Shown: one piece after another, positions 1 to 64,000 of the stretch
Position numbering within the stretch: position 1 is the first letter of the stretch
Layout of the letters: every line of letters begins with the position of its first letter
Assembly (NCBI GenBank): GCA_937125225.1
Contig: CAKZLE010000018.1
Coordinates: forward strand, 1-64,000
Origin: an uncultured Spirochaetia bacterium
Lineage (GTDB): Bacteria > Spirochaetota > Spirochaetia > CAKZLE01
DNA: 64,000 nucleotides
Reading direction: 5' to 3'
Translations under genes and position numbers: made by a program
Notes under the pieces: generated by a model
Database searches by the model: none
Told to the model about the DNA's origin: nothing
Seen by the model: the letters and a program-made list of their open reading frames with translations, nothing else

Positions 1-74
1 GCTCCTGCCATACCCGCTACCATCAATACTGCTACTACTAATCCGACTTTCTTGAAACCATTTCTCTTTTTCAT
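1..74 (-). CDS. Secreted protein, N-terminus only (runs off left edge)
   Basis: Only the first 24 codons are in the window. They read MKKRNGFKKVGLVVAVLMVA and continue GMAG, a positively charged start followed by a hydrophobic core, which is a signal peptide. An AGGAG box lies about nine bases before the ATG at position 74. The gene is downstream of the KDG/KDPG genes on the same strand, so a binding protein for a sugar-acid importer (TRAP or ABC type) is a reasonable guess, but nothing in the visible part decides it. Confidence 0.7.
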   Translation of the reverse strand, partial: MKKRNGFKKVGLVVAVLMVAGMAG

Positions 75-265
75 CTTCTTGCTCCTATGCATTCATATCA
101 TTTGTTATTAATTCTCTTGTTTGTCTTAATGACTGATTAGAATATAACCGGTGCAGATGGAGAGAGTATGGGGTGTTTGTGAAGAGTAGGTGTAGTTATA
201 TCGGGAATGTGTGAACTACGATAACCAAGAGAGCTGTGTTATTTCGGAAGACTGGAGATACAGGA

Positions 266-287
266 ACAGCTCCCGAGTGGGAGCTGT
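266..287 (-). terminator. Hairpin after kdgK
   Basis: Perfect 9-bp inverted repeat (ACAGCTCCC and GGGAGCTGT) around a 4-base loop, 28 bases after the kdgK stop codon. No T-run follows on the minus strand, so it may be a weak terminator or an mRNA 3' end stabiliser. The rest of 75-315 holds no gene that I can see. Confidence 0.45.
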
Positions 288-315
288 CTTATAGAGGCTA
301 GATGGACCTTAGGGG

Positions 316-1350
316 TTATCGCTGGACCCTTCCTGAGCCATCACCTTTGAGTAGGAGCTTGACTTCATCTAATGACAAGAGAGCTATATCACCACTGATG
401 CTGTGTTTGAGACAGGAGGTAGCAACAGCGAAGTTCAAGGCCTCCTGATCTGTATCGAGCATATTCAGACCATAGATGAGACCTGCAGAGAAGGAATCCC
501 CTCCACCGACCCGGTCAATGATCGGGGTGATATCATATTGCTGTGATTGATAGAAACTATTGTTTGTAGCGAATACTGCTGACCATCTGTTATGGGTCGC
601 TGAGAGAGACTCTCGCAAGGTGATCCCTATCTTCTTCACATTCGGGTATTGAGAGAGGACTTTATTCGCAAGGTCCTTGTAATGATCTACAGAGAGCTCC
701 CCCTTGGTCACATCTGATGAAGAGGTGATACCGAGAGTCTTCTGACAATCCTCCTCATTGGCAATGATCACATCGACATGTTTCACAAGTTCACACATCA
801 CCTGTGGCGCATCCTTTCCATACTTCCAGAGTTTCTTACGAAAGTTGAGATCACAGGATACGGTTAGACCCATCGCTTGAGCTTTCTTCACTGCAAAGAG
901 TGCAAGCTCTTCACCTGTTGCTGATAGGGCAGGGGTTATTCCCGTGATATGGAACCAGTCTTTACCTTCGAAGATCGCATCCCAATCGAATTGGTCTACC
1001 GTTGCCTCTGCGATCGCTGAGTCTGCTCTGTCATAGACCACCTTAGAGGCCCTCTGTGCGGCTCCTGCCTCTAGATAGTAGACTCCCAGACGTTTTCCCT
1101 CCCATGAGATATGGTCCGTGTTGACCCCATATTTCCTTACCTCATTACGTGCAGCATGGCCAAGTGGGGATTGCGGTAGAGCCGTCACAAAATAGGTCTC
1201 AAGTCCCAAGAGGGATAGAGCCGTTGCAACGTTAGCTTCACCACCACCGAAGGTAGCCTCTAATGAAGGAGTCTGGAACAGACGAGTATTATCTGGTGAT
1301 TTCAACCGTAGCATGATCTCACCTAGAGTCACGATCTTTGTAGCATTCAT
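316..1350 (-). CDS. kdgK: 2-keto-3-deoxygluconate kinase (PfkB family)
   Basis: Cytoplasmic sugar kinase expected to phosphorylate 2-keto-3-deoxygluconate to KDPG with ATP. The 344-residue protein has the N-terminal PfkB sugar-binding motif GGGEANVA (residues 35-42) and the C-terminal signature GGGDSFSAGL starting at residue 282, with D285 as the expected catalytic base. Its start codon overlaps the eda stop by four bases (ATGA), so the two are translationally coupled. KDPG aldolase next door and an IclR regulator at the head of the operon fix KDG as the most likely substrate over other PfkB substrates. Together these genes finish uronate or pectin breakdown to pyruvate and glyceraldehyde 3-phosphate. 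Confidence 0.9.
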   Translation of the reverse strand: MNATKIVTLGEIMLRLKSPDNTRLFQTPSLEATFGGGEANVATALSLLGLETYFVTALPQSPLGHAARNEVRKYGVNTDHISWEGKRLGVYYLEAGAAQRASKVVYDRADSAIAEATVDQFDWDAIFEGKDWFHITGITPALSATGEELALFAVKKAQAMGLTVSCDLNFRKKLWKYGKDAPQVMCELVKHVDVIIANEEDCQKTLGITSSSDVTKGELSVDHYKDLANKVLSQYPNVKKIGITLRESLSATHNRWSAVFATNNSFYQSQQYDITPIIDRVGGGDSFSAGLIYGLNMLDTDQEALNFAVATSCLKHSISGDIALLSLDEVKLLLKGDGSGRVQR

Positions 1351-1982
1351 GAGTTTCCTCCAATACTGTCTAGGACTTCTCTAGTCAGCCGTTCTACCTC
1401 TGCAAAATCATGAGCTTCGAGTAGGGCTGTCTTGACGATCCAGCTTCCACCACAAGCATAGACATTCGGGAGTGCGAGGTACTCTTTGATATTGTTCTTG
1501 TTCACTCCCCCTGTAGGCATAAAACTCGCCTCAGGATAGACCGGAGCAAGATTCTTCAGATAGTTCGCACCACCTGATGCCTCTGCTGGGAAGAACTTCA
1601 ATCGGGTAAGGCCTCGTTCGAGAGCCCACTCGACGAGCGATGGTGAGGTGACTCCGGGAATGATCGGATACCCTTTCGAGATACAATGGTCGACAACAGT
1701 CGGGTTGAACCCCGGTGTCACGATGAACACAGCTCCGGCCTCTATGGCAGCGTCTGCCTGATCTGTTGTCGTCACGGTCCCTGCTCCGATGAGCATCTGT
1801 GGGAACTCATCCTTCATCGCCTTGATACATTCAAGTGCTACTGGTGAACGCAGGGTGATCTCTGCGATCGGTAATCCTGCTTTAGTCAATGCATTCCCAA
1901 GTCCTGTTACCTGATCGATATCAGTCAGTTTGATGACCGGTACGATCTTAGCTTTCAGGATGGGACGAAATAGTTCATTCAT
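1347..1982 (-). CDS. eda: KDPG/KHG aldolase
   Basis: Class I aldolase that splits KDPG into pyruvate and glyceraldehyde 3-phosphate. The 211 residues match the usual length. E41 in AEITLRSP is the expected acid/base residue, and K129 in LKFFPAE is the Schiff-base lysine (E45 and K133 in the E. coli enzyme). IGAGTV and the PGVTSP loop are also present. The gene overlaps the IclR gene upstream by eight bases and kdgK downstream by four, so the three form a tight operon read leftward. No KDG-producing gene such as kduD, kduI, uxaC or uxuA lies in this window. Confidence 0.93.
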   Translation of the reverse strand: MNELFRPILKAKIVPVIKLTDIDQVTGLGNALTKAGLPIAEITLRSPVALECIKAMKDEFPQMLIGAGTVTTTDQADAAIEAGAVFIVTPGFNPTVVDHCISKGYPIIPGVTSPSLVEWALERGLTRLKFFPAEASGGANYLKNLAPVYPEASFMPTGGVNKNNIKEYLALPNVYACGGSWIVKTALLEAHDFAEVERLTREVLDSIGGNS

Positions 1983-2751
1983 CTATCTTCTCTCCTCTAT
2001 ATCCTATGGCTGATGATATAGTCGCCGTATAGCGGCTTAAGATATCTATCAGTTCTTTCTCTTTTTTATCGTCATATACATGAGCTAGATAGGGGATACT
2101 GACAGCTCCTATGACATTCCCTAACTCATCAAGAACGGGGGAGGCGATAGCCTTGATACCAAGACTCTCCTCTTCATGATCGAATGAGATATTATCTTCT
2201 TTGATCTTGGTGAGTACCTCTCTGAGTCTTACTGGATCAGTGTAGGTATATTCGGTATAACTCTCTAAAGTCCCGTTCAGGTATTCTTCGAGTACTGTCT
2301 GCTCTTGGTTTGCCAGAAGGAGTTTTCCTGCAGCTCCGATATGAGGTGGGAAGTAGGCCCCCTGATCGACGACGATCCTCATACGTTTTGGACTCTCGAT
2401 GGAATCGAGGACGAAGATCGTATCATCTCTATAGATACTGAGTTTTACCGTCTCCTCTACCTCATTAGCGAGCTCTATGAGAAAGGAATGGGCTGTGACC
2501 TTTAAGTCGATCCTGTTCTTCGCATGGTTACCCAGGGAGATGAGGATCGGACCGAGGGAGTACCGACTACTTGAGTTCTCATATTCTAGATAACCTAAAG
2601 CTGCAAGGTGGGTGAGCATCCTGAAGGCTGTAGCCTTGGAGAGTTCAAGTTCCTTGATCACCTCTGTGAGGGTGAAACCCTGATCATATCTCATGAGTAA
2701 GAGGAAGATACGGTGCATCTTATCTATTGCCGGTACTGTTGGTTCATGCAT
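1975..2751 (-). CDS. IclR-family transcriptional regulator, KdgR-like
   Basis: A 258-residue DNA-binding regulator. The N-terminal winged helix-turn-helix covers about residues 8-70 (AIDKMHRIFLLLMRYDQGFT, then the recognition region LELSKATAFRMLTHLAALGY). It is followed by the IclR effector domain with the typical IGAAGKLLLA and GIKAIASPVLDELG stretches. Position at the head of the kdgK/eda operon and similarity in type to KdgR suggest it senses KDG or KDPG and controls this operon, which is an inference. Only a weak Shine-Dalgarno (AGG) precedes the ATG. The promoter region is shared with the divergent response-regulator gene. Confidence 0.88.
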   Translation of the reverse strand: MHEPTVPAIDKMHRIFLLLMRYDQGFTLTEVIKELELSKATAFRMLTHLAALGYLEYENSSSRYSLGPILISLGNHAKNRIDLKVTAHSFLIELANEVEETVKLSIYRDDTIFVLDSIESPKRMRIVVDQGAYFPPHIGAAGKLLLANQEQTVLEEYLNGTLESYTEYTYTDPVRLREVLTKIKEDNISFDHEEESLGIKAIASPVLDELGNVIGAVSIPYLAHVYDDKKEKELIDILSRYTATISSAIGYRGEKIDE

Positions 2752-2808
2752 AGACCTATGATAGGGTAGCTGTTCTGATTTGTAAAGAGTTTCTTATATA
2801 AAATAAAG

Positions 2809-2834
2809 TTTCATATGTGGAATTGTATTTGAAA
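2809..2834. promoter_or_regulatory. Candidate IclR operator between divergent genes
   Basis: Imperfect inverted repeat TTTCATAT ... ATTTGAAA (8-bp arms, one mismatch, 10-base spacer) in the 144-bp gap between the IclR gene and the response-regulator gene. Size and placement suit autoregulation by an IclR dimer. I could not identify a convincing -35/-10 pair next to it. Confidence 0.35.
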
Positions 2835-2895
2835 GAACAAAATGTGAAAATGATGGTCATCGTATGATAATATATACAGGACTAGTGGAGAGATT

Positions 2896-4398
2896 ATGAA
2901 ACGTGTAGTAATTGTTGAAGATGAGAAGTTGGTATTGATGGGAATAGTCTCCCTTTTCGAAGGGCAACACGATTATGCAATTATTGGTAGTTTTACCAAT
3001 CCCATAAAAGCCCTACAGATCATAGGCACTGAACTTCCCGATATCGTCATCACAGATATAAAGATGCCTCAGTTAGATGGATTATCGCTGATCGGGGAGA
3101 TTAAGAAACTCGATGCTGAGATCCATATTGTGGTGATTAGCTGTTATGATGATTTCAATACGGTAAGTCATGCCTTCAGATTGGGTATCAATGATTATCT
3201 GCTCAAACACGAGATCGAGAGAGCCTCTCTCTTCTCCATCTTGGATGGTATACCAGTACACCATCAGAGTATCCCTGCTCAGTCTATGAAGAACTCTCAA
3301 TCTATAGTCGAGTATCTAAAGAGACCCAGACTCTCATCAGATTTCCCTGAAGGGGTCTATCTGGCAATGATCGTATTCAAGAAACTCTATAGTGAGACTT
3401 TTGAACCACTTGGCTCATCAATCAATATCTATTGGTGTCAGCAGCTTGTTCAGACGCTTCTTGATTCATCAGGACTCGGGAAGGTCTGCAGTTTTAAGAA
3501 TAACGATCTTGTATGTGTCCTTGATGGTCGTGAGGCTCTTTCAGCAAAAAGAGGAGAGTTCTTTATAGAGCTCCAGAAACAGTTCTCAAACTATATCAAT
3601 AGACCCGTTATCATATTGAAGAGTCCGATTGCGAATATATCAGAGATTGATGAGAGCTGGCTCGGTCTATTGAAGAAACGTAGCTGCATCTACTATATTC
3701 AGAAGTCTGGACTCTACTCGATCACCTCCTCCCAGTGCAGTATCAAGAATAGTTCGATCTCATTACCAGATCCTCTGCTGTTATTCTCCATAGATAACAA
3801 GAATGACTGGAATGAAGCGATGAAGATTGAGATCGAGAATATCAAGAGAGATCACTTAGACCCCTCAGTGCTTTGCCTGGATCTCCTCTTGTACTGGCAT
3901 GAGGTAGAGAAGATCGCAACTCGACTTATAGGAGAGGTTGATCTGTCACTGTCTATCGGTGCATCGGTCTACGAGAGGATCCAGGCCTATGATAGTGTGA
4001 CTATCCTCTTCAAATGGTTCGTGAGCTCTCTTGAACTCCTCCAGGAGAGACTCATCTCCTATACCGGACAACGAAGATCTGTAGTACGTATGAAGATATT
4101 CCTACATACTCATTACCAGGAGCATATATCCCTGTCTACGCTAGCTGAGAGGTTTCATCTTCATGAGAACTATGTGAGTGAGATCTTCAAGAAGGATGCG
4201 GGAGTGGGTTACCTGGAATACCTCCATGATGTGAGGGTAGAGGAGTCAAAGAGCCTTCTCCGAAAGAGTAACAAGACTGCTGAAGAGATCGCTTTGTTGG
4301 TAGGATTCACCAATGCCAGCCATTTCTCCAAAGTATTCAAGAAGACGACCGGTATGACGATAACAGAGTTCAAGAACTCTCAGATCTGTGCTGAATAA
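2896..4398 (+). CDS. Response regulator, receiver plus AraC-type DNA-binding domain (YesN-like)
   Basis: A 500-residue response regulator. The CheY-like receiver is at residues 2-120: acidic pair E8/D9, phospho-acceptor D54 in DIVITDIKMP, S82 and K104. A long linker of unknown fold follows. The C-terminal AraC/XylS domain (about 395-497) has two helix-turn-helix units, including LSTLAERFHLHENYVSEIFK and VGFTNASHFSKVFKKTTGMT. Proteins of this type pair with YesM-like kinases. The only such kinase nearby is at 11411-13141, at the other end of the importer/rhamnosidase genes, so it probably activates the operon that begins at 4569. Confidence 0.92.
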   Translation: MKRVVIVEDEKLVLMGIVSLFEGQHDYAIIGSFTNPIKALQIIGTELPDIVITDIKMPQLDGLSLIGEIKKLDAEIHIVVISCYDDFNTVSHAFRLGINDYLLKHEIERASLFSILDGIPVHHQSIPAQSMKNSQSIVEYLKRPRLSSDFPEGVYLAMIVFKKLYSETFEPLGSSINIYWCQQLVQTLLDSSGLGKVCSFKNNDLVCVLDGREALSAKRGEFFIELQKQFSNYINRPVIILKSPIANISEIDESWLGLLKKRSCIYYIQKSGLYSITSSQCSIKNSSISLPDPLLLFSIDNKNDWNEAMKIEIENIKRDHLDPSVLCLDLLLYWHEVEKIATRLIGEVDLSLSIGASVYERIQAYDSVTILFKWFVSSLELLQERLISYTGQRRSVVRMKIFLHTHYQEHISLSTLAERFHLHENYVSEIFKKDAGVGYLEYLHDVRVEESKSLLRKSNKTAEEIALLVGFTNASHFSKVFKKTTGMTITEFKNSQICAE

Positions 4399-4400
4399 TC

Positions 4401-4460
4401 GACATCATATCTGAAGAATTGACATCAACTACATCGGTAGCAATATCATATTCTGAAGAT
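4401..4460 (+). promoter_or_regulatory. Importer promoter with direct-repeat regulator sites
   Basis: Two copies of GACATCA occur 20 bases apart (4401 and 4421). Related TCATAT(T)CTGAAGA elements occur at 4405 and 4446, about four helical turns apart. Head-to-tail repeats on one face of the helix are the usual target of AraC-type domains. A TTGACA at 4419-4424 is followed after 19 bases by TATCAT, or after 16 by CAATAT, which could be the -35/-10 elements. The response regulator just upstream is the obvious candidate binder. Confidence 0.4.
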
Positions 4461-4509
4461 TACAGATGAACACCCTGACTATTGCTATGGTCTAGGAGAT
4501 ATTCCCCAC

Positions 4510-4547
4510 CTACAATTAATGTAGACCTAGTTCGTAGTGACGAACTA
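4510..4547 (+). other. Two small hairpins in the importer leader
   Basis: CTACA/TGTAG (4510-4524, 5-base loop) and TAGTTCG/CGAACTA (4528-4547, 6-base loop) are perfect short inverted repeats just before the AAAAGGAGG ribosome-binding site of the binding-protein gene. They may set translation or 5' mRNA stability. No ligand-binding RNA family is recognisable. Confidence 0.35.
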
Positions 4548-4568
4548 TCATGAAAAGGAGGAATTATC

Positions 4569-5819
4569 ATGAAAAAGGTATTAACCATGTGTCTTATGCT
4601 TTGTCTGGCGACTACAATGATCTTTGCTATGGCCGAACAGGAAAAAATGGATGCAAAAGAACCTGTAGTCCTGACTATCTGGGAGCATACACCACAATTC
4701 GAACTGCCACTGAAGAATACTCTAGAAAGGTTTATGGAACTGAATCCAGACATCAAAGTAGAGTATGAGATCAAGACTCCTGATAACTATCTATCGCTAC
4801 TGACAACTGCTATCCAGGCTGGTGAAGCTCCAGATCTATTCTGGCACCATGGAACAGCTACAAGTGATATGGATAATCTTACAGCACAGAATGCTCTTAT
4901 GGATCTTACCTCATATCTAGCATTAGATGATTATTCCGAGATGTCTATGGATAAAGTACGAGTAGATGGGAAAGTCTATCAGACTCCTGCTGCTACTATC
5001 GATACTCGAGCGACTTTCTACAACAAAGATCTTTTTGAAGAGATGGGCTGGGAGATCCCTGCAGATTTTGCAGAATTCGAAACATTACTGGCAAAGATCA
5101 AAGCTTCTGGTTACATCCCTATAAGCTTAGCAGGAAGAGATAGTTGGAATATCTTATTTCTCTTCGAACCTATACTAGCTGCAACGAATCCAGATTGGAT
5201 TCAGGAAGCTGCAACCGGTTCTGCTAAGATCAATGATCCTCGTGTCATCGATGCGATGAACAAGATGATCGAATGGGGAAAGAAAGGTTACTTCGGTGAT
5301 AATTTCCTCGGAGTAAATGAAGCTGGTCAATATCTCTCCTTCTCGAAGGGACAGGCTGCGATGACTGTTGCTGGTTCATGGACCACAGATACTTTATCCA
5401 AGAACAATCCAGATATGAACATCGGTGCATTCCAGATGCCCACAAAAGATGGTAGAAAACCTATCGTACTTACCTATGCGGCAGGCTTCTCTGTCTATTC
5501 AAAGACAAAAGAGAAAGAGGCAGCTGTCAAACTGGCACAGTACCTATCTACCAAAGAATCACAGCAGATCTGGGTTGATGGTCTTGGTGCTATCGCTGGA
5601 TTGAAAGGAATCAAATCAGGAAGTAGTCTCGCTGACGAGATCTCCGATGCTAACCTAGAACTAGAGAGTTTCTATAATATCATGGTTCTATACCATGCAG
5701 ATGGAGAGGCTCCAACAAAGGTCTGGGAAGAAGACAATCCAAAACTTCTTTCGGGCTCACTCACTGCAAAAGAGTTAGTCGAAATGATCGATCCTTTGAT
5801 GGATTATCCAAACATGTAA
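4569..5819 (+). CDS. ABC importer extracellular solute-binding protein, family 1 (sugar)
   Basis: A 416-residue periplasmic binding protein. The signal peptide (residues 1 to about 22) ends FAMAEQE with no lipobox cysteine, so signal peptidase I release is expected. The body shows the family-1 pattern: VVLTIWEHTP near the mature start, AGEAPDLFWHHG, and GQAAMTVAGSWTTD in the middle. A strong AAAAGGAGG precedes the ATG. Two permease genes follow, then an alpha-L-rhamnosidase, so a rhamnose-containing oligosaccharide is the likely cargo (inference). No ATPase gene is in the cluster. Confidence 0.92.
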   Translation: MKKVLTMCLMLCLATTMIFAMAEQEKMDAKEPVVLTIWEHTPQFELPLKNTLERFMELNPDIKVEYEIKTPDNYLSLLTTAIQAGEAPDLFWHHGTATSDMDNLTAQNALMDLTSYLALDDYSEMSMDKVRVDGKVYQTPAATIDTRATFYNKDLFEEMGWEIPADFAEFETLLAKIKASGYIPISLAGRDSWNILFLFEPILAATNPDWIQEAATGSAKINDPRVIDAMNKMIEWGKKGYFGDNFLGVNEAGQYLSFSKGQAAMTVAGSWTTDTLSKNNPDMNIGAFQMPTKDGRKPIVLTYAAGFSVYSKTKEKEAAVKLAQYLSTKESQQIWVDGLGAIAGLKGIKSGSSLADEISDANLELESFYNIMVLYHADGEAPTKVWEEDNPKLLSGSLTAKELVEMIDPLMDYPNM

Positions 5820-5830
5820 TGTGTGAGAGT

Positions 5831-5854
5831 AGAGAGGGAGGGATCTCCCTCTCT
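5831..5854 (+). other. Intergenic hairpin after the binding-protein gene
   Basis: Perfect 10-bp stem AGAGAGGGAG / CTCCCTCTCT with loop GGAT, 12 bases after the binding-protein stop. Without a T-run it is better seen as a 3' stabiliser or partial terminator that keeps the binding protein more abundant than the permeases. Confidence 0.6.
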
Positions 5855-5891
5855 GCTCTCTATTCAAATAAATCTTAAGGATTATACGTTC

Positions 5892-6800
5892 ATGCATAGA
5901 TCACGAGCTTATAGAGGGTTCATTGCTCCCGGTTTTCTTATTTATACCCTGTTTATGATCATTCCTCTTGGAGTTGCTTTCTATTACAGCTTCTTTTCCT
6001 GGTCGGGTATGGGGGATATGATCTTCATCGGATTAGATAACTTCAAGAAGATCTTCCTGGAACCCAGGATGTCTGGGATCTTTTGGAATGCCCTTGGAAA
6101 CAACTTCTCCTATATGCTCATTGCTATTTTCATATTTATCCCTATTCAGATACTCTTGGCTTATCTGATCCATATTGAGATCGCTGGCCATAAAGCCTTC
6201 AAACTGATGATCTTTCTTCCCTATGTGATCAGCCCCTCGATCGTGGGGTTCTTCTCCCTATTAGTATTCGATCCTAATATCGGTATGCTGAATACCTTTT
6301 TCACAATGATAGGTTTTCAGCAATTCGCAGGAGCCTGGTTTGGTAATGTGAATCAAGCCTTTCCGCTTCTTGTCTCGGTCATAGGATGGCAGGGTATCGG
6401 AGTCGGGATGGTCATCATCCTAGCGAATATGAAGAGCATCCCAGGGGAGGTGGTAGAGGCTAGTATCATTGATGGAGCGAGTATCTGGAACCGGTTCTGG
6501 AGAGTAGAACTCCCTTTCCTGAAACCTTCTATCATCAATGTGTTCGTTCTCAGCTCAATCTTCGCTCTCACTCAATTCGATCTTCCTTTTATCATAGGTG
6601 GCTTGAATGGAGGAATAGATGGGAAGCTCGATTTCCTGAATTTGGTCTTCTTCCGATATACCTTTGGGGATTCCTATAATGGTGAGACTGCGATCGGTTT
6701 TGGTGCAGCGATAAGTGTCGTACTATTCTGCATCATCTTCTCTATTGCATTGATCCAGAACCTCGTATTGAAAAGACTGTTCTACCGTGATGAGATATAG
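5892..6800 (+). CDS. ABC sugar importer permease, MalF/UgpA type
   Basis: Inner-membrane permease of 302 residues with about six membrane segments. The EAA loop reads VVEASIIDGASIWNRFWRVE, followed by LPFLKPS, the contact site for the ATPase. I place the start at the ATG at 5892, which follows AAGGA by 10 bases. A longer GTG-initiated frame from 5823 would run through the hairpin and add 23 residues that do not look like the family. It pairs with the next gene as the second half of the channel. Confidence 0.9.
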   Translation: MHRSRAYRGFIAPGFLIYTLFMIIPLGVAFYYSFFSWSGMGDMIFIGLDNFKKIFLEPRMSGIFWNALGNNFSYMLIAIFIFIPIQILLAYLIHIEIAGHKAFKLMIFLPYVISPSIVGFFSLLVFDPNIGMLNTFFTMIGFQQFAGAWFGNVNQAFPLLVSVIGWQGIGVGMVIILANMKSIPGEVVEASIIDGASIWNRFWRVELPFLKPSIINVFVLSSIFALTQFDLPFIIGGLNGGIDGKLDFLNLVFFRYTFGDSYNGETAIGFGAAISVVLFCIIFSIALIQNLVLKRLFYRDEI

Positions 6801-6815
6801 GAGTATGGGTATACT

Positions 6816-7643
6816 ATGAAACATAGAAGAAAAGCTGGAAGCTGGTTGGCAACTGTAGTCCTCACTCTCTACTGCCTTATCGCCGTTATCCTCATTGGGA
6901 ATATGATCATATCCTCTTTCAAGACGAAACAGGACCTGCTCTTCAATACCTTTGGGCTCCCGACTGAGATTACCTTCTCAAACTATGATAAAGTCATCGT
7001 AGAAGATGGGTTCTTCAGTAACTTCATCAATAGTATACTCCTGACGGCCTCATCGATCGTATCCCTCATATTCTTCTCTTCGATGGTAGCTTATGGGATC
7101 GCAAGATACCGATTCAGAGGGAAGGCCTTCATTGAGATGTATTTTCTCATTGGATTGATGTTCCCTATTCAGATCGCGATCCTACCATTGTTCATCATCA
7201 TGCGAACCTTGAATCTGACAAACTCCTTTCTCGGTATGATCATCCTCTATAGTGCTAACATGTCCTTCTCGGTATTCATCTTCAATCAGTTCTTCAAACA
7301 ACTGCCTGGGGCTCTCCATGAGAGTGCTCTAATCGATGGAGCAGGGGAGTTCACCATCTTCATGCGTATCATGATGCCGATATCTAAACCGGTCATCTCT
7401 ACGATGGCACTCATCAGCTTCGTACAGATCTGGAATGATTTCTATTTACCTCTTGTATTCTTGACTAAGAAATCTCTTCATACGATAACCTTAGCGATAT
7501 ACCAATATCTTGCTAACTTCCTTGCTTATTGGAATTATGTATTCGCAGCGGTGACATTAGCACTAATTCCCGTGATAGTGATCTTCTTCATATTCTCTGA
7601 TCAGATCATTGCAGGTCTTGTTGCCGGTTCAATAAAAGAGTAG
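6816..7643 (+). CDS. ABC sugar importer permease, MalG/UgpE type
   Basis: Second permease of the importer, 275 residues, with six predicted membrane segments. The N-terminal segment TVVLTLYCLIAVILIGNMII and the EAA loop LHESALIDGAGEFTIFMRIM followed by MPISKPV are typical of MalG-like subunits. It follows the first permease by 15 bases and the rhamnosidase gene begins 12 bases after it, consistent with one transcript. Confidence 0.9.
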   Translation: MKHRRKAGSWLATVVLTLYCLIAVILIGNMIISSFKTKQDLLFNTFGLPTEITFSNYDKVIVEDGFFSNFINSILLTASSIVSLIFFSSMVAYGIARYRFRGKAFIEMYFLIGLMFPIQIAILPLFIIMRTLNLTNSFLGMIILYSANMSFSVFIFNQFFKQLPGALHESALIDGAGEFTIFMRIMMPISKPVISTMALISFVQIWNDFYLPLVFLTKKSLHTITLAIYQYLANFLAYWNYVFAAVTLALIPVIVIFFIFSDQIIAGLVAGSIKE

Positions 7644-7655
7644 TGAGGTTCTGCT

Positions 7656-10295
7656 ATGGAATATGAAAACGATCTGGCAATCCCTGTGAATCTTAGATGT
7701 GAACATCATGTAGAACCGATTGGTATCGATGTAACTGTTCTCAGATTTTCATGGGAGAATCCCAAGAGTATACAGACTCAGAAGAGGTATCGGATACTCA
7801 TAGAATCAATTGGAGGAGAACTCCTCTGGGATTCAGGGGAGACTGCCAGAGAGGAACCCTGGGTGGTATTTGATGGTGAAAAACTATTGAAATCCTATTC
7901 TCAATACCGATGGAAGGTCGCCCTTTGGGATGAAGAGAATAGATTCACCGGATACAGTACACCTTCCTCTTTTGAGACTGCTGCGATCACTCCTGAAACA
8001 CTTCCAGATTCCTGGATCACTGCACCAAAAGTCTCCTCTTATCATGCAGGAAACTGGGAAAGTGGGATACCCGAGGTGAAGAACAGTAGTGAGGAGGCCC
8101 TCCATTATCATGGAATCTATCTCAGAACGCAGTTGGTTCTAGATAAACCCGTTTCACAGGTGGTAAGATCTAGGTTCTATGGAACTGGAGTAGGTCTCTA
8201 TATTTTGGAAATCAATGGTCAGAAGGTCGGGGAACACTTGCTATCCCCTGCACAGACTGACTATCACAAGAGAGTCCTCTACGATGTACTCACTCTCGAT
8301 GATCATCTACAACAAGAGAATCTTGTGACCCTCATCGTTGGGAATGGAAGACATATCGCTCTCTATGGCTTCGAAAGACCAAGAGCAGTAGGTTATATCA
8401 GAATAGAATACCATGACGGTAGTATTCAGGAACTCTCTACCGATGAGAGCTGGGATTGCTTTAGGGGTCCCATCACAGAGAACAGTCTCTTCGATGGTGA
8501 GACCTATGATGCAACACTAACCCCAACATTCTTATCAAAGGCTGTCAGAGTGGAAGGGTATCCTCTCTTTAATTCAATGTTACCGCCGATTATGATCGAC
8601 AGGCGAGTCGTACCTAAGAGTATGAAGAGATCAAGAAGAGGATTTATCCTCGATTTCGGTCAGAACCTATCTGGTTTTCCACAGATCAAAATCAATCAAC
8701 CTCGGGGTACACGGATCACATTACGACATGCTGAGATGATCTCAAATGATGGGGAACTCAATCCTGCATCGAATAGGGCTGCGAAAGCTGAAGATATATA
8801 CATCTGCAGTGGTGAAAAGGATGAACTATGGAGCCCCTCATTTACCTATCATGGCTTTCGATATATTGAAGTCTCAGGATATATAGGAGAGTTACCCGAA
8901 GAGGCGATAACTGCTCTATTCATCCATACAGAGACTGAATTCGCGGGTACCTTTTCCTGTAGTAATGAGGATCTTAATACAGTCCATGAAGCGATTCGCT
9001 GGGGACAACTATCGAATCTCATGGGTATTCCCACTGATTCTCCACAACGTGATGAACGGCATGGCTGGCTCGGAGATGCTCATCTTGCAGTCGAAGAGGC
9101 TCTACTGAACTTCATGCCGGTAGCTTTCTACCAAAAGTTCATCCAGGATATAGCAGATACGCAGAGAGAGGATGGGAGCATCACCGATGTTGCCCCCAAG
9201 TTCTGGATGGAGAAACCTGCTGATCCCGCCTGGGGTAGTGCCTTGATCTCCATCAGTTGGGCAATCTATTGGTACAGTGGGGACAGGAGTGTCTTAGAGA
9301 AGTACTTTAGTGTCTTTGAAGAGTATATCGCATTCCTACAGACCCAGACAGAAGATGGTATCATTGAGGAGTTGGGAACTTTCGGGGACTGGTGTGCACC
9401 AGGACTCGTGACTTCAAAGAAGACAGGTCTTCCCTGTATCTCGACCTGGTACTACCTTCATGATGTGAGCCTTCTTTCCCAGATTTCCTCTGAGATCGGA
9501 GAAGACGAAAAAAGTATACAATACAAGACCTTGGCCGATACGATAAAGAACTGTTTCCTCAAGAGATTCTATGAGGATGGGATTATCAAGAGCCAGGAGA
9601 TGACCCCATGGGACTCTCCTGATATCACCTCACAGGTGTTAGCCTTAGAGGGAAATCTGCTCACAGGTAGAGCACATGATGAACTTGCAGATTCTCTGAA
9701 TGATCTTGTCACCCGGTATGGGGGAAATCATGTGAATACAGGTATCCATGGTACGAAATATCTATTGAAGGTGCTTTGTGAGTCGGGTTTTGAGGAGAAG
9801 GCCTACCTACTTGCGAATCAGGAGAGTTATCCAGGTTGGATCTATATGATCAGAAATGGGGCGACAACACTTTGGGAACGGTGGGAACTCATCGAGTGTG
9901 AGGGGATGAACTCCCATAATCACATCATGCTTGGATCAGTCGATAGCTGGTTCTATCACTATGTTGCGGGGATACTCCCGCTAGAGGCGGGCTGGAGAAG
10001 GATCGGTCTGAATCCTGGTTTCTTTTCCGACATCTCACATGCTGAAGCTTCTGTCTCCACACCCTATGGTAAGGCATCACTCAGCTGGAAACGACAAGAG
10101 CATAACTTGAAGCTGAATATTTCGATTCCCTCTGGGACTCTTGGAGAGCTACATCTTCCAGATGGTCATAAGCTTGAACCTCATGGTGAAGGTATTAAGA
10201 GAAACCTATCCAAAATACCATGGAGAGGCTGTGATCATTATATGCTTTATACTCTGACCTCTGGTTCTTATGAACTTGTGGCTGAAAGGATCTGA
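7656..10295 (+). CDS. Alpha-L-rhamnosidase, GH78
   Basis: An 879-residue glycoside hydrolase that releases terminal alpha-L-rhamnose. N-terminal beta-sandwich domains (about 1-420) include PVNLRCEHHVEPIGID, the usual GH78 opening. The (alpha/alpha)6 catalytic domain has PQRDERHGWLGD, with E467 the likely general acid, and ATTLWERWE, with E741 the likely base. The 274-residue separation is close to that in characterised GH78 enzymes. There is no signal peptide, so it acts in the cytoplasm on imported oligosaccharides. A C-terminal beta domain follows from about residue 790. It is encoded directly after the importer. Confidence 0.93.
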   Translation: MEYENDLAIPVNLRCEHHVEPIGIDVTVLRFSWENPKSIQTQKRYRILIESIGGELLWDSGETAREEPWVVFDGEKLLKSYSQYRWKVALWDEENRFTGYSTPSSFETAAITPETLPDSWITAPKVSSYHAGNWESGIPEVKNSSEEALHYHGIYLRTQLVLDKPVSQVVRSRFYGTGVGLYILEINGQKVGEHLLSPAQTDYHKRVLYDVLTLDDHLQQENLVTLIVGNGRHIALYGFERPRAVGYIRIEYHDGSIQELSTDESWDCFRGPITENSLFDGETYDATLTPTFLSKAVRVEGYPLFNSMLPPIMIDRRVVPKSMKRSRRGFILDFGQNLSGFPQIKINQPRGTRITLRHAEMISNDGELNPASNRAAKAEDIYICSGEKDELWSPSFTYHGFRYIEVSGYIGELPEEAITALFIHTETEFAGTFSCSNEDLNTVHEAIRWGQLSNLMGIPTDSPQRDERHGWLGDAHLAVEEALLNFMPVAFYQKFIQDIADTQREDGSITDVAPKFWMEKPADPAWGSALISISWAIYWYSGDRSVLEKYFSVFEEYIAFLQTQTEDGIIEELGTFGDWCAPGLVTSKKTGLPCISTWYYLHDVSLLSQISSEIGEDEKSIQYKTLADTIKNCFLKRFYEDGIIKSQEMTPWDSPDITSQVLALEGNLLTGRAHDELADSLNDLVTRYGGNHVNTGIHGTKYLLKVLCESGFEEKAYLLANQESYPGWIYMIRNGATTLWERWELIECEGMNSHNHIMLGSVDSWFYHYVAGILPLEAGWRRIGLNPGFFSDISHAEASVSTPYGKASLSWKRQEHNLKLNISIPSGTLGELHLPDGHKLEPHGEGIKRNLSKIPWRGCDHYMLYTLTSGSYELVAERI

Positions 10296-10299
10296 TCTT

Positions 10300-11376
10300 A
10301 TGGAAAGACTGAGTTCTAAAGAACGAGTCATGGCTGCTTTGAACCATCAGGAGCCTGATCGAATTCCCATAAACTATATGGCGAACAGTGGAATCGATGC
10401 ACGTCTTAAGAGACATTATGGTATAGCTTCACATGATGATGAGAGCTTATTGAATCGTCTTCATGTTGACATGAGAGAGGTCTCGATTCCCTATATCGGC
10501 CCCGTCCTGCATGCTCCTAGACCTGAAAGGGCTATTGATCCTGCCTGGGGAATTACCAAACGGTGGATAGCCCATGAGAGTGGTGGGTATTGGGATTATT
10601 GTGATTTCCCGTTAGCTTCATTAGATGAAGAGCTTATTGAGTCCTGGAAGATGCCTGATCCTGATGATTATGATTATGACTCTCTTGATGAACAACTATC
10701 GATCTGGGATGGGAAGGCAATCTGTATCGGGAACCCTGGTCTTGGGGATATCATGAATACTACCGGGATGCTCTGCGGTATGGAACAGGTCTATCTAGCT
10801 ATGGCCATGATGGATGAGAACTGGCTACGATTAGTAGACAGGCGATTGGATATACAACTCGAAGTTACCAGACGAGCATTGGAGGGGGCTTCAAGTCCTA
10901 TCGATTATATGTGGCTAGGTGAGGACCTTGGAGCCCAATCCGGGGCACTCATCTCACTTGACACTTATAGGACAATCATAAGACCAAGACATCAGAAATT
11001 CATCGATCTTGCTGGATCCTTCGGGATCCCTGTGATGATCCACAGTTGTGGATCATCTTCCTGGGCCTTTGAAGATTTTATTGAGATGGGAATCTCTGCT
11101 GTGGATACACTGCAGCCCGAAGCTAAAGATATGTCTCCCTCTTATCTGAAGAATAGGTTCGGTAACAGGTTGTCCTTTCATGGTGGTTTCTCAACAGCAG
11201 GAAAGGTCGTTGATGGATCGATAGAAGAGGTTCTGCAGGAACTACAGGACCTTCTATCCGTGATGATGCCCCGTGGGGGATATCTATTCTCTCCAACTCA
11301 TATGTTGCAAGACAATTCTTCATTAGAGAATGTGGTAGCTGTATACGAAGAGTTACCGATTCTTGGAAGATATTGA
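10300..11376 (+). CDS. Uroporphyrinogen decarboxylase-like (UROD/MtaA superfamily) protein
   Basis: A 358-residue TIM-barrel protein of the UROD/cobalamin methyltransferase superfamily. The opening LSSKERVMAALNHQEPDRIP is characteristic. H248 and C250 in MIHSCG match two of the zinc ligands of MtaA-type methyltransferases, but the third position, usually Cys, is S331 in FSPTH. The start at 10300 is chosen because AAAGGA sits nine bases upstream; an in-frame ATG at 10270 lies inside the rhamnosidase gene. It is probably not a haem-synthesis enzyme. A role in sugar demethylation or another one-carbon step is only a guess from its place in the operon. Confidence 0.8.
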   Translation: MERLSSKERVMAALNHQEPDRIPINYMANSGIDARLKRHYGIASHDDESLLNRLHVDMREVSIPYIGPVLHAPRPERAIDPAWGITKRWIAHESGGYWDYCDFPLASLDEELIESWKMPDPDDYDYDSLDEQLSIWDGKAICIGNPGLGDIMNTTGMLCGMEQVYLAMAMMDENWLRLVDRRLDIQLEVTRRALEGASSPIDYMWLGEDLGAQSGALISLDTYRTIIRPRHQKFIDLAGSFGIPVMIHSCGSSSWAFEDFIEMGISAVDTLQPEAKDMSPSYLKNRFGNRLSFHGGFSTAGKVVDGSIEEVLQELQDLLSVMMPRGGYLFSPTHMLQDNSSLENVVAVYEELPILGRY

Positions 11377-11410
11377 TGTGATGTCTTTAAGAGATAAACC
11401 CCAAAAGAGA

Positions 11411-13141
11411 TCAGCTCTCATCTTGGATGACCGGCTGTCTTATCGTGATAGTACATCCCTCATCCTGTTCTGATTCGATCGAGATCGAATAGGCCTGACC
11501 ATGATAGAGACGAAGTCTTCCCTGTATATTGAGTAATCCTATATGACCGGAATATTGATTGGTTACCTCATTATCTATGATCGACTGTTTAGCAAGGGCT
11601 AAACGGATCTCTGTCAATGACTGGGGTTCAATTCCAATCCCATTATCTGAGATAGTAATGATCAGATCCTGTTCGTTCTTCTCCACAGAGATGGTGATGA
11701 TACCATGATCACTTTTCTCGCTGAATCCATGGATGATACTGTTCTCTACGATATTGAGGATCATGAGCTTATGAATAGAGCTGCCAAGAAGCTCTTCAGG
11801 GATCTCTTCTTGGATAGTGAAGTCTTTATACCGGTATCTTTGGATAGTCGCATATGCTTCGATAAGGGACAGTTCAGAAGCTAGTTCTATGAACTCACTC
11901 TCGATATCGGTCAGGTTTTTCAAATAGGTGATAAGAGCCTTCGTAGTCGAGGTGATGTTATCCTGTCCATTGATCTGAGCCATCCAACGGATGGTATTGA
12001 GGGTGTTATAGAGAAAATGAGGGGTCAACTGAAGTTGTAGGGTCTGAAGGTAGGCCTTTCTCTTAAATCGCTCCGTCTCTTTCACCTCATCTAGGAGGTG
12101 CTGGATCCTATGGGTCATATAGTTAAAACTGATACTGAGCTGTTTTATCTCATCTATATGATTCTCCTCGACGGTTATATCTAAGTTCCCACCACTGACC
12201 TCATTGATCGCTTCAGTGAGTTGACTCAGAGGTTTTCCCAGCTTTCTGGAAATCAGATAGGAGATATAGAAGAAGAATATAAAATAGAGGGCTATGCTTG
12301 CATAGAATATCTTTTGAATGAAGGATAACTCTTTTGATATGGATTCAGGAGACAGTGAGAGGGTGATTATCCAATCAGAGACCCTTGATTCTGAAGATAG
12401 TATGATTCGTTCTACACCATTGATATCTTCTGAAAGATACCGTAGCGAAGAGGATCGAACGTGTTCCAATATGTCCTCTGATAGCTTTTGATCGATATCT
12501 GAGTGGTTGGTAGATATGAGATTCCCTATCTGATCATAGATCGAGATGGTCTGGTTATCAGTGAAGGGTGTGTATTGGAAGAAGTCTTTGAAGAACATAC
12601 TATTGAATCCAAGATAGAGGGTAGCAATAGGTTCCTGCCTCATCCTGATATGTCTGATTCCGAAGAAATAATCATCATATAACCCATAATTACTGAGAAG
12701 GGGGTAGGTCTTTGTCCAAAGTATCCTACCCTCTTGAAGATTTAGAGGCTCCTGATACTCCTGATCTATCATTTCGATGTCACGTAACCCGTGGCCACTG
12801 TATAGATACCCCTTCTCCGTGAATAAATATGCTGATGAGATGAGTCTATTAGCATTGACGAAGCTACTCAGTTGATTACCGATAGCTTCACAATCAAGGA
12901 TTGGAGCCTCAGATGAGATTTCCTTCATCGCCTCATCATTAAGATAGAATTGCATAGTGAGTTGTTGGTAATGAAGGAGTTGTGTATCAAGGTTCTTTCT
13001 CATCTCATCAATAAGTTGATTGTTTGTGGTTATCTGTTTCTCAATGGAATAGTTGATGAAAAAATTACTTAGCATGAAATAGATGAGGCCGCTGGGGATG
13101 ACTACGATCAGCACGAACCAGATGAATATTTTCTTTTGCAT
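11411..13141 (-). CDS. Sensor histidine kinase, YesM/LytS type
   Basis: A 576-residue membrane kinase. TM1 is at about 7-27, an extracytoplasmic sensing domain spans about 30-275, TM2 is at about 275-300, and a HAMP linker follows. The His_kinase box LTPHFLYNTLNTIRWM has H375 as the phospho-site. The C-terminal ATPase domain has an N-box (NIVENSIIHGF) and a G-box (DNGIGI). It is convergent with the importer/rhamnosidase operon and is the natural partner of the AraC-type response regulator at 2896-4398. Ligand: presumably the sugar handled by this locus (inference). Confidence 0.92.
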   Translation of the reverse strand: MQKKIFIWFVLIVVIPSGLIYFMLSNFFINYSIEKQITTNNQLIDEMRKNLDTQLLHYQQLTMQFYLNDEAMKEISSEAPILDCEAIGNQLSSFVNANRLISSAYLFTEKGYLYSGHGLRDIEMIDQEYQEPLNLQEGRILWTKTYPLLSNYGLYDDYFFGIRHIRMRQEPIATLYLGFNSMFFKDFFQYTPFTDNQTISIYDQIGNLISTNHSDIDQKLSEDILEHVRSSSLRYLSEDINGVERIILSSESRVSDWIITLSLSPESISKELSFIQKIFYASIALYFIFFFYISYLISRKLGKPLSQLTEAINEVSGGNLDITVEENHIDEIKQLSISFNYMTHRIQHLLDEVKETERFKRKAYLQTLQLQLTPHFLYNTLNTIRWMAQINGQDNITSTTKALITYLKNLTDIESEFIELASELSLIEAYATIQRYRYKDFTIQEEIPEELLGSSIHKLMILNIVENSIIHGFSEKSDHGIITISVEKNEQDLIITISDNGIGIEPQSLTEIRLALAKQSIIDNEVTNQYSGHIGLLNIQGRLRLYHGQAYSISIESEQDEGCTITIRQPVIQDES

Positions 13142-13308
13142 GTAAGTATTGTAAATGACGGAAGACCTCTTTGCAATTATTTGATGGATTCTCCTCAGGG
13201 TGTAGATAGTAGCTTCAAAGTTAATCTTGATCCTCTATCCAGGGATAGAAAAAGAGCCCGAATGGGTATATAACTTACAGGTAAGAATCATAAGAGGAGA
13301 AATCTGTC

Positions 13309-14553
13309 GTGAAATGTTCATCAAGTCCCTTCAACATAATCGTTAAACCAATAGGTTCTGTCTGTAATCTTAATTGTGAGTACTGCTATTACTTACAGAA
13401 GGCCCAGTTAGTCAACGATCCATATGAGACCTCTCAGGTCATGACTGATGAACTACTTGAGAACTTCACCAGGTCCTATATCGAGGCCCAGCCGCCTCAG
13501 GCTCAGGAGATTGTCTTCTCCTGGCAGGGTGGAGAACCTACGATGTTAGGAATTCCTTTCTTCGAGAAGGCCGTCGCCTTGCAGAAGAAGTATGAGAGAA
13601 AGGGATTGAAGATCCTGAACTCCCTGCAGACCAATGCGACCCTGGTAACCCCTGAGATGGCTCGGTTCTTCAAAGATCATGGTTTTCTCATCGGTGTCAG
13701 CCTCGATGGTCCTCAAGAGATCCATGACCATTACCGGAAGTATCCCGATGGGAGAGGAAGCTTCTCTGCGGTGATGAAAGGCTATGAGACTATGAAGAAG
13801 GTCGGGGTAGAGATCAATACTCTCACCGTCGTCCAGCATCATAATGGGAGTTACCCTAAAGAGGTCTATGACTTTCTCTGTTCGATAGATTCAGATTTCA
13901 TCCAGTTCATCCCTGTCGTAGAATACTATGACGGTAAGGTCTCAGATAGGTCAGTAGATCCTCAGCAGTTCGGAAGCTTCCTCAATGGGGTCTTTGACAG
14001 GTGGATCGCAAATGGGATTGGAACCAGATTCGTTCAACAGTTCGACCTATTCCTTGGTCGTTATGTGGGGTATCCTTCGAGTCTCTGTGTCCATGCACCA
14101 CAGTGTGGAAGAGCCCTAGCTCTTGAACATAACGGAAAACTCTATAGTTGTGATCACTTTGTCGAACCAGAAAATCTTCTCGGGAATATCGCAGATACCC
14201 CGATGCTAGAGATGGTAGACAGTACGTTCCAGAGACAGTTCGGGATGTCCAAAGAGACTGAGATCTCAGAGACCTGTAAGAGCTGTGAATATCTTCAGCT
14301 CTGTTTTGGTGGATGCCTGCGTAATAGGATAGTCACAGCACCAGATAACAGACAGATCAACTATCTGTGTGAAGGGTATAAAGCCTTCTTCGAGCATTCA
14401 AGACCGTATTTCACTGCTATGGGAAAGGCTCTACAGAATAGGAGACTGGCGTTGGATTTCATGGACTATTTCGATACTTCCAAGACTGGTCGGAATGATC
14501 TATGTCCTTGTGGGAGTGGAAAGAAGTTCAAGAGTTGTCACGGTAGAGGATAG
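13309..14553 (+). CDS. Anaerobic sulfatase-maturating enzyme (radical SAM), with SEC-C tail
   Basis: Radical SAM enzyme of the anSME family, which oxidises a Cys or Ser of sulfatases to formylglycine. C19, C23 and C26 in CNLNCEYCYYLQ bind the SAM cluster. QGGEPTMLG and VSLDGP are the usual following motifs. The C-terminal half carries the cysteine-rich SPASM-type region (CVHAPQCGRALALEHNG, then CKSCEYLQLCFGGC) for auxiliary clusters. The last 20 or so residues add NDLCPCGSGKKFKSCHG, a SEC-C zinc motif. A GGAG lies about 12 bases before the start, which may be GTG. No intact sulfatase is in the window, but sulfatase relics lie 1.7 kb downstream. Confidence 0.9.
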   Translation: MKCSSSPFNIIVKPIGSVCNLNCEYCYYLQKAQLVNDPYETSQVMTDELLENFTRSYIEAQPPQAQEIVFSWQGGEPTMLGIPFFEKAVALQKKYERKGLKILNSLQTNATLVTPEMARFFKDHGFLIGVSLDGPQEIHDHYRKYPDGRGSFSAVMKGYETMKKVGVEINTLTVVQHHNGSYPKEVYDFLCSIDSDFIQFIPVVEYYDGKVSDRSVDPQQFGSFLNGVFDRWIANGIGTRFVQQFDLFLGRYVGYPSSLCVHAPQCGRALALEHNGKLYSCDHFVEPENLLGNIADTPMLEMVDSTFQRQFGMSKETEISETCKSCEYLQLCFGGCLRNRIVTAPDNRQINYLCEGYKAFFEHSRPYFTAMGKALQNRRLALDFMDYFDTSKTGRNDLCPCGSGKKFKSCHGRG

Positions 14554-14560
14554 AGAACTT

Positions 14561-15880
14561 CTAGAACATCATACTACGAGCGAACTCAGATTTTTCTTGC
14601 AGGCCCTCTAGTATTGGTCCTGAGACAGATTCGGGGAATCCCTTTGGAATATCTCTATAAACCATCTCGACTGCATCATCTGTTTTATCAATCAGTTCTG
14701 ATAGGATATTGAGTGTTGTCTCTTCACTCATCCCGCATGAGCTTGCGGTCCTGACCCAGTGTCTTGGCAGAATCTTGTTCCACCGGTAATATTCACACTT
14801 CATAGCCATCTTCAAATTGTGAGAGGTGAATGAACTACCTTTTCTATCAAGATAAGGGTAGGCTGAAGCCACATCATAGAGGGGGGCTAGAGATATAGCC
14901 CCACGTACACCAATGCTGATACTGAAGTTCTTTGCATGGGCATCCGGAGCAGCAAGAAGCCAATTCAGCATCAGGGATTTCAGGAAGAGCTCTCTGTCCT
15001 GTTTTGCGTTAACGGAATATGCGAGAATATCCATGATATTCTTTATACTTGGACCTCCATCTGATTGGTATTTGAATGCTGAAGAGGTCCCTGTTGCCTG
15101 ACAGAAGTCTTCATAGGGGAGACGAAGGAGTCCTTTACCTGATAAGTCCCATTTCCGGTCGAACCGTGTGACGATAAGGGTCTTCTGTTCCTCAAATCGC
15201 TCGATCCTTGTTTCAGCAATAGGAATCCCGAATCTATTGATGATCTTTGAACAGAGGTACTCATTCTCAAGTGAATCACTCAGGTCTGCGATTCCAATAT
15301 CTCCGATAGGAAGCTTGAAGATATGAGTAGATGGGGTAGTCCCTGAAGGTATACGCCAATTCTCATTACTTCTGCAGAACGTAGTCTTTTCCTGAGCCCC
15401 TGCCAAAGATATTCTGAAGTCCTTCAATGACCGCAAAGAACTTCTTTGCAAAGGGGTCTCTCTCAGGATCTTTGCGATCTCAGCTTCTTTTACGATGTCT
15501 CCTGATATCATACCGACGGTATGAGTATCAAAATCACCATCTGCAGGAACGATCTGGATCGCCCCAAGGCAATCTCTACCAACTAGGGACAGCAGATCAT
15601 AGGCTGATCTGCTGTCAGCTTTGAATCGTGTTTGAAGACGTTCTCTTATTGCTCTGGTATCAGGTAGGAGGTTATCAAAGAAATTCTCAACGACTTGGCC
15701 TTTATGAGACTTGGAAGAAGAGATCAATGGAAGAGAAAATGATATAGGTCTGGCTCCAGATTGAGATAACCACTCTGAGCTATAATTGAACCTGTGTACT
15801 CCGTTGGAAGCTATTGTCCATTCACCTACAAGATATGAATTCATGTAGACTGATAGGGGAGTTCTTATCTTCGATCTCAT
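14561..15880 (-). CDS. hipA: HipA-family serine/threonine kinase toxin
   Basis: A 439-residue toxin kinase of a type II toxin-antitoxin pair. The N-terminal HipA domain (about 1-105) is followed by the kinase core: SGTTPSTHIFKLP (ATP-binding region), PDAHAKNFS with the catalytic Asp and the metal-binding Asn, and LAPLYDVASAYPY with the DFG-like Asp. Length matches E. coli HipA (about 440). In E. coli the target is glutamyl-tRNA synthetase; the target here is unknown. It starts one base after the antitoxin stop and is convergent with the maturase gene, seven bases apart. Confidence 0.93.
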   Translation of the reverse strand: MRSKIRTPLSVYMNSYLVGEWTIASNGVHRFNYSSEWLSQSGARPISFSLPLISSSKSHKGQVVENFFDNLLPDTRAIRERLQTRFKADSRSAYDLLSLVGRDCLGAIQIVPADGDFDTHTVGMISGDIVKEAEIAKILRETPLQRSSLRSLKDFRISLAGAQEKTTFCRSNENWRIPSGTTPSTHIFKLPIGDIGIADLSDSLENEYLCSKIINRFGIPIAETRIERFEEQKTLIVTRFDRKWDLSGKGLLRLPYEDFCQATGTSSAFKYQSDGGPSIKNIMDILAYSVNAKQDRELFLKSLMLNWLLAAPDAHAKNFSISIGVRGAISLAPLYDVASAYPYLDRKGSSFTSHNLKMAMKCEYYRWNKILPRHWVRTASSCGMSEETTLNILSELIDKTDDAVEMVYRDIPKGFPESVSGPILEGLQEKSEFARSMMF

Positions 15881-15881
15881 A

Positions 15882-16130
15882 TTACCACTCTTCTTTCCAC
15901 TCGGTTGTATCTGTACTTCTAGGTGTTAGAACCATATCATAACCTATAGCTGCTAATAACTTAAAAAGACTATCAATAGTAGCTTTACTTGGATCGTTCT
16001 CTAATAGTGAAATGGTCTTTTGAAGAATACCAAAATCTTTGGCTGCTGAGACTTGTGATAATCCTGCCTCCTTACGGGCATTCTTGAGAGAGATACTTAA
16101 TTGGTTAGGTGATTTGATAATATAATCCAT
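15882..16130 (-). CDS. hipB: HipB-family antitoxin and repressor
   Basis: An 82-residue Cro/C1-type helix-turn-helix protein. The HTH is around residues 12-60 (LKNARKEAGLSQVSAAKDFG, then KTISLLENDPSKATIDSLFK). It should bind and neutralise HipA and repress the operon. The ATG lies six bases after a TATAAT box with no Shine-Dalgarno, so a leaderless mRNA is predicted. Three matching operators lie immediately upstream. Confidence 0.93.
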   Translation of the reverse strand: MDYIIKSPNQLSISLKNARKEAGLSQVSAAKDFGILQKTISLLENDPSKATIDSLFKLLAAIGYDMVLTPRSTDTTEWKEEW

Positions 16131-16136
16131 TTAGAA

Positions 16137-16211
16137 ATTATACCCTAAGAGGTATAGTATTGTCAATATACCTCTTAGGGTATATAATAGGTTTTATACC
16201 TTTCTAGGTAT
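16137..16211 (-). promoter_or_regulatory. hipBA promoter with three HipB operators
   Basis: On the minus strand TTGACA (16166-16161) and TATAAT (16142-16137) are 18 bases apart. Three 16-bp palindromes of the form ATACC-N6-GGTAT start at 16140, 16168 and 16196, spaced exactly 28 bp. The first two are exact reverse complements of each other, forming a 17-bp inverted repeat (16139-16155 / 16168-16184). E. coli HipB sites have the similar form TATCC-N8-GGATA. The first operator covers the -10 region and the second lies just upstream of the -35. Confidence 0.8.
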
Positions 16212-16308
16212 ATTTGGTAACAAAGAATCAAAGTCAAACTGCCGTAAGACATGGGTATTGATTTTTTAAGAACGATTGTATCGATTCAGCGATCTGTACA
16301 CCCTCAAG

Positions 16309-16800
16309 ATCAGTCATGTTCACCAGACGGTATGTACCGGGGCCCGGTATGTAGGATAATCCCGATTATCCATGGCAGAAATATATGGATCCGAGTAACA
16401 GGACTGTCGGGTAGCTGTTTCGAGAGGTTGGCTATGAAACCGACTACAAAAAGAACACATATAAAGAAGGCTCCTGCGAATGAGAGTTATTCATCAAAGT
16501 ACTCTGATTTCCAGATCCCGACCTCAAATTGTCAAGCTCTTGATGAAACAGGACGTCCTGAAGCTCATAGATGATACTATTCATTAAAAGAGCAATGAAG
16601 TGGTATTATAGATGAGAAAGTTGATTCCTGGGAACGCTATAAAGACTATTACTTGAACTGTAGCAAAGATGTTGATTCTCTAATACCCCTATCCTTGAGG
16701 ACCTAGACAATCTTGGCCTCTCAGAGATCACGGTAGTCGTCTATATCTCAGATCATGGGGAAGAGGATATCTAGGAAGGTCCTGGATGTCCTCATATTAC
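16309..16800 (+). pseudogene. Sulfatase relic 1 (middle part, frameshifted)
   Basis: Translation in shifting frames gives sulfatase-like pieces in the right order. About 16367-16475 reads YPWQKYMDPSNRTVG, stop, LFREVGYETDYKKNTYK, like the GYxTayiGKwH region. From 16635 comes YKDYYLNCSKDVDSLIP, then after a frame change ILEDLDNLGLSEITVVVYIS followed by DHGEE, the conserved late-domain SDHGE motif. Many stops and frameshifts show it is dead. The 107-codon frame at 16251-16574 crosses these pieces and I do not consider it a gene. Confidence 0.65.
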
Positions 16801-16876
16801 CATGTCATATGGCATTGTTTGTATCGGGTGAAAGATTATAGTGATATCATAGTGGATGAACGCAGGAGATAAGAGT

Positions 16877-17152
16877 ATGACAAACCCGAATATCATCATG
16901 ATCGTAACAGATCACCAATCACATTAGCGTCACGGCTGTGATGGAGGAGCACGACCTCTGCAACCTGATTTTGACCGGTTAGCGAATGATACTGTCTCCT
17001 TTGACAGAACCTTGCAGGCTCAGAGGCACATCAATCGGTAGAGGATGAAATACGTTCTGTTCTAGAAGGTCGAATCTCCAGATGATCATCAATACCATTT
17101 GATCGTAGTGGTGAAAAAGCTCCTTGAAGAGATGTTAGAATACAATTGAATC
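16877..17152 (+). pseudogene. Sulfatase relic 2 (N-terminal part)
   Basis: An ATG with a good AGGAG site opens MTNPNIIMIVTDHQSH, stop, RHGCDGGARPLQPDFDRLAN and DTVSFDRT. This is the normal start of a type I sulfatase (NIIMIVTDxQ with the metal-binding Asp), interrupted by TAG after residue 16. A second stop comes at about 17038 and the catalytic CxPxR region is missing. The short frame ending near 17152 (KKLLEEMLEYN) may be its C-terminus after a large deletion. Confidence 0.65.
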
Positions 17153-17167
17153 AATTGAAGAGGTCCC

Positions 17168-17806
17168 CTACAAAAGGGTTGTCACAAATCCAAGATAGAA
17201 ACTCAAAGAACCTGCAATGACGAACAGATGCCAGATGAAATGGCTGTAGGGTACCTTCTTCGTGATATAGAAAACTATCCCCAATGTATAGAACACAGCA
17301 CCACCAATGAGTGATAGGAAGAACCCCTTCGGTGCATATTCGATCAATGGTTTCAGGAAGAAAACGACCATCCATCCCATGGGAAGATACAGAAGATCAG
17401 ATAGGATATGTTTCTTCTGAATGAATACCGATTTCATGATGACACCAAGGAATGCAAGCACCCAGACAAGGACAAGCATTCGTGTCCTGTAGGGTTCAGG
17501 TAGAATGATCAGTGCTACCGGGGTGAACGTCCCTGCGATGAACAGATAGATCGCTGACTGATCGAAGACTCTTATGACTTTATGGACATCGGGTCTGTTA
17601 CTGAACATATGGGTCGCTGCGGAACTGAGATAGAGCAGGATCTGTGTGGATCCATATATGAGAAACGCAATAGATCTTACCGGATCCTCTGACCTCACAA
17701 GGAGAAAGATCAACCCGGCTATCCCGAGGAAGAACCCGATTGTATGTGATAGGGTATTGAGGAATTCTTCTGAAGACTCACGTTTTAAAGCTAATTCACT
17801 ATTCAT
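17168..17806 (-). CDS. Hemolysin III / PAQR-family membrane protein
   Basis: A 212-residue integral membrane protein with seven predicted helices, the length and layout of the YqfA/HlyIII group. Conserved motifs are NTLSHTIGF near the start, LSSAATHMF, FDQSAIYLFIAGTFTP and HFIWHLFVIAGS near the end; the His and Asp residues in these motifs form the family's metal site. Despite the name, most bacterial members have housekeeping membrane-stress roles and need not be toxins. Its 3' end abuts the sulfatase relics. Confidence 0.88.
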   Translation of the reverse strand: MNSELALKRESSEEFLNTLSHTIGFFLGIAGLIFLLVRSEDPVRSIAFLIYGSTQILLYLSSAATHMFSNRPDVHKVIRVFDQSAIYLFIAGTFTPVALIILPEPYRTRMLVLVWVLAFLGVIMKSVFIQKKHILSDLLYLPMGWMVVFFLKPLIEYAPKGFFLSLIGGAVFYTLGIVFYITKKVPYSHFIWHLFVIAGSLSFYLGFVTTLL

Positions 17807-17993
17807 GACAGTTACACCTCTATATTCTCAATATTATGCCTCATCTGAGTAGTAATCTATAGAGATGATTGACTAATCGATCTAGTCAGTTTTACCTAGA
17901 GGATTATATACGTGATAACTCCCTTGATATCATGTATAATGATCATGAGATGGTAATGAGTTGCCAGGTTCTATAAGCAATGAGAGGATGATC

Positions 17994-19337
17994 ATGAGAA
18001 GAACATTATGGGTACTGATAGGCTTGAGTCTATTCTTGATGGGTTGTGTTCCTAAAGCAGCAGAGGAAGAGATCGGCACTGCAGAATCTCTCCCGGTAAT
18101 CACTATCGGAGAAGATATGAGTATCATCGAGTTAGCGACCTCCTTCATGGAGATGTTCACTACCGGCAGGTATGAACAGATGATCTCTGATTTCAATGCG
18201 ACTGAGAACATGAGAAAGGCCATCACCGCTGAGATCTATGCACATGCTTTCGATGGTATGATCAATCAGAATGGTGAATTCATATCGTATTCGGTGACAG
18301 AAGTTATTTCGACTTCAGATTTCGATGTCATCCCCATTGTAGTCACTTGTGAAAAAGATTCTTTGATCGTGAATGTGGTCTTTGACTCAGATAAGCTACT
18401 TGCAGGCTTCAACTTCGCCCTTTACACACCGCCGAAAGAGGTCCCCTCATCGCTGATCGAGAGCGATATAGAGGTCGTGACCGGTTCCTATAGGATGCCG
18501 GGTAAACTCGTCCTCCCAGAAGGAGAGGCTTCAGTTCCTCTTGTCATATTCGTCTCAGGTTCCGGGCCCAATGATATGGACTCGACCATCGGTCCGAATA
18601 AACCCCTTCGTGATATAGCCTATGGGCTTGCTGAAGAGGGAATTGGGAGTATTCGTTTTACCAAACGGACAGCTATCTATGGGAAGGTCATCGGTGAATG
18701 TGCGACAATCGATGTGGAATATATTCAGGATGTTGTTAGTGCCTATGACCTCGCACGATCGATCGAACGTGTCGACAGGCAGAGGATCTTCCTCTTAGGT
18801 CACTCCCTTGGAGGGAACCTGATTCCGATGATCTCTCAGAGGCTTCCCGCAACGGTAGGTTATATCATCGCAGCAGGGTCGGTGACTCCAGTCGAAGAGT
18901 TGATGCTCCTGCAGTATAGACACCTCCTTGGTAAGGATGGGGAGATCTCCACCGATGAGAAACAGATACTCGAGAAGATAGAGAACGGAGTGAATGCTAT
19001 CGGAGCATTGACTAGTGAGAGTGAGTATACGAGTGCAGAGTTGTTGGGAGTACCGGCCGTCTATTGGCTCTCTCTCAAAGGGTATGAACCCCTAGAGGTT
19101 GCAAAGGGAATAGAAGAGCGGCTTCTGATCCTACAGGGAGAGAAGGACTATCAAGTACCGATGAGCGAGTTCTCACAGTGGAAGGAGGCCCTTCCTAAGG
19201 CTCAGTTCATCACCTATCCAGAACTGAATCATCTTTTCATGAAGTCGAATGATACCTTTGACAGTAATGAGTATATTGATGCTCAGGAGGTGGATATACA
19301 GGTGATAGAAGACATAGCCGGTTTCATCAATCATTAG
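17994..19337 (+). CDS. Lipoprotein alpha/beta hydrolase with N-terminal DUF3887-like domain
   Basis: A 447-residue exported esterase/acyl-hydrolase candidate. The start at 17994 is chosen because it gives a clean lipoprotein signal, MRRTLWVLIGLSLFLMGC, and follows GAGAGG; a longer frame begins at 17961. Residues about 45-140 resemble the small domain found before such hydrolases. The hydrolase core has VIFVSGSGPNDMD (oxyanion region), GHSLGGN (nucleophile Ser), DYQVP (Asp) and NHLFMK (His). Substrate unknown. Single gene with its own hairpins downstream. Confidence 0.82.
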   Translation: MRRTLWVLIGLSLFLMGCVPKAAEEEIGTAESLPVITIGEDMSIIELATSFMEMFTTGRYEQMISDFNATENMRKAITAEIYAHAFDGMINQNGEFISYSVTEVISTSDFDVIPIVVTCEKDSLIVNVVFDSDKLLAGFNFALYTPPKEVPSSLIESDIEVVTGSYRMPGKLVLPEGEASVPLVIFVSGSGPNDMDSTIGPNKPLRDIAYGLAEEGIGSIRFTKRTAIYGKVIGECATIDVEYIQDVVSAYDLARSIERVDRQRIFLLGHSLGGNLIPMISQRLPATVGYIIAAGSVTPVEELMLLQYRHLLGKDGEISTDEKQILEKIENGVNAIGALTSESEYTSAELLGVPAVYWLSLKGYEPLEVAKGIEERLLILQGEKDYQVPMSEFSQWKEALPKAQFITYPELNHLFMKSNDTFDSNEYIDAQEVDIQVIEDIAGFINH

Positions 19338-19355
19338 CCAATCCCGAGTCTTACT

Positions 19356-19390
19356 ATTCCCCTAGTAGGGGAGTCCCTCTTTCAGGACTC
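19356..19390 (+). terminator. Paired hairpins after the hydrolase gene
   Basis: ATTCCCC/GGGGAGT (19356-19374) and GAGTCC/GGACTC (19371-19390) overlap and are mutually exclusive. They lie 19 bases after the stop codon. Neither has a good T-run, so this is a probable but unproven transcript end. The rest of the 285-bp gap to the TetR gene holds its promoter and operators. Confidence 0.4.
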
Positions 19391-19548
19391 ATCTCTAGGT
19401 CCATATCTTCATGAGAGTTTGTGGCTAGGATCTAGTGATTGAAGGAACTATCATCCCGTGATGAATACAAGATATACGAACCGTATGATCTATTCTATGC
19501 TAAACGATGATCAATTGATTCTTAGACTGCTCTTTTCTCAATAAGGAT

Positions 19549-19610
19549 TTGACAGCAGGAGTCCAAGGACTTAGAATGGATATGACAGAGGTGTCATATC
19601 ACATGTGATA
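19549..19610 (+). promoter_or_regulatory. TetR promoter and palindromic operators
   Basis: TTGACA (19549-19554), 17-base spacer, TAGAAT (19572-19577): a good sigma-70 promoter. Directly after the -10 lies a perfect inverted repeat GATATGACA-gagg-TGTCATATC (19579-19600), overlapped by the perfect 14-bp palindrome TATCACATGTGATA (19597-19610). Position over the transcription start fits repression by the TetR protein encoded just downstream. Confidence 0.7.
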
Positions 19611-19622
19611 AAGAGGGAATAG

Positions 19623-20264
19623 ATGGCAAAACCAACCTTCTATAACTTACCTGAAGAGAAGCGGCTCAGAATCACTTCAGCCGCTCGTTGTGAGTTCGCC
19701 TCTGTGGGATATGACCTTGCGAGTATCCAGACTATCATAGGTAATGCGAATATCCCCCGCGGTAGTTTCTACCAATACTTCGAAGACAAGAGAGATCTCT
19801 TCTTGACCATCTTGAGCAGCATCAGAGATGAGAAACTCGACTATCTCGGGAGTGTCCTCTCCGAGTGGGAGAGGCTTCCTCTTTTCGATCTCCTCGGGAG
19901 GCTCATAGAAGCTGGTCTTGAATATGCAAAAGCATTTCCTGATGCACTCCAGATAGCTGCCAAACTGATGAAGAGTTCGATGATCGAGCTTGAAGAGGTC
20001 CTTACGACCCTTTCAGTAGATAATCAAGGAACTCCTGTTACGGGTACTCATGATTTCTATATGAGATTGATCGAACATGCAAAGGACGTAGGTGAGATCA
20101 CCTCTGAGATCCCGACGGCGACTATAGCATTCTATCTACAGACGATGATGGAGAGTATCTCCCGACTCGTATTGAATGAAGATGGTCTACAGGGGATACC
20201 CCCTGTATATGACGATATATTTCTCATGATGAAGAATGGATTGATCAATGATCGAGATGACTAG
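19623..20264 (+). CDS. TetR-family transcriptional regulator
   Basis: A 213-residue regulator. The N-terminal helix-turn-helix (about 8-55) reads LPEEKRLRITSAARCEFASV and continues through SIQTIIGNANIPRGSFYQYF and EDKRDLF, classic for the family. The C-terminal ligand domain is not specific. It heads an operon with an ABC-2 exporter (next gene 10 bases downstream), so it likely represses that exporter and is released by an exported or toxic compound. Matching palindromes lie in its own promoter. Confidence 0.93.
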   Translation: MAKPTFYNLPEEKRLRITSAARCEFASVGYDLASIQTIIGNANIPRGSFYQYFEDKRDLFLTILSSIRDEKLDYLGSVLSEWERLPLFDLLGRLIEAGLEYAKAFPDALQIAAKLMKSSMIELEEVLTTLSVDNQGTPVTGTHDFYMRLIEHAKDVGEITSEIPTATIAFYLQTMMESISRLVLNEDGLQGIPPVYDDIFLMMKNGLINDRDD

Positions 20265-20273
20265 GAGGGACCT

Positions 20274-21134
20274 ATGGCAATGATCGAAGTGAAACAGGTG
20301 ACATACTCTTATAAGAAGGATGGAGCTCCAGCAGTCAAGAATGTGAACTTCTCTATCGAAAAGGGTGAGATCTTCGGTTTTCTCGGACCGAGTGGTGCAG
20401 GGAAGTCTACGACCCAGGGGATCCTCGCAGGACTATTGGAGATCCAGCAGGGTGAGATATTCATAGATGGGGCTCTGCGCTCAGCACATCCTGGAAAGGA
20501 ATTCTTCAATCGGATCGGAATGGGCTTCGAGATACCCAATGTCTATAAGAAACTATCAGGACTCGACAATCTCAACTTCCATGCAAAGCTCTATGATGGA
20601 GAGACTGAGGATGCTATGGAAGTACTTGAGATGGTCGGACTCGCAGATGATGCGAAGAAGAGGGCCGGCGCCTACTCCAAGGGGATGAAGCAACGTCTTG
20701 GGTTCGCACGGTCACTGATGAACAAACCTGATATCTGGTTCCTCGATGAACCTACGATGGGACTCGATCCCGGTACTGCCAACAGTATCAAGGGGATCAT
20801 CAAGAGAAAACAGTCAGAAGCTACGACGATCTTTCTCACTACCCATAATATGTTCGTTGCCGAAGAACTCTGTGACCGAGTAGCCTTCATCGTCGATGGC
20901 TCGATCGTAGCAGTGGATACACCAAAGAATCTAAAACTCAAGTACGGGAAGATGCGGGTCGTCGTAGAGTATGAACAGAAGGGCGTCCTATTCTCGAAGG
21001 AGTTTGGATTGTCAGGAGATGAGAAGGCTGAATTTCAGAGATTCATCGGGGAACATGAGGTCAAGACCGTCCATTCCGGAGAACCCTCCTTAGAGGAGAT
21101 CTTCATCAAACTCACTGGCCGTGGTCTGGAGTAG
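20274..21134 (+). CDS. ABC-2 transporter ATP-binding protein
   Basis: ATPase subunit of 286 residues. Walker A GPSGAGKST, signature YSKGMKQRLGFARSL, Walker B IWFLDEPTMGLDP and the switch His in TTHNMF are all intact. A C-terminal extension of about 60 residues follows the core, as in drug-export type ATPases. AGGAGG precedes the ATG. It works with the two permeases downstream as an efflux or lipid/peptide exporter; the substrate cannot be told from sequence. Confidence 0.93.
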   Translation: MAMIEVKQVTYSYKKDGAPAVKNVNFSIEKGEIFGFLGPSGAGKSTTQGILAGLLEIQQGEIFIDGALRSAHPGKEFFNRIGMGFEIPNVYKKLSGLDNLNFHAKLYDGETEDAMEVLEMVGLADDAKKRAGAYSKGMKQRLGFARSLMNKPDIWFLDEPTMGLDPGTANSIKGIIKRKQSEATTIFLTTHNMFVAEELCDRVAFIVDGSIVAVDTPKNLKLKYGKMRVVVEYEQKGVLFSKEFGLSGDEKAEFQRFIGEHEVKTVHSGEPSLEEIFIKLTGRGLE

Positions 21135-21142
21135 GGGGTTGT

Positions 21143-22213
21143 ATGAATAGATTAGCCGCTATATTCAAGAAAGATGTCATCCTTGGAGTGAAAGATGTGT
21201 TCCTCCTTCTAGAGGTCAGCTTTGCGATCATATTCGTCTTGGTGCTGTTGTTCATCGTTCCTGAGGATGTCAGGACTACCGGCATGGCCTATATCTATGA
21301 TACGACTCATGTCGTCGAGGATTTTGTCACCGAGTATGTTCCCGATATCGAGGATTCTGAAGGTGAATACTATGTAGAGAGTCGGGAGGCTCTCATCGAG
21401 GGGATGGTCGAGGATGTGAACTCTATCGGGCTCATCATCACCAATGGGGTAGAGGATACCTATGGAGTAGAACTCCTTACACAGCCCTATACAAAAGAGG
21501 GCGTCATAGATTTTGTTGAAGTCGATCTCGAGGATCTTCTCTCGATCATCGCTCCACCTTATGGGATCTACCCGGAAGATGTCTATGCGTCGGTCCGACT
21601 AGAGGCAAGGCAGCGTGGAACTGATGAGATCATTCCGTTCAACAAGTCGATCCTACCGACTTTCCTAATATTCAATGTGGGGTTGATCGGACTGTTCGCA
21701 CTCGTCTCTATCATTGGACAGGAGCGAGTCGATATGACTATCAGAGCATTCAGACTTACCCCTACAAGCCTCAACTACTTCCTGGCAAGTAAGTATCTTC
21801 TCATGCTCTGTCTTGGTTTAGTCACCTTCACGATCATCTATATTCCGATGATGGGTTTCTCAGGCTACCTCTTATCGCTTCTGATCATGATGATCACCGT
21901 ATTGGTGATGTCCTCGATCGGTATCATCTTAGCCTCCTTCTATAAAGGGCCCATGGAGGCAATGGGGTGGGTCTTCATCATCATGACCCTCCTGACCTTA
22001 CCGGTCGTCTCCCAACTCAATCCGGTATTCTCACCGGCCTGGCTGAAACTCTTTCCCACCTATTATACGATATTCGCTCTCGATGCAGCGATGTTCCCGA
22101 GTGACAATGGTATGGTCATCTGGCAGGGTATAGCAGTACTTGCTCCTCTGATGGTGATCCTCATCCTCTTCTCAGGTTGGATCTTCAATCGAAAGATCAG
22201 GAAGGAGGCATAG
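21143..22213 (+). CDS. ABC-2 transporter permease
   Basis: A 356-residue membrane protein with one N-terminal helix (about 20-40), a large extracytoplasmic loop of about 130 residues, and a cluster of five or six helices in the C-terminal half. This is the topology of ABC-2 export permeases. It starts eight bases after the ATPase stop and pairs with the next gene, whose layout is the same. Confidence 0.88.
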   Translation: MNRLAAIFKKDVILGVKDVFLLLEVSFAIIFVLVLLFIVPEDVRTTGMAYIYDTTHVVEDFVTEYVPDIEDSEGEYYVESREALIEGMVEDVNSIGLIITNGVEDTYGVELLTQPYTKEGVIDFVEVDLEDLLSIIAPPYGIYPEDVYASVRLEARQRGTDEIIPFNKSILPTFLIFNVGLIGLFALVSIIGQERVDMTIRAFRLTPTSLNYFLASKYLLMLCLGLVTFTIIYIPMMGFSGYLLSLLIMMITVLVMSSIGIILASFYKGPMEAMGWVFIIMTLLTLPVVSQLNPVFSPAWLKLFPTYYTIFALDAAMFPSDNGMVIWQGIAVLAPLMVILILFSGWIFNRKIRKEA

Positions 22214-22214
22214 T

Positions 22215-23261
22215 ATGAGACAGATGATACAGATATTCCTGTTCGATCTGAGAATGAGCTTCAAGAACTTCATGGGTGGCTATATGGTCATAGTCCCGAT
22301 GGTGATCCTTTTGATCCTGAGACTGTTCCTGCCCGCAGTGGACAGTACAACGATCAACTTCGCTATCGTGAATGAGGGGGAGTATGCAGTCTCCTCAGAG
22401 ATGATCGAACAGCTATCGACCGTCGGTGATATATCGACGTATGATTCGATCGAGAAGATGGAGAGGCGTCTTGATGCCGTAGGTATCGCTGAAGGACTCT
22501 ATTGGGATCCTGATGACAAGCAGTATGTCTCTGTAGTAGAGAAGACCTCTAAGGACAACGAGACCTTCTCCTTTGCCGCACGGTATATAAGGCAGGGCTA
22601 TATGAGGGAGCACTATCCTGAAATGAAGAGGATAACCGAGTTCTCCTATGGAGTCCCACCCGAACTTGACGAGAGGACTGCTATCTCTCCCGTTGCCACT
22701 ACCGGTGGAGCCATTTTCCTGATCTTCATGAGTCTGATAGCAGCTTTCCTGCTTGGTATCGGAATCGTAGAGGATAAGGATGGTGGGACGATCCTTGCCC
22801 TGAGAGTATCTCCGGTGAGCACTACTGATTATTATATCGGCCGTTGTATCTTCCCCCTTATCGTGAGTCTCCTCTATGGGGTGATCACGATCTTGGTGAT
22901 GGGACTCCTCGGGGTGAATATCTGGCAGGTCTTGGTAGTAGTCCTGTTCACCTTCTCGACGACACTGGTCTTCGGACTGTTCATTGGCGCATTAGGTTCG
23001 AACGAGGTCGAGGCGATCGGTATCGGAAAGATCTCCTCGATGGCCATGCTCGTCGCGATCCTCGGAGGGACGCTCCTGCCTGAGCCTTGGCACTGGGTCG
23101 TCTGGTGGTCTCCAGTCTACTGGTCCCTTGAGGCCTATGAGGCAATATTCACTCAAACCTCGACCTGGTTCGGAGTTATCTGGATGTCATCCCTCTCCCT
23201 GGGATTATCAGCTGTATATTTTCTGGTATTGAAGAAGAAGATCATGCAAGGTCTTACATAA
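22215..23261 (+). CDS. ABC-2 transporter permease, second subunit
   Basis: A 348-residue permease with the same layout: an N-terminal helix (about 22-40), an external domain to about 155, then six helices. IGIVEDKDGGTILALRVSPV is typical of the cytoplasmic loop of ABC-2 permeases. It begins one base after the preceding gene, so the two subunits are made together and probably form a heterodimer. Confidence 0.88.
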   Translation: MRQMIQIFLFDLRMSFKNFMGGYMVIVPMVILLILRLFLPAVDSTTINFAIVNEGEYAVSSEMIEQLSTVGDISTYDSIEKMERRLDAVGIAEGLYWDPDDKQYVSVVEKTSKDNETFSFAARYIRQGYMREHYPEMKRITEFSYGVPPELDERTAISPVATTGGAIFLIFMSLIAAFLLGIGIVEDKDGGTILALRVSPVSTTDYYIGRCIFPLIVSLLYGVITILVMGLLGVNIWQVLVVVLFTFSTTLVFGLFIGALGSNEVEAIGIGKISSMAMLVAILGGTLLPEPWHWVVWWSPVYWSLEAYEAIFTQTSTWFGVIWMSSLSLGLSAVYFLVLKKKIMQGLT

Positions 23262-23282
23262 GAAAAACTATTGGAGGGTATT

Positions 23283-23489
23283 ATGGGCTTATTGGTTTTA
23301 GGGATCTTTCTCCTGCTCTATGGTGGGCTATGTCTGGTAGTCGCTCTTGCGAAGTTCCCGGCTATCTGGAATATCTCAAAGATCCAGATGTTCATCAGAT
23401 TCTTAGGAGAGATCGGGACTCAGCTATTTATCGGGGTATGGGGACTGATCGCTTTTGGCTTCGGTATCTGGCTAACCTTCTTCCTATAG
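23283..23489 (+). CDS. Small two-helix membrane protein
   Basis: A 68-residue protein with two hydrophobic helices (about 1-25 and 40-66). I choose the ATG at 23283, six bases after GGAGG; a TTG frame opens at 23271. It sits 21 bases after the exporter permease and is likely part of that operon. I recognise no family; an accessory role for the exporter is possible. Confidence 0.6.
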   Translation: MGLLVLGIFLLLYGGLCLVVALAKFPAIWNISKIQMFIRFLGEIGTQLFIGVWGLIAFGFGIWLTFFL

Positions 23490-23568
23490 GTGAATAGACA
23501 AGAAACTACTTCTCTTCTTATAGCTTTCGTGCATGTACAGGAATACAATAGAATCTTAGGAGGCTAGT

Positions 23569-24069
23569 ATGAGAAACATACGATTGCTACTCCTTTTGAT
23601 TCTTATCGTGTTCCCACTACCTGCAGTTACCGCTAACGAAGAGCAGGAGGAGTATGACTGGGCAATGGGACTTTCGGTGATTGCCCCAGGATTGCCGGTC
23701 GCCCTCAAGATCGTGAACCAGCCGGGAGATTGGGGTTGGCAGGCGGAGTTCAACTACTTCTATCTTCTAGGGATGGCCCGTATAGATGGCAGGCGAGTCA
23801 TAAAAGGTTCGAATGGGACTGATATCTATGCTTTTGCCGGGGTCACCTTGAACCATTTTAACGGGTATGTAGCAGTTCCGAGTCTAGACTATCTTGAGTT
23901 CGTGTTATCAGCAGATCTTGGAGTCGGTGCACAGTGGAGATTCACCAAACATCTTAGTATCGGGCTCGAAGGGGGGCTGATGATACCCTTCTGGTGTAAC
24001 AGAGGGCTTGATCAGTTCGATAATTCAGGACTCATGGTCGCTAATGCCTATTTGATGTATTGGTTCTAA
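23569..24069 (+). CDS. Secreted, probable outer-membrane beta-barrel-like protein
   Basis: A 166-residue protein with a signal peptide MRNIRLLLLLILIVFPLPAV, cut near VTA/NE. The mature part alternates polar and hydrophobic residues, is rich in Gly and aromatics, and ends in MYWF with a terminal Phe, as many outer-membrane barrels do. AGGAGG lies just before the ATG. Family not recognised. It is convergent with the amidohydrolase gene, four bases apart. Confidence 0.6.
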   Translation: MRNIRLLLLLILIVFPLPAVTANEEQEEYDWAMGLSVIAPGLPVALKIVNQPGDWGWQAEFNYFYLLGMARIDGRRVIKGSNGTDIYAFAGVTLNHFNGYVAVPSLDYLEFVLSADLGVGAQWRFTKHLSIGLEGGLMIPFWCNRGLDQFDNSGLMVANAYLMYWF

Positions 24070-24073
24070 GAGG

Positions 24074-25381
24074 TTAGGACTTGGCTAACTGCGCCATGAA
24101 CTGAAGATAACTCTCCTTTGTCATGGGGGCTTTGAACTCATTGATGATCTCTTTTGCCCTCTTAGCCTCATCAAACAGGAGGTCTATGATACTCAACGCT
24201 AGGGCCTTTGCCGGTAGGATATAGGCTAACTGCTCATCGCTCACTCTGAAATCCTTCGTGTGCAGGGCTCCTGAGACTCCACCGATCATTGGATGTAAAG
24301 CCGGCATGAGATGCGATATATCGCCAAAATCGAACGAGCAGGTGAAATCTCCTCCATCAAGAACTCTTCCTTCGAACCCGAGTGATTCGATATTATCCTT
24401 GAAGATACTATCGAGGCTCTCAGTCCTCAGGATAGGAAGATATCCAGGTTCATCTAGAATCTCTACTTGAGCTCCCACTGCCAAAGCTCCTGCCTGTAAC
24501 GCTCGATTCACCTTCTTATTGGCATCGATGAGTGCTTCTACCGTTCTTGCCCGAACACAACTTTCCATCTTCACCTCAGCGGGAACCACGTTCACGATAT
24601 CCCCACCTTTTGTGATGATACTGTGGACTCTGATGCGATCAGTATCTTTGAACACCTCACGTTGTGCATGGATGTTCATCATCGCAAGGGATGCAGCATT
24701 GAGTGCATTGATCCCCTCTTCGGGAGCCGAACCTGCATGAGAGGCCTCTCCTCTGAAGGTGATCTGCTTTGCGATGAAGCCATTGCTCAGCGGCCCTACG
24801 AGAGCGACATCCTTCCCCAGTTCACCATAGGAGTGGAACATCATACTGATGTCAACATCATCGAAGAGGCCTCTTCTGATCATCTCCTGTTTTCCACTGA
24901 AGGACTCTATCTTCTGCGAATCTCTTAGTCCTTGTCGGTAATCCAACTCAATGAACTCCTCTGCTGGTGTGGTCATGATCTTTATCCGTCCCTCAAGCTG
25001 GTCGAGGATCCCGGATTCGATAAGACCCGTCACCGCTCCCAACATACCTGCGAGTTGGATATGGTGGCCACAGGCATGGACTACCCCATTCGAATCTGCC
25101 TCAGGATGGTCGGTGACTATGATGGCATCGAGTTCTCCGAGTAGGGCGATAGTAGGTCCACAGGAGTCCTCATTGAGGATAGATTGATTCCCTGTTATGG
25201 CAACAGGACCTTGATCTTCTAACCCCAAGGAGGCAAGATAGTCAGTCACCGCCTCAGTGGTCCGAAACTCCTTGAACCCCAGTTCGGCACAGTGCGAGAT
25301 CTGTCTACCGAATGAGAGGATCTTCTTCTCGTGGGAATCTATAGCCTCGATCACACGTCTTTTCAATGCAGCTTTAGTCAT
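24074..25381 (-). CDS. M20-family amidohydrolase (M20D, AbgB/amidohydrolase-like)
   Basis: A 435-residue metal-dependent amidohydrolase. GELDAI, VVHACGHH and the later GEASHAG (dimerisation-domain region) and MFHSYGE motifs are those of the M20D group, which includes aminoacylases and p-aminobenzoyl-glutamate hydrolase subunits. The CGHH cysteine-histidine cluster and the final LHTKDF histidine supply metal ligands. It probably acts on an N-acyl amino acid or peptide in the cytoplasm. It stands alone and is divergent from the helicase gene. Confidence 0.88.
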   Translation of the reverse strand: MTKAALKRRVIEAIDSHEKKILSFGRQISHCAELGFKEFRTTEAVTDYLASLGLEDQGPVAITGNQSILNEDSCGPTIALLGELDAIIVTDHPEADSNGVVHACGHHIQLAGMLGAVTGLIESGILDQLEGRIKIMTTPAEEFIELDYRQGLRDSQKIESFSGKQEMIRRGLFDDVDISMMFHSYGELGKDVALVGPLSNGFIAKQITFRGEASHAGSAPEEGINALNAASLAMMNIHAQREVFKDTDRIRVHSIITKGGDIVNVVPAEVKMESCVRARTVEALIDANKKVNRALQAGALAVGAQVEILDEPGYLPILRTESLDSIFKDNIESLGFEGRVLDGGDFTCSFDFGDISHLMPALHPMIGGVSGALHTKDFRVSDEQLAYILPAKALALSIIDLLFDEAKRAKEIINEFKAPMTKESYLQFMAQLAKS

Positions 25382-25545
25382 AGGGGGCTCCTTATATCTA
25401 CCGGTTCAAATCCTATACGAAAGAATGCCTACGGTCTATAAGAACCTCAAGAGGTGAGAAACGAGAAACTCTTAGGACAATAACTTCTCGTTTTTCCCAT
25501 ACCATGATAGGATATGATGACTGCTAAACAGGTGTTGAGGTAGAT

Positions 25546-27495
25546 ATGGAATTGAATGCTGAACAGAAAGAGGCTGTAACATATTCAGGAGAGGCTCGTA
25601 ATGTATTGGTGACTGCTGGAGCTGGGTGCGGGAAGACTCGTACGATCATTGCACGAGCTGCCCACCTGTATAGCCGTGGTACCGACTCATCACGTATACT
25701 CATCATGACCTTCACTAATAGAGCGGCACGAGAGATCAAACTCCGATTGAAGAGTGAGATCGGTGTTGCCTCCGAACAGATGCAGGCGGGGACCTTCCAT
25801 GCCTTCTGTCTGAAAGTGATGACGAAACTGCCCAAGAGTTTTGGGATCTCAGGATTGAGTATCATTGATAGTGATGATCAGAACAGTCTCATGGGGTTGA
25901 TCAGGAAGAGTTATCTCAAACAGAGGGGTAAAGCTAGAAAAGGTTTTCCCAAGACAAAGGCGTTACTTACCTTCTACTCCTATAGCAGGAATACCTGTCA
26001 GGAACCTGAGGAGTATATGAAGTCTCAAAGTGATCTTGAACTAGATACCATCAAGAGTTGTTGTGAACTCTTCGGTCAGTATCAGGAGGCAAAAGGGGCT
26101 CGAGGTTATCTTGACTACGATGACCTGCTGGAGAGATTCTCCAAAGCCCTCGAGCAAAAGCCTAGACTGAGAGCAGCAGTCTGTAATCTCTTCGAGGAGG
26201 TACTCGTAGATGAGATGCAGGATACCAACCCTATCCAGTTCGAGATTCTCAAACACTTCAGTGAAGAGAAGGTCAGACTCTTCTGTGTAGGTGACCCTGC
26301 ACAATCTATCTATAGATTCCGGGGTGCTGCCTTCAAACATGTCTATCAGTTCCAAGAGATCTTCGGGAGTTCTATCACGATCCCTTTGTCCCTGAACTAC
26401 CGGAGCTATCAGGAGATCTTGGATCTCTCTAACTGGCTCCTTGATAAGTCTCCATTGGATTATAAGAACAGACTTACCGCCCACAGAGGGAGTTGTGGTC
26501 ATATACCGAGACTCGAGGAGTTCGAACATCACAGTGAGGAGGCCTCCTGGATCGCCGATCTGATCGTCGAACGCAATGAGGCAGAGGTACCTCTAACTGA
26601 TTTCATGATCCTCTATCGTTCGAGCTATGATGCCAAGACTTTGGAGGCAGAACTCATCAGACGTGAGATCCCCTACCGATTCATAGGAGGGACGATCCTC
26701 ACGAAATCGGCACATGTCCGTGATATCATCTCATTATTGAGACTCGTGAGGAACACCCGAGATGATCTTGCCTGGTTACGATTCCTTCAGCTCTGGCCGA
26801 GGATAGGTGAGAAGACCGCGGAGAAGATCTTCGAGGCTCTCGTGCTCCTGTCGACCAATGAAATGATAAAAGTGCGACTCGAAGAGCTCCTCGGAGAGGC
26901 TCATCCTGCAGTTGCCGCCTTCGCTGCGGCCTCAGATAGATATGATTCTCCGAAGGACTGTCTGAAGGCAGTGACTAAGGCCCTCAATCCTGCTCTACGT
27001 GACCGCTATGATAACTGGCAACAACGTTCTAAGGACCTCGAACTGTTGATCAGAGTATCAGAGAACTATCAGAATACCGCAGATTTCATCGATGACTTCA
27101 CCCTAGAGCCCCTCAATGATACCGATATAAGTAAGAAAGCATCTGATGATGCGGTGACGCTGATCACCGTTCACAGCGCGAAGGGTACTGAAGCACCCAT
27201 CTGTATCGTAGCAGGTGCAACCCAATCGAACTATCCCCATTTCAGATCTCTCGGAGACCTCGATGCAGAGGAGGAGGAGCGAAGAGTCCTCTATGTGGCA
27301 GTCACGAGGGCTCAGAACGAACTGATCATCACCCGCTCTTCCTTCCATCGAAATGCTTTCTGGGTAAAGAGTTCTCCTGCAGTCGGGGAGAACTACTTCC
27401 TCGAGGAGGTCCCTAAAGAGCTTCTAGAGGCAACCCTCCATGGTTGGTCACCTAGTGATATGTCAGGACTCGGGGCTCTTGAGGACATCTTCTAA
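25546..27495 (+). CDS. UvrD/Rep-family ATP-dependent DNA helicase
   Basis: A 649-residue superfamily 1A helicase. Motifs in order: I (TAGAGCGKT, near residue 25), Ia (ILIMTFTNRAA), II (VLVDEMQDT, usually DEFQD or DEYQD), III (GDPAQSIYRFRGA), IV (SLNYRS), V (ITVHSAKGTE) and VI (YVAVTRAQNEL). It is shorter than UvrD or PcrA (about 720) and lacks their C-terminal extension. A role in DNA repair or replication restart is expected from the family. The 164-bp gap upstream contains an inverted repeat (25459-25467 / 25485-25493) of uncertain meaning. Confidence 0.9.
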   Translation: MELNAEQKEAVTYSGEARNVLVTAGAGCGKTRTIIARAAHLYSRGTDSSRILIMTFTNRAAREIKLRLKSEIGVASEQMQAGTFHAFCLKVMTKLPKSFGISGLSIIDSDDQNSLMGLIRKSYLKQRGKARKGFPKTKALLTFYSYSRNTCQEPEEYMKSQSDLELDTIKSCCELFGQYQEAKGARGYLDYDDLLERFSKALEQKPRLRAAVCNLFEEVLVDEMQDTNPIQFEILKHFSEEKVRLFCVGDPAQSIYRFRGAAFKHVYQFQEIFGSSITIPLSLNYRSYQEILDLSNWLLDKSPLDYKNRLTAHRGSCGHIPRLEEFEHHSEEASWIADLIVERNEAEVPLTDFMILYRSSYDAKTLEAELIRREIPYRFIGGTILTKSAHVRDIISLLRLVRNTRDDLAWLRFLQLWPRIGEKTAEKIFEALVLLSTNEMIKVRLEELLGEAHPAVAAFAAASDRYDSPKDCLKAVTKALNPALRDRYDNWQQRSKDLELLIRVSENYQNTADFIDDFTLEPLNDTDISKKASDDAVTLITVHSAKGTEAPICIVAGATQSNYPHFRSLGDLDAEEEERRVLYVAVTRAQNELIITRSSFHRNAFWVKSSPAVGENYFLEEVPKELLEATLHGWSPSDMSGLGALEDIF

Positions 27496-27530
27496 AGAGA
27501 TCAGTTTCTTAGAGAATCTTGAAAAATATC

Positions 27531-27585
27531 TTGCATTATCTTTGAACCCATGTGTATAATGAAAACGTTACCGGAAACGTTTCCG
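27531..27585 (+). promoter_or_regulatory. Promoter and autoregulatory operator of the LacI gene
   Basis: TTGCAT (27531-27536), 18-base spacer, TATAAT (27555-27560). Immediately downstream lies GAAAACGTTAC followed by the perfect 14-bp palindrome CGGAAACGTTTCCG (27572-27585), which covers the expected transcription start. The same 25-bp block recurs at 28660-28684 in front of the next operon. The central AACGTT is typical of LacI-family sites. Confidence 0.8.
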
Positions 27586-27604
27586 AAAACAGGGAGAATA
27601 GGAT

Positions 27605-28615
27605 TTGGCAATCACCATCCGTGATATAGCACAACATGCAAAAGTCTCAGTGACCACCGTATCTCGTGTACTCAATGATAGACCCGATGTCAAAGAGGCT
27701 ACTCGAGTGAAGGTGAATGCTGCCATCGATGAGCTCGGTTACAGTCCGAACATCGTAGCGAGAGGACTTGTCCTGCAGAAATCCCATGTGATCGGTTTCA
27801 TCGTCCCTGATATCACGAATCCCAGCTTTCCTGAACTTGCACGAGGTATCGTAGCCCAGGCAAGAGGGTATGGGTATTCTGTCATGTTCTATGATACGAA
27901 CCATGATAGAAGAGTGGAGAAGGAGGCAATCAGACTACTTAAGAGTAAACAGGTCGATGGTATCATCCTCTCCTTCAACGAGGCGAACAAAGAGGAACTC
28001 GAGCGACTGAAGCACGAACACTTCCCGATCGTGCAGATCTATAGGAAGAGTAGCAACTCGGTCGTCTCCACGATCGCTCTCGATAATGTGAAGTCAGGAT
28101 ATGTCGCTACCAAGTATTTGATCTCCTTAGGTCATAAGAGGATCGCCCATATCTCAACAGGTGAACAGGTCCAATCTGGTTCAGAGAGATTGCAGGGTTA
28201 TAGAGAGGCCCTGTCTGAGGCAGGGCTGCCGTATGAGGAAGATCTTGTATGTTTCGGGGTGAATAGTGCGGCCTCAGGTAAAGAGTGTATGGAGGAGCTG
28301 TTGTCTCTTGATGAGTCAGGAAGACCGACAGCGGTCTTTACCTGTCACGATATCATGGCAGCAGGCGCATATGATGCGATACTTGCTGCAAACTTGCGAA
28401 TACCCGATGATATATCGATCATCGGACATGATAATAATCAGCTATCATTATTGATCCATCCGAAGCTCACAACAGTGGATACCTATAAACACCAGTTGGG
28501 TCAGAAGGGTGTTGATCTGCTCTTAGAACAGATGAACGCAGAGGAGCCTACCTATAAAGAGGTCCTATGCGAAACAGGGTTAGTCATCAGAGAATCAACA
28601 AGAAGTATAGAATGA
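27605..28615 (+). CDS. LacI-family transcriptional regulator
   Basis: A 336-residue repressor. The N-terminal helix-turn-helix reads ITIRDIAQHAKVSVTTVSRV, followed by the hinge helix region NIVARGLVLQKS. The periplasmic-binding-protein-like effector domain begins IGFIVPDITNPSFPELARGI. The start is TTG at 27605, preceded by GGGAG; ATG is not available at this point. A shared operator sequence ties it to its own promoter and to the ADP-ribosylglycohydrolase/importer/citDEF operon downstream. Inducer unknown, presumably the imported sugar or riboside. Confidence 0.93.
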   Translation: MAITIRDIAQHAKVSVTTVSRVLNDRPDVKEATRVKVNAAIDELGYSPNIVARGLVLQKSHVIGFIVPDITNPSFPELARGIVAQARGYGYSVMFYDTNHDRRVEKEAIRLLKSKQVDGIILSFNEANKEELERLKHEHFPIVQIYRKSSNSVVSTIALDNVKSGYVATKYLISLGHKRIAHISTGEQVQSGSERLQGYREALSEAGLPYEEDLVCFGVNSAASGKECMEELLSLDESGRPTAVFTCHDIMAAGAYDAILAANLRIPDDISIIGHDNNQLSLLIHPKLTTVDTYKHQLGQKGVDLLLEQMNAEEPTYKEVLCETGLVIRESTRSIE

Positions 28616-28623
28616 GGGATAGG

Positions 28624-28646
28624 GACTAGGATCTAGTCGGTTTTGT
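28624..28646 (+). terminator. Short terminator after the LacI gene
   Basis: Perfect 6-bp stem GACTAG / CTAGTC with a 3-base loop, followed by GGTTTTGTT, nine bases after the stop codon. This separates the repressor transcript from the operon that starts after it. Confidence 0.5.
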
Positions 28647-28650
28647 TATA

Positions 28651-28685
28651 TATAGTTTTGAAAACGTTACCGGAAACGTTTCCGG
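28651..28685 (+). promoter_or_regulatory. Promoter and LacI operator of the ARH/ABC/citDEF operon
   Basis: The 25-bp block found in front of the LacI gene recurs at 28660-28684. Here the palindrome extends to 16 bp, CCGGAAACGTTTCCGG (28670-28685). A TATAGT (28651-28656) just upstream is the likely -10; I see no good -35. The ATG of the first gene follows 20 bases later, so bound repressor would block initiation. Confidence 0.78.
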
Positions 28686-28705
28686 TTGAAATAAAGGGAG
28701 TTAAG

Positions 28706-29701
28706 ATGCAGAACAAGAAAGTAGATGCAGAGGTGTTCACACAAAGATCGGTAGCTGCGATGGCCGCATTGGGTATCGGGGATGCTGCCGGTGATCTGGG
28801 ACGAGATGATGATGTGAGACTGCGATATGGTATCCTTGTCAGTCTTCTACCTGAAGGTAAGAGTACTGATGATACTGAGTTCACCGTGCTATCGGCACGA
28901 TGTCTACTTGATACAGATGGTGAGATAACCTCACAGAGCGTAGCTCAGACCTGGAGAGAGCTCGTGCTCTCTGATGGTGGAGCTAAGAAGAGGGGAGGAC
29001 TTCCCTTATATGGAGCATTATGGAACCTATCTCAAGGCATCGAGCCTCCACTGACTGGTAAGGACAATGCCTTCAATATCGATGATGGGGCTGCTATGAG
29101 ATCGGTGCCTTTCGGGATCGTGGCATGTGGTGATCCGAAAGAGGCTGCACGACTTGCAGCGATCGATGCATCAGTAAGCCATGATATTGATGGTATCTGG
29201 TCAGCACAGGCAATCGCTGCGAGTATTACCGTTGCATTGACCGGTGGCTCTGTTGAAGAGGTCTATAAGGCTGGGATGGATCAGATCCCTGAAGATAGTT
29301 GGCTTGGAAGAAGGATGAGACTCACCGATGAGATCCTTGCAAGTGATATGAGTGAGATGGAGAAGTTCGAAGCGTTGCATACGAAGTTATGGACCCCAAA
29401 ACACTCCTCATCTCCTGAGGCTATCCCTCAAGTATATGCACTCTATAAACTCTCAAACGGTGATTTTACCAAGGGCTTCCTGCTCTCCGCTAACTTCGGA
29501 AGAGACGCTGATACCGTCTGTGCTCTGACTCTGGCTCTTTGTGCGGCAGGATCTGATGCTGGTACTATTCCACAGGCCTGGATCGATCAGGTTCGTAAAC
29601 CTTCGGGGGTATGTCTCTCCTTCGCAGCACAAGAGGATATGGTGGATCTTGGACAACGATTAGCTGCATTGGGTCTTAAGAGAGCAGGTCAGAGGGCTTA
29701 A
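28706..29701 (+). CDS. ADP-ribosylglycohydrolase (DraG/ARH) family protein 1
   Basis: A 331-residue all-helical Mg-dependent hydrolase of the ADP-ribosylglycohydrolase fold. Metal-site motifs are present: GIGDAAGD, STDDTEFT near residue 55 and GRDADTVCAL near residue 270. Family members cleave ADP-ribose from proteins or small ribosides. The chosen ATG follows AAAGGGAG by five bases; a longer frame from 28643 crosses the operator. First gene of an eight-gene operon with an ABC importer, which points to a small imported riboside or related glycoside rather than a modified protein (inference). Confidence 0.88.
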   Translation: MQNKKVDAEVFTQRSVAAMAALGIGDAAGDLGRDDDVRLRYGILVSLLPEGKSTDDTEFTVLSARCLLDTDGEITSQSVAQTWRELVLSDGGAKKRGGLPLYGALWNLSQGIEPPLTGKDNAFNIDDGAAMRSVPFGIVACGDPKEAARLAAIDASVSHDIDGIWSAQAIAASITVALTGGSVEEVYKAGMDQIPEDSWLGRRMRLTDEILASDMSEMEKFEALHTKLWTPKHSSSPEAIPQVYALYKLSNGDFTKGFLLSANFGRDADTVCALTLALCAAGSDAGTIPQAWIDQVRKPSGVCLSFAAQEDMVDLGQRLAALGLKRAGQRA

Positions 29702-29706
29702 GATCT

Positions 29707-30612
29707 ATGATGAACAAGAGGTCACTAAAGAGACGGGTATACAGAGATCGCTATCTGTATCTCATATTCCTGCCGGTATTGGCATATTTCCTCGTTTGGC
29801 ACTACATCCCGATATGGGGCGCACGTATAGCTTTTCAGGATGTGAGATATATCGGCGATAATGAATGGGCAGGGTTGAAGCATTTCAAACTGTTGTTCTC
29901 CTCACCGGTATTCTTCCGTGTGTTCATGAACACCATCACTATCAGTTCGATGAAGATATTCTTCTTCTTCCCACTACCGATCATTCTTGCCTTCCTCCTC
30001 AATGAGGTGCGATCTCAGAACTTCAGGAAGGGCGTGCAGAGTATGATCTATCTGCCTCACTTCCTCTCTTGGGTAGTCATCGCAGGTATATTCATCTCCT
30101 TGCTGCAGTCTCCTGATGGTGCGGTCAACAAGGTGCTGGCATTCTTCGGGATGGAGACTATTCCCTTCATGACGAGTACCTCTCATATTAGATGGGTCTT
30201 CGTAGTATCGGAGATCTGGAGATCGATCGGATGGGATTCTATCCTCTATATCGCTGCGATCAACAATATCTCATTAGAACTCTATGATGCAGCGACCGTA
30301 GATGGTGCTACAAGATTACAGCAGGCGATGAAGATCACACTTCCCTCGATCCTGCCGACGATCATAACCGTCTTTATCCTGAACCTGGGGTTCTTCATGA
30401 ATGCAGGGTTCGATCAGGTCTTCAATATGATGAATGATGCAGTCATCAATCATGTCGATATCATCGACACCTATGTCTACCGGATCGGCCTTGGGAAGGG
30501 GAACTTCTCCCTAGGAACCGCAGCCGGACTCTTCAAAGGTGTCATCGGACTGTTTCTGATCCTCTCAACAGACCGTCTGAGTAGAAAGGTTACCGGGGAG
30601 GGAGTATGGTAA
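29707..30612 (+). CDS. ABC importer permease, LplB type
   Basis: A 301-residue permease with six membrane segments. Opening RDRYLYLIFLPVLAYFLVWH and the EAA loop LYDAATVDGATRLQQAMKIT followed by LPSILP match LplB/YtePQ-type subunits, which move oligosaccharides. Two consecutive ATGs (29707 and 29710) are possible starts. The stop overlaps the next permease gene by seven bases. Confidence 0.9.
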   Translation: MMNKRSLKRRVYRDRYLYLIFLPVLAYFLVWHYIPIWGARIAFQDVRYIGDNEWAGLKHFKLLFSSPVFFRVFMNTITISSMKIFFFFPLPIILAFLLNEVRSQNFRKGVQSMIYLPHFLSWVVIAGIFISLLQSPDGAVNKVLAFFGMETIPFMTSTSHIRWVFVVSEIWRSIGWDSILYIAAINNISLELYDAATVDGATRLQQAMKITLPSILPTIITVFILNLGFFMNAGFDQVFNMMNDAVINHVDIIDTYVYRIGLGKGNFSLGTAAGLFKGVIGLFLILSTDRLSRKVTGEGVW

Positions 30613-31499
30613 GGAGTAGAAAGAGAAGATCTACTGGACAGATTGTCCTAGTCGTATGTCTAGCATTACTATCACTAGCGATGTTCTATCCGATCTATAA
30701 CCAGTTGGTCATCTCTTTGACCGGTCCTGAGTATATAGCTGCAGCGAATGGGACGACAATCATTCCTCGAGGTTTTACCCTCAATACCTATATCAGTGTC
30801 CTCTCGATCCCGAAGGTCTACAGAGGTGTACTGAACAGTATGTTCATCACGGCCGTCGGACTCGTCGTGAATATCGTCCTGACTAGTATGGGTGCCTATG
30901 TCCTGACAAAGAGAGATCTTGTAGGAAGGAATTTCTTCATGACTCTGATCGTCATAACGATGATCTTCGAGGGGGGGCTCATCCCGGACTATTTCCTGAT
31001 GAGAGACCTTCATCTCCTCAACAGATATGCCTCAGTGATCATGTATAAAGCGGTGAATCCCTATTACCTGATCATCTTGATGCGTTTCTTCGATAAGGTT
31101 CCCAAATCTCTCATGGAATCAGCAAGACTCGATGGTTGTAGCGATATGAGAATCCTGTTCAAGATAGTCATTCCCATAAGTATCTCTGGAATAGCTACGA
31201 TCAGTCTCTTCTATGGGGTTTTCCATTGGAATGAGTACTTTAGAGCGATGATCTATCTGACCGATGAGGTGAAATATCCTCTGCAGGTAGTCTTGAGGGA
31301 GCTAATCGTATCTATGGAGAAGGCCTCATTCGTTGGAGCTAACAACTATATACAGAGTGCGACAACTGCAGCGGCATTGGATTTCAAGGCGATCAAAGCT
31401 GCCTTGATCATTATTGCGATCGTTCCGATCCTCGTATTCTATCCTTTCGTATTACGTTATTACGTAAAGGGGAGACTACAGGGAGCGATAAAAGAATAG
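30606..31499 (+). CDS. ABC importer permease, LplC type
   Basis: Partner permease, 297 residues, six membrane segments. LMESARLDGCSDMRILFKIV followed by IPISISG is the EAA loop. The long external loop after the first helix (GTTIIPRGFTLNTYISVL) is usual for LplC-like subunits. It is translationally coupled to the LplB-like gene. Confidence 0.9.
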   Translation: MVRSRKRRSTGQIVLVVCLALLSLAMFYPIYNQLVISLTGPEYIAAANGTTIIPRGFTLNTYISVLSIPKVYRGVLNSMFITAVGLVVNIVLTSMGAYVLTKRDLVGRNFFMTLIVITMIFEGGLIPDYFLMRDLHLLNRYASVIMYKAVNPYYLIILMRFFDKVPKSLMESARLDGCSDMRILFKIVIPISISGIATISLFYGVFHWNEYFRAMIYLTDEVKYPLQVVLRELIVSMEKASFVGANNYIQSATTAAALDFKAIKAALIIIAIVPILVFYPFVLRYYVKGRLQGAIKE

Positions 31500-31505
31500 T
31501 AAACT

Positions 31506-31522
31506 TGGGGGAAGATCCCCCA
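31506..31522 (+). other. Intergenic hairpin before the binding-protein gene
   Basis: Perfect 6-bp GC-rich stem TGGGGG / CCCCCA with loop AAGAT, seven bases after the permease stop and ahead of the AAGGAGG of the binding-protein gene. Probably a processing or stability element; no T-run. Confidence 0.55.
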
Positions 31523-31542
31523 CAAACCTAAGGAGGTTTACC

Positions 31543-32943
31543 ATGAAGAAAGTTTTATCAGTACTTGCACTATGTGTATTGGTAACAGGAAGTCTGTTTG
31601 CCGGTGGTGGACAGGAATTACAGATGGAAGACAATGTTCCAGTGATCAGAATCGTAAGTAAAGACGTCTCAGAATCAAACCCATGGGACAAGGCTCACCT
31701 TGATAACATCACAGCAGGATTCTCTGCATATGTTGGACAGGAAGTCGTATTAGAGTTCGTTGATATGCCAGAGGGCGCCTATGCAGAGAAACTCAATCTC
31801 ATGCTCCTCGGTGGCGACATCCCAGACCTGATCTATTTTCAGGGTGGAGATGAGGCAATCAGCAAACAGGGGATCTTAGAAGATCTTACTCCATTCGTTG
31901 CAGACTCTGCAGTGATGCAGGAAGTTCTGATGGATTTCAACAAGCAGAGAATGGCTAACTACCCATACCTGCTCTGGATAGCTCCTCCTCGAGCTCGAAC
32001 AGCAGTCGTTAGAGAAGACTGGTTCGAAGAGGCTGGTGGAGTGATGCCTGTGACCATCGATGATTATTATGACATGATGAAGACCATCAAAATGAATCAC
32101 CCAGAATCTGCAGTCGTGACAGATACCGGAAATACTGGAAGAATGGACTTCACCTTCGATCAGGCTTTTGGAAACACTGCTACTTGGGTCATGGAAGATG
32201 GTTCTTATGTTTACAAAGGTGTATCAGATGCTCAGAAAGAGAAATTGGCTTTCTATGCGAAACTCTATAGTGAAGGAATTCTCGACAATGACTATATCAC
32301 CACTAAATGGGACACCATGGAAGACAAACTCTATACGGGTCAAGTCGGTATGGTATTCGGTACTGCAGGTATCGTCCTAGATATCTACAACAACAAACTC
32401 CAAGAGAATCAGGGAGTTGGACTTGTAGCGCTACCACCAGCAAAAGGTGTAGGCCAGGGATATCCTGTATCATCAGCAAAAGAGACAAGAGGCTGGGCGA
32501 TCAGTGCTCTTTCAGCAAACAAAGATCTGACCTTCCAATTGCTCGAATACCTTGCAACAGATGAGGGACAGTTCATGGAGAGATACGGACTCGAAGATAT
32601 CCACTACACTATGAGTGGTTCTGACGTAGTCCTCACAGATGAGGCGAATAACTGGTGGCCAAGATTCCATGAAGTCATGAGCTGGGATGCACCGACTCCT
32701 CTGATGGGACCTGCTGGAATGAAAGGTTGGGAATTCATCATGGAATACTCCGTTGGTGATCCAGACTTCCCGATCCCTGAAGAACTCTCACCTACATGGG
32801 ATGCTTTGAGTAACCTTCAGAAAGAGTACACCTTCAAACTTATCACCGGTGAATATTCAATCGATATGTTCGATGAATTCGTAAAAGAGTGGTATGATCT
32901 AGGTGGAGAGAGAATAACAGAGTATGCGAACTCCGTTCTCTAA
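31543..32943 (+). CDS. ABC importer solute-binding protein, LplA-like family 1
   Basis: A 466-residue periplasmic binding protein. The signal peptide ends GSLFAGGGQE, again without a lipobox cysteine. VLEFVDMPEGAYAEKLNLML, GGDIPDLIYFQG and TGQVGMVFGTAG are the recurring parts of LplA-like proteins. AAGGAGG gives strong initiation. It is the fourth gene of the operon and is flanked on both sides by hairpins. Ligand unknown; flanking ADP-ribosylglycohydrolase-family genes suggest a glycoside or riboside. Confidence 0.92.
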   Translation: MKKVLSVLALCVLVTGSLFAGGGQELQMEDNVPVIRIVSKDVSESNPWDKAHLDNITAGFSAYVGQEVVLEFVDMPEGAYAEKLNLMLLGGDIPDLIYFQGGDEAISKQGILEDLTPFVADSAVMQEVLMDFNKQRMANYPYLLWIAPPRARTAVVREDWFEEAGGVMPVTIDDYYDMMKTIKMNHPESAVVTDTGNTGRMDFTFDQAFGNTATWVMEDGSYVYKGVSDAQKEKLAFYAKLYSEGILDNDYITTKWDTMEDKLYTGQVGMVFGTAGIVLDIYNNKLQENQGVGLVALPPAKGVGQGYPVSSAKETRGWAISALSANKDLTFQLLEYLATDEGQFMERYGLEDIHYTMSGSDVVLTDEANNWWPRFHEVMSWDAPTPLMGPAGMKGWEFIMEYSVGDPDFPIPEELSPTWDALSNLQKEYTFKLITGEYSIDMFDEFVKEWYDLGGERITEYANSVL

Positions 32944-32972
32944 GAAATAAGACGCAACTAACGAAATAGTAT

Positions 32973-33003
32973 ACCTGCAGGCAGAGTCTCTCAGCCTGCA
33001 GGT
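32973..33003 (+). other. Intergenic hairpin after the binding-protein gene
   Basis: Perfect 10-bp stem ACCTGCAGGC / GCCTGCAGGT with an 11-base loop, 30 bases after the stop codon. There is no T-run. Likely protects the upstream message and lowers readthrough into the enzyme genes. Confidence 0.6.
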
Positions 33004-33031
33004 CATATCTGTAAAGGGAAGATTGAAAGCT

Positions 33032-35122
33032 ATGACAGCAGAACAGTATCGACAGAGAGTCTATGGTGGACTTCTTGGAAAATGTGCAGGTGTACGACTC
33101 GGTGCACCGGTCGAACCGACTATCTGGAGTTATGAGAGGATCAAACAGACTTATGGTGATATCACAGGATATGTGAAGGATTATAAGAACTTCGCAGCAG
33201 ATGACGATGTGAATGGACCCATGTTCTTCATACGGGCACTGATCGATCAGAAAGATGAGATGAGTGCAGAGGCAGTAGGAAGAACCTGGCTCGATTATAC
33301 CCGAGAGGGGATCGGCTTCTTCTGGTGGGGTGGTTACGGCAGATCTACCGAACACACCGCCTATCTTAATATCGCAGCTGGAATGAGACCTCCTGAGACA
33401 GGAAGTGGAGAGGTGAATGGATATGCTCTTGCTGAGCAGATCGGTGGACAGATCTTCATCGATTCCTGGGGATGGGTATCACCGGATGATCCCGATCAGG
33501 CAGCACAGTTCGCCGAAATGGCAGCGAGTGTAAGTCATGGGAGAAATGGTGTATATGGTGGGATCTTCATAGCCGTATGTATCGCTCTCGCCTTCAGTGA
33601 AGATGATATTGAGAAGATCATAGAGAAAGCTCTGACCTATATACCCGATGACTCTGAATATACCCGAGTGGTAAAAGCAGTTCGTGATCTCTATAAGAGG
33701 GATCCTCTACAGTCACATTGGCGGGATGCTAGAGATATGCTTACCAGGGACTTCGGATATGATAGGTACCCTGGAGTCTGTCATATGATCCCCAATGCTG
33801 GCGTCTGTGCCCTGGCTCTCTATTATGGCCAGGGAGATCTAGCTCGAACTATAGAGATAGCAACGATGTGTGGTTGGGATACCGATTGTAATGCCGGGAA
33901 CGTGGGAGCGATCCTTGGTGTCATGAGAGGCCCTCAAGGGGTCCCTCAACGATACAGAAGACCCATCGGTGATGTGCATGTGGCAAGCTCCATCTCAGGA
34001 GCCCTAAACATCATCAATCTACCGAATGCAGCGACCGAACTCGCTATCCTCGGTGCAGGTTTGGAAGGTATAGAGATCCCTGAAACCTGGAAGGAGGGGG
34101 CTTTCAGTGATGACATCGTCCTTGATCTCTCACTTCCCGGGGGGACTGCCGGACTGAGAACCTCTTCAGATTACCTCGCACCGGTAGCACCGGGTGAAGA
34201 GTACTATCGTGAAGATGGGGTAGCCGTGATCCTTGATCGACTCATTAGAGGCAACCGTGCCCGAATCTTCTATAAACCCTACTATCGTAGAGACTCCTTC
34301 GATGATGAGCGGTATTCTCCTACCTTCACACCAACAGCCTATCCGGGACAGACCCTGAAAGTCTCTGGATACCTAGAGAAGATGAGCGGTCAGAGAATAG
34401 CATTGTCTCCCTATGTGAGAGATGCTAAAGCTAAAGAGGTCTTTGAATCCGAATATATCTTCATAGGTGACTCAGATGAGTTCTCTTTTGAGTATACCCT
34501 ACCAGAGGTTCCCTTCGCTATCGATGAGGTAGGAATATTGGCAACGAACTTCGACAGCGAGAAATATCTGGGGACTCTTGTCATCACCAGCTTCACAGTC
34601 ACGGGGAAGAGGTCCTTCTCTATAGAGTTCAAAGATGAGATCAAGGAGTTCAAAGGGCTGACACGGTGCTCTCTCTCTGGGGGCGCCTTTGATATCGAAC
34701 AGGAATCCCTTCATATGATCACCACTGATACGAGTGAACTCTACAGTGGACCCTATTATGGGAAAGACTATAGCGTCTCTACCTCGATGATACCTGAATA
34801 TGGGGATAGTCATATGCTCATATTCAGAGCCCGGGGTGCAGCTTCAGGATATTTCTTTGGTTTCAGCGGGAAAGACCGGGTCTCTCTTATCAAGAGGGAT
34901 AAGGATCTTGAGATCATCAAAGAGATCGATTATTCCTGGGAACTCGCAAAGAGCTATTCCCTTACCGTCAGATGTGACGGTAATACCTTTACCTGCAGTA
35001 TAGAGGGAGAGGAGCTTCTGAGTTGGACTGATCCTGATGCCTATCCCTATGGGATGGCAGGTGTGGGAAAACTGGCTGCAGGAAGGACTCGATACTTGAA
35101 TCTATCTTATCAGGAGTCGTAA
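33032..35122 (+). CDS. ADP-ribosylglycohydrolase-family protein 2 with C-terminal beta-sandwich domains
   Basis: A 696-residue protein. The N-terminal 340 residues are an ADP-ribosylglycohydrolase fold: GGLLGKCAGVRLG, AADDDVNGPMF and CGWDTDCNAGNVGAI supply the metal-site acids. The remaining 350 residues are beta-rich and look like two carbohydrate-binding or lectin-like domains (for example ISGAL to YLGTLVITSF, and the final EFKGL to YLNLSY part). No signal peptide, so it is cytoplasmic. ATG at 33032 is preferred over a TTG at 33023 because of spacing to AAAGGGA. Probably a glycosidase-like hydrolase on the imported compound. Confidence 0.82.
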   Translation: MTAEQYRQRVYGGLLGKCAGVRLGAPVEPTIWSYERIKQTYGDITGYVKDYKNFAADDDVNGPMFFIRALIDQKDEMSAEAVGRTWLDYTREGIGFFWWGGYGRSTEHTAYLNIAAGMRPPETGSGEVNGYALAEQIGGQIFIDSWGWVSPDDPDQAAQFAEMAASVSHGRNGVYGGIFIAVCIALAFSEDDIEKIIEKALTYIPDDSEYTRVVKAVRDLYKRDPLQSHWRDARDMLTRDFGYDRYPGVCHMIPNAGVCALALYYGQGDLARTIEIATMCGWDTDCNAGNVGAILGVMRGPQGVPQRYRRPIGDVHVASSISGALNIINLPNAATELAILGAGLEGIEIPETWKEGAFSDDIVLDLSLPGGTAGLRTSSDYLAPVAPGEEYYREDGVAVILDRLIRGNRARIFYKPYYRRDSFDDERYSPTFTPTAYPGQTLKVSGYLEKMSGQRIALSPYVRDAKAKEVFESEYIFIGDSDEFSFEYTLPEVPFAIDEVGILATNFDSEKYLGTLVITSFTVTGKRSFSIEFKDEIKEFKGLTRCSLSGGAFDIEQESLHMITTDTSELYSGPYYGKDYSVSTSMIPEYGDSHMLIFRARGAASGYFFGFSGKDRVSLIKRDKDLEIIKEIDYSWELAKSYSLTVRCDGNTFTCSIEGEELLSWTDPDAYPYGMAGVGKLAAGRTRYLNLSYQES

Positions 35123-35129
35123 GAAGCTT

Positions 35130-35393
35130 ATGGAAGTATGTAGCGGGAATAGAAAGAGGGGAGATCTTATCGTACGGCTTGATGACCGGGAGAATCCCTT
35201 GAATATGAGTATCACCTCGTCTGTGGAGTCTCTCTTTGGAGAACACCTCAAAGGGGTCGTAGAGGATACGATGAAGGCTCTTGGGATCACTACCGGGAAT
35301 CTGATCATAGAAGATGATCAGGCTCTTGATTTCGTTATCAAAGCACGTGTGATCGCTGCTGTCCAACGATTGAAAATGGAGGTGCAAGTATGA
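35130..35393 (+). CDS. citD: Citrate lyase acyl-carrier (gamma) subunit homologue, CitD-like
   Basis: An 87-residue homologue of CitD. Shared features are GDLIVRL, ITSSVESLFG and EDDQALDFVIKARVIAAV. In known CitD proteins Ser14 of the motif GTLESGD carries the phosphoribosyl-dephospho-CoA group. Here the aligned stretch is SGNRKRGD, so Arg10 replaces that serine. Cys4 and Ser5 are nearby. The gene starts seven bases after the upstream hydrolase gene and overlaps citE by four bases (ATGA). It either works without the normal prosthetic group or attaches something elsewhere; function is uncertain. Confidence 0.8.
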   Translation: MEVCSGNRKRGDLIVRLDDRENPLNMSITSSVESLFGEHLKGVVEDTMKALGITTGNLIIEDDQALDFVIKARVIAAVQRLKMEVQV

Positions 35394-36241
35394 GAACACT
35401 CTTATATACTCCCGCGAACACCCCTTCGATGATGATTCAGGCTCAAGTCTATGGAGCGGACGCTGTCATCTTTGACCTAGAGGATGCGATCGCCCCTGAT
35501 AAGAAGCTCGAGGCTCGGATCCTCCTGGCACAGATGTTCGAAGAGTGGGATTTTGAGACAACCGAGTTGATCGTACGAATCAATGGCCTCGATACTCCCT
35601 GGTGGAAAGAAGACCTTATCGCATTGATGGGGAAGAGAGCGTTTACCGTTCGTGTCCCAATGATTGAGACCCTAGAACAGGTTACACTACTCGATCGATT
35701 CCTCAATGACCTGGAGACCGAACGAGATATGGTGGTAGGGTCGACTCGTATACATATTCTTATCGAGACTCCGAAAGGTGTGGTAAACGCCTATTCGTTG
35801 GCAGGCGCCTCAAAGCGGATCACTGCTCTGGGATTCGGCGCTGAAGATTATTGTAGGGCGACTGGTATCATACGAAAAGGACCACCATACACCCTAGATT
35901 ATGTACGCAGCTCCCTTGTGAATGCGGCAGCCTCTTACGGATTGGAATGTCACGATTGTGCTTGGGGCTTTCTAGAAGACAGAACAGGTCTCGAAGAGGA
36001 GGCTAGAAGATCTAGATCTTTGGGGTTCTGTGGAAAGTCAGTTATTCATCCAGATCAGATTGAGATCGTGAATAGGGTATTCTCTCCAACAGAAGATGAG
36101 ATCAACTGGGCTGAGAGGATTCTCTCCTCTCTCTCAGGCGATGTTCATACCGTATCCGGGCAGATGATAGATGCACCGGTTGAGGCTCAAGCGAGAAGGA
36201 TCCTAGAGCTTCACTCGATCTATACCAAACAAGAAGAGTAA
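35390..36241 (+). CDS. citE: Citrate lyase beta subunit homologue (HpcH/HpaI aldolase family), CitE-like
   Basis: A 283-residue TIM-barrel lyase. LLYTPANTPSM, FDLEDAIAPD, VRINGLDTPW, ILIETPKGVVNA (metal-binding Glu), GFGAEDY (metal-binding Asp) and GFCGKSVIHPDQ follow the CitE order. One departure is VPMIET where CitE proteins normally have LPK. The expected role is cleavage of a citryl- or citramalyl-type thioester to an oxo acid and an acyl thioester. It overlaps citD and lies two bases before citF. Confidence 0.85.
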   Translation: MRTLLYTPANTPSMMIQAQVYGADAVIFDLEDAIAPDKKLEARILLAQMFEEWDFETTELIVRINGLDTPWWKEDLIALMGKRAFTVRVPMIETLEQVTLLDRFLNDLETERDMVVGSTRIHILIETPKGVVNAYSLAGASKRITALGFGAEDYCRATGIIRKGPPYTLDYVRSSLVNAAASYGLECHDCAWGFLEDRTGLEEEARRSRSLGFCGKSVIHPDQIEIVNRVFSPTEDEINWAERILSSLSGDVHTVSGQMIDAPVEAQARRILELHSIYTKQEE

Positions 36242-36243
36242 TC

Positions 36244-37776
36244 ATGATTTCACGAACAATACCAGATACCTATAAGGGGTACGGTGACGTACGTCCCACT
36301 ATGAATCAAACAAAGAGCCATACAGCACAAGTAGGTGACCTCCTAGACGAGGATCCGATCATTGATTCTTTGAGAAAGAAGGGGCGTACTCCCATACGCT
36401 ATGAAGAGCTTTCTCAGATCATTAGGGCATCGGGTCTTGCAGATGGGATGAGGATCAGTTTTCATCATCATCTGAGACTCGGGGATCGAGTATTACAGAT
36501 GGTCCTCGAAGAGTTGATGAAGATGGGTTTCAAAGATCTTACCCTCTGCCTCTCTTCAGTCATGGGAGAGGCCTGTAAAGCCGTATTACAAGCGGTAGAG
36601 ACCGGTGTGATCTCGATGATCGAGACGACTGGGATGAAACCTCCACTCTCAACGGCAGTCCAGCAGGCTACCTTGGGTATCCCTGTCGTGATACGTTCTC
36701 ATGGAGGACGGGCCCGAGCTCTTATGCAGGAAGATATTTCGATCCAAGTCGCCTTCATCGCAGCTTCAGCCTGTGATAGGAGGGGTAATATAACAGGAGC
36801 TGTTGGACCGAATAGGTTCGGTTCTATCGGGTATGCTATCCCTGATGCACTAAGATCCGAGTATGTTGTAGTGATCACTGATCATGAGGAGGAATCTATA
36901 CCGGTATCCATTCCCTATCAAGCCATTGATGGACTCTTACGAGTTCCCTCCATAGGAGCGAAAGAGGGGCTATCCGGGGGTTCTATTCGAAGAACCAAGA
37001 GACCTGTGGAGAAACTGATCGCAAGAAGAGCTGCTGAGGTGATCATAGCCTCAGACCTAGTAAGGGCTGAGTTCTCCTTTCAGGTAGGTAGTGGGGGTAT
37101 ATCATTAGAGGTATCACAGATACTCGCAGAGTATCTGAAGAAGAGGGACATCAAGTGTTCTTTTATCTCCGGTGGTATCACAGAACCTCTTGTGAAGATG
37201 CATGAAGAGGGCCTTGTAGAGCGACTGTATGATGTTCAGAGTTTTGATGATGCAGCAGCAGTCTCTCTCTCAGAGAACAAGGAGCATATTGAGATGAGTT
37301 CATCATTATATGCAGACCCAACCAATGAGTCCTGTCTAGCTCATAGACTCGATATCATGGTCCTCTCTGCTACCGAGGTCGACCTCGATTTCAATGTGAA
37401 CTCCTTCACTGGAACCGATGGAAGGATCCTCGGTGCCCTCGGAGGTGCCCCGGATACAGCAGCAGGGGCACGATTGACCGTAGTCGTTCTTCCCTCCTTC
37501 AGAGGAAGGATCCCCTCGATCTGTTCTTCAGTACGAACCGTCTGTACACCAGGTGGGACCGTCGACGTGGTAGTCACTGAACGAGGTATCGCAGTGAACC
37601 CTTTAAGAGAAGATATTCTTAGCTGTCTGAAGACTGCGGGGATCCCTACTCTTACGATGGGAGAACTCTTGGAAAAGGTTCTGGGTATTACAGGAAAACC
37701 TATGAGTATAGCAAGACATGCTCAACTTCAAGGAATCGTAGAATATAGGGATGGTACGGTTATCGATACATTCTGA
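36244..37776 (+). CDS. citF: Citrate lyase alpha subunit homologue (CoA/ACP transferase), CitF-like
   Basis: A 510-residue protein, the normal length of CitF, which swaps acetyl for citryl on the carrier protein. MRISFHHHLRLGD and the C-terminal GGAPDTAAGARLTVVVLPSF followed by RGRIPS and VTERGIAVNP match the family; the usual GGHSDTAAGA reads GGAPDTAAGA here. Last gene of the operon. No citC, citX or citG lies in the window, so maturation of a normal citrate lyase would need genes elsewhere. Confidence 0.87.
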   Translation: MISRTIPDTYKGYGDVRPTMNQTKSHTAQVGDLLDEDPIIDSLRKKGRTPIRYEELSQIIRASGLADGMRISFHHHLRLGDRVLQMVLEELMKMGFKDLTLCLSSVMGEACKAVLQAVETGVISMIETTGMKPPLSTAVQQATLGIPVVIRSHGGRARALMQEDISIQVAFIAASACDRRGNITGAVGPNRFGSIGYAIPDALRSEYVVVITDHEEESIPVSIPYQAIDGLLRVPSIGAKEGLSGGSIRRTKRPVEKLIARRAAEVIIASDLVRAEFSFQVGSGGISLEVSQILAEYLKKRDIKCSFISGGITEPLVKMHEEGLVERLYDVQSFDDAAAVSLSENKEHIEMSSSLYADPTNESCLAHRLDIMVLSATEVDLDFNVNSFTGTDGRILGALGGAPDTAAGARLTVVVLPSFRGRIPSICSSVRTVCTPGGTVDVVVTERGIAVNPLREDILSCLKTAGIPTLTMGELLEKVLGITGKPMSIARHAQLQGIVEYRDGTVIDTF

Positions 37777-37783
37777 TTGAAAC

Positions 37784-37798
37784 AGTAAAATATTTACT
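37784..37798. promoter_or_regulatory. Upstream (auxiliary) LacI-type operator of the alpha-galactosidase operon
   Basis: Perfect 15-bp palindrome AGTAAAATATTTACT (6-bp arms, 3-base centre). It matches the promoter-proximal AGTAAAAGTTTTACT at 37972 at 13 of 15 positions. The 188-bp separation would suit a repression loop. The gap 37777-38030 contains no gene. Confidence 0.55.
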
Positions 37799-37971
37799 CA
37801 CTCTTATACTATGAGGGAGGGGGGCTCCTCCTGTTGATCTATATGAATCTCTGTGGGTTGTCAATAGTATCTAACTTGTTGATTAATAACTAGTTGAATA
37901 TCATATATGAAATTCTTTAGCGCTGTTTTTTAGCTCTGATAACCTTTTTGTGTGGTTCCTCTATTCTGGCA

Positions 37972-38024
37972 AGTAAAAGTTTTACTAAAAAATATTTGAC
38001 TTTGAGTAAAACTCATGTAAGAAT
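37972..38024 (+). promoter_or_regulatory. Alpha-galactosidase promoter and operators
   Basis: The palindrome AGTAAAAGTTTTACT (37972-37986; 7-1-7) lies just before TTGACT (37996-38001). After 17 bases comes an extended -10, TGTAAGAAT (38016-38024), six bases before the ATG at 38031. A second AGTAAAACT (38005-38013) inside the spacer is the exact reverse complement of AGTTTTACT at 37978. Operators therefore straddle the promoter. The LacI-type protein at 43478 is the likely binder. Confidence 0.65.
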
Positions 38025-38030
38025 AGCTTT

Positions 38031-40259
38031 ATGGGAATGATCAATTACAACAAGAAACAACAAATATTCCACCTCAATAATAATAAGATAAGCTATGTGA
38101 TCGGTGTATCGGATACAGGAAAACTGATGCACCACTACTATGGCTCCTTTATTGGGAACCAGCAGGACTTCTCCTGGTTCGTACAGGTGAGTCCACGAGC
38201 TCTTGCTGCTACTCAGAGTGGGCAGAGTATCAGTGATGAATACATCAGACATGAATATGGGACCTGGGGGACCGGTGATTATCGGGAACCCTCCTATTCA
38301 ATATTCTATGGTAATGATAGGAGACGATGTCAGTTCGCCTATCATGATCATAGGATCATCAGTTCAAAGAACTCGATTCTCCCGCTTCCTGAAGTAAGAG
38401 ATCCCAGAGGGGAATCCGAGACTCTTGAGATCGTACTGTTCGATTCGAATGCCGGTGTCATGCTCACATTAGTCTATACTATCTATCCTGAACTCCCGGT
38501 GATCGTCAGATCGGCTCGGGTACTCTCCCATAATGAAGAACCACTTGATATCAAGAGACTCAATAGTGCCTCTATCGATCTGTTCTCAGAAGATTATGAA
38601 GCCTATTCTCTCTGGGGCACCTGGGCTCGAGAGAGACATATACAGAAGAATCAATTATCGAAGGGGATCTTCTCCATTGGAAGTACCCGTGGGGCTAGTT
38701 CAGCTGATGCCAATCCCTTCATAGCTCTTGCTTCTTTGCATGCAACAGAACAGAGTGGGACAGTCTATGGCATGTCTCTTATCTATTCTGGGAACTTCAA
38801 AGCACAGGCAGAGGTCGACCATGATGGGATGACAAGGATGTCTATAGGGCTCCACCCTGATAACTTCAGTTGGTCTCTCTCTAAAGATGAATCCTTTCAG
38901 ACTCCTGAGGCGGTTCTTGTCTATTCGGACACCGGCCTCGGTGGACTCAGTCAGGGTTTCCATGAGCTAGCGAAGGAATATATCCAATCACCTACCTGGA
39001 AAGATACCGAAAGACCGATCGTACTGAATAATTGGGAAGCTACCTACTTTGATTTCGATGAAGAGAAGATCGTAGAACTCGCAGCGTCAGCTAAAGATCT
39101 TGGTGCTGAACTCTTTGTTTTAGATGATGGTTGGTTTGGAAGACGAAATGATGACACCTCATCACTCGGGGACTGGTATGTGAATACTGAGAAACTCCCG
39201 AGTGGTATATCTGGGCTCTCGAAGAGGGTGACAGATCTTGGAATCGGTTTCGGATTATGGATTGAACCAGAGATGGTCAATAGGGACTCTGATCTCTATC
39301 GCAGCCATCCTGAATGGGTCTTGGGCGATCCTGAACGTGCGACTATCGAGGTTCGGAATCAGCTAGTATTGGATTTTGCCAACCCATCTGTCGTCGATGC
39401 GATCTATTCGCAATTGATCGATGTGATCGATGGTTCAGCTATCTCCTATATCAAATGGGATATGAACAGGAATATGACTGAGCCGTACAGTCGATATATT
39501 GGAAGTAGTAGGCAGGGAGAGGTCCCTCACCGATATATTCTTGGTGTCTATGATCTCTATCGCAGGCTCAATGAACGTTATCCTCATATTCTTTTCGAAT
39601 CGTGTGCTTCAGGTGGAAACCGGTTCGATCTTGGGATGCTCTATTTTGCTCCCCAGGCTTGGACTAGTGATGATACAGATGCTGTTGAGAGGATAAAGAT
39701 CCAGTATGGGACGAGTATGGTCTACCCGCTCTCCTGTATCAGTAATCATGTATCAGATATTCCCAACCACCAGGTCGGAAGAAGCTGTCCTCTGAAGTTC
39801 AGAGGTGATGTTGCCTGTTTCGGTATCTTCGGTTATGAGATGGATCCAACGAAAGCAGATGAGCAATTAAGAGCAGAGATACAAGAGCAGGTCACTGCCT
39901 ACAAAGCCTTCCGGCCACTGATGATGAATGGCCACTTTTATCGGCTCCTAAGTCCTTTTGAGGGGACGGGGAATCAGGCGGCCTGGATGGTCGTATCAAA
40001 AGATAAGAGAGAGGCTCTTGCAGCTTTCTATCAGATACTCGCTGAACCGAATCCTGGTGAGAGAAGAATAAGATTCACCGGATTGGATCCGCATCTGACC
40101 TATGAGGTCACCTGTGATGGTGAGAGATCAATACTTGCTACCGGCAGGTTGTTACTATCCTTCGGATATATTCTGCCTCCGGTCTTCACCGGACATGGCG
40201 GGTGCAGTGGAAAAGCAGAAGATTTTTATTCTAGATTGATTAAGATCATGGCGGTTTGA
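38031..40259 (+). CDS. Alpha-galactosidase, GH36
   Basis: A 742-residue cytoplasmic enzyme that removes alpha-galactose from melibiose, raffinose and related sugars. The N-terminal beta-sandwich runs to about residue 330. The TIM barrel then has LDDGWFGRR, YIKWDMNRNM with nucleophile D477, and TSDDTDAVER with acid/base D547; the 70-residue spacing equals that of D478/D548 in Geobacillus AgaA-type enzymes. The start codon lies six bases after the -10 and has no Shine-Dalgarno, so the message may be leaderless. Importer genes follow after 37 bases. Confidence 0.93.
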   Translation: MGMINYNKKQQIFHLNNNKISYVIGVSDTGKLMHHYYGSFIGNQQDFSWFVQVSPRALAATQSGQSISDEYIRHEYGTWGTGDYREPSYSIFYGNDRRRCQFAYHDHRIISSKNSILPLPEVRDPRGESETLEIVLFDSNAGVMLTLVYTIYPELPVIVRSARVLSHNEEPLDIKRLNSASIDLFSEDYEAYSLWGTWARERHIQKNQLSKGIFSIGSTRGASSADANPFIALASLHATEQSGTVYGMSLIYSGNFKAQAEVDHDGMTRMSIGLHPDNFSWSLSKDESFQTPEAVLVYSDTGLGGLSQGFHELAKEYIQSPTWKDTERPIVLNNWEATYFDFDEEKIVELAASAKDLGAELFVLDDGWFGRRNDDTSSLGDWYVNTEKLPSGISGLSKRVTDLGIGFGLWIEPEMVNRDSDLYRSHPEWVLGDPERATIEVRNQLVLDFANPSVVDAIYSQLIDVIDGSAISYIKWDMNRNMTEPYSRYIGSSRQGEVPHRYILGVYDLYRRLNERYPHILFESCASGGNRFDLGMLYFAPQAWTSDDTDAVERIKIQYGTSMVYPLSCISNHVSDIPNHQVGRSCPLKFRGDVACFGIFGYEMDPTKADEQLRAEIQEQVTAYKAFRPLMMNGHFYRLLSPFEGTGNQAAWMVVSKDKREALAAFYQILAEPNPGERRIRFTGLDPHLTYEVTCDGERSILATGRLLLSFGYILPPVFTGHGGCSGKAEDFYSRLIKIMAV

Positions 40260-40296
40260 TCAAGGATCTGGATTCGATTCATAAAAGGGGAGGGGT

Positions 40297-41160
40297 ATGG
40301 AAAAAAAGTACATGTTCATTTTATTGTGGTTTCCGTTACTGTTGTTCGTAGCAGCATTTGCGTTGCCTTTATTCTACGGTGTCCTACTATCACTCAAAGA
40401 TACCAGTGGTAACTTTGTCGGAGTCACAAACTACGTAAGCGTACTTACAGATCAGAGATTCTGGGGTTCTCTCGGATTCACGTTCTTCTTTGCGTTTGTC
40501 GTCGTAGGACTCATGACGACCTTGGGACTGCTTTTCGGTGTGTTCATCAATCATCTGACGGTCGGTCAGAACCTGGTAAAATCATCGATGCTCATCCCAT
40601 GGGCTATCTCTTTAACTGCATGGGGACTATTAGGACAGATCGTGTTCAGTAAGGATTACGGTATCGTGAATCATCTGTTGATGGTCATTGGTCTGATAGA
40701 CAAACCGGTCGTCTGGCTTGCCGACCCGGGTAATGCGAAGTTCGCGATCATCGCATCCCGTATCTATAAGGATGTCTGGTTCGGTACACTTCTCTTCCTC
40801 GTAGCTCGACAGGGTATTTCCGGTGAGCTCTATGAAGAGGCAAAGGTCTCTGGAGCGACAGGCAGGTTCTGCCTATGGCATATAACGATCCCGCTACTTC
40901 GACCGACAATCCTCTATGTGGGGATCATCAATATGATCTTCTCCCTGCATGAGTTCGACCAGGTCTATGCACTTACTAAGGGTGGTCCGGGGTTTGCGAC
41001 TGAGACAGCAGCTATGGGTATCTATAAACATGGGATGCTCTTCGGTAACTATGAGATAGCGATAGCCCAATCGATCCTATGGAGTATCTTCATTGGAACA
41101 CTTGCAGTGATCATTTTTGTTCCAGGACAGTTAAGGAGTTTACGAAATGGCAATAAATAG
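40297..41160 (+). CDS. ABC sugar importer permease, MalF/UgpA type
   Basis: A 287-residue permease with six membrane segments, preceded by AGGGGAGGGG. The EAA loop is LYEEAKVSGATGRFCLWHIT followed by IPLLRPT. GGPGFATETAAMGIYKHGML is also typical of MalF-like subunits. It is downstream of the alpha-galactosidase gene, which suggests transport of alpha-galactosides. Confidence 0.9.
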   Translation: MEKKYMFILLWFPLLLFVAAFALPLFYGVLLSLKDTSGNFVGVTNYVSVLTDQRFWGSLGFTFFFAFVVVGLMTTLGLLFGVFINHLTVGQNLVKSSMLIPWAISLTAWGLLGQIVFSKDYGIVNHLLMVIGLIDKPVVWLADPGNAKFAIIASRIYKDVWFGTLLFLVARQGISGELYEEAKVSGATGRFCLWHITIPLLRPTILYVGIINMIFSLHEFDQVYALTKGGPGFATETAAMGIYKHGMLFGNYEIAIAQSILWSIFIGTLAVIIFVPGQLRSLRNGNK

Positions 41161-41998
41161 AAAAGCATATACCATGGTGCAGCTTCGTAAAGCTGGACAG
41201 GCATTGTTGGTTCTCGCCCTTTTGATCATGATCCTCTTTCCGATCTTCTGGCTTGGGCGGATATCTCTTACGGCTGAGAAGGCGATACTCTCAGAGCATG
41301 TGACACTACTCCCTGCAAAAGGGGATGTCAGTCTAGAGGCCTATCGGATAGCTTTCACAGAACATGACACGCTGAAATACCTGTTCAACTCTCTATTCAT
41401 TGTCCTCTGTGCGACGACGGTATCACTGTTCTTCAGTATATCTATCGCCTATGTGATAACGAAATATGAGTTCAAGGGAAGGACGGCAGTCATGACCGGG
41501 ATCCTTTTCTCGGTGACCATCCCCTGGATCGTCTATATCTTGCCACTGTTCACGTTCGCAGCCCAGGTCAACTGGCTTGATAAGCATGGTTTCATGATCT
41601 TCCTCTATGGGGTGAGTGGGATCCCGTTGTTTACCTGGTTCGCCATGCCCTATATGCAGGAGTTTCCTACAGAGATGATAGAAGGTGCAAAGATCGATGG
41701 CGCGAATGATCTGGTGATCCTCATACGGATCATCATCCCAGCGGTGAAGAATGTGTTGTTCGCCCTGTTCTTGATCAGATTCATCTGGGCCTACAATGAT
41801 CTGTTGTTCTCACTGACATTCACCTTCCACAAAGCGAAGATGATCATGCCTGCGATCCTGGAATTTGGGGGGCTCTATTCGGTACCATTCGCACGAATGG
41901 CAGCTGGTGGTGTCATTGCTATCACCCCTATCGTCCTACTTGTGATCGTTTTTCAGAAATATATCGAAACAGGTCTTACCGGCCGAACATTCAAATAG
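41147..41998 (+). CDS. ABC sugar importer permease, MalG/UgpE type
   Basis: A 283-residue partner permease overlapping the previous gene by 14 bases, with AAGGAG just before the ATG. Six membrane segments; the EAA loop is MIEGAKIDGANDLVILIRII followed by IPAVKN. No ATPase gene accompanies this importer either. Confidence 0.9.
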   Translation: MAINRKAYTMVQLRKAGQALLVLALLIMILFPIFWLGRISLTAEKAILSEHVTLLPAKGDVSLEAYRIAFTEHDTLKYLFNSLFIVLCATTVSLFFSISIAYVITKYEFKGRTAVMTGILFSVTIPWIVYILPLFTFAAQVNWLDKHGFMIFLYGVSGIPLFTWFAMPYMQEFPTEMIEGAKIDGANDLVILIRIIIPAVKNVLFALFLIRFIWAYNDLLFSLTFTFHKAKMIMPAILEFGGLYSVPFARMAAGGVIAITPIVLLVIVFQKYIETGLTGRTFK

Positions 41999-42005
41999 TG
42001 ATTTT

Positions 42006-42022
42006 ACCGGTTGTTAACCGGT
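42006..42022 (+). other. Intergenic hairpin before the binding-protein gene
   Basis: Perfect 7-bp stem ACCGGTT / AACCGGT with a 3-base loop, seven bases after the permease stop and ahead of the GGGAGG of the binding-protein gene. Same placement as the hairpin at 31506-31522. Confidence 0.55.
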
Positions 42023-42046
42023 GTGATAATAAGAAGGGAGGTTCTT

Positions 42047-43336
42047 ATGAAAAGAACATTGGCAGTTTTAGTGGTTTTATTGATGGCTTGTACCCTGCTG
42101 TTCGCAGCAGGTCAGCAGGAAGAAGAAGTAAATGCAGATAGCGGGAAGATCGTTCTGTATTCTCCATCTTGGGGTATCGAGTTCGCAGAAGAGATGATCG
42201 CAGAGTATGCAAAAGTCAAACCTGGTGTAGAGATCGAATTGATGAGAGGACCATCAGCATGGAACGAACATGTTGGTAGAACTTCATTATGGATGAAGAC
42301 CAAATTCTCAGGTGTAGACCTGGTATACATGGATGACAGTGGTATCGTCGATGGTGTTCCTAACGGGTATTGGGAAAAACTCGATGATGTATTGGCTCCA
42401 GGTTCAATCGAGAACCTCGTAGGACTACAGCAGAAATATATCGATGCACACGGTGGATTATACCGAGTCCCATGGTGGAACGGTATGGGATACCTTTTCT
42501 ACCGAATAGATATGTTCGAAGAGGCTGGCATCGAAGTTCCCACAACTTGGGACGAGTTGATGGTAGCTGCTGAGAAATTGACAATCGATAAAGATAATGA
42601 TGGAACGATCGACCAGTGGGGATACCTCACACAGGGTGGACCTGGTGAGATGTACAACAACTGGACAGAGTTCCTGATGCAGGCTGGTGGAGATCAGTTC
42701 AAATATGCTGAGAACGGAAAGGCAACAGACGAAGCTCTTAATGCTCTTCTGTTTATGAAAGAACTTTATAACACCGTCACTCCTCCAGATATGGTAGCGA
42801 TTGACTACAACCAGAGTAGAGCGATGTTCACTCAGGGTAAAGCAGCGATCCTTAGAGATTGGGCAGACACTGGTAGACTTGCAGTCACAGAAGGTATGAC
42901 CGACAAGATCGGGGTCATGGAATTCCCAGCAGGTCCTGCAGGCTCATGGGGAGTCGGCCACTCTTGGGGTATCGCAGTCAATAAGTTCGGTGATAACTAC
43001 AAGAAGAACCCACAAGCGATCGTAGACTTTCTAAACTTCATGATGACTGATGAGATCCACTCGATCTCAGCTAAGGCAGAAGGTCCAGCACTCGCATCTA
43101 TCATGGACGATCCTGCAAAACTCGATAAGATCATCCAGGGTTCGATCGTGATCGAACACTTCTCAGATTTTATCAATCACCGAGACGTTCGTAACTTCCC
43201 AGCCGGGAACTCCGCTGAATATATGGATATCATCGGAAAGAACATCTCAGCATTCGTTTTTGATAGAGATGCAGATCTTGCAGATGCAAATGATGTCTTA
43301 GTCACTATCCAGGAAGGATTAGATCCACTGTTCTAG
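42047..43336 (+). CDS. ABC importer solute-binding protein, family 1 (alpha-galactoside candidate)
   Basis: A 429-residue periplasmic binding protein. Start at 42047 is five bases after GGGAGG and gives the signal peptide MKRTLAVLVVLLMACTLLFA with AGQQEEE after it; a longer frame from 42011 reads through the hairpin. There is a Cys in the signal sequence (ACTLLFA), but it is not in a normal lipobox. KIVLYSPSWGIEFAEEMIAE and GKAAILRDWADTG follow the family pattern. It ends the operon and is followed by a strong terminator. Confidence 0.92.
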   Translation: MKRTLAVLVVLLMACTLLFAAGQQEEEVNADSGKIVLYSPSWGIEFAEEMIAEYAKVKPGVEIELMRGPSAWNEHVGRTSLWMKTKFSGVDLVYMDDSGIVDGVPNGYWEKLDDVLAPGSIENLVGLQQKYIDAHGGLYRVPWWNGMGYLFYRIDMFEEAGIEVPTTWDELMVAAEKLTIDKDNDGTIDQWGYLTQGGPGEMYNNWTEFLMQAGGDQFKYAENGKATDEALNALLFMKELYNTVTPPDMVAIDYNQSRAMFTQGKAAILRDWADTGRLAVTEGMTDKIGVMEFPAGPAGSWGVGHSWGIAVNKFGDNYKKNPQAIVDFLNFMMTDEIHSISAKAEGPALASIMDDPAKLDKIIQGSIVIEHFSDFINHRDVRNFPAGNSAEYMDIIGKNISAFVFDRDADLADANDVLVTIQEGLDPLF

Positions 43337-43359
43337 AGTAGGTTGACTATCTGAATCTT

Positions 43360-43393
43360 AGCACAAAGCGGAGCATAAGCTCCGTTTTGTGCT
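43360..43393 (+). terminator. Strong hairpin terminator of the alpha-galactoside operon
   Basis: 15-bp stem (AGCACAAAGCGGAGC with GCTCCGTTTTGTGCT, one G-U pair) around loop ATAA, 23 bases after the binding-protein stop. TTTTGTGCTATAT forms the descending arm; a clean T-run is absent but the stem is long. Confidence 0.75.
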
Positions 43394-43465
43394 ATATCTA
43401 ATCAAAGAAGTATTGTATAGTTTTATTATTATATACAGCATGTAACATATACACTGTAGCGTTAG

Positions 43466-45541
<2,076 letters not shown>

Positions 45542-45566
45542 CTTCTATATCCTTATGGTTTTCTGT

Positions 45567-46721
45567 TTAATCTTTTCTCATCATACGTCTCGATGCGATC
45601 TGGGATCTTCGTGATCTGATTCTCTCTACATCGACCGGTAGGGATCCGTATTCATGTACTGTTCCATACATCGTCTCGATGTTCTTCAGGGGGACTGCTT
45701 CATGAACCTCACTTGAGGATCCAATGAATATCTTTCCATTCGATCCGATCTTTTCGATCAGTTCGAGCGTCTCATCCTCCACATCGAAGGGGTTACCGAA
45801 GGGTAGGGTCTCTTCACAACAGACATTGCCGAAGTAGATCAGCTCAGGGTACATCTGATAGATTTCGAAGATATCGTTACATCCGGCCCGTTCAATCGGA
45901 TTGAGACCATCGGCTTTCAACTCTTCAGCGATGATAGGGAGTAACTGTCCATATCGCCCATCTGTATGGAACATGATGGATCCCCCAATGTCCTTGAGCG
46001 GTTGTGCCAACCTCTTCCAGTGGGGTAGGACACTTTCTCTGATGAAGTTCGGTGAGAATATCGGCCCTGTCGATCCTGCACAATCATCCCCCATAAAATG
46101 GAGAGGGACTGAATGTGGTAATGTGGTATAGAGTCTTGATGAGACTGCAGCTGCATCGGTGAAACATTGGATGAGCGATGCTACGATCTCTGGAGCATCA
46201 TAGATGAGCATGGAAAAAAGCTCTAAGTCGGTATAGGTATATGCATTGCATAGAGGTGCATCGACTACTCCGATATGAACTACATCATGAGCATGGAACC
46301 CCTCAAGGACTGCTTTCATGTAGGGTAGATATCTCTCTTCGATTCTTGTAGGATCTGCTATCTCTGGAAGATGCATCTTCAATCCTTCAAGATCATGAAA
46401 TGGTCGTTCTGCGATCCAACCGGTCTCACCACTCTGTTCTACTCTCCAACCGGCTGCATCAGCTCCATGGTATCGCTTGAAGTTATCGACCGTTCCATGC
46501 ATCCAATGGTGTGAAGGATCATAGACTGCTCGGGTGATATCGAGTCCAACACCCTTAAGAGCTCTCGCATTGATATCTATGAGCTCTTCGAAGCTATATC
46601 GTTTATCCTCTTTGTAACCACCATAGATCTTCAAGACGTCGGTGTTGTCAAGATAGTCATAGGTCATGATCCTGTCGGCTTCACCTGAGAGAGCTGATCT
46701 TAGACGCTGTTCATTGTTCAT
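45567..46721 (-). CDS. UROD-like superfamily protein lacking zinc ligands
   Basis: A 384-residue member of the same superfamily. The motif region that holds H-x-C in its neighbour reads IMFHTDGRYGQ here, and the final Cys position reads FIGSSSEVHE, so the zinc site is absent or different. GDDCAGSTGPIFSP and LIYFGNVCCEETLPFGNPFD are typical family segments. First gene of a two-gene unit divergent from an AraC-type regulator. It may be a partner subunit of, or a different enzyme from, the gene downstream. Confidence 0.75.
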   Translation of the reverse strand: MNNEQRLRSALSGEADRIMTYDYLDNTDVLKIYGGYKEDKRYSFEELIDINARALKGVGLDITRAVYDPSHHWMHGTVDNFKRYHGADAAGWRVEQSGETGWIAERPFHDLEGLKMHLPEIADPTRIEERYLPYMKAVLEGFHAHDVVHIGVVDAPLCNAYTYTDLELFSMLIYDAPEIVASLIQCFTDAAAVSSRLYTTLPHSVPLHFMGDDCAGSTGPIFSPNFIRESVLPHWKRLAQPLKDIGGSIMFHTDGRYGQLLPIIAEELKADGLNPIERAGCNDIFEIYQMYPELIYFGNVCCEETLPFGNPFDVEDETLELIEKIGSNGKIFIGSSSEVHEAVPLKNIETMYGTVHEYGSLPVDVERIRSRRSQIASRRMMRKD

Positions 46722-46737
46722 AATGACTCCTCATCTG

Positions 46738-46754
46738 ATATTATCTGATAATAT
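46738..46754. promoter_or_regulatory. Palindrome in the divergent UROD/AraC promoter region
   Basis: Perfect 17-bp palindrome ATATTATC-T-GATAATAT in the short gap between the UROD-like gene (start 46721) and the AraC-type gene. TATCTGATAATATGATAAC around it adds TGATAA repeats. Likely operator, though AraC proteins more often use direct repeats. Confidence 0.5.
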
Positions 46755-46789
46755 GATAACTTCCCTTGCATCAGAATGACATTGCACTT

Positions 46790-47650
46790 ATGATGAAAAA
46801 CATGGATAATCTGATGAACGATGAACAGCTGCTTCAACAGGTGACAGGGCTTTGTATCGATGGTATTGGCTACTTGAGAACTACAATTGCTACAAGACTT
46901 TACCGGCCAAGATCGTTACAGACCTATGGATTAGTCTTTGTGTTCGAAGGTGATGGAGAATTTGCATCAGAATCTAGCGGGTACTACAAAGTTGAGCCCG
47001 GAGATTGTCTCCTTCTGTTTCCCGGGGAGAGCCATATCTATGGTCCGAGGGGCAAAAGTGGGTACTGGAGAGAGTACTGGGTACTCTTTTCTGGGAACAT
47101 GATTGAGAGGCTCATCACTGAGAGGTACCTAACCAAAGAGTCTCCACTGATCAAGATCCCAAAGAGACTCAGTTTTGAGGTGAAACATATCCTCGAAGGT
47201 ATGCATGAACGGTATCGGACGCAGCACTCTCTACATGACAGCGCTCTCTATGCCGATCTATTCGAACTGCTTGTAAAACTCATCCATCCAAGTACGACCG
47301 ATACCTCGAGTGATCAACTCGAGGCTTCAGAGATGAGAGAGATCCTCATAAGACATATCTATTCAGAGAAGCGGATCGAGGAGTTCTTCTATACAGATAG
47401 AGAGAGTTACCATACTCTACGATTACGTTTCAAGCAGGTGACTGGACTGAGTCCGAGAGAGTTCATCACCAATCAGAGAGTAGATCGGGCTAAGGAGTTA
47501 CTCATGTTCTCAGACCTCCCAATCCAGGTGATAGCTCAGAAGAGTGGTTATCAGGACCCCTTCTATTTCTCCCGTCTCTTCAAAGACCGGGAGGGGGTAT
47601 CTCCTAGAAGATTCAGGGAAAGACTATTGAGTGATAGTTCACAATATTAG
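46790..47650 (+). CDS. AraC-family transcriptional regulator
   Basis: About 286 residues. The N-terminal cupin-like sugar-binding domain has VFVFEGDGEF and VEPGDCLLLFPGESHIYGPR. The C-terminal AraC domain has SPREFITNQRVDRAKELLMF and IQVIAQKSGYQDPFYFSRLF. The start is uncertain: ATGs at 46790, 46793, 46802 and 46814 and a TTG at 46766 are in frame, and none has a clear ribosome-binding site. It is divergent from the two UROD-like genes and probably controls them. Confidence 0.88.
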   Translation: MMKNMDNLMNDEQLLQQVTGLCIDGIGYLRTTIATRLYRPRSLQTYGLVFVFEGDGEFASESSGYYKVEPGDCLLLFPGESHIYGPRGKSGYWREYWVLFSGNMIERLITERYLTKESPLIKIPKRLSFEVKHILEGMHERYRTQHSLHDSALYADLFELLVKLIHPSTTDTSSDQLEASEMREILIRHIYSEKRIEEFFYTDRESYHTLRLRFKQVTGLSPREFITNQRVDRAKELLMFSDLPIQVIAQKSGYQDPFYFSRLFKDREGVSPRRFRERLLSDSSQY

Positions 47651-47712
47651 AAAAAGAATAATAAAATAGTTCTATACATGATATAGACCATGTGCTAAGG
47701 TATGACCATCAA

Positions 47713-47880
47713 TAGTGCTGACTATATGTCGGCTTAAAAGGGAATTCGGTGTGAATCCGAAGCGATCCCGTCACTGTAATCCGTTAGGCATTACCGTAGC
47801 CCCCAAAGAGGGACAACCACTGAATGATGATTCATTCGGGAAGGTCGGTAATGATTCGGTAAGCCAGGAGACCTGCTTTT
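47713..47880 (+). ncRNA. Cobalamin riboswitch
   Basis: Conserved parts of the B12 riboswitch occur in order: GGCTTAAAAGGGAATTCGGT, GTGAATCCGAAGCGATCCCG, TCACTGTAA, CCACTG followed by a variable hairpin (GAATGATGATTCATTC), and the B12 box AAGCCAGGAGACCTGC at 47861-47876. The gap 47651-47991 contains only this element and the leader. Downstream, AAAAC-AGGA-GTTTT (47973-47986) could place the Shine-Dalgarno in a small loop, so control at translation is possible. It regulates the CbiK-like gene that follows. Confidence 0.92.
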
Positions 47881-47991
47881 GAACAAATACATAATGCTCT
47901 TCGAGGAAAGAGGGTTGTCGTTCATTTATCTGATCATAATATGAATATACCCAAATTATCCGCAGAGCTCTGAAAACAGGAGTTTTAGCGT

Positions 47992-48855
47992 ATGAAAAAA
48001 GGAACTATCTTCCTTAGTGTCTTAGCCCTAGTGGCTATTGGATTCAGTTCATGTGCCACCATGGCAACGAAACAAGTCGATAGACCGGCAATCGTCATCG
48101 CAGCCTTTGGTTCGAGTTATGAGACAGGTCTTAAGAACCTTGAAGACTTTGATTCAGCAGTTTTAGAGGCCTTCCCTGATGCGGATGTCTATTGGGCTTT
48201 CACTGCGAACTTCATCGTGAAGAAACTGCGAGCTCGAGGTCAGAATACGATCTTCGCTCGAGAAGTCGAAGTCAGATCATTAGATGAGGTCTATGAGATG
48301 TTACTAGAGAAGGGCCAGACGGTGGTGCTCGTCCAGTCACTGCATCTGATGGTAGGTGAGGAGTATCGTGAAGTCCTCACTACACCAGCTTATGGATTGA
48401 ATGTGAAATACAGCCATCCGATGCTCTTCTATCCTGAGAACGTCGAAGGTTCGGTAGTTGCCCTCTCTCATGCATTCGGAACTGAAGATGATACCTTGAC
48501 GATCCTCTGTGCTCATGGAAATGAGAAACATCTTGAATATAACTCAGAACTCATACAGATAGATAGCTATCTGAGAGAGAACTATGAGAATACCTACCTG
48601 ACTGTGATGGAGGGGGAACCGAACTTTGATGACCTCTTTGCAGAGTTGGACCTCGAACAGTTCTCCAAGGTCAAGTTCATCACCTTTATGCTCACCTTCG
48701 GTGATCATATGTCAAATGATGTCATGGGTGATGAAGAGGATGCGCTCAAAGTCCGTCTCGGCCTCGAGGCAACCATTACCGATGGTATGGCAAGTGACTC
48801 GTATATCCAGAACTTATTCATCAGCAATATGAAAGATCTGCTGACACAGTTCTAG
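47992..48855 (+). CDS. cbiK: Sirohydrochlorin cobaltochelatase, lipoprotein CbiK
   Basis: A 287-residue CbiK-type chelatase that inserts Co(II) into sirohydrochlorin in anaerobic B12 synthesis. VIAAFGSSYETG, QSLHLMVGEEY (metal His), CAHGNEKH (His) and FGDHMSNDVMGDEED match the family. It begins with a lipoprotein signal peptide, MKKGTIFLSVLALVAIGFSS then CATM, so the enzyme should be anchored outside the cytoplasmic membrane. Periplasmic CbiK is known in Desulfovibrio. No other cobalamin gene is adjacent. Expression is tied to the B12 riboswitch. Confidence 0.9.
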   Translation: MKKGTIFLSVLALVAIGFSSCATMATKQVDRPAIVIAAFGSSYETGLKNLEDFDSAVLEAFPDADVYWAFTANFIVKKLRARGQNTIFAREVEVRSLDEVYEMLLEKGQTVVLVQSLHLMVGEEYREVLTTPAYGLNVKYSHPMLFYPENVEGSVVALSHAFGTEDDTLTILCAHGNEKHLEYNSELIQIDSYLRENYENTYLTVMEGEPNFDDLFAELDLEQFSKVKFITFMLTFGDHMSNDVMGDEEDALKVRLGLEATITDGMASDSYIQNLFISNMKDLLTQF

Positions 48856-48883
48856 ACTATAGATCCTAAACTCATTCACTTTT

Positions 48884-48918
48884 GGAACCAGTCTACCACC
48901 TGGTTCCTTTTATTTTGT
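48884..48918 (+). terminator. Rho-independent terminator of cbiK
   Basis: Perfect 8-bp stem GGAACCAG / CTGGTTCC with an 8-base loop, followed by TTTTATTTTG, 28 bases after the stop codon. Confidence 0.88.
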
Positions 48919-49014
48919 CTCGAGGATAGCTCGATTCTCGCTACCACGATAAACTGAGGAGTCGTTTTGAGTTGTGAGTAAAGGGCTTATCAAAATGTGG
49001 ATAAGATAGTGCCA

Positions 49015-49046
49015 TCAGAGATATGATGAAATGATCATATCTCTGA
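49015..49046 (-). terminator. Hairpin after trkH
   Basis: Perfect 13-bp stem TCAGAGATATGAT / ATCATATCTCTGA with a 6-base loop, 18 bases after the trkH stop on the minus strand. A smaller GAGGC/GCCTC hairpin (49045-49060) overlaps its foot. No long T-run. Confidence 0.55.
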
Positions 49047-49063
49047 GGCAGCAAAGCCTCTGA

Positions 49064-50521
49064 TCACTGTTTCCAAGTGCCCGGTACGAAGAGCATGATA
49101 ACAGAGAAGAGTTCTAGACGCCCAAGGAGCATGAAGAAGGAGAGTTGCCACTTTCCGATCATGTTTATATGGCCGTAGTTCTCAATGGAGCCGACCTTAC
49201 CCAGTCCAGGACCGATATTTCCCAGAGTTGCTGCAACACTCGATAGACCAGTCTCTAGATCAAGTCCAGTGGTGATCATGATACTGATGGTCCCTACCAC
49301 GAATATTCCCATGTAGAGGATGAAGAAAGCCGTTACAGATGAGACTGTATCATCTTTGAGAACCTTTCCATTGAAGCGTATTCTCTGTACCTGTTGTGGG
49401 TGAAGGAGACGTTTGATCTCTATGAGAATCCGTTTCCCGATGATCTGGATCCTTACCTGTTTGATACCTCCACCTGTCGAACCACTCGAACCACCGATGA
49501 ACATGAGAAGTAGAAGGATGAATCGAGTAGCATGAGGCCAGATATCAAAGTTGGCAGTTCCATACCCAGTAGTAGTCAGTATACTGACTACCTGGAAGAA
49601 GCTGTCTCTTATCGCTTTACTCACTGAGGTATAGCCCCCTTGGGTGAGTAGTAATCCAGAGATGATAAACCCGAAGATCAGGGTCCCTATCAGGTAGAAA
49701 CGGAACTCTTCATCTTTGAGATAGCACTTGAGTTTTCCTTTCAAGGCCATATAATGCAATACGAAATTCGCCCCTGCAAGGAACATGAAAAAGGTGATGA
49801 CCCATTCGATGGCAGGGCTGTTATAGGCCCCTACACTCAAGTTCCTTGGTGAAAAACCTCCTGTTGCCATGGTCCCGAAGGTATGGGTCAGGGAATCGAA
49901 CAGATCCATCCCACATAACATCAAAGCTACCGTCTCTGCAGCACTAATGATCACATAGACGATCCAGAGCAGCATCGCGGTCTGTTGGATTCTCGGAGTG
50001 AGTTTCTCAGGTATCGGACCCGGTACCTCAGCTTTGAAGAGTTGCATACCCCCGACCCCGATGAAGGGAAGGATGGCAAGACCAAGGACGATGATCCCCA
50101 TACCACCGAGCCAGTGGGTGAGACTTCGCCAAAAGAGCAGTCCTCTTTGTTGTGATTCAATCTCTTGAAGGATCGTAGCACCGGTCGTGGTGAATCCTGA
50201 CATAGCCTCAAAGAAGGCATCGGTATAACTCGGGACCATGCCGCTGAGATAGAAGGGCAGGGCACCGATGATGGAGGCAAGGATCCAGGAGAGGGTGACG
50301 ACAGCGAAAGCTTCTCGTACCCTAAGTTCCTGATATCCTTTTTTCGTGCGTCCAAGAAAAAACAGAGCTAATCCGATGATCAGCCCGATAGTGATGCTTT
50401 CGATGAAGGCGAAGGTATCTGTTCCCTGGGAGGCGATACTCCAACCCAAGGGCCAGAGCATCGTAAGAGAGATGATTATACCAAGCAGTCCGAGGACTCT
50501 GATGACTATCTTGATCTTCAT
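49064..50521 (-). CDS. trkH: Trk/Ktr potassium uptake channel subunit
   Basis: A 485-residue membrane protein of the TrkH family. It has four repeated pore loops with selectivity-filter glycines: FTTTGATIL, GTMATGGFSPRN, LTTTGYGTANF and GNIGPGLGKVG. The GGSSGSTGGGIKQVR segment in the third repeat is also typical. It starts inside the trkA stop (four-base overlap), so the channel and its nucleotide-binding regulator are coupled. Imports K+ driven by membrane potential, probably with H+ or Na+. Confidence 0.94.
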   Translation of the reverse strand: MKIKIVIRVLGLLGIIISLTMLWPLGWSIASQGTDTFAFIESITIGLIIGLALFFLGRTKKGYQELRVREAFAVVTLSWILASIIGALPFYLSGMVPSYTDAFFEAMSGFTTTGATILQEIESQQRGLLFWRSLTHWLGGMGIIVLGLAILPFIGVGGMQLFKAEVPGPIPEKLTPRIQQTAMLLWIVYVIISAAETVALMLCGMDLFDSLTHTFGTMATGGFSPRNLSVGAYNSPAIEWVITFFMFLAGANFVLHYMALKGKLKCYLKDEEFRFYLIGTLIFGFIISGLLLTQGGYTSVSKAIRDSFFQVVSILTTTGYGTANFDIWPHATRFILLLLMFIGGSSGSTGGGIKQVRIQIIGKRILIEIKRLLHPQQVQRIRFNGKVLKDDTVSSVTAFFILYMGIFVVGTISIMITTGLDLETGLSSVAATLGNIGPGLGKVGSIENYGHINMIGKWQLSFFMLLGRLELFSVIMLFVPGTWKQ

Positions 50522-51885
50522 AGGGTGATGTCCATCATATCGGTGAATCTTTTCATATGAGTCTCTGAAGAGAAGATCAAGAGCTGATCTCCAGCAAAGA
50601 TCTCTGTATTACCGTTTGGAAGAAGGATCTCATCATCTCGTTTGATCATCGCGAAGATCACTCCTCGAGGAATATTCAGAGCGGAGATCCTCTTGCCGGT
50701 AAGCGGGGAACCTGGGGAAACCGTGATCTCGAGGATCTCGGAATTGATACGATCGATGAGGGAGAGCGAACTCGCACTCATCGGGTATCTGATATGTCGT
50801 AGGATCACTGAAGCCAATGATTCGTTCGGGTTGACTACTGCATCCACAGGAAGTTCTCTCACGAGCCTTGTGAGTGTGTTGTTATGGACTATGGCGATAC
50901 TCTTTCGTGTTTTCAGTGTCTTGGCAAGAGATGCTAGGATGAGGTTCTTCTCATCTGAGTTCGTAGCAGCGATGAAACCATCAGTATTAGCTATTCCCTC
51001 ATTCTCTAGCAGAGTCTCACTGATCCCATCACCATTGATGACGGTGATCTTCGGGTACTCTATGTTGATCTGTTGGCACACTGAGATATCTTGGTCAATG
51101 ATCGTGATATCGATACCAGGATGATTCTTAAGAAGTCTGTTGGAGACTGCCAAACCACTCTTACCACCACCTACGATCATGACTTTGCGAAAACGTTTAG
51201 CCTTCTTTCTGGTAAAGAGCTGTTCTACCTCTTTACTGTGATTCTTGAAGGTGATCAGATAACAGAGATCCCCGGTCTGGGCGACCCAGTCCCCTGATGG
51301 GGTGAAACCCCCATCCCCACGTTCGACATAGACGAGAACCGCACCATACTCTGGATGTCGTACGGCTATCTCTGTAAGGCTCAAGCCGAGGATCGGCGAG
51401 TCTTCGGTCACCATGAAGGCATAGGAGCCTGCCTGACCTGAGAGGAACTCTGTGGTATGGACTGCTGAATTGAGAAAGAGCATCTCTTCGATCTCTCGTG
51501 CGACTGAACGTTCTGGAGAGAGTATCTCGTCGATCTGGAGGGCCTTTGCCCATTCTGGAGAATCGGTATATTCAGCATTCATAGCTCGAGATATGACATG
51601 TTTCACACCAAGATGCTTAGCCTGCCAGCTTGCCATGATGTTCACTTCATCCTTGTTTGAACAGGCAATGAGGAAGTCAATATGGTTTTCCCCATCTATT
51701 CCCGCCTCAGCCAGGACTGAAGGACGTGATCCATTACCGATGATCACCTGGACATCGATCTCGTTCTCCAGTTGTTGTGCATACTCTTCACGACTCTCGA
51801 TCATTACAATATCATGCCCTGCTCTCGAGAGGGTAGATGCTAGGGTGTACCCTACGTTTCCGGCTCCAACAATTACTATCTTCAC
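50518..51885 (-). CDS. trkA: Trk potassium uptake regulator, NAD-binding
   Basis: A 455-residue cytoplasmic regulatory protein with two RCK repeats. The first Rossmann fold begins IVIVGAGNVGYTLASTLSRA; the second begins about residue 230 with VMIVGGGKSGLAVSNRLL. Each is followed by a TrkA-C domain (about 145-220 and 370-453). Length and layout match E. coli TrkA. It binds NAD(H) or other nucleotides and gates TrkH, encoded directly downstream. Confidence 0.94.
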   Translation of the reverse strand: MKIVIVGAGNVGYTLASTLSRAGHDIVMIESREEYAQQLENEIDVQVIIGNGSRPSVLAEAGIDGENHIDFLIACSNKDEVNIMASWQAKHLGVKHVISRAMNAEYTDSPEWAKALQIDEILSPERSVAREIEEMLFLNSAVHTTEFLSGQAGSYAFMVTEDSPILGLSLTEIAVRHPEYGAVLVYVERGDGGFTPSGDWVAQTGDLCYLITFKNHSKEVEQLFTRKKAKRFRKVMIVGGGKSGLAVSNRLLKNHPGIDITIIDQDISVCQQINIEYPKITVINGDGISETLLENEGIANTDGFIAATNSDEKNLILASLAKTLKTRKSIAIVHNNTLTRLVRELPVDAVVNPNESLASVILRHIRYPMSASSLSLIDRINSEILEITVSPGSPLTGKRISALNIPRGVIFAMIKRDDEILLPNGNTEIFAGDQLLIFSSETHMKRFTDMMDITL

Positions 51886-52195
51886 AAACTGATCCTTTAT
51901 GGTTAGAAAAATGATAACAAGTTACGTATGGGGACTATCATAGTACAGCTTCCTATTCTATTCAACTGATAAATACGATCTCACCGGTAAGCGAAGGGAT
52001 TCCCCGGGTATGATCGACTTCTGAAGCTCCCTGATTCATGATAGGTCTAGTAGGAGTTACACGGTAGTCTTGTGAGCTTAGTAACGGTCTTGAATGACTC
52101 TTATACACAGGGATTGTAATAAATCGATCATTGTTACTTCTCTATTCATTCGATGATATGGTAATATCATGCTATTCTAGTAGTTGAGGTGGAGT
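51886..52195. other. Gap between trkA and the ZIP gene, with a palindrome
   Basis: No gene is visible in these 310 bases between divergent genes. Near the right end is a perfect inverted repeat ATGATAT-GGTA-ATATCAT (52153-52170), 25 bases before the ZIP start, which may be an operator for a metal-responsive repressor. I see no clear terminators or RNA elements. Confidence 0.5.
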
Positions 52196-52993
52196 ATGAA
52201 TCCAGTATTATTTGCTTTGGGTCTTACAGTCTTTGCAGGTCTTGCAACAGGGGTTGGTAGTGCCTTGGCATTCTTATCCAAGAAATTCAATCCGAAGTTC
52301 CTCGCTGGTGCCCTCGGGTTTTCAGCAGGGGTGATGATCTATGTCTCCTTTATCGAGATATTCGTGAAGGCCCGGGATTCTTTGAGTAGTTATTATGGAG
52401 ATACGAAAGGGTATTGGGTCACGACTATCGCGTTCTTCTGTGGAATAGCTCTGATTGCTGTGATCGATAAGCTCATACCCTCCTTTGAGAACCCACACGA
52501 GATCAAGAATATAGATCAGGTACCCGATGAGGCCTCAGAGAAAAGATTATTACGAATGGGGATGTTCTCTGCTTTAGCAATAGCGATCCATAATTTTCCA
52601 GAAGGCCTCGCTACCTTCATGAGTGCCCTCACAGACCCTACTTTAGGTATCAGTATCGCGATTGCTATCGCTATTCACAATATTCCTGAGGGTGTAGCGG
52701 TTTCTGCTCCCATTTACTATGCGACGAAGAGCAGGAAGAAGGCTTTCTGGTTATCGTTCGCCTCAGGCCTCGCAGAACCGGTAGGAGCTCTTCTTGGGTA
52801 TTTTATCTTGAGGAATGTCTTCAATGAGTCTACTTTCGGGATCATATTCGCAGGAGTAGCGGGTATCATGGTATATATATCCCTTGATGAACTACTCCCT
52901 ACAGCAGAGGAGTATGGGGAACACCATATTGCCATCGGAGGACTGATTGCCGGGATGGTGGTGATGTCTATCAGCCTGTTGATGTTCGCATGA
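52196..52993 (+). CDS. zupT: ZIP-family metal transporter, ZupT-like
   Basis: A 265-residue membrane protein with eight predicted helices that imports divalent metals such as zinc. Helices IV and V hold the metal-binding motifs [10 protein letters not shown] and [11 protein letters not shown] loop after helix III ([12 protein letters not shown]) is the variable region. The ATG at 52196 follows GGTGGAG; a TTG at 52184 is in frame but less likely. Stands alone. Confidence 0.92.
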
Positions 52994-53112
52994 TCTTATC
53001 GTGTCATAGACACCCTTTTTTCTTTTGAAAAAGCATCAATCACACAGGTGATATGCAACTCTCTTAGCTATCGATAGATAGGAAAGAGGGTACGTTCTTC
53101 GTTGATATTTAT

Positions 53113-53157
53113 AAAAAGATTCTTGACAAAATAGTGTTGTCAAGAATCTTTTTTTTT
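53113..53157. terminator. Strong symmetrical terminator
   Basis: Perfect 17-bp stem (AAAAAGATTCTTGACAA with TTGTCAAGAATCTTTTT) and 7-base loop, followed by more Ts. It lies 120 bases after the ZIP gene and 214 before the PTS EIICB start. The A-run on one side and T-run on the other let it act in both directions. It could end the ZIP transcript or serve as an attenuator for the PTS operon. Confidence 0.85.
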
Positions 53158-53260
53158 ATTGTCATAAGGTAAAAACACTCTAAAAACATTTTATTCTAAC
53201 TCATAAGTATTGTATATATGGATATATAGTAAGTAATTATAAATAGATAAAACATGATCG

Positions 53261-53300
53261 AATATTGTTGCCAAAATGGGATTTACTCAATATTGCCAAT
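53261..53300 (+). promoter_or_regulatory. Repeats in the PTS operon promoter region
   Basis: AATATTGTTGCCAA (53261) and AATATTGCCAAT (53289) form a direct repeat 28 bp apart. TTGCCA (53268-53273) and TATTGC (53291-53296) are 17 bases apart and could be -35/-10. The repeats may be target sites for the PRD activator at the end of the operon. Apart from this and the terminator, 52994-53370 holds nothing I recognise. Confidence 0.3.
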
Positions 53301-53370
53301 TAAGAATTACTATGACTTTGAGAATTTGTGAAGTCGGGGGATAATGAGACAACGAAAAAGGGAGGCTATT

Positions 53371-54759
53371 ATGGCACAAGTAAAGAAGTCTGGATCTAGT
53401 AAACTAGGTGTCCAGAAATTTGGAAAGTTTTTAAGCGGCATGGTCATGCCGAATATTGGAGCATTTATTGCTTGGGGGTTGATAACTGCACTGTTTATCC
53501 CTACCGGCTGGATACCTAATGAAAGGTTATCAGCTTTAGTAGGGCCAATGATTACCTATATGTTACCATTGTTGATCGCATATACTGGTGGTAAGATGGT
53601 TGGAGGCATTCGTGGTGGTGTCGTCGGGGCGATTGCCACCATGGGTGTCATCGTTGGAACCGATATCCCAATGTTCATCGGAGCGATGATCATGGGACCT
53701 TTCGGTGGTTTGGTGATCAAGAAGGCAGATAAAGCTGTTGAAGGTAAAGTACCAGTAGGATTCGAGATGTTGGTAGACAACTTCTCAGCAGGTATCCTTG
53801 GTATGCTTCTTGCTCTTCTGGGATTCTTTGTTATGCAGCCGATCCTTAATGTTATCATCACTGTCCTACAGGCAGGTGTTGATGGGCTCATCTCAATGAA
53901 ACTGCTACCGCTCGTATCGCTCTTCATCGAACCTGGTAAGGTATTGTTCCTCAACAATGCAATCAACCATGGTATCCTGTCTCCTCTAGGAATCCAGCAG
54001 GTCGCAGAATCAGGAAAATCAATCCTGTTCCTACTTGAGACTAACCCTGGTCCTGGTCTTGGTATCCTCCTTGCATATTCACTCTTCTCAAAAGGAAATA
54101 TCAAAGCATCAGCACCTAGTGCTATCATCATCCACTTCTTCGGTGGAATCCATGAGATCTATTTCCCCTATATCCTGATGAAACCTATCCTGATCTTATC
54201 AGCAATCGCTGGTGGAGCTACCGGAGTATTGGTTAACCTCATCCTAGGATCAGGAGCAGTTGCATCTCCTTCACCAGGAAGTATCTTTGCTCTGATGGCT
54301 GTTGCACCTAAGGGTGGACACGTACAGATCCTGTTAGGTGTTGCTGCAGCGACAGCTGTATCATTCCTCGTAGCAGCTCCCTTCGTAAGAAACGTTGGTG
54401 CTGATGAAGACTCTGATGAACAGCTTGAGAATGCTAAGAAGTCAATGGCTTCGATGAAAGCTGCCGGAAAGGGAAAGATCACAAGTATCGTATTCGCATG
54501 TGATGCAGGAATGGGATCAAGTGCAATGGGAGCTAACAAGCTTACCAAGATGTTGAAGGCCGCTAACCAGAATATCGTTGTAGAACACTGTTCTGTTGAT
54601 GCTATTCCATCATATGCACAGGTTGTCATCTGTCACAAAGAACTGAAGGCAAGAGTAGAGAGTTCAGGTACAAAAGCAAATATCGTACCTGTCACGAACC
54701 TAGTGAATGCACCACAATACAAAGAAGTCGTAGAATTTGTGGTAAAGAGTAATTCATAA
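53371..54759 (+). CDS. mtlA: PTS mannitol-type transporter, EIICB
   Basis: A 462-residue PTS permease. The EIIC part (about 15-340) has the motif FGGIHEIYFPYILM. The EIIB part near the C-terminus has FACDAGMGSSAMGA with phospho-acceptor C377 (C384 in E. coli MtlA). Unlike E. coli MtlA it lacks a fused EIIA, which is the next gene. ATG at 53371 follows GGGAGG by five bases; a longer frame from 53344 is unlikely. It should import and phosphorylate mannitol or a close hexitol, giving the hexitol 1-phosphate. Confidence 0.92.
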   Translation: MAQVKKSGSSKLGVQKFGKFLSGMVMPNIGAFIAWGLITALFIPTGWIPNERLSALVGPMITYMLPLLIAYTGGKMVGGIRGGVVGAIATMGVIVGTDIPMFIGAMIMGPFGGLVIKKADKAVEGKVPVGFEMLVDNFSAGILGMLLALLGFFVMQPILNVIITVLQAGVDGLISMKLLPLVSLFIEPGKVLFLNNAINHGILSPLGIQQVAESGKSILFLLETNPGPGLGILLAYSLFSKGNIKASAPSAIIIHFFGGIHEIYFPYILMKPILILSAIAGGATGVLVNLILGSGAVASPSPGSIFALMAVAPKGGHVQILLGVAAATAVSFLVAAPFVRNVGADEDSDEQLENAKKSMASMKAAGKGKITSIVFACDAGMGSSAMGANKLTKMLKAANQNIVVEHCSVDAIPSYAQVVICHKELKARVESSGTKANIVPVTNLVNAPQYKEVVEFVVKSNS

Positions 54760-54776
54760 ATAAAAGAGGTTAAGAG

Positions 54777-54798
54777 CCTGCACCTCTAGGGGTGCAGG
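54777..54798 (+). other. Intergenic hairpin between EIICB and EIIA genes
   Basis: Perfect 8-bp stem CCTGCACC / GGTGCAGG with a 6-base loop, 18 bases after the EIICB stop. No T-run. Probably a message-stability element within the operon. Confidence 0.55.
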
Positions 54799-54827
54799 TC
54801 TCGACCCTGATCTGTTAGGAGAGGAAT

Positions 54828-55298
54828 ATGGGTTTTTTAGAGTATATCGTAGAGAATAAAGCAGCTATCTGTAATCTAGAAGTTGATAACTGGGAAGATG
54901 CTATTATTAAAGGTGGACAGATGCTTATTGATAAACAGGCTGCAAAACCTGAATATCTGACTACCATCATCGAAAAATGCAAGGTTAATGGACCCTATAT
55001 CGTAATAGCACCAGGGATCGCCATGCCTCATGCAAGACCTGAAGAGGGTGCATTAGCACTAGGTTACGGCTTAGTGACATTAAAGAATCCGGTAGTATTC
55101 GGGGATCCCGACAATGATCCGATCAGCCTGATGCTCTATATAGCAGCACCGGATGTCAAAGCACATAATGAAGAGGCCATCACTCAGATCGCAGAACTCT
55201 GCGACGATGAGCCTACGATCGAAAAGATCCTTGCAGCAGATGATGTTGAAGAGATCTATACCTTATTAGATGGATTGGAGTATGACGATGAATTCTAA
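54828..55298 (+). CDS. PTS EIIA component, mannitol/fructose type
   Basis: A 156-residue cytoplasmic phosphotransfer protein. The active-site motif IAMPHARPEEGA carries H68, which passes phosphate from HPr to the EIIB cysteine. AGGAG lies eight bases before the ATG. The end overlaps the dehydrogenase gene by 11 bases. Its place between EIICB and the catabolic genes makes it the donor for that permease. Confidence 0.92.
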   Translation: MGFLEYIVENKAAICNLEVDNWEDAIIKGGQMLIDKQAAKPEYLTTIIEKCKVNGPYIVIAPGIAMPHARPEEGALALGYGLVTLKNPVVFGDPDNDPISLMLYIAAPDVKAHNEEAITQIAELCDDEPTIEKILAADDVEEIYTLLDGLEYDDEF

Positions 55299-56550
55299 AG
55301 CAGTCCTACTGTATGGAAAGATGGATATTCGAATGGAGACAATCGAATTACCACAGATTAAAGATGATGAGATTCTTGTGAAGGTAGTCGCTGACAGTCT
55401 CTGTATGAGCTCCTATAAGGCAGCTTATCTTGGAGCTGATCATAAGAGAGTACCTGATGATGTAGCAAATAATCCGATCATTCTCGGACATGAATTGTCA
55501 GGAGAGATCGTAGAAATAGGTGAGAGCTGGAAATCAAAATATACTGTAGGTGAGAAATTCACCATACAGCCAGCAATCAATTATAAGGGTTCGATGGATT
55601 CACCCGGTTATTCTTATTCCTATTGTGGTGGAGATGCGACCTATGCGATCCTTCCACCTGAGGTGATGATCCAGGATTGTCTACTTCCTTTCAAGGGAGA
55701 AGGGTACTTCACCGCAGCCCTGTCTGAACCCTATTCATGTGTGATTGGAGCTTTACGTTCACTCTATAGAACAGATAAGGTATCACACAACCACTATCTT
55801 GGTATAAAAGAGGGTGGTCGGTTGGCGATTATCGGTGGATGCGGACCAATGGGTCTTGCAGCAATCGATTATGCTATATCTGGAGAGTTCAGACCAAGAC
55901 AATTAGTTGTGACCGATATTGATTCAGTCAAGTTGAAACGTGCTCAAGAGCTCTTTGGAGCAACTGCAGAACAGAGAGGAATCTCTTTAGTATGTATCAA
56001 TACTGGAGAACTTGAGGATCCGAAGAGATCTATCATGGCTCTTACCGAGAATGAGGGCTTCGATGATATGTTGGTCATGGTCGCAAATACTCAAGTCCTG
56101 GAATTCTCAGAGAGTATCATGGGGGTCAATGGATGTATGAACTTCTTTGCAGGACCTACCGATGAGAATCTCAAGGCAAAAGTCAACTTCTATGAGGTCC
56201 ATTACACTGATAAACATATCATCGGGACTTCAGGTGGAACCGTGGATGACATGAGAGAAGCATTAGAATTGATGGCAAAAGGTTTGATGAATCCTGCAGC
56301 GATCGTATCTCATATAGGTGGACTCGATGCCGTAGCTGAATCCACCAAGAACCTTCCAAAGATCCCTGGAGGAAAGAAGCTCATCTATACTGGGATCAAA
56401 CTTCCCTTGATCTCATTAGAGGAGATCATGAAAAACGAATCTGACTCACCACTTCTGCAGGGATTAGCTCTCTTAGTTGAGAAACATAATGGGCTCTGGA
56501 GCCTAGAGGCAGAGAACTACCTGTTAAAGAATGGAGAGGCGATAGCATGA
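55288..56550 (+). CDS. Zinc-type polyol-phosphate dehydrogenase, SorE-like (L-sorbose-1-phosphate reductase family)
   Basis: A 420-residue medium-chain dehydrogenase. It resembles SorE over its length: DDEILVKVVADSLCMSSYKA, GADHKRVPDDVANNPIILGH, GGKKLIYTG. Zinc ligands C39, H68 and E69 (GHE) are present, and AIIGGCGPMGLAAIDYA binds NAD(P). SorE interconverts L-sorbose 1-phosphate and D-glucitol 6-phosphate, acting on the carbon next to the phosphate. With mannitol 1-phosphate the same chemistry gives fructose 1-phosphate, which fits the kinase encoded next. Start at 55288 is chosen from GGAG spacing. Confidence 0.82.
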   Translation: MNSKAVLLYGKMDIRMETIELPQIKDDEILVKVVADSLCMSSYKAAYLGADHKRVPDDVANNPIILGHELSGEIVEIGESWKSKYTVGEKFTIQPAINYKGSMDSPGYSYSYCGGDATYAILPPEVMIQDCLLPFKGEGYFTAALSEPYSCVIGALRSLYRTDKVSHNHYLGIKEGGRLAIIGGCGPMGLAAIDYAISGEFRPRQLVVTDIDSVKLKRAQELFGATAEQRGISLVCINTGELEDPKRSIMALTENEGFDDMLVMVANTQVLEFSESIMGVNGCMNFFAGPTDENLKAKVNFYEVHYTDKHIIGTSGGTVDDMREALELMAKGLMNPAAIVSHIGGLDAVAESTKNLPKIPGGKKLIYTGIKLPLISLEEIMKNESDSPLLQGLALLVEKHNGLWSLEAENYLLKNGEAIA

Positions 56551-57449
56551 GTGAACGACCTGATATACTGACTGTAGGATTGAGTCCTGCTATTCAGAAA
56601 TCGATACTCTTCTCAGAGTTCTCTCTACATGAGGTGAACAGGTCCACAAGCTATTTCACCGATGCTGCAGGAAAATGTGTCAATGTTTGTAGAGTCTTAG
56701 TCCAGGGAGGATACTCAGCTGAATGTCTGACCCTCTCAGGCGTAGACAATGCAAAAGAGTTCCAAGCACTCTGTGAACGGGATGGTATCGCATTGACTGC
56801 AGTCCCTACGGGGAAGAAAGTACGAACCTGTACTACGATCATTGAGACGGTCACAGGAAACTGTACAGAACTTGTCGTGAACGAACCTGAGGTGGTGACA
56901 CCTGAGGAGGAAGAGGCTTTCAAAAAGACCTTCCTTGTCATGTTGGATCGTGGGTATAAGGCTGTAGTCATCTCTGGTAGTAAGCTAGGAGGGTATTCTG
57001 ATGAGATCATTCCCTTCATAGTCAAAGAGACAAAGAGACGAGGTCTGATCTCTATCGTAGACATCAAGGGAAAAGATCTTCTAAACTCATATTTTTCTCA
57101 TATGATCCGTCCTGACTATGTTAAGATAAATGGAGAGGAGTTCTTGGAGACCTTCCCTGAGTATGACGATGTGATCACAGGGATCAAGGATACTACTAAG
57201 AAGTATGGTAATGCATACATCATCTCACGAGGAAGCCAATCCTCACTGGTTGCAACCGCTACCTCTTTCGATGAGTTGCCGAGTAAGAGACTCATACCGG
57301 TCAACCCGATCGGCTGTGGTGATTCAATGACAGCAGGTTTGGCAGGTGGACTGGTATCCGGTCTCCCTCTTGTTGAAGCAGTATTGAAAGGTATTGAATT
57401 CGCTGCAAAGAATGTGAAGAGTGTCCATCCTGGATGGATCATTGGCTAA
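56547..57449 (+). CDS. 1-phosphofructokinase-family kinase (FruK/LacC type PfkB)
   Basis: A 300-residue kinase of the 1-phosphofructokinase/tagatose-6-phosphate kinase group. LTVGLSPAIQKSILF, AGKCVNVCRVLVQGG, VRTCTTIIETVTGNCTELVV and GCGDSMTAG follow the group signature, with the Asp of GDS as base. Two positions are unusual: Cys in AGKCVNV (normally GGKGINV) and Cys in GCGDS (normally GAGDS). Expected to phosphorylate a ketose 1-phosphate to the 1,6-bisphosphate. It overlaps the dehydrogenase gene by four bases. Confidence 0.87.
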   Translation: MSERPDILTVGLSPAIQKSILFSEFSLHEVNRSTSYFTDAAGKCVNVCRVLVQGGYSAECLTLSGVDNAKEFQALCERDGIALTAVPTGKKVRTCTTIIETVTGNCTELVVNEPEVVTPEEEEAFKKTFLVMLDRGYKAVVISGSKLGGYSDEIIPFIVKETKRRGLISIVDIKGKDLLNSYFSHMIRPDYVKINGEEFLETFPEYDDVITGIKDTTKKYGNAYIISRGSQSSLVATATSFDELPSKRLIPVNPIGCGDSMTAGLAGGLVSGLPLVEAVLKGIEFAAKNVKSVHPGWIIG

Positions 57450-57473
57450 GACGATAATTACAAGGAGAGTTCC

Positions 57474-57740
57474 ATGGTAAAAGATACATTTGTGATAACC
57501 AATCCTACAGGATTACATACACGTCCGGCAAAGAGAGTCGTAGCAGAGGCTAAGACTTTCGAATGCGATATCACTATTACTAGTATAAGTAAAGGAAAAG
57601 TAGCTAATCTGAAGAGCCTACTCAAACTCATGAAATTAGGACTTTCTCAGGATTCGGAGGTCGAACTTTCCTGCGATGGTGCTGATGAACAGGCTGCATT
57701 GGATCATATCAAATCCTATATCCAGAATCTGGAGGATTAG
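57474..57740 (+). CDS. ptsH: PTS phosphocarrier protein HPr
   Basis: An 88-residue HPr. NPTGLHTRPAKRV holds the phosphorylated H15. NLKSLLKLMKLG places Ser48 at the position of the regulatory HPr-kinase serine of Firmicutes, so regulation by an HPr kinase is possible if one is encoded elsewhere. The gene sits between the sugar kinase and EI genes, three bases before EI. Confidence 0.95.
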   Translation: MVKDTFVITNPTGLHTRPAKRVVAEAKTFECDITITSISKGKVANLKSLLKLMKLGLSQDSEVELSCDGADEQAALDHIKSYIQNLED

Positions 57741-57743
57741 ATC

Positions 57744-59459
57744 ATGAAAGGTGAAGCTGTATCAGCAGGGATCGCTTTTGGTAATGTGTTCATTCTCGAG
57801 CAGGATCTTGAAGTAAAGGATTGCTCGATAAAGACTTGCGATACTGCTTTAGAGATCGAGCGATTTCAGAAGGGTAGACAATTAGCTGCAGAACATCTTG
57901 AGAGACTAGTCAAGAAAGTCTTAGCAGAGATGGGTGAAGATAAGGCAGAGATCTTTGAAGGACATCTTGAGATCCTCACTTCAGAGGATGTCGAAGAAGA
58001 GGTGACTGAGATCATTGAGAAATCTCTAGTCTGTGCTGAAGAGGCTATTAGAATATTCGCTGAGACTAATGCTCAGGAGATGGAAGAACTCGATGATGAC
58101 TATTTCAAAGAGAGAGGCCAAGACTTCAGAGATATCGGAAAACAGTTGATCAAAGGGGTCACAGGAAAATTCGAAGATCTTTCCTCACTACCTCCAGATA
58201 CGATCATTGTCAGCCAGGAACTCACTCCATCTCAGACCGCCGCTATGGATATGAAGAATGTGAGAGGTTTACTCGTTCATACAGGCGGAGTGAACTCCCA
58301 TGCAGCTATCATAGCGAGATCCCGGGAGATTCCTGCGATCATCGTACGAGATACCAATCCAGAACAGATCATCAGAAATGGTGATAAACTCATCATCGAT
58401 GGATTCACTGGAGACTTCTGGATCAATCCGAATGCTACGACAACTACCAAGTTAAAGAAGAAACAGGCTAAGAAGATAAAGGAGAGAGAGACTCTGCTTC
58501 AGGTCGTGTCACTCCCATCTGTCACTGCTGATGGCAAGAAAGTTGGTTTGTATGCGAATGTCGGAGGCCTCCATGATGTGGAGTCTGCTAATCGGTATCA
58601 TGCTGATGGAATTGGATTGTTCAGATCAGAGTTCCTGTTCATGGAAAGTTCAAGTAGTCCCTCTCTAGCCCATCAGGTAGAGGTCTATAAGGCAGCTGTT
58701 ACCGCTATGGGTGGTAAGAATGTCATTATTCGGCTTCTTGATACTGGTGCTGATAAACCTCTTCCCTATTGGCAATTACCGCAAGAGGACAATCCTTTCC
58801 TCGGTGTCAGGGGTATTCGTCTGCTTTTCGAGAAGGAGGATATCCTTCGGACGCAGATCCAGGCGATGCTCATAGCCAGTGAGGCAGGTCCTCTAGGTAT
58901 GATGATCCCAATGGTTGCCTCCTTAAAACCGATTCAACGAATCCATGCACTGATCGATGAAGAAAAACGTGCACTAGATTGGAAGGGACCAGATAACCTG
59001 ACTCTTGGTGTGATGATCGAGACTCCTGCTGCGGTTCAACTGATCGAAGAGATCCTAGAGATCGTAGACTTTGTCAGTATTGGAACGAACGACCTCACTC
59101 AGTATACCTTGGCAGCTGACAGAGGGAATCCTCTAGTAGATCTCTACTATGATGAGTTTCATCCAGCTGTTCTCCGATCGATCGCTCATGTTATCAAAAA
59201 GGCGAATAAGGCGGGAAAACTGAATGGTATCTGTGGAGAACTTGCCGGGAATCCACTAGTTCTCCCATACTTTGTTGGGTTAGGAGTTCAGGAGTTGAGT
59301 GCAACTCCGGTAAAACTACCGGATCTGAAATATATCTTACGAGAGATCAAGGCCGAAGATGCTCAGGAGCTCGTAAAAGAGGTCTTGAGAATACCTACTT
59401 CAGATGGTATTAGAGCTCGACTAAATCGATTCCTCCAGGAGCGAGACCTCTTGAGATGA
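57744..59459 (+). CDS. ptsI: PTS enzyme I (phosphoenolpyruvate-protein phosphotransferase)
   Basis: A 571-residue EI of normal length. The N-terminal half has HTGGVNSHAAIIARSREIPA with active-site H186. The C-terminal PEP-binding barrel has GIGLFRSEFLFM, FLGVRGIRLLF, LGVMIETPAAV, DFVSIGTNDLTQYTLAADRG and NGICGELAGNP. It transfers phosphate from PEP to HPr. Its stop overlaps the regulator start by four bases. Confidence 0.96.
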   Translation: MKGEAVSAGIAFGNVFILEQDLEVKDCSIKTCDTALEIERFQKGRQLAAEHLERLVKKVLAEMGEDKAEIFEGHLEILTSEDVEEEVTEIIEKSLVCAEEAIRIFAETNAQEMEELDDDYFKERGQDFRDIGKQLIKGVTGKFEDLSSLPPDTIIVSQELTPSQTAAMDMKNVRGLLVHTGGVNSHAAIIARSREIPAIIVRDTNPEQIIRNGDKLIIDGFTGDFWINPNATTTTKLKKKQAKKIKERETLLQVVSLPSVTADGKKVGLYANVGGLHDVESANRYHADGIGLFRSEFLFMESSSSPSLAHQVEVYKAAVTAMGGKNVIIRLLDTGADKPLPYWQLPQEDNPFLGVRGIRLLFEKEDILRTQIQAMLIASEAGPLGMMIPMVASLKPIQRIHALIDEEKRALDWKGPDNLTLGVMIETPAAVQLIEEILEIVDFVSIGTNDLTQYTLAADRGNPLVDLYYDEFHPAVLRSIAHVIKKANKAGKLNGICGELAGNPLVLPYFVGLGVQELSATPVKLPDLKYILREIKAEDAQELVKEVLRIPTSDGIRARLNRFLQERDLLR

Positions 59460-61501
59460 AAGATAGACAGAAGCGGTTACTGCGATTCCTACTTACCTAT
59501 GATGGAGTCGTTCGCATAGAAGATCTAGCATCCACATTCTCTATTGGTAAGAGAACTGTATCACGTGATCTAGATCTTCTTGAGAGTTGGCTCTCCCTAC
59601 GCGGTGCACTTCTGGAAAGAAAAACGAATCATGGGATACAGGTGATCACCTTTGGTAAGACTCCTGAAGATCTTTTGGAAATTGTTAATACACCGAATTC
59701 CTATATTGAGAATCTATCCCCTGAGATAAGACAAAAACTGTGTCAACTCTATTTGATCTTCCATAATCGAGAGATTAAGATCTCGGAGTTGTCACAGACC
59801 TTTTTCGCCAGCGATACAACGATCTGGAACGATCTGAATCAGATCGATGTGGAGCTGGCAGAAAGTGGTTTCACGATCTCCCGGATGAAAGGTGTGGGAA
59901 TAGCCTTAGCTGGTGATGAGTTATCCATACGTCTGCAGTTCCTGCAGGTGCTCACGAAATTGTTCTCCTCCCATACGATCATCCCCTATCTGTATAACAA
60001 CATACAAGACCAGAAGAATACCCTTGAACTCAATCAGTTCCGACTACTTATGAAACGGATCCATTTTCCCGAGACCAGCGATCGTATCATGAACCAGATC
60101 TCTGATATCGAGAGATCTCTGGGATACCACTATACGATGTCTGCAGAGGCTGTACTCTATTTCTATCTGCAGATCACGCTGCACAGGATAAAATCCGGAG
60201 CCCTCTTGGAGCATGAACAGGTTGAACTCTGTCATGCAGACTATCTCTCTATTGGTGAGATACAGTTGAAGAGATTATTGGCAGGGGTCTTCAGTGGTAG
60301 GATACCGGCAGCAGAGATTCAGTTCTTTGGACTTCTCTTGCAGGTATTGGAGATTGGGGATGTTTCAGATTCACAACTACAGAGGCTCCCACTTCCTATA
60401 GACCCCAGAGTGACTGATATGGTATCTGAATTCATCAGTACCTTCAGCCTTCAGGACAATACCTACTACTATCTTGATGATTATGGATTGAGGATGTTGC
60501 ATGTGACGATCACCTCTCTCATATTGAGAAAGCAGTTGAAAATTCCTATCTGGCATGGTGAGTGGGGCTCTTCCTATCCGAGACAATGGAACAGTGAGAG
60601 TAAGAATCATAAAGTCCGAGAGGATTTTATGAAGAACTTCTCAGTCGAACTCACACAGCTTGATACTGAGACGCTACTGATGCAGATCTATGCACTCGCT
60701 CAGGCTCATACTGACCCTCCAAAACATAAATTACGTTGTCTTATCTGCTGCTTCGAGGGGATAGGTCTTGCGATCTACCTTAAGACGATCATTGATAAGG
60801 AATATGATGAACTTGATGTTATCGAGGCTACAGCGGTCTATAAGATCAGGCAATCCTATATCGAGGCAAATAAGATAGATCTGATCATTACTACCTATCC
60901 CATAGAGAATACCAGTGTGCCCTCGGTACTGATCTCTCTGCCCTTGAATAGGGAGATGCTGACCCACCAGGTGTTAAGAACGGTAGAATCGATGAAGCTC
61001 ACAGAAAAAGAGGAAGCTATTGAACAAAAGACTCCTGCTACACCAAAAGTCGGGATCACCAACTTCTCGACTATCTTTGGTTTCCTCGAGAGATTCAAGA
61101 TCTACTCATTAGATCATTCGGAAGACATCAGGATCATCATACAGGAACTCTCAGAGGCTATTGGTTCAGATTCCGCTGCAATAGAGCTGCTGACTGAAGA
61201 CTTCCTCCTCAGAGAGGAACTCAGTCCACTGTTCTTCGAAGATTATAATGTTAGGCTGCTACACTGTAAGTCAAAGGCTGTTTCAGAGCCCTATGCCGGA
61301 GTGATAGATTTTCATGATCCTACCAAGAGTAGGATGTTGTTTCTCATTGCTCCTGATCCCTGTCCAGATCCTATTAGACTTCTCCTCTCAGAGATCACTA
61401 CCTCATTCCTCTCTGATGAACTCTTCAGGAAGACCGTGATAACAGGAGATCTAAGAGATATGCAAAAGCATCTGTTAGATGTCTATAAGGACTTCTTTTA
61501 G
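59456..61501 (+). CDS. PRD-containing transcriptional activator, MtlR/ManR-like
   Basis: A 681-residue regulator controlled by PTS phosphorylation. The N-terminal HTH_11 domain reads QKRLLRFLLTYDGVVRIEDL and SIGKRTVSRDLDLLESW, followed by a second HTH (about 100-150). Two PRD regions lie at about 180-390. A GatB-like EIIB segment (KLRCLICCFEGIGLAIYL) is at about 425-510, and a C-terminal EIIA-like domain (about 540-681) ends the protein. It likely activates this operon when the sugar is present. Confidence 0.88.
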   Translation: MKDRQKRLLRFLLTYDGVVRIEDLASTFSIGKRTVSRDLDLLESWLSLRGALLERKTNHGIQVITFGKTPEDLLEIVNTPNSYIENLSPEIRQKLCQLYLIFHNREIKISELSQTFFASDTTIWNDLNQIDVELAESGFTISRMKGVGIALAGDELSIRLQFLQVLTKLFSSHTIIPYLYNNIQDQKNTLELNQFRLLMKRIHFPETSDRIMNQISDIERSLGYHYTMSAEAVLYFYLQITLHRIKSGALLEHEQVELCHADYLSIGEIQLKRLLAGVFSGRIPAAEIQFFGLLLQVLEIGDVSDSQLQRLPLPIDPRVTDMVSEFISTFSLQDNTYYYLDDYGLRMLHVTITSLILRKQLKIPIWHGEWGSSYPRQWNSESKNHKVREDFMKNFSVELTQLDTETLLMQIYALAQAHTDPPKHKLRCLICCFEGIGLAIYLKTIIDKEYDELDVIEATAVYKIRQSYIEANKIDLIITTYPIENTSVPSVLISLPLNREMLTHQVLRTVESMKLTEKEEAIEQKTPATPKVGITNFSTIFGFLERFKIYSLDHSEDIRIIIQELSEAIGSDSAAIELLTEDFLLREELSPLFFEDYNVRLLHCKSKAVSEPYAGVIDFHDPTKSRMLFLIAPDPCPDPIRLLLSEITTSFLSDELFRKTVITGDLRDMQKHLLDVYKDFF

Positions 61502-61552
61502 GTACAAGAGGAGCCACATCCTGTGATATAGTTAATCATGGGAGAAAAAGCG

Positions 61553-62914
61553 ATGTTACAGGATGAAGGTTATGCTCTAGTCCTCAGTGGGGGTGGTGCA
61601 AAGGGTGCCTACCACCTAGGTGTTTGGAGAGCCCTCGATGAGTTGAATATTCCAATCAAAGCGATCATCGGAACTTCGATCGGTGCTGTCCTTGGTGCTG
61701 CCATTGCGACGGGAGATGCGAAGGTCCTTGCTAAAGCGACACAGATGTTCTCTATAGACCACGTGATCAAACTGCCAGAATCCTTTCAGAAAGATGGAGA
61801 GCTTAGACTAAGCTCCGGAGATTTCAAGGATTATCGTAAGGCTCTCCATACATTCATCGGAAAGAGAGGTCTTGATACCTCTCCATTCAGAGAGATGATC
61901 AATACTTGGATCTCAGAAGAGGCTATACGAAATAGTGGGTATGATTTCGGGATCAACACGATAAACATCACTACGAGAAAACCCCAGGAAATATTCCTTG
62001 ATCAGATGCCTAAGGGGTCTCTTACCTCATATTTGCTTGCCTCATCGGCCTTTCCGGGGTTCGAACGTCCGATGATCGATGGTCATAAATACATCGACGG
62101 TGGAGTCTATGACAGTATACCCTATCAGATGGCACGAAGGCGTGGTTATCATAAGATCATCGTAGTCGATATCTCGGGTGTGGGTATCAAGCATAAGCTC
62201 AACTTCATAGGTACTCAGACAGTCTATATAAAGAATACGAGCTCTCTTGGTGGAGTCCTAGATTTCAATAAAGAGACCATCCGTGGACTCAGAGAACTTG
62301 GCTATCTTGATACACTAAGATGCTTTGGCGCTATAGAGGGGGATTCCTATTATATCAAGAAAGACTTGAGACTTGAGCGTCTTTTCACTGAACATCAAGC
62401 GGGTGATCCTGCACAAGAATCATTAGAACATAGTCTCAAAGCTTTTCACATAAAGGGTCAAAAGGGACGAACCCCTACAGTCAATGATCTGAAGCTTGAG
62501 AGGTCCTCTACTGATCGTAGAGAGCTTATGCTCTTCTCTGATTATGCTGCGACTATCCTCAAGGTAGAACGAAAACGTCTGTATGATTACAAGGAGCTCA
62601 TCAAAACTCTTAATGAGGCACGCAGGAGGGAAGATATCAAGATATGTGATCATCTTGGGACCTGTGATCAGACAAGAAGACCTGAGACTGTAGCAAGTAT
62701 CGAGAAGCTCGTAAAGGTCGGATTAGATGCCTCTTTACTTAAGGAGACTCCCTATTTTCTCTATCGACTAGTAACAGAGATATTGGCAAAGACTGCTCAG
62801 AGGGCTGCAGTGAACACCCTGTTGAGATTATATCCTCAGCTGCCGGGAGGTTTGTATCTGCTTGAGTTGATCCAAGATAATGAGCTATTTTTAGTAGATA
62901 CAGATACCCATTAA
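61553..62914 (+). CDS. Patatin-like phospholipase
   Basis: A 453-residue acyl hydrolase with the Ser-Asp dyad of patatins: oxyanion loop SGGGAKGAYHLG, nucleophile elbow GTSIGAV and DGGVYDSIP with the catalytic Asp. A C-terminal region of about 200 residues is not part of the patatin core and is not recognised. ATG at 61553 is preferred since GGGAG lies eight bases upstream; an ATG at 61538 has no ribosome-binding site. No signal peptide. Confidence 0.88.
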   Translation: MLQDEGYALVLSGGGAKGAYHLGVWRALDELNIPIKAIIGTSIGAVLGAAIATGDAKVLAKATQMFSIDHVIKLPESFQKDGELRLSSGDFKDYRKALHTFIGKRGLDTSPFREMINTWISEEAIRNSGYDFGINTINITTRKPQEIFLDQMPKGSLTSYLLASSAFPGFERPMIDGHKYIDGGVYDSIPYQMARRRGYHKIIVVDISGVGIKHKLNFIGTQTVYIKNTSSLGGVLDFNKETIRGLRELGYLDTLRCFGAIEGDSYYIKKDLRLERLFTEHQAGDPAQESLEHSLKAFHIKGQKGRTPTVNDLKLERSSTDRRELMLFSDYAATILKVERKRLYDYKELIKTLNEARRREDIKICDHLGTCDQTRRPETVASIEKLVKVGLDASLLKETPYFLYRLVTEILAKTAQRAAVNTLLRLYPQLPGGLYLLELIQDNELFLVDTDTH

Positions 62915-62973
62915 GAGAATTTTCCACAGTATAGTGAACAAGAGGTTTGATATCTCATCTATATATCTTAATC

Positions 62974-64000
62974 TCAACCTAGGATCTGGTGTACCTTCAT
63001 GATAAGGTCTGAAATACTGAAGGGTTTATAGATGATAGGAGAATCGATCTTTATCGTATGATTATTCGCATATCCTGTCATAAATAGGGCTGGAAGGTCC
63101 GGCTTTAGTTCATGAATAGTCAATACCATCTCTCTCCCATCCATCTTTGGCATCAGGATATCAGATATGACTAGTGATAACTCTGGTTGAGTCTCAACAA
63201 AGGTCAATGCTTGAGTTGGATCACTAAAAGTATGAACGATGCCCCCATAGCGACTCAAGATCGAGTGTAAAAGATCAAGAATCGAAGTTTCATCATCAAC
63301 GACTACTATATGTTTTCCCTGGAAGGAATAATTTTTTGCTAGTTCTTCAGAGGTCAGGTTCTCTACATTCTCTAAGGAATCAACTGGGTCGACCTGAAAG
63401 TGCAACTTGAAGGAGGTTCCCTTCTCGGGTGACGAAGTCACAGTAATATTACCTTGGTGTTCTTTCATGATCCTCTTGCAGGTCGCGAGTCCAAGCCCCG
63501 TTCCTTTAGCAAACTCTTTTGTGGTGAAGAGAGGGTCGAAGATCATCGAAAGATATTCAGAAGGGATACCTCTACCCGTATCGGAGACTTCGATGACGAC
63601 ATACTCTGAGAGGGGTAATTCATATTCATTATGCTGTTCATAGCGCTGTACTGTGGAGCTTATGGTTATGGTACCAGAGCTTTCGATCGAATCATTGGCA
63701 TTGATGATCAGGTTCAAGAGAATCTGTTCGAACTGAGTCTGATCGATCGATAGCTGAGGAAGGTCTTTATCGAGGTCTAGCTTAAGAAGTTTAGGTGGAT
63801 CCACATAGAAATCAAGAGTCTTCTTAAAGTTCTTGATGATCGAATTGATATTTGTCATCTTTGGTAGGAGTGTATGATGTTTACTATATAACAGTATCTG
63901 TTTCGTGATCTGAGAGCCCTTTTGTGATATGGATAGGATCTGATTGAAATATTCCTGATTCGTTGTGGGGTCACTACTGTCAATCGTCCCTAACTCCGCA
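62974..64000 (-). CDS. Hybrid histidine kinase with receiver domain, C-terminal part (runs off right edge)
   Basis: The frame is open to the window edge, so the 294-residue stretch from the Met at 63858 is not the full protein; about 47 more residues (ending ITKQILLYSKHHTLLPK) belong to the phospho-acceptor domain. The HATPase domain has LNLIINANDSIES (N-box), VSDTGRGIP (G1) and GTGLGLATCKRI (G2). The C-terminal receiver (about the last 115 residues) has VVVDDETS, phospho-site Asp in VISDILMP and the conserved Lys in IIYKPFS. The sensing part is outside the window. Confidence 0.9.
   Translation of the reverse strand, partial: AELGTIDSSDPTTNQEYFNQILSISQKGSQITKQILLYSKHHTLLPKMTNINSIIKNFKKTLDFYVDPPKLLKLDLDKDLPQLSIDQTQFEQILLNLIINANDSIESSGTITISSTVQRYEQHNEYELPLSEYVVIEVSDTGRGIPSEYLSMIFDPLFTTKEFAKGTGLGLATCKRIMKEHQGNITVTSSPEKGTSFKLHFQVDPVDSLENVENLTSEELAKNYSFQGKHIVVVDDETSILDLLHSILSRYGGIVHTFSDPTQALTFVETQPELSLVISDILMPKMDGREMVLTIHELKPDLPALFMTGYANNHTIKIDSPIIYKPFSISDLIMKVHQILG

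Follow-up and report, generated by a model that had tools for sequence, protein, structure and literature searches.

Why would a bacterium place two ADP-ribosylglycohydrolase-family (ARH) enzymes, an importer, and citDEF, the genes for three citrate-lyase-type subunits, side by side? This arrangement lies within a 64,000-nucleotide stretch of spirochaete DNA (the window), and we compared it with related loci and genomes.

Gene content and regulation of the operon

The operon begins with lacI, which is followed by ARH1, two LplBC-type permeases, a binding protein, ARH2, citD, citE, and citF, all on the + strand. The eight genes from ARH1 onward had been predicted in this order and on this strand, and all of them are present with good family matches. 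The features are as follows.

27561–27585, + strand: LacI-type operator 1, the 25-mer GAAAACGTTACCGGAAACGTTTCCG, 5′ of lacI
27605–28615, + strand: LacI-family repressor with a TTG start (PF00356 and PF00532)
28660–28684, + strand: LacI-type operator 2, the same 25-mer GAAAACGTTACCGGAAACGTTTCCG, 5′ of ARH1
28706–29701, + strand: ARH1, ADP-ribosylglycohydrolase family (PF03747, E = 2e-35), with TDDT and DADT metal-site motifs retained
29707–30612, + strand: LplB-type permease (PF00528), a conserved neighbour
30606–31499, + strand: LplC-type permease (PF00528), a conserved neighbour
31543–32943, + strand: solute-binding protein (PF01547)
32974–33002, + strand: hairpin in the gap between the binding protein and ARH2, with a 9-bp stem and no T-run; absent from the terminator scan list
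33032–35122, + strand: ARH2, ADP-ribosylglycohydrolase family (PF03747, E = 1e-57), with ADDD and WDTD metal-site motifs
35130–35393, + strand: CitD-like carrier protein (PF06857, E = 6e-17, slightly below the NCBIfam citD cut-offs)
35390–36241, + strand: CitE-like lyase subunit (PF03328)
36244–37776, + strand: CitF-like acyl transferase subunit (TIGR01584, 505 bits, cut-off 501)

ARH1 and the first permease gene are 5 bp apart, the two permease genes overlap, 43 bp precede the binding-protein gene, and about 79–88 bp separate that gene from ARH2. Further on, citD follows ARH2 after 7 bp, citD and citE overlap by 4 bp, and 2 bp lie between citE and citF. Promoter- and terminator-like sites occurred at about chance frequency in a pattern scan. 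We infer that the genes of the operon are co-transcribed.

The original prediction included a single LacI-type operator. The site before ARH1 stands, but it is not the only one, as an identical copy lies before lacI. Exact copies of the palindromic core are found only at these two sites in the 3.43 Mb assembly. (A third copy, on C23 and with one mismatch, lies where a short ORF begins, 5′ of an oligopeptide-type permease set, and we judged it to be a chance match.) Five related spirochaetes have tandem sites resembling the operator pair at the corresponding junction, and the lacI ortholog is the first gene of the operon in L007, L008, L009, L011, and L012. Judging from these sequences, LacI is presumably the regulator of the operon and autoregulated.

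The importer has the two permeases and the binding protein of a CUT1/LplBC system. The nearest solved relatives of the binding protein are AlgQ1, AlgQ2, and a group of structures that carry the label solute-binding protein family 1; the closest of these are binders of acidic oligosaccharides. The permease pair and this type of binding protein are as in LplBC/AlgQ-type CUT1 importers, but there is no ATPase gene in the operon here.

Both ARH proteins belong to PF03747 by profile and by fold, and the host genome encodes no other members of this family. ARH1 keeps both metal-site motifs (TDDT and DxDT), and its nearest solved relatives are the DraG and MJ1187 structures. The corresponding motifs of ARH2 are ADDD and DTDC, which are unchanged across 30 relatives. 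ARH2 consists of an ARH catalytic half and a beta-rich half with a CBM66-like lectin domain at its end, and we saw no signal peptide in it. Its AlphaFold model (pLDDT 87, pTM 0.90) has Foldseek matches to ARH3 (6hh4, TMt 0.70) and to CBM66 (4azz and 4b1m, TMt about 0.8). The pair shares its fold and most of the metal-site motifs with the DraG/ARH1–3 hydrolases, but it sits with an importer and, in relatives, with a ribokinase. ARH2 further differs from those hydrolases in its altered metal-site residues (ADDD, WDTDC) and its CBM66-like domain.

An interchangeable slot beside ARH2

The original prediction depended on the ARH and importer genes being linked to citDEF in related genomes as well, and a neighbourhood survey bore this out. 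The link recurs in 15 citDEF-bearing loci from several families, which goes beyond chance. ARH2 remains linked to citDEF at 44–70% ARH2 identity, in both spirochaetes and clostridia, and ARH2, the importer, and an acid-lyase module are linked in the best 80 relatives.

We read 86 ARH2 loci to see what fills the position of citDEF. This slot contained AtuA with DUF4387 in 59 loci, a CitE-type lyase in 19, neither in eight, and both in none. The AtuA trait changed at least eight times on the ARH2 tree; in the same analysis, a sign test on independent pairs, few of them informative, gave only p = 0.06–0.25. Variants of the slot include CitE with CaiB in L069 and L082 (CaiB was also called in L072), CitE with a CoA ligase in L037, and a complete canonical citDEF-citC-citXG set in L018, from the Clostridium group. 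Nearly always, the slot holds some acid-lyase or CoA-activating module.

Most of the Firmicute loci also include a ribokinase (above the TIGR02152 cut-off in L082 and L049). It is absent from the operon in the window and from its spirochaete relatives; the best ribokinase of the host genome (C18:97790, 276 bits) is below the cut-off. For ribokinase-type kinases, other sugars are also possible substrates.

AtuA has been tentatively described as a 3-hydroxy-acid lyase that releases acetate (PMC4847356). DUF1446/AtuA is also encoded in the glutamate-fermentation cluster of E. coli, for which the citramalate-cleaving enzyme is unknown (PMC4682846). Literature searches turned up no paper in which ARH proteins are combined with citDEF or with AtuA in one pathway.

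The CitD attachment serine and the cofactor genes

CitD, CitE, and CitF are encoded together, as in citrate lyases of the EC 4.1.3.6 type, with CitD and CitE scoring under the equivalog cut-offs. R63, E126, and D153 of CitE are invariant throughout the family, and CitF matches the solved structures 2hj0 (E = 3e-121) and 1xr4. Comparing CitD to the PDB by sequence gave only chance matches; in a fold search, its model (pLDDT 94) resembled the malonate decarboxylase carrier 5vit_C (TM 0.72).

CitD in the window lacks Ser14 (K. pneumoniae numbering), to which the prosthetic group is normally attached. In our alignments, Arg10 is in its place (GNRKRGD versus GTLESSD), and the attachment loop has no alternative conserved serine. 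Thirteen other ARH-linked loci also have lysine or arginine here, for a total of 14 of 15; the exception is L018, with its full canonical set. Ser14 is present in every canonical row that we aligned. The CitF proteins of the Lys/Arg loci form at least two separate groups, and a single origin for them was ruled out (AU p = 0.002). Because of these groups, and L018 besides, the association of ARH with citDEF seems to have arisen more than once.

None of the genes for making, attaching, or acetylating the cofactor (citC, citX, and citG) is in the ARH operon. In the host genome they are found only beside a separate canonical operon, citC-citD-citE-citF...citXG (C34). CitX was absent from all 14 genomes whose only CitD is non-canonical and present in 14 of 16 genomes with canonical CitD (Fisher p = 8e-7, with related genomes treated as independent, several genomes being incomplete MAGs, and G033 assigned as canonical by its genus, its own CitD unread). 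The genome of L049 gave no CitX match. The match between residue and CitX is imperfect: four Brachyspira-like genomes have no CitX, yet in their CitD a serine aligns at position 14. Among the genomes tested, true CitC was confined to those with canonical CitD. We judged weak CitC matches (20–29 bits, in small ORFs) to be other nucleotidyltransferases, and the CitX of G008 and G015 is not a counter-example, as contigs of these genomes show separate canonical cit operons. CitX-free citDEF also adjoins 2HCT and DcuC carriers, without ARH.

As read from these sequences, the loss of Ser14 together with the missing CitX is newly noticed here. Because CitD lacks this serine, and because CitX and CitC are missing from genomes with only such a CitD, the ARH-linked lyase probably works on free CoA. 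The original prediction did not include the altered CitD, the genome's other citrate lyase, or the interchangeable slot.

Several known systems share some of these features. The families and order of CitD, CitE, and CitF and the catalytic residues of CitE are as in canonical citrate lyase (citCDEFXG, exemplified by Klebsiella pneumoniae and by this genome's own C34 operon), but here CitD has no Ser14, citC, citX, and citG are not alongside, and the genes are in a sugar-import operon. The citramalate lyase of clostridial glutamate fermentation, named as CitDEF with CitCXG (PMC4682846), is also a citrate-lyase-type complex, and its acetate-plus-pyruvate chemistry would suit the exchange with CitE and CaiB; it retains CitC, CitX, and CitG, however, and the ARH operon is without them. 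In CoA-dependent (S)-citramalyl-CoA lyase pathways (a CoA transferase with CitE/RipC), activation by CoA also precedes a CitE-family lyase, and in L069 and L082 the slot is filled by CitE with CaiB, but these pathways have no CitD or CitF, whereas the transferase of the ARH operon is of the CitF type. AtuA (acyclic terpene utilisation) is like citDEF in filling this slot and in its tentative release of acetate, but it belongs to an unrelated family and is missing from the operon in the window.

A proposed pathway and its alternatives

We lean towards reading this locus as a LacI-controlled catabolic operon for the import of an acidic sugar conjugate, its cleavage by the ARH enzymes, and the lysis of the acid by a CitDEF that uses free CoA. 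The binding protein and LplBC permeases would take up a small, acidic conjugate of a sugar, in which a hydroxy-acid is most likely joined to ribofuranose or another pentofuranose, and the two ARH-fold hydrolases would split it in the cytosol, with the CBM66-like domain of ARH2 probably gripping the furanoside. The freed sugar would go to ribokinase, whose gene belongs to the operon in Firmicutes and lies at another site in this genome, and the freed acid, of the citrate or citramalate type, would be converted by CitDEF to acetate and a 2-oxoacid. In this last step, CitF would probably act on free CoA (acetyl-CoA + acid → acyl-CoA + acetate) and CitE would then cleave the acyl-CoA; CitD may be retained as a structural or CoA-docking subunit, and its Lys/Arg may touch the phosphates of CoA.

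Given the exchange of modules in the slot and the ribokinase in Firmicute loci, the most likely route runs from a riboside-like conjugate to a sugar and a citrate/citramalate-type acid, and on to the lyase. The original suggestion that a glycoside or riboside is imported, split by the ARH enzymes, and its acid cleaved by the lyase is compatible with this evidence and with the relatives of the binding protein. Among named natural compounds, we found no evidence-backed candidate that combines ribose with a citrate-type acid.

A more tentative proposal is that these CitDEF complexes are a class without bound phosphoribosyl-dephospho-CoA, working on free CoA, in which serine was replaced by lysine or arginine at least twice independently in the ARH-importer operon, and that AtuA-DUF4387 is an isofunctional, unrecognised lyase for citramalate/citrate-type acids. 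If so, spirochaetes, clostridia, bacilli, and paenibacilli would use an undescribed nutrient, a sugar–hydroxyacid conjugate, and the unusual bound cofactor would be dispensable for citrate-lyase-type complexes. The long-uncharacterised AtuA/DUF1446 and DUF4387 would gain a testable role, and there would be a candidate answer to what becomes of citramalate when enterobacteria ferment glutamate.

Could CitDEF instead be an ordinary lyase of citrate or citramalate that is served by the CitX, CitG, and CitC of the canonical operon and carries its prosthetic group on another residue? The host genome does own such an operon, and L018 has the canonical set in the same slot, but CitX is missing from all 14 genomes whose CitD is solely of the non-canonical kind (as is true CitC, in those tested) and the loop offers no other conserved serine, so we consider this unlikely. 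It is rather more doubtful that citDEF lies beside the ARH and importer genes by chance and serves an unrelated degradation of free citrate or citramalate. The absence of citDEF from most relatives would fit, as would the CitX-free copies next to 2HCT and DcuC carriers, but chance does not account well for linkage across the range of ARH2 identity given above, for the 7-bp and overlapping gaps in the window, for CitF from at least two groups plus L018, or for the mutual exclusion of CitE-type lyase and AtuA.

The two remaining alternatives concern the role of the ARH proteins. That they are DraG-like hydrolases of ADP-ribosyl-proteins, which regulate the importer and the lyase by signalling, has the metal motifs and solved relatives of ARH1 in its favor. 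Nevertheless, we think it very unlikely: ARH2 has a lectin domain, a ribokinase co-occurs, both PF03747 proteins of the genome are in this one operon, and by inspection no ADP-ribosyltransferase gene adjoins them. Least probable of all, and close to negligible, is the earlier idea that ARH1 and ARH2 cut the linkage between the two riboses in the prosthetic group of citrate lyase, for its turnover or salvage. Ribosyl bonds are targets of the ARH fold and the cofactor does hold one, but most ARH2 systems (the 59 AtuA loci of 86) have no citrate lyase at all, the operon's own CitD has no serine for attachment, the cofactor genes are beside the other citrate-lyase operon, and the importer points to an external substrate.

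The ARH-citDEF operon and its operators

The assembly (3.43 Mb, 97% complete, with spirochaetes as its nearest relatives) contains, on contig C18, to which the window belongs, an operon with two ADP-ribosylglycohydrolase-family (PF03747) genes, ARH1 and ARH2. The gene calls bear out the eight-gene order and single strand of the original prediction.

28706-37776, plus strand: ARH1, two permeases, binding protein, ARH2, citD, citE, citF
27561-27585: putative operator 1, 25 bp, before lacI, identical to operator 2
28660-28684: putative operator 2, 25 bp, before ARH1, identical to operator 1

ARH2 and citD are separated by 7 bp, citD and citE overlap by 4 bp, and citE and citF are 2 bp apart. A pattern scan found no terminator above chance between the operon genes, in agreement with the earlier claim, and we infer that these genes are co-transcribed. 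The original prediction had a single operator, but there are two identical copies, and a search of the whole assembly found exact copies of their palindromic core at just these two sites. Similar tandem sites are present at the lacI-ARH1 junction in loci of other genomes (L007, L008, L009, L011, and L012).

A strong hairpin with a 9-bp stem and no T-run lies 3' of the binding-protein gene (32974-33002) and is perhaps an RNA-processing or stabilising element. The next downstream operon (38031-43336) encodes a GH36 alpha-galactosidase, two permeases, and a binding protein, and is followed by a second lacI (43472-44485). By eye only, three proteins (within 10270-11376 and 44474-46721) adjoining sugar operons look like the uroporphyrinogen-decarboxylase type.

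Both PF03747 proteins of this genome are within the operon. A canonical citrate lyase is already encoded on another contig (C34), so the citDEF genes of the operon make up a second set, and a divergent one.

G000:C34:164863-173434 (= L006:6864-15435): citC, citD, citE, citF, TctABC-type carrier, fused citXG (canonical citrate lyase)

Interchangeable modules beside ARH2

Sampling one genome per species, we found 426 ARH2 relatives and kept the best 80 loci. AtuA and DUF4387 were present in 56 of these best 80, and none of those 56 had Cit genes. The remaining loci had a whole or partial citDEF, CitE paired with either CaiB or an NDP-forming CoA ligase, only a CoA ligase, or no recognised module. 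ARH-citDEF linkage recurs in other genomes.

With spirochaete genomes added, AtuA was present in 59 of 86 loci, a CitE-type lyase in 19, neither in 8 (several of which end at contig boundaries), and both in none. The ARH2 tree requires at least 8 changes for AtuA and at least 9 for CitE. Within the AtuA clade, loss of AtuA is seen in four loci (L069, L082, L037, and L018), and all four carry a CitE lyase instead. A sign test on independent pairs, few of which were informative, was not significant. In L018, a complete canonical lyase occupies the AtuA/CitE slot:

L018:8975-18682: ribokinase, ARH2, second ARH, citD, citE, citF, citC, fused citXG

Behind ARH2 in L052 (3905-8976), citD is fused in frame to citE (which could be an assembly error), followed by citF, CaiB, and an HMG-CoA-lyase-like gene; this locus may hold two parallel routes of acid cleavage.

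The changed CitD carrier and the cofactor genes

Canonical CitD, whose prosthetic group sits on Ser14, reads GTLESSD, whereas the operon's CitD reads GNRKRGD. Among ARH-linked loci, Lys aligns at position 14 in L007, L008, L010-L015, L049, L052, L076, and L079, and Arg in L161 and the window; only L018 has Ser there. The model of the window's CitD (pLDDT 94) resembles a malonate decarboxylase carrier (5vit_C) and places Arg10 in a loop between two strands. The related carrier MdcC bears its own group on Ser25 (PMC5534430). The ARH-linked CitF proteins with Lys or Arg at this CitD position form two groups, and a single common clade was rejected (AU p = 0.002); L018 is a third recruitment of Cit lyase to an ARH operon.

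The roles of the cofactor genes CitX, CitG, and CitC are as given in PMC10798043. Among 16 genomes with canonical CitD, CitX was detected in 14, versus none of the 14 genomes whose only CitD is non-canonical (Fisher p = 8e-7; related genomes are not independent, several are MAGs, and G033 was counted as canonical by its genus, with its CitD unread, although dropping it leaves the picture unchanged). The CitX matches in G008 and G015 are parts of separate canonical operons. True CitC (>240 bits) is confined to genomes with canonical CitD.

CitX was not found in four nearly complete Brachyspira-like genomes (our guess at the genus of the L167/L170 group), even though Ser aligns at CitD position 14. 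CitF from L167 and L170, two of this group, groups with that of L171 and, less surely, L169. Together, these results indicate that the CitX-free class is wider than ARH operons. In L169 and L171, CitD has lost Ser14 outside the ARH context.

L169:7286-10027: citDEF with Ala at position 14, directly after a 2-hydroxycarboxylate carrier (PF03390), genome without CitX
L171:7584-10283: citDEF with Lys at position 14, directly after a 2-hydroxycarboxylate carrier (PF03390), genome without CitX
L167:1418-4107 and L170:7007-9754: Brachyspira-like citDEF with shortened CitD start (ISDD), beside DcuC-type or Tct-type carriers

Likely substrate and proposed route

All slot modules with a recognised function serve the activation and cleavage of a hydroxy-acid. 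The CitE family cleaves citryl-, citramalyl-, and malyl-type thioesters, and, among solved structures, the window's CitE is closest to malyl-CoA lyases and citrate-lyase-beta-like proteins. A released acid of the citrate or citramalate type would be compatible with all of the slot modules.

For the sugar, we prefer a furanoside, most likely a riboside, because of the ribokinases in these loci, the lectin domain of ARH2, and the type of binding protein. Ribokinase is present in most Firmicute ARH2 loci (above the TIGR02152 cut-off in L082 and L049); in the window's genome, the top-scoring ribokinase is encoded away from the operon and, at 276 bits, is below the cut-off. The ARH2 model has an ARH3-like domain and then a beta-rich half with a CBM66-like domain; CBM66 binds fructofuranose ends. 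AlgQ1/AlgQ2, whose ligand class is acidic oligosaccharides, are the solved proteins most similar to the binding protein.

The conjugate would be imported and then hydrolysed by the ARH pair, with the freed sugar passing to ribokinase. CitF would exchange the acetyl group on free CoA for the acid, and CitE would cut the acyl-CoA and regenerate acetyl-CoA, with CitD retained in a structural or CoA-docking role. Use of free CoA seems the most economical reading, as compared with a group attached elsewhere on CitD. The catalytic residues R63, E126, and D153 of CitE are kept in 48 of 48 aligned rows, which suggests that the operon's lyase should be active. A literature search, largely of open-access papers, turned up none that links ARH proteins to citDEF or AtuA in one pathway; the families themselves are known, and neither their combination nor the carrier-site change in CitD was found described. 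Putative esterases (PF00756) lie within or adjoin some ARH2 operons (L025:12081-12848 and L032:12092-13204), a hint that some substrates may contain an ester bond.

Follow-up and report, generated by a model that had tools for sequence, protein, structure and literature searches.

Citrate lyase is the textbook example of an enzyme with a covalently attached phosphoribosyl-dephospho-CoA arm, and the carrier subunit of malonate decarboxylase bears a prosthetic group of the same type. To our knowledge, how the CoA-like arm of citrate lyase evolved is an open question. Dimroth and Eggerer reportedly found in 1975 that citrate-lyase subunits, once isolated, can use CoA esters. Three-subunit complexes that lack both the anchor residue and the cofactor genes would reveal the contribution of the arm and make it directly testable. 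In PMC3832036, the characterized CitE-like enzymes named there work on free acyl-CoA, and the Glu and Asp of CitE-like lyases are described as metal ligands.

A CitD homologue without the anchor serine

The window analyzed here is a stretch of 64,000 nucleotides from contig CAKZLE010000018.1 (C18) of an uncultured Spirochaetia bacterium. An open reading frame at positions 35130 to 35393 of its forward strand (87 amino acids, ATG start) encodes a CitD-like acyl-carrier subunit, CitD′, that scored 62.2 bits against the Pfam family ACP/PF06857 (cut-off, 25.1) and 56.1 against the NCBIfam citD equivalog TIGR01608, below the cut-off of 63.5. In an alignment of 32 sequences (A3), the only invariant columns were D12, D62, and R73 (CitD′ numbering). 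Arg10 (codon 35157 to 35159; NRKRGD), two residues ahead of the invariant Asp12, fell in the Ser14 column of Escherichia coli CitD, which was taken from MG1655 and reads ...VAGTLESGDVMI. CitD′ therefore lacks the serine that anchors phosphoribosyl-dephospho-CoA in ATP-independent citrate lyases, as the preliminary description of this DNA had proposed. A frame, sequencing, or start-codon error behind Arg10 is unlikely and was rejected, since no in-frame start codon lies between the upstream in-frame stop at 35097 and the citD′ ATG and since Lys occupies the same column in orthologous loci of other genera (G001, YAVKGD; G049, KRDKLD; L107, SEEKGD; L114, KAQKGD). Cys4 or Ser5, suggested earlier as a substitute attachment residue, is not supported as the cofactor anchor because neither is conserved: immediately ahead of the Gly, the window protein has Cys-Ser, G001 has Glu-Ala, G049 has Ala-Ala, L107 has Cys-Val, and L114 has His-Ala.

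The AlphaFold model of CitD′ was confident, with a pLDDT of 93.4. A Foldseek search with this model returned 5vit_C, a malonate decarboxylase chain (TMq 0.78; rmsd 2.0), which ranked 15th by E-value and had the highest TMq among the 50 listed matches; the lowest E-values belonged mainly to chains from RNase P protein, the ribosome, and elongation factors, for which TMq was 0.39 to 0.59. A search by sequence for a solved CitD structure found none, and literature searches of open-license PMC papers listed none describing a CitD without the serine. An alignment of CitD-CitE fusions intended for modeling (A2) was set aside, as it appeared poor by identities and had one near-invariant column.

The citD′E′F′ operon and its sisters

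Nine genes on the forward strand run in the order LacI-type regulator (27605 to 28615; PF00356 and periplasmic-binding-protein domains), ADPRGH1, the second ADP-ribosylglycohydrolase-family protein of the operon (28643 to 29701; PF03747, 122.8 bits), two putative ABC importer permeases assigned because related loci share their position and sequence (29707 to 30612 and 30606 to 31499), an ABC importer solute-binding protein that is kept in related loci (31543 to 32943; PF01547, 73.5 bits), ADPRGH2, which belongs to the ADP-ribosylglycohydrolase family and has a long C-terminal extension (33023 to 35122; PF03747, 196.4 bits), citD′, citE′ (35390 to 36241), and citF′ (36244 to 37776). Only 7 bases separate ADPRGH2 from citD′, citD′ and citE′ overlap by 4 bases, and citDEF closes the operon. 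The transport genes include a sugar-type binding protein and no citrate transporter. ADPRGH2 adjoins citD′ in seven genomes (the window genome, G001, G049, L107, L114, G394, and G287), and in the last two CitD is fused to CitE. The G394 locus also encodes, directly 3′ of citF′, a protein that combines DSP-phosphatase-like and ADP-ribosylglycohydrolase domains (L078, 9746 to 11251). Beside the window operon, at 38031 to 43336, lie a GH36 alpha-galactosidase gene and then another ABC importer set. A tie between the ADPRGH neighbors and arginine ADP-ribosylation was considered and dropped, because most of the linked CitDs carry Lys and because the same anchor-loop change occurs without ADPRGH genes (G152, G373, and L162).

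In four sister ADPRGH operons (L081, L082, L083, and L084 in G025, G045, G341, and G408), the citDEF slot is filled by a succinyl-CoA-ligase-like protein and ATP-grasp_5; a citrate-synthase C-terminal domain, which completes an ATP-citrate-lyase-like trio, was shown for G045, G341, and G408. Other ADPRGH operons carry AtuA with DUF4387 (G415 and G360) or AtuA (G327 and G291), and we take AtuA to be tied to lyase chemistry. All of these modules fit the formation and cleavage of a CoA ester, and the presence next to ADPRGH genes of three cleavage modules that stand in for one another suggests an unknown nutrient. Some noncanonical relatives lie beside carboxylate transporters, of the 2HCT type in G006, G152, and Clostridium hydrogeniformans and of the Tct type in G132. 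In G152, downstream of the 2HCT transporter, an acyl-transferase-domain gene comes right after citDEF (L055, 9409 to 10308).

Features of CitE′ and CitF′

The CitE-like lyase subunit CitE′ (PF03328, 157.6 bits) scored 226.7 against the citE equivalog TIGR01588, far below the cut-off of 443.4, and 184 against the RipC_Ccl equivalog (cut-off, 375). It has the active-site Arg, Glu, and Asp expected of a CitE-like CoA-ester lyase (R63, E126, and D153), all invariant in 73 of 73 CitE rows; for R63, the active-site role is presumed. Residues 219 to 223 read IHPDQ. Across 131 aligned rows, less 4 duplicates and 3 rows for which no CitD was read, the motif HPxQ with x other than Arg or Lys was found in 22/22 CitEs beside a noncanonical CitD, compared to 4/102 beside a canonical one (G355, G376, L127, and L147). 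The CitE of L162, nested in Sporomusaceae, has HPSQ where nine relatives have NPRQ. Both L162 and G373b, which sit inside canonical groups in the CitE and CitF trees, carry the motif, and the nearest relatives of the G373b CitE already have the His (HPRQ). Among the five PDB relatives shown, 5ugr (HPSQ), 3qll (HPAQ), and 5vxc (HPNQ) share it, while 4l9y (HPKQ) and 4l7z (APNQ) do not, so the motif is no absolute mark of free-CoA enzymes.

The CoA-transferase subunit CitF′ (PF04223, 456.3 bits) is a CitF by TIGR01584, at 505.2 against a cut-off of 501.45. It has GGAPDTA instead of GGHxDTA; members of the window group, like many of the sequences closest to it, have GGAPD or GGGPD in place of GGHxD, but GGH is kept in some noncanonical sets. 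Propionigenium maris (L127 and L211) has a mixed system in which an IHPSQ CitE and a GGAQ CitF occur with citXG and citC, and its canonical CitD (NVESND) is encoded downstream of citC.

Cofactor genes

The preliminary description found no citC, citX, or citG in the window and called for a genome search. Their absence held for the window and for all of contig C18, on which none of the three was found, but not for the genome: contig C34 carries a complete normal operon of citC, citD (GTLESSD), citE, citF, a Tct-type transporter (genes named by reading the sequence), and a citXG fusion (L004, 4864 to 13435). PF01874 and PF03802 matched on C34 only, and PF08218 matched there and, weakly, once on C5. 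With CitC and CitXG present beside a canonical CitD, missing machinery cannot be claimed for this organism.

CitX and CitG were found in 0/12 genomes with solely noncanonical CitDs versus 34/36 surveyed genomes of the phylum with a canonical CitD; a Fisher P of 2.7e-8 belongs to a count of 32/34 canonical genomes, without G355 and G376. The 12 comprise ten of the 48 surveyed phylum genomes (G006, G049, G287, G099, G127, G132, G152, G174, G199, and G215) and the genomes of L107 and L113; the ten are not ten independent cases, since six are Brachyspira-type. Eight of the ten have a single CitD by PF06857, and G199 and G215 were classed from the CitDs read beside CitF. In the ten, PF08218 gave weak partial matches only, in three genomes (G006, 27.2 bits; G049, 21.2; G127, 20.9), and these are likely CoaD-like proteins. 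The two canonical exceptions among the 36 are G001 and G048; together with G453, they are drafts with a canonical CitD in which CitX and CitG were not found, so draft gaps do occur. G397 had CitX and CitG without a PF06857 match, and G402 had neither, with a CitF fragment only.

Among named genomes, CitX and CitG were each present in 42/50, and of the eight without them (L106, L107, L110, L111, L112, L113, L141, and L169), five had a noncanonical CitD at the locus, L141 had a canonical one in a 1.2-Mb draft, and L110 and L169 had no CitD found. L169 (Firmicutes UBA4845) encodes CitF and CitE, with no CitD match, CitX, or CitG found in the genome. At the locus level, among the best 80 of at least 588 relatives, any of CitC, CitX, or CitG was present in 0/11 noncanonical versus 48/63 canonical loci. 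Many rows in these comparisons are closely related, so that none of the counts should be read as independent. Genomes that combine a noncanonical CitD with cofactor genes always carry a canonical CitD as well. In G373, whose genome has a Ser14-to-Lys CitD, citG is split in two frames and citC has in-frame stops (C1, 2109396 to 2111280).

Distribution and origins of noncanonical CitDs

CitDs with an altered anchor loop were recovered from spirochaetes, Clostridia, Fusobacteria, and Sporomusaceae. The residue at the anchor site is mostly Lys or Arg and sometimes Ala or Pro; a Ser still stands in the Ser14 column of an altered loop in Brachyspira-type CitDs (KKISDD) and in C. hydrogeniformans (NEKSDD). 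CitF was found in 43/392 genomes of the phylum, with 48 matches in total. Beside these, 44 CitDs were read, 32 canonical and 12 noncanonical; six of the latter are the Ser-retaining Brachyspira type, and no CitD was read beside CitF in G376, G355, G397, and G402. The scan of named genomes covered the best 80 loci of at least 588 relatives, with CitD read in 74 (63 canonical and 11 noncanonical) and not in 6; three of the 11 (L106, L111, and L112) are also in the phylum set. Within these best 80 of at least 588, all 48 loci with cofactor genes had Ser14 and no Lys or Arg in loop residues 11 to 16, and Lys or Arg was present in the loop of 10/11 noncanonical loci (the exception being Fusibacter, TEDASD), figures that are only descriptive because the class is defined by the loop itself.

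In the CitF tree of 42 rows, the main 14 noncanonical rows were split from 24 canonical rows with SH-aLRT support of 96.8. A single origin of all noncanonical CitFs (18 rows versus 24) was rejected (p-AU = 8.7e-10). Placing L162 with the main 14 was rejected as well (p-AU = 0.0018), and so was placing G373b with them (3e-6). Joining the fusion pair to the main 14 was not rejected (0.379), nor was a single clade of all seven ADPRGH-linked CitFs (0.338). In a 73-row tree, the P. maris CitF, absent from the 42-row tree, fell inside the noncanonical side. The CitE tree requires at least four changes of state and, unlike the CitF tree, sets the window and Brachyspira/Fusibacter groups apart. Taken together, the two trees, which are unrooted, indicate three or more gains or losses of the noncanonical state. 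If the CitF root were on the noncanonical side, these sets would be relics of a precofactor state.

Possible function of the complex

We consider it likely that the product of citD′E′F′ is a citrate-lyase-type complex that dispenses with covalent phosphoribosyl-dephospho-CoA and whose substrates are free CoA esters of a citrate-like acid, with CitD′ as a scaffold. CitF′ would move CoA from acetyl-CoA onto a citrate-like hydroxy acid with release of acetate, CitE′ would cleave the resulting acyl-CoA to acetyl-CoA and an oxo acid, and CitD′, no longer a carrier, would keep CitE′ and CitF′ together. Because the priming thioester in this proposal is ordinary acetyl-CoA, CitC, CitX, and CitG would be unneeded. 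The acid probably derives from the compound that the same operon imports and processes. Use of free CoA thioesters, one of the options raised earlier, gains support from the missing CitX and CitG in genomes with solely this CitD type, the shifted CitE motif, and the trio of CoA ligase and citrate-synthase-like proteins in sister operons. The invariant R63, E126, and D153 of CitE and the free acyl-CoA used by characterized CitE-like enzymes also speak for it. Against it stand P. maris, in which CitE and CitF of this type occur with a canonical CitD, citC, and citXG, and G355, G376, and L147, in which an HPSQ CitE accompanies a canonical CitD. The cofactor genes on C34, the draft gaps, and the Ser kept in Brachyspira-type and C. 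hydrogeniformans CitDs count against it too. A more speculative extension is that a class of such complexes, which emerged or persisted in three or more lineages, gave up the covalent arm and that, to judge from the residue pattern, the basic loop residue would grip the 3′-phosphate of free CoA, making CitD a noncovalent clamp; we regard this as possible but rather doubtful.

The sugar-type binding protein, the two ADPRGH proteins, the lack of a citrate transporter, and the distance of CitE′ from the citE equivalog might instead suggest that the complex is no lyase for citrate-like acids and was recruited to carry out a different CoA-transfer or aldol reaction on the sugar-derived product of the operon. 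We find this unlikely, given the citrate-synthase-type domain and CoA ligase of the sister operons and the 2HCT or Tct carboxylate transporters that adjoin noncanonical relatives. It is less probable still that CitE′ and CitF′ form a hybrid complex with loaded CitD from the C34 operon, leaving CitD′ a dispensable leftover. A canonical CitD does occur also in the window genome, G001, G394, Fusibacter, C. hydrogeniformans, Sphaerochaeta UBA6084, and others; however, the genomes of G049, G287, L107, and L113, among others, have one CitD, which is noncanonical, without CitX or CitG, and CitD′ is retained in the operon across genera and even fused to CitE in G394 and G287.

The preliminary description also raised inactivity. 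Signs of decay can be seen in other genomes, in that the ADPRGH2 gene upstream is in pieces in G049 and the citC and citG of G373 are broken, but the window citD′E′F′ genes are open and tightly packed, their order is kept in orthologous loci of other genera, and the metal and substrate residues of CitE are invariant, so that an inactive or decaying complex is very unlikely. We give no more credence to a different covalent chemistry, in which the Lys/Arg or another CitD′ residue would carry a different group: Lys/Arg is the commonest replacement, yet the residue varies (R, K, A, or P), Cys4 and Ser5 are not conserved, and the invariant residues of A3 are limited to the three named above. Returning to the free-CoA complex that we favor, labeling such citDEF sets as citrate lyase, or a genome as deficient for lack of citX and citG, can mislead.

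Comparison with known systems

The window set resembles CitDEF of E. coli and Klebsiella, the ATP-independent citrate lyase, in its three subunits, its gene order, a CitF′ above the TIGR01584 cut-off, and the PF06857 match of CitD′. It differs in that the anchor serine is missing, the locus holds none of the cofactor genes, CitE has HPxQ rather than NPRQ, and the operon is of a sugar type. CitE′ is of the same lyase family as the CitE-like free-CoA enzymes malyl-CoA lyase, RipC, and CLYBL, has the metal-binding Glu and Asp, and carries the HPxQ motif seen in 5ugr, 3qll, and 5vxc; unlike these enzymes, it belongs to a CitD/CitF gene set, and it is under the RipC cut-off. The malonate decarboxylase carrier (5vit_C) resembles CitD′ in fold, with the top TMq among the 50 listed Foldseek matches, but CitD′ cannot bear that carrier's prosthetic group at the Arg10 position. 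ATP-citrate lyase, or citryl-CoA synthetase with citryl-CoA lyase, is comparable in that such a trio fills the citDEF slot in sister ADPRGH operons; that system, however, activates the acid with ATP and is built from unrelated protein families, and the overall reaction alone is alike.
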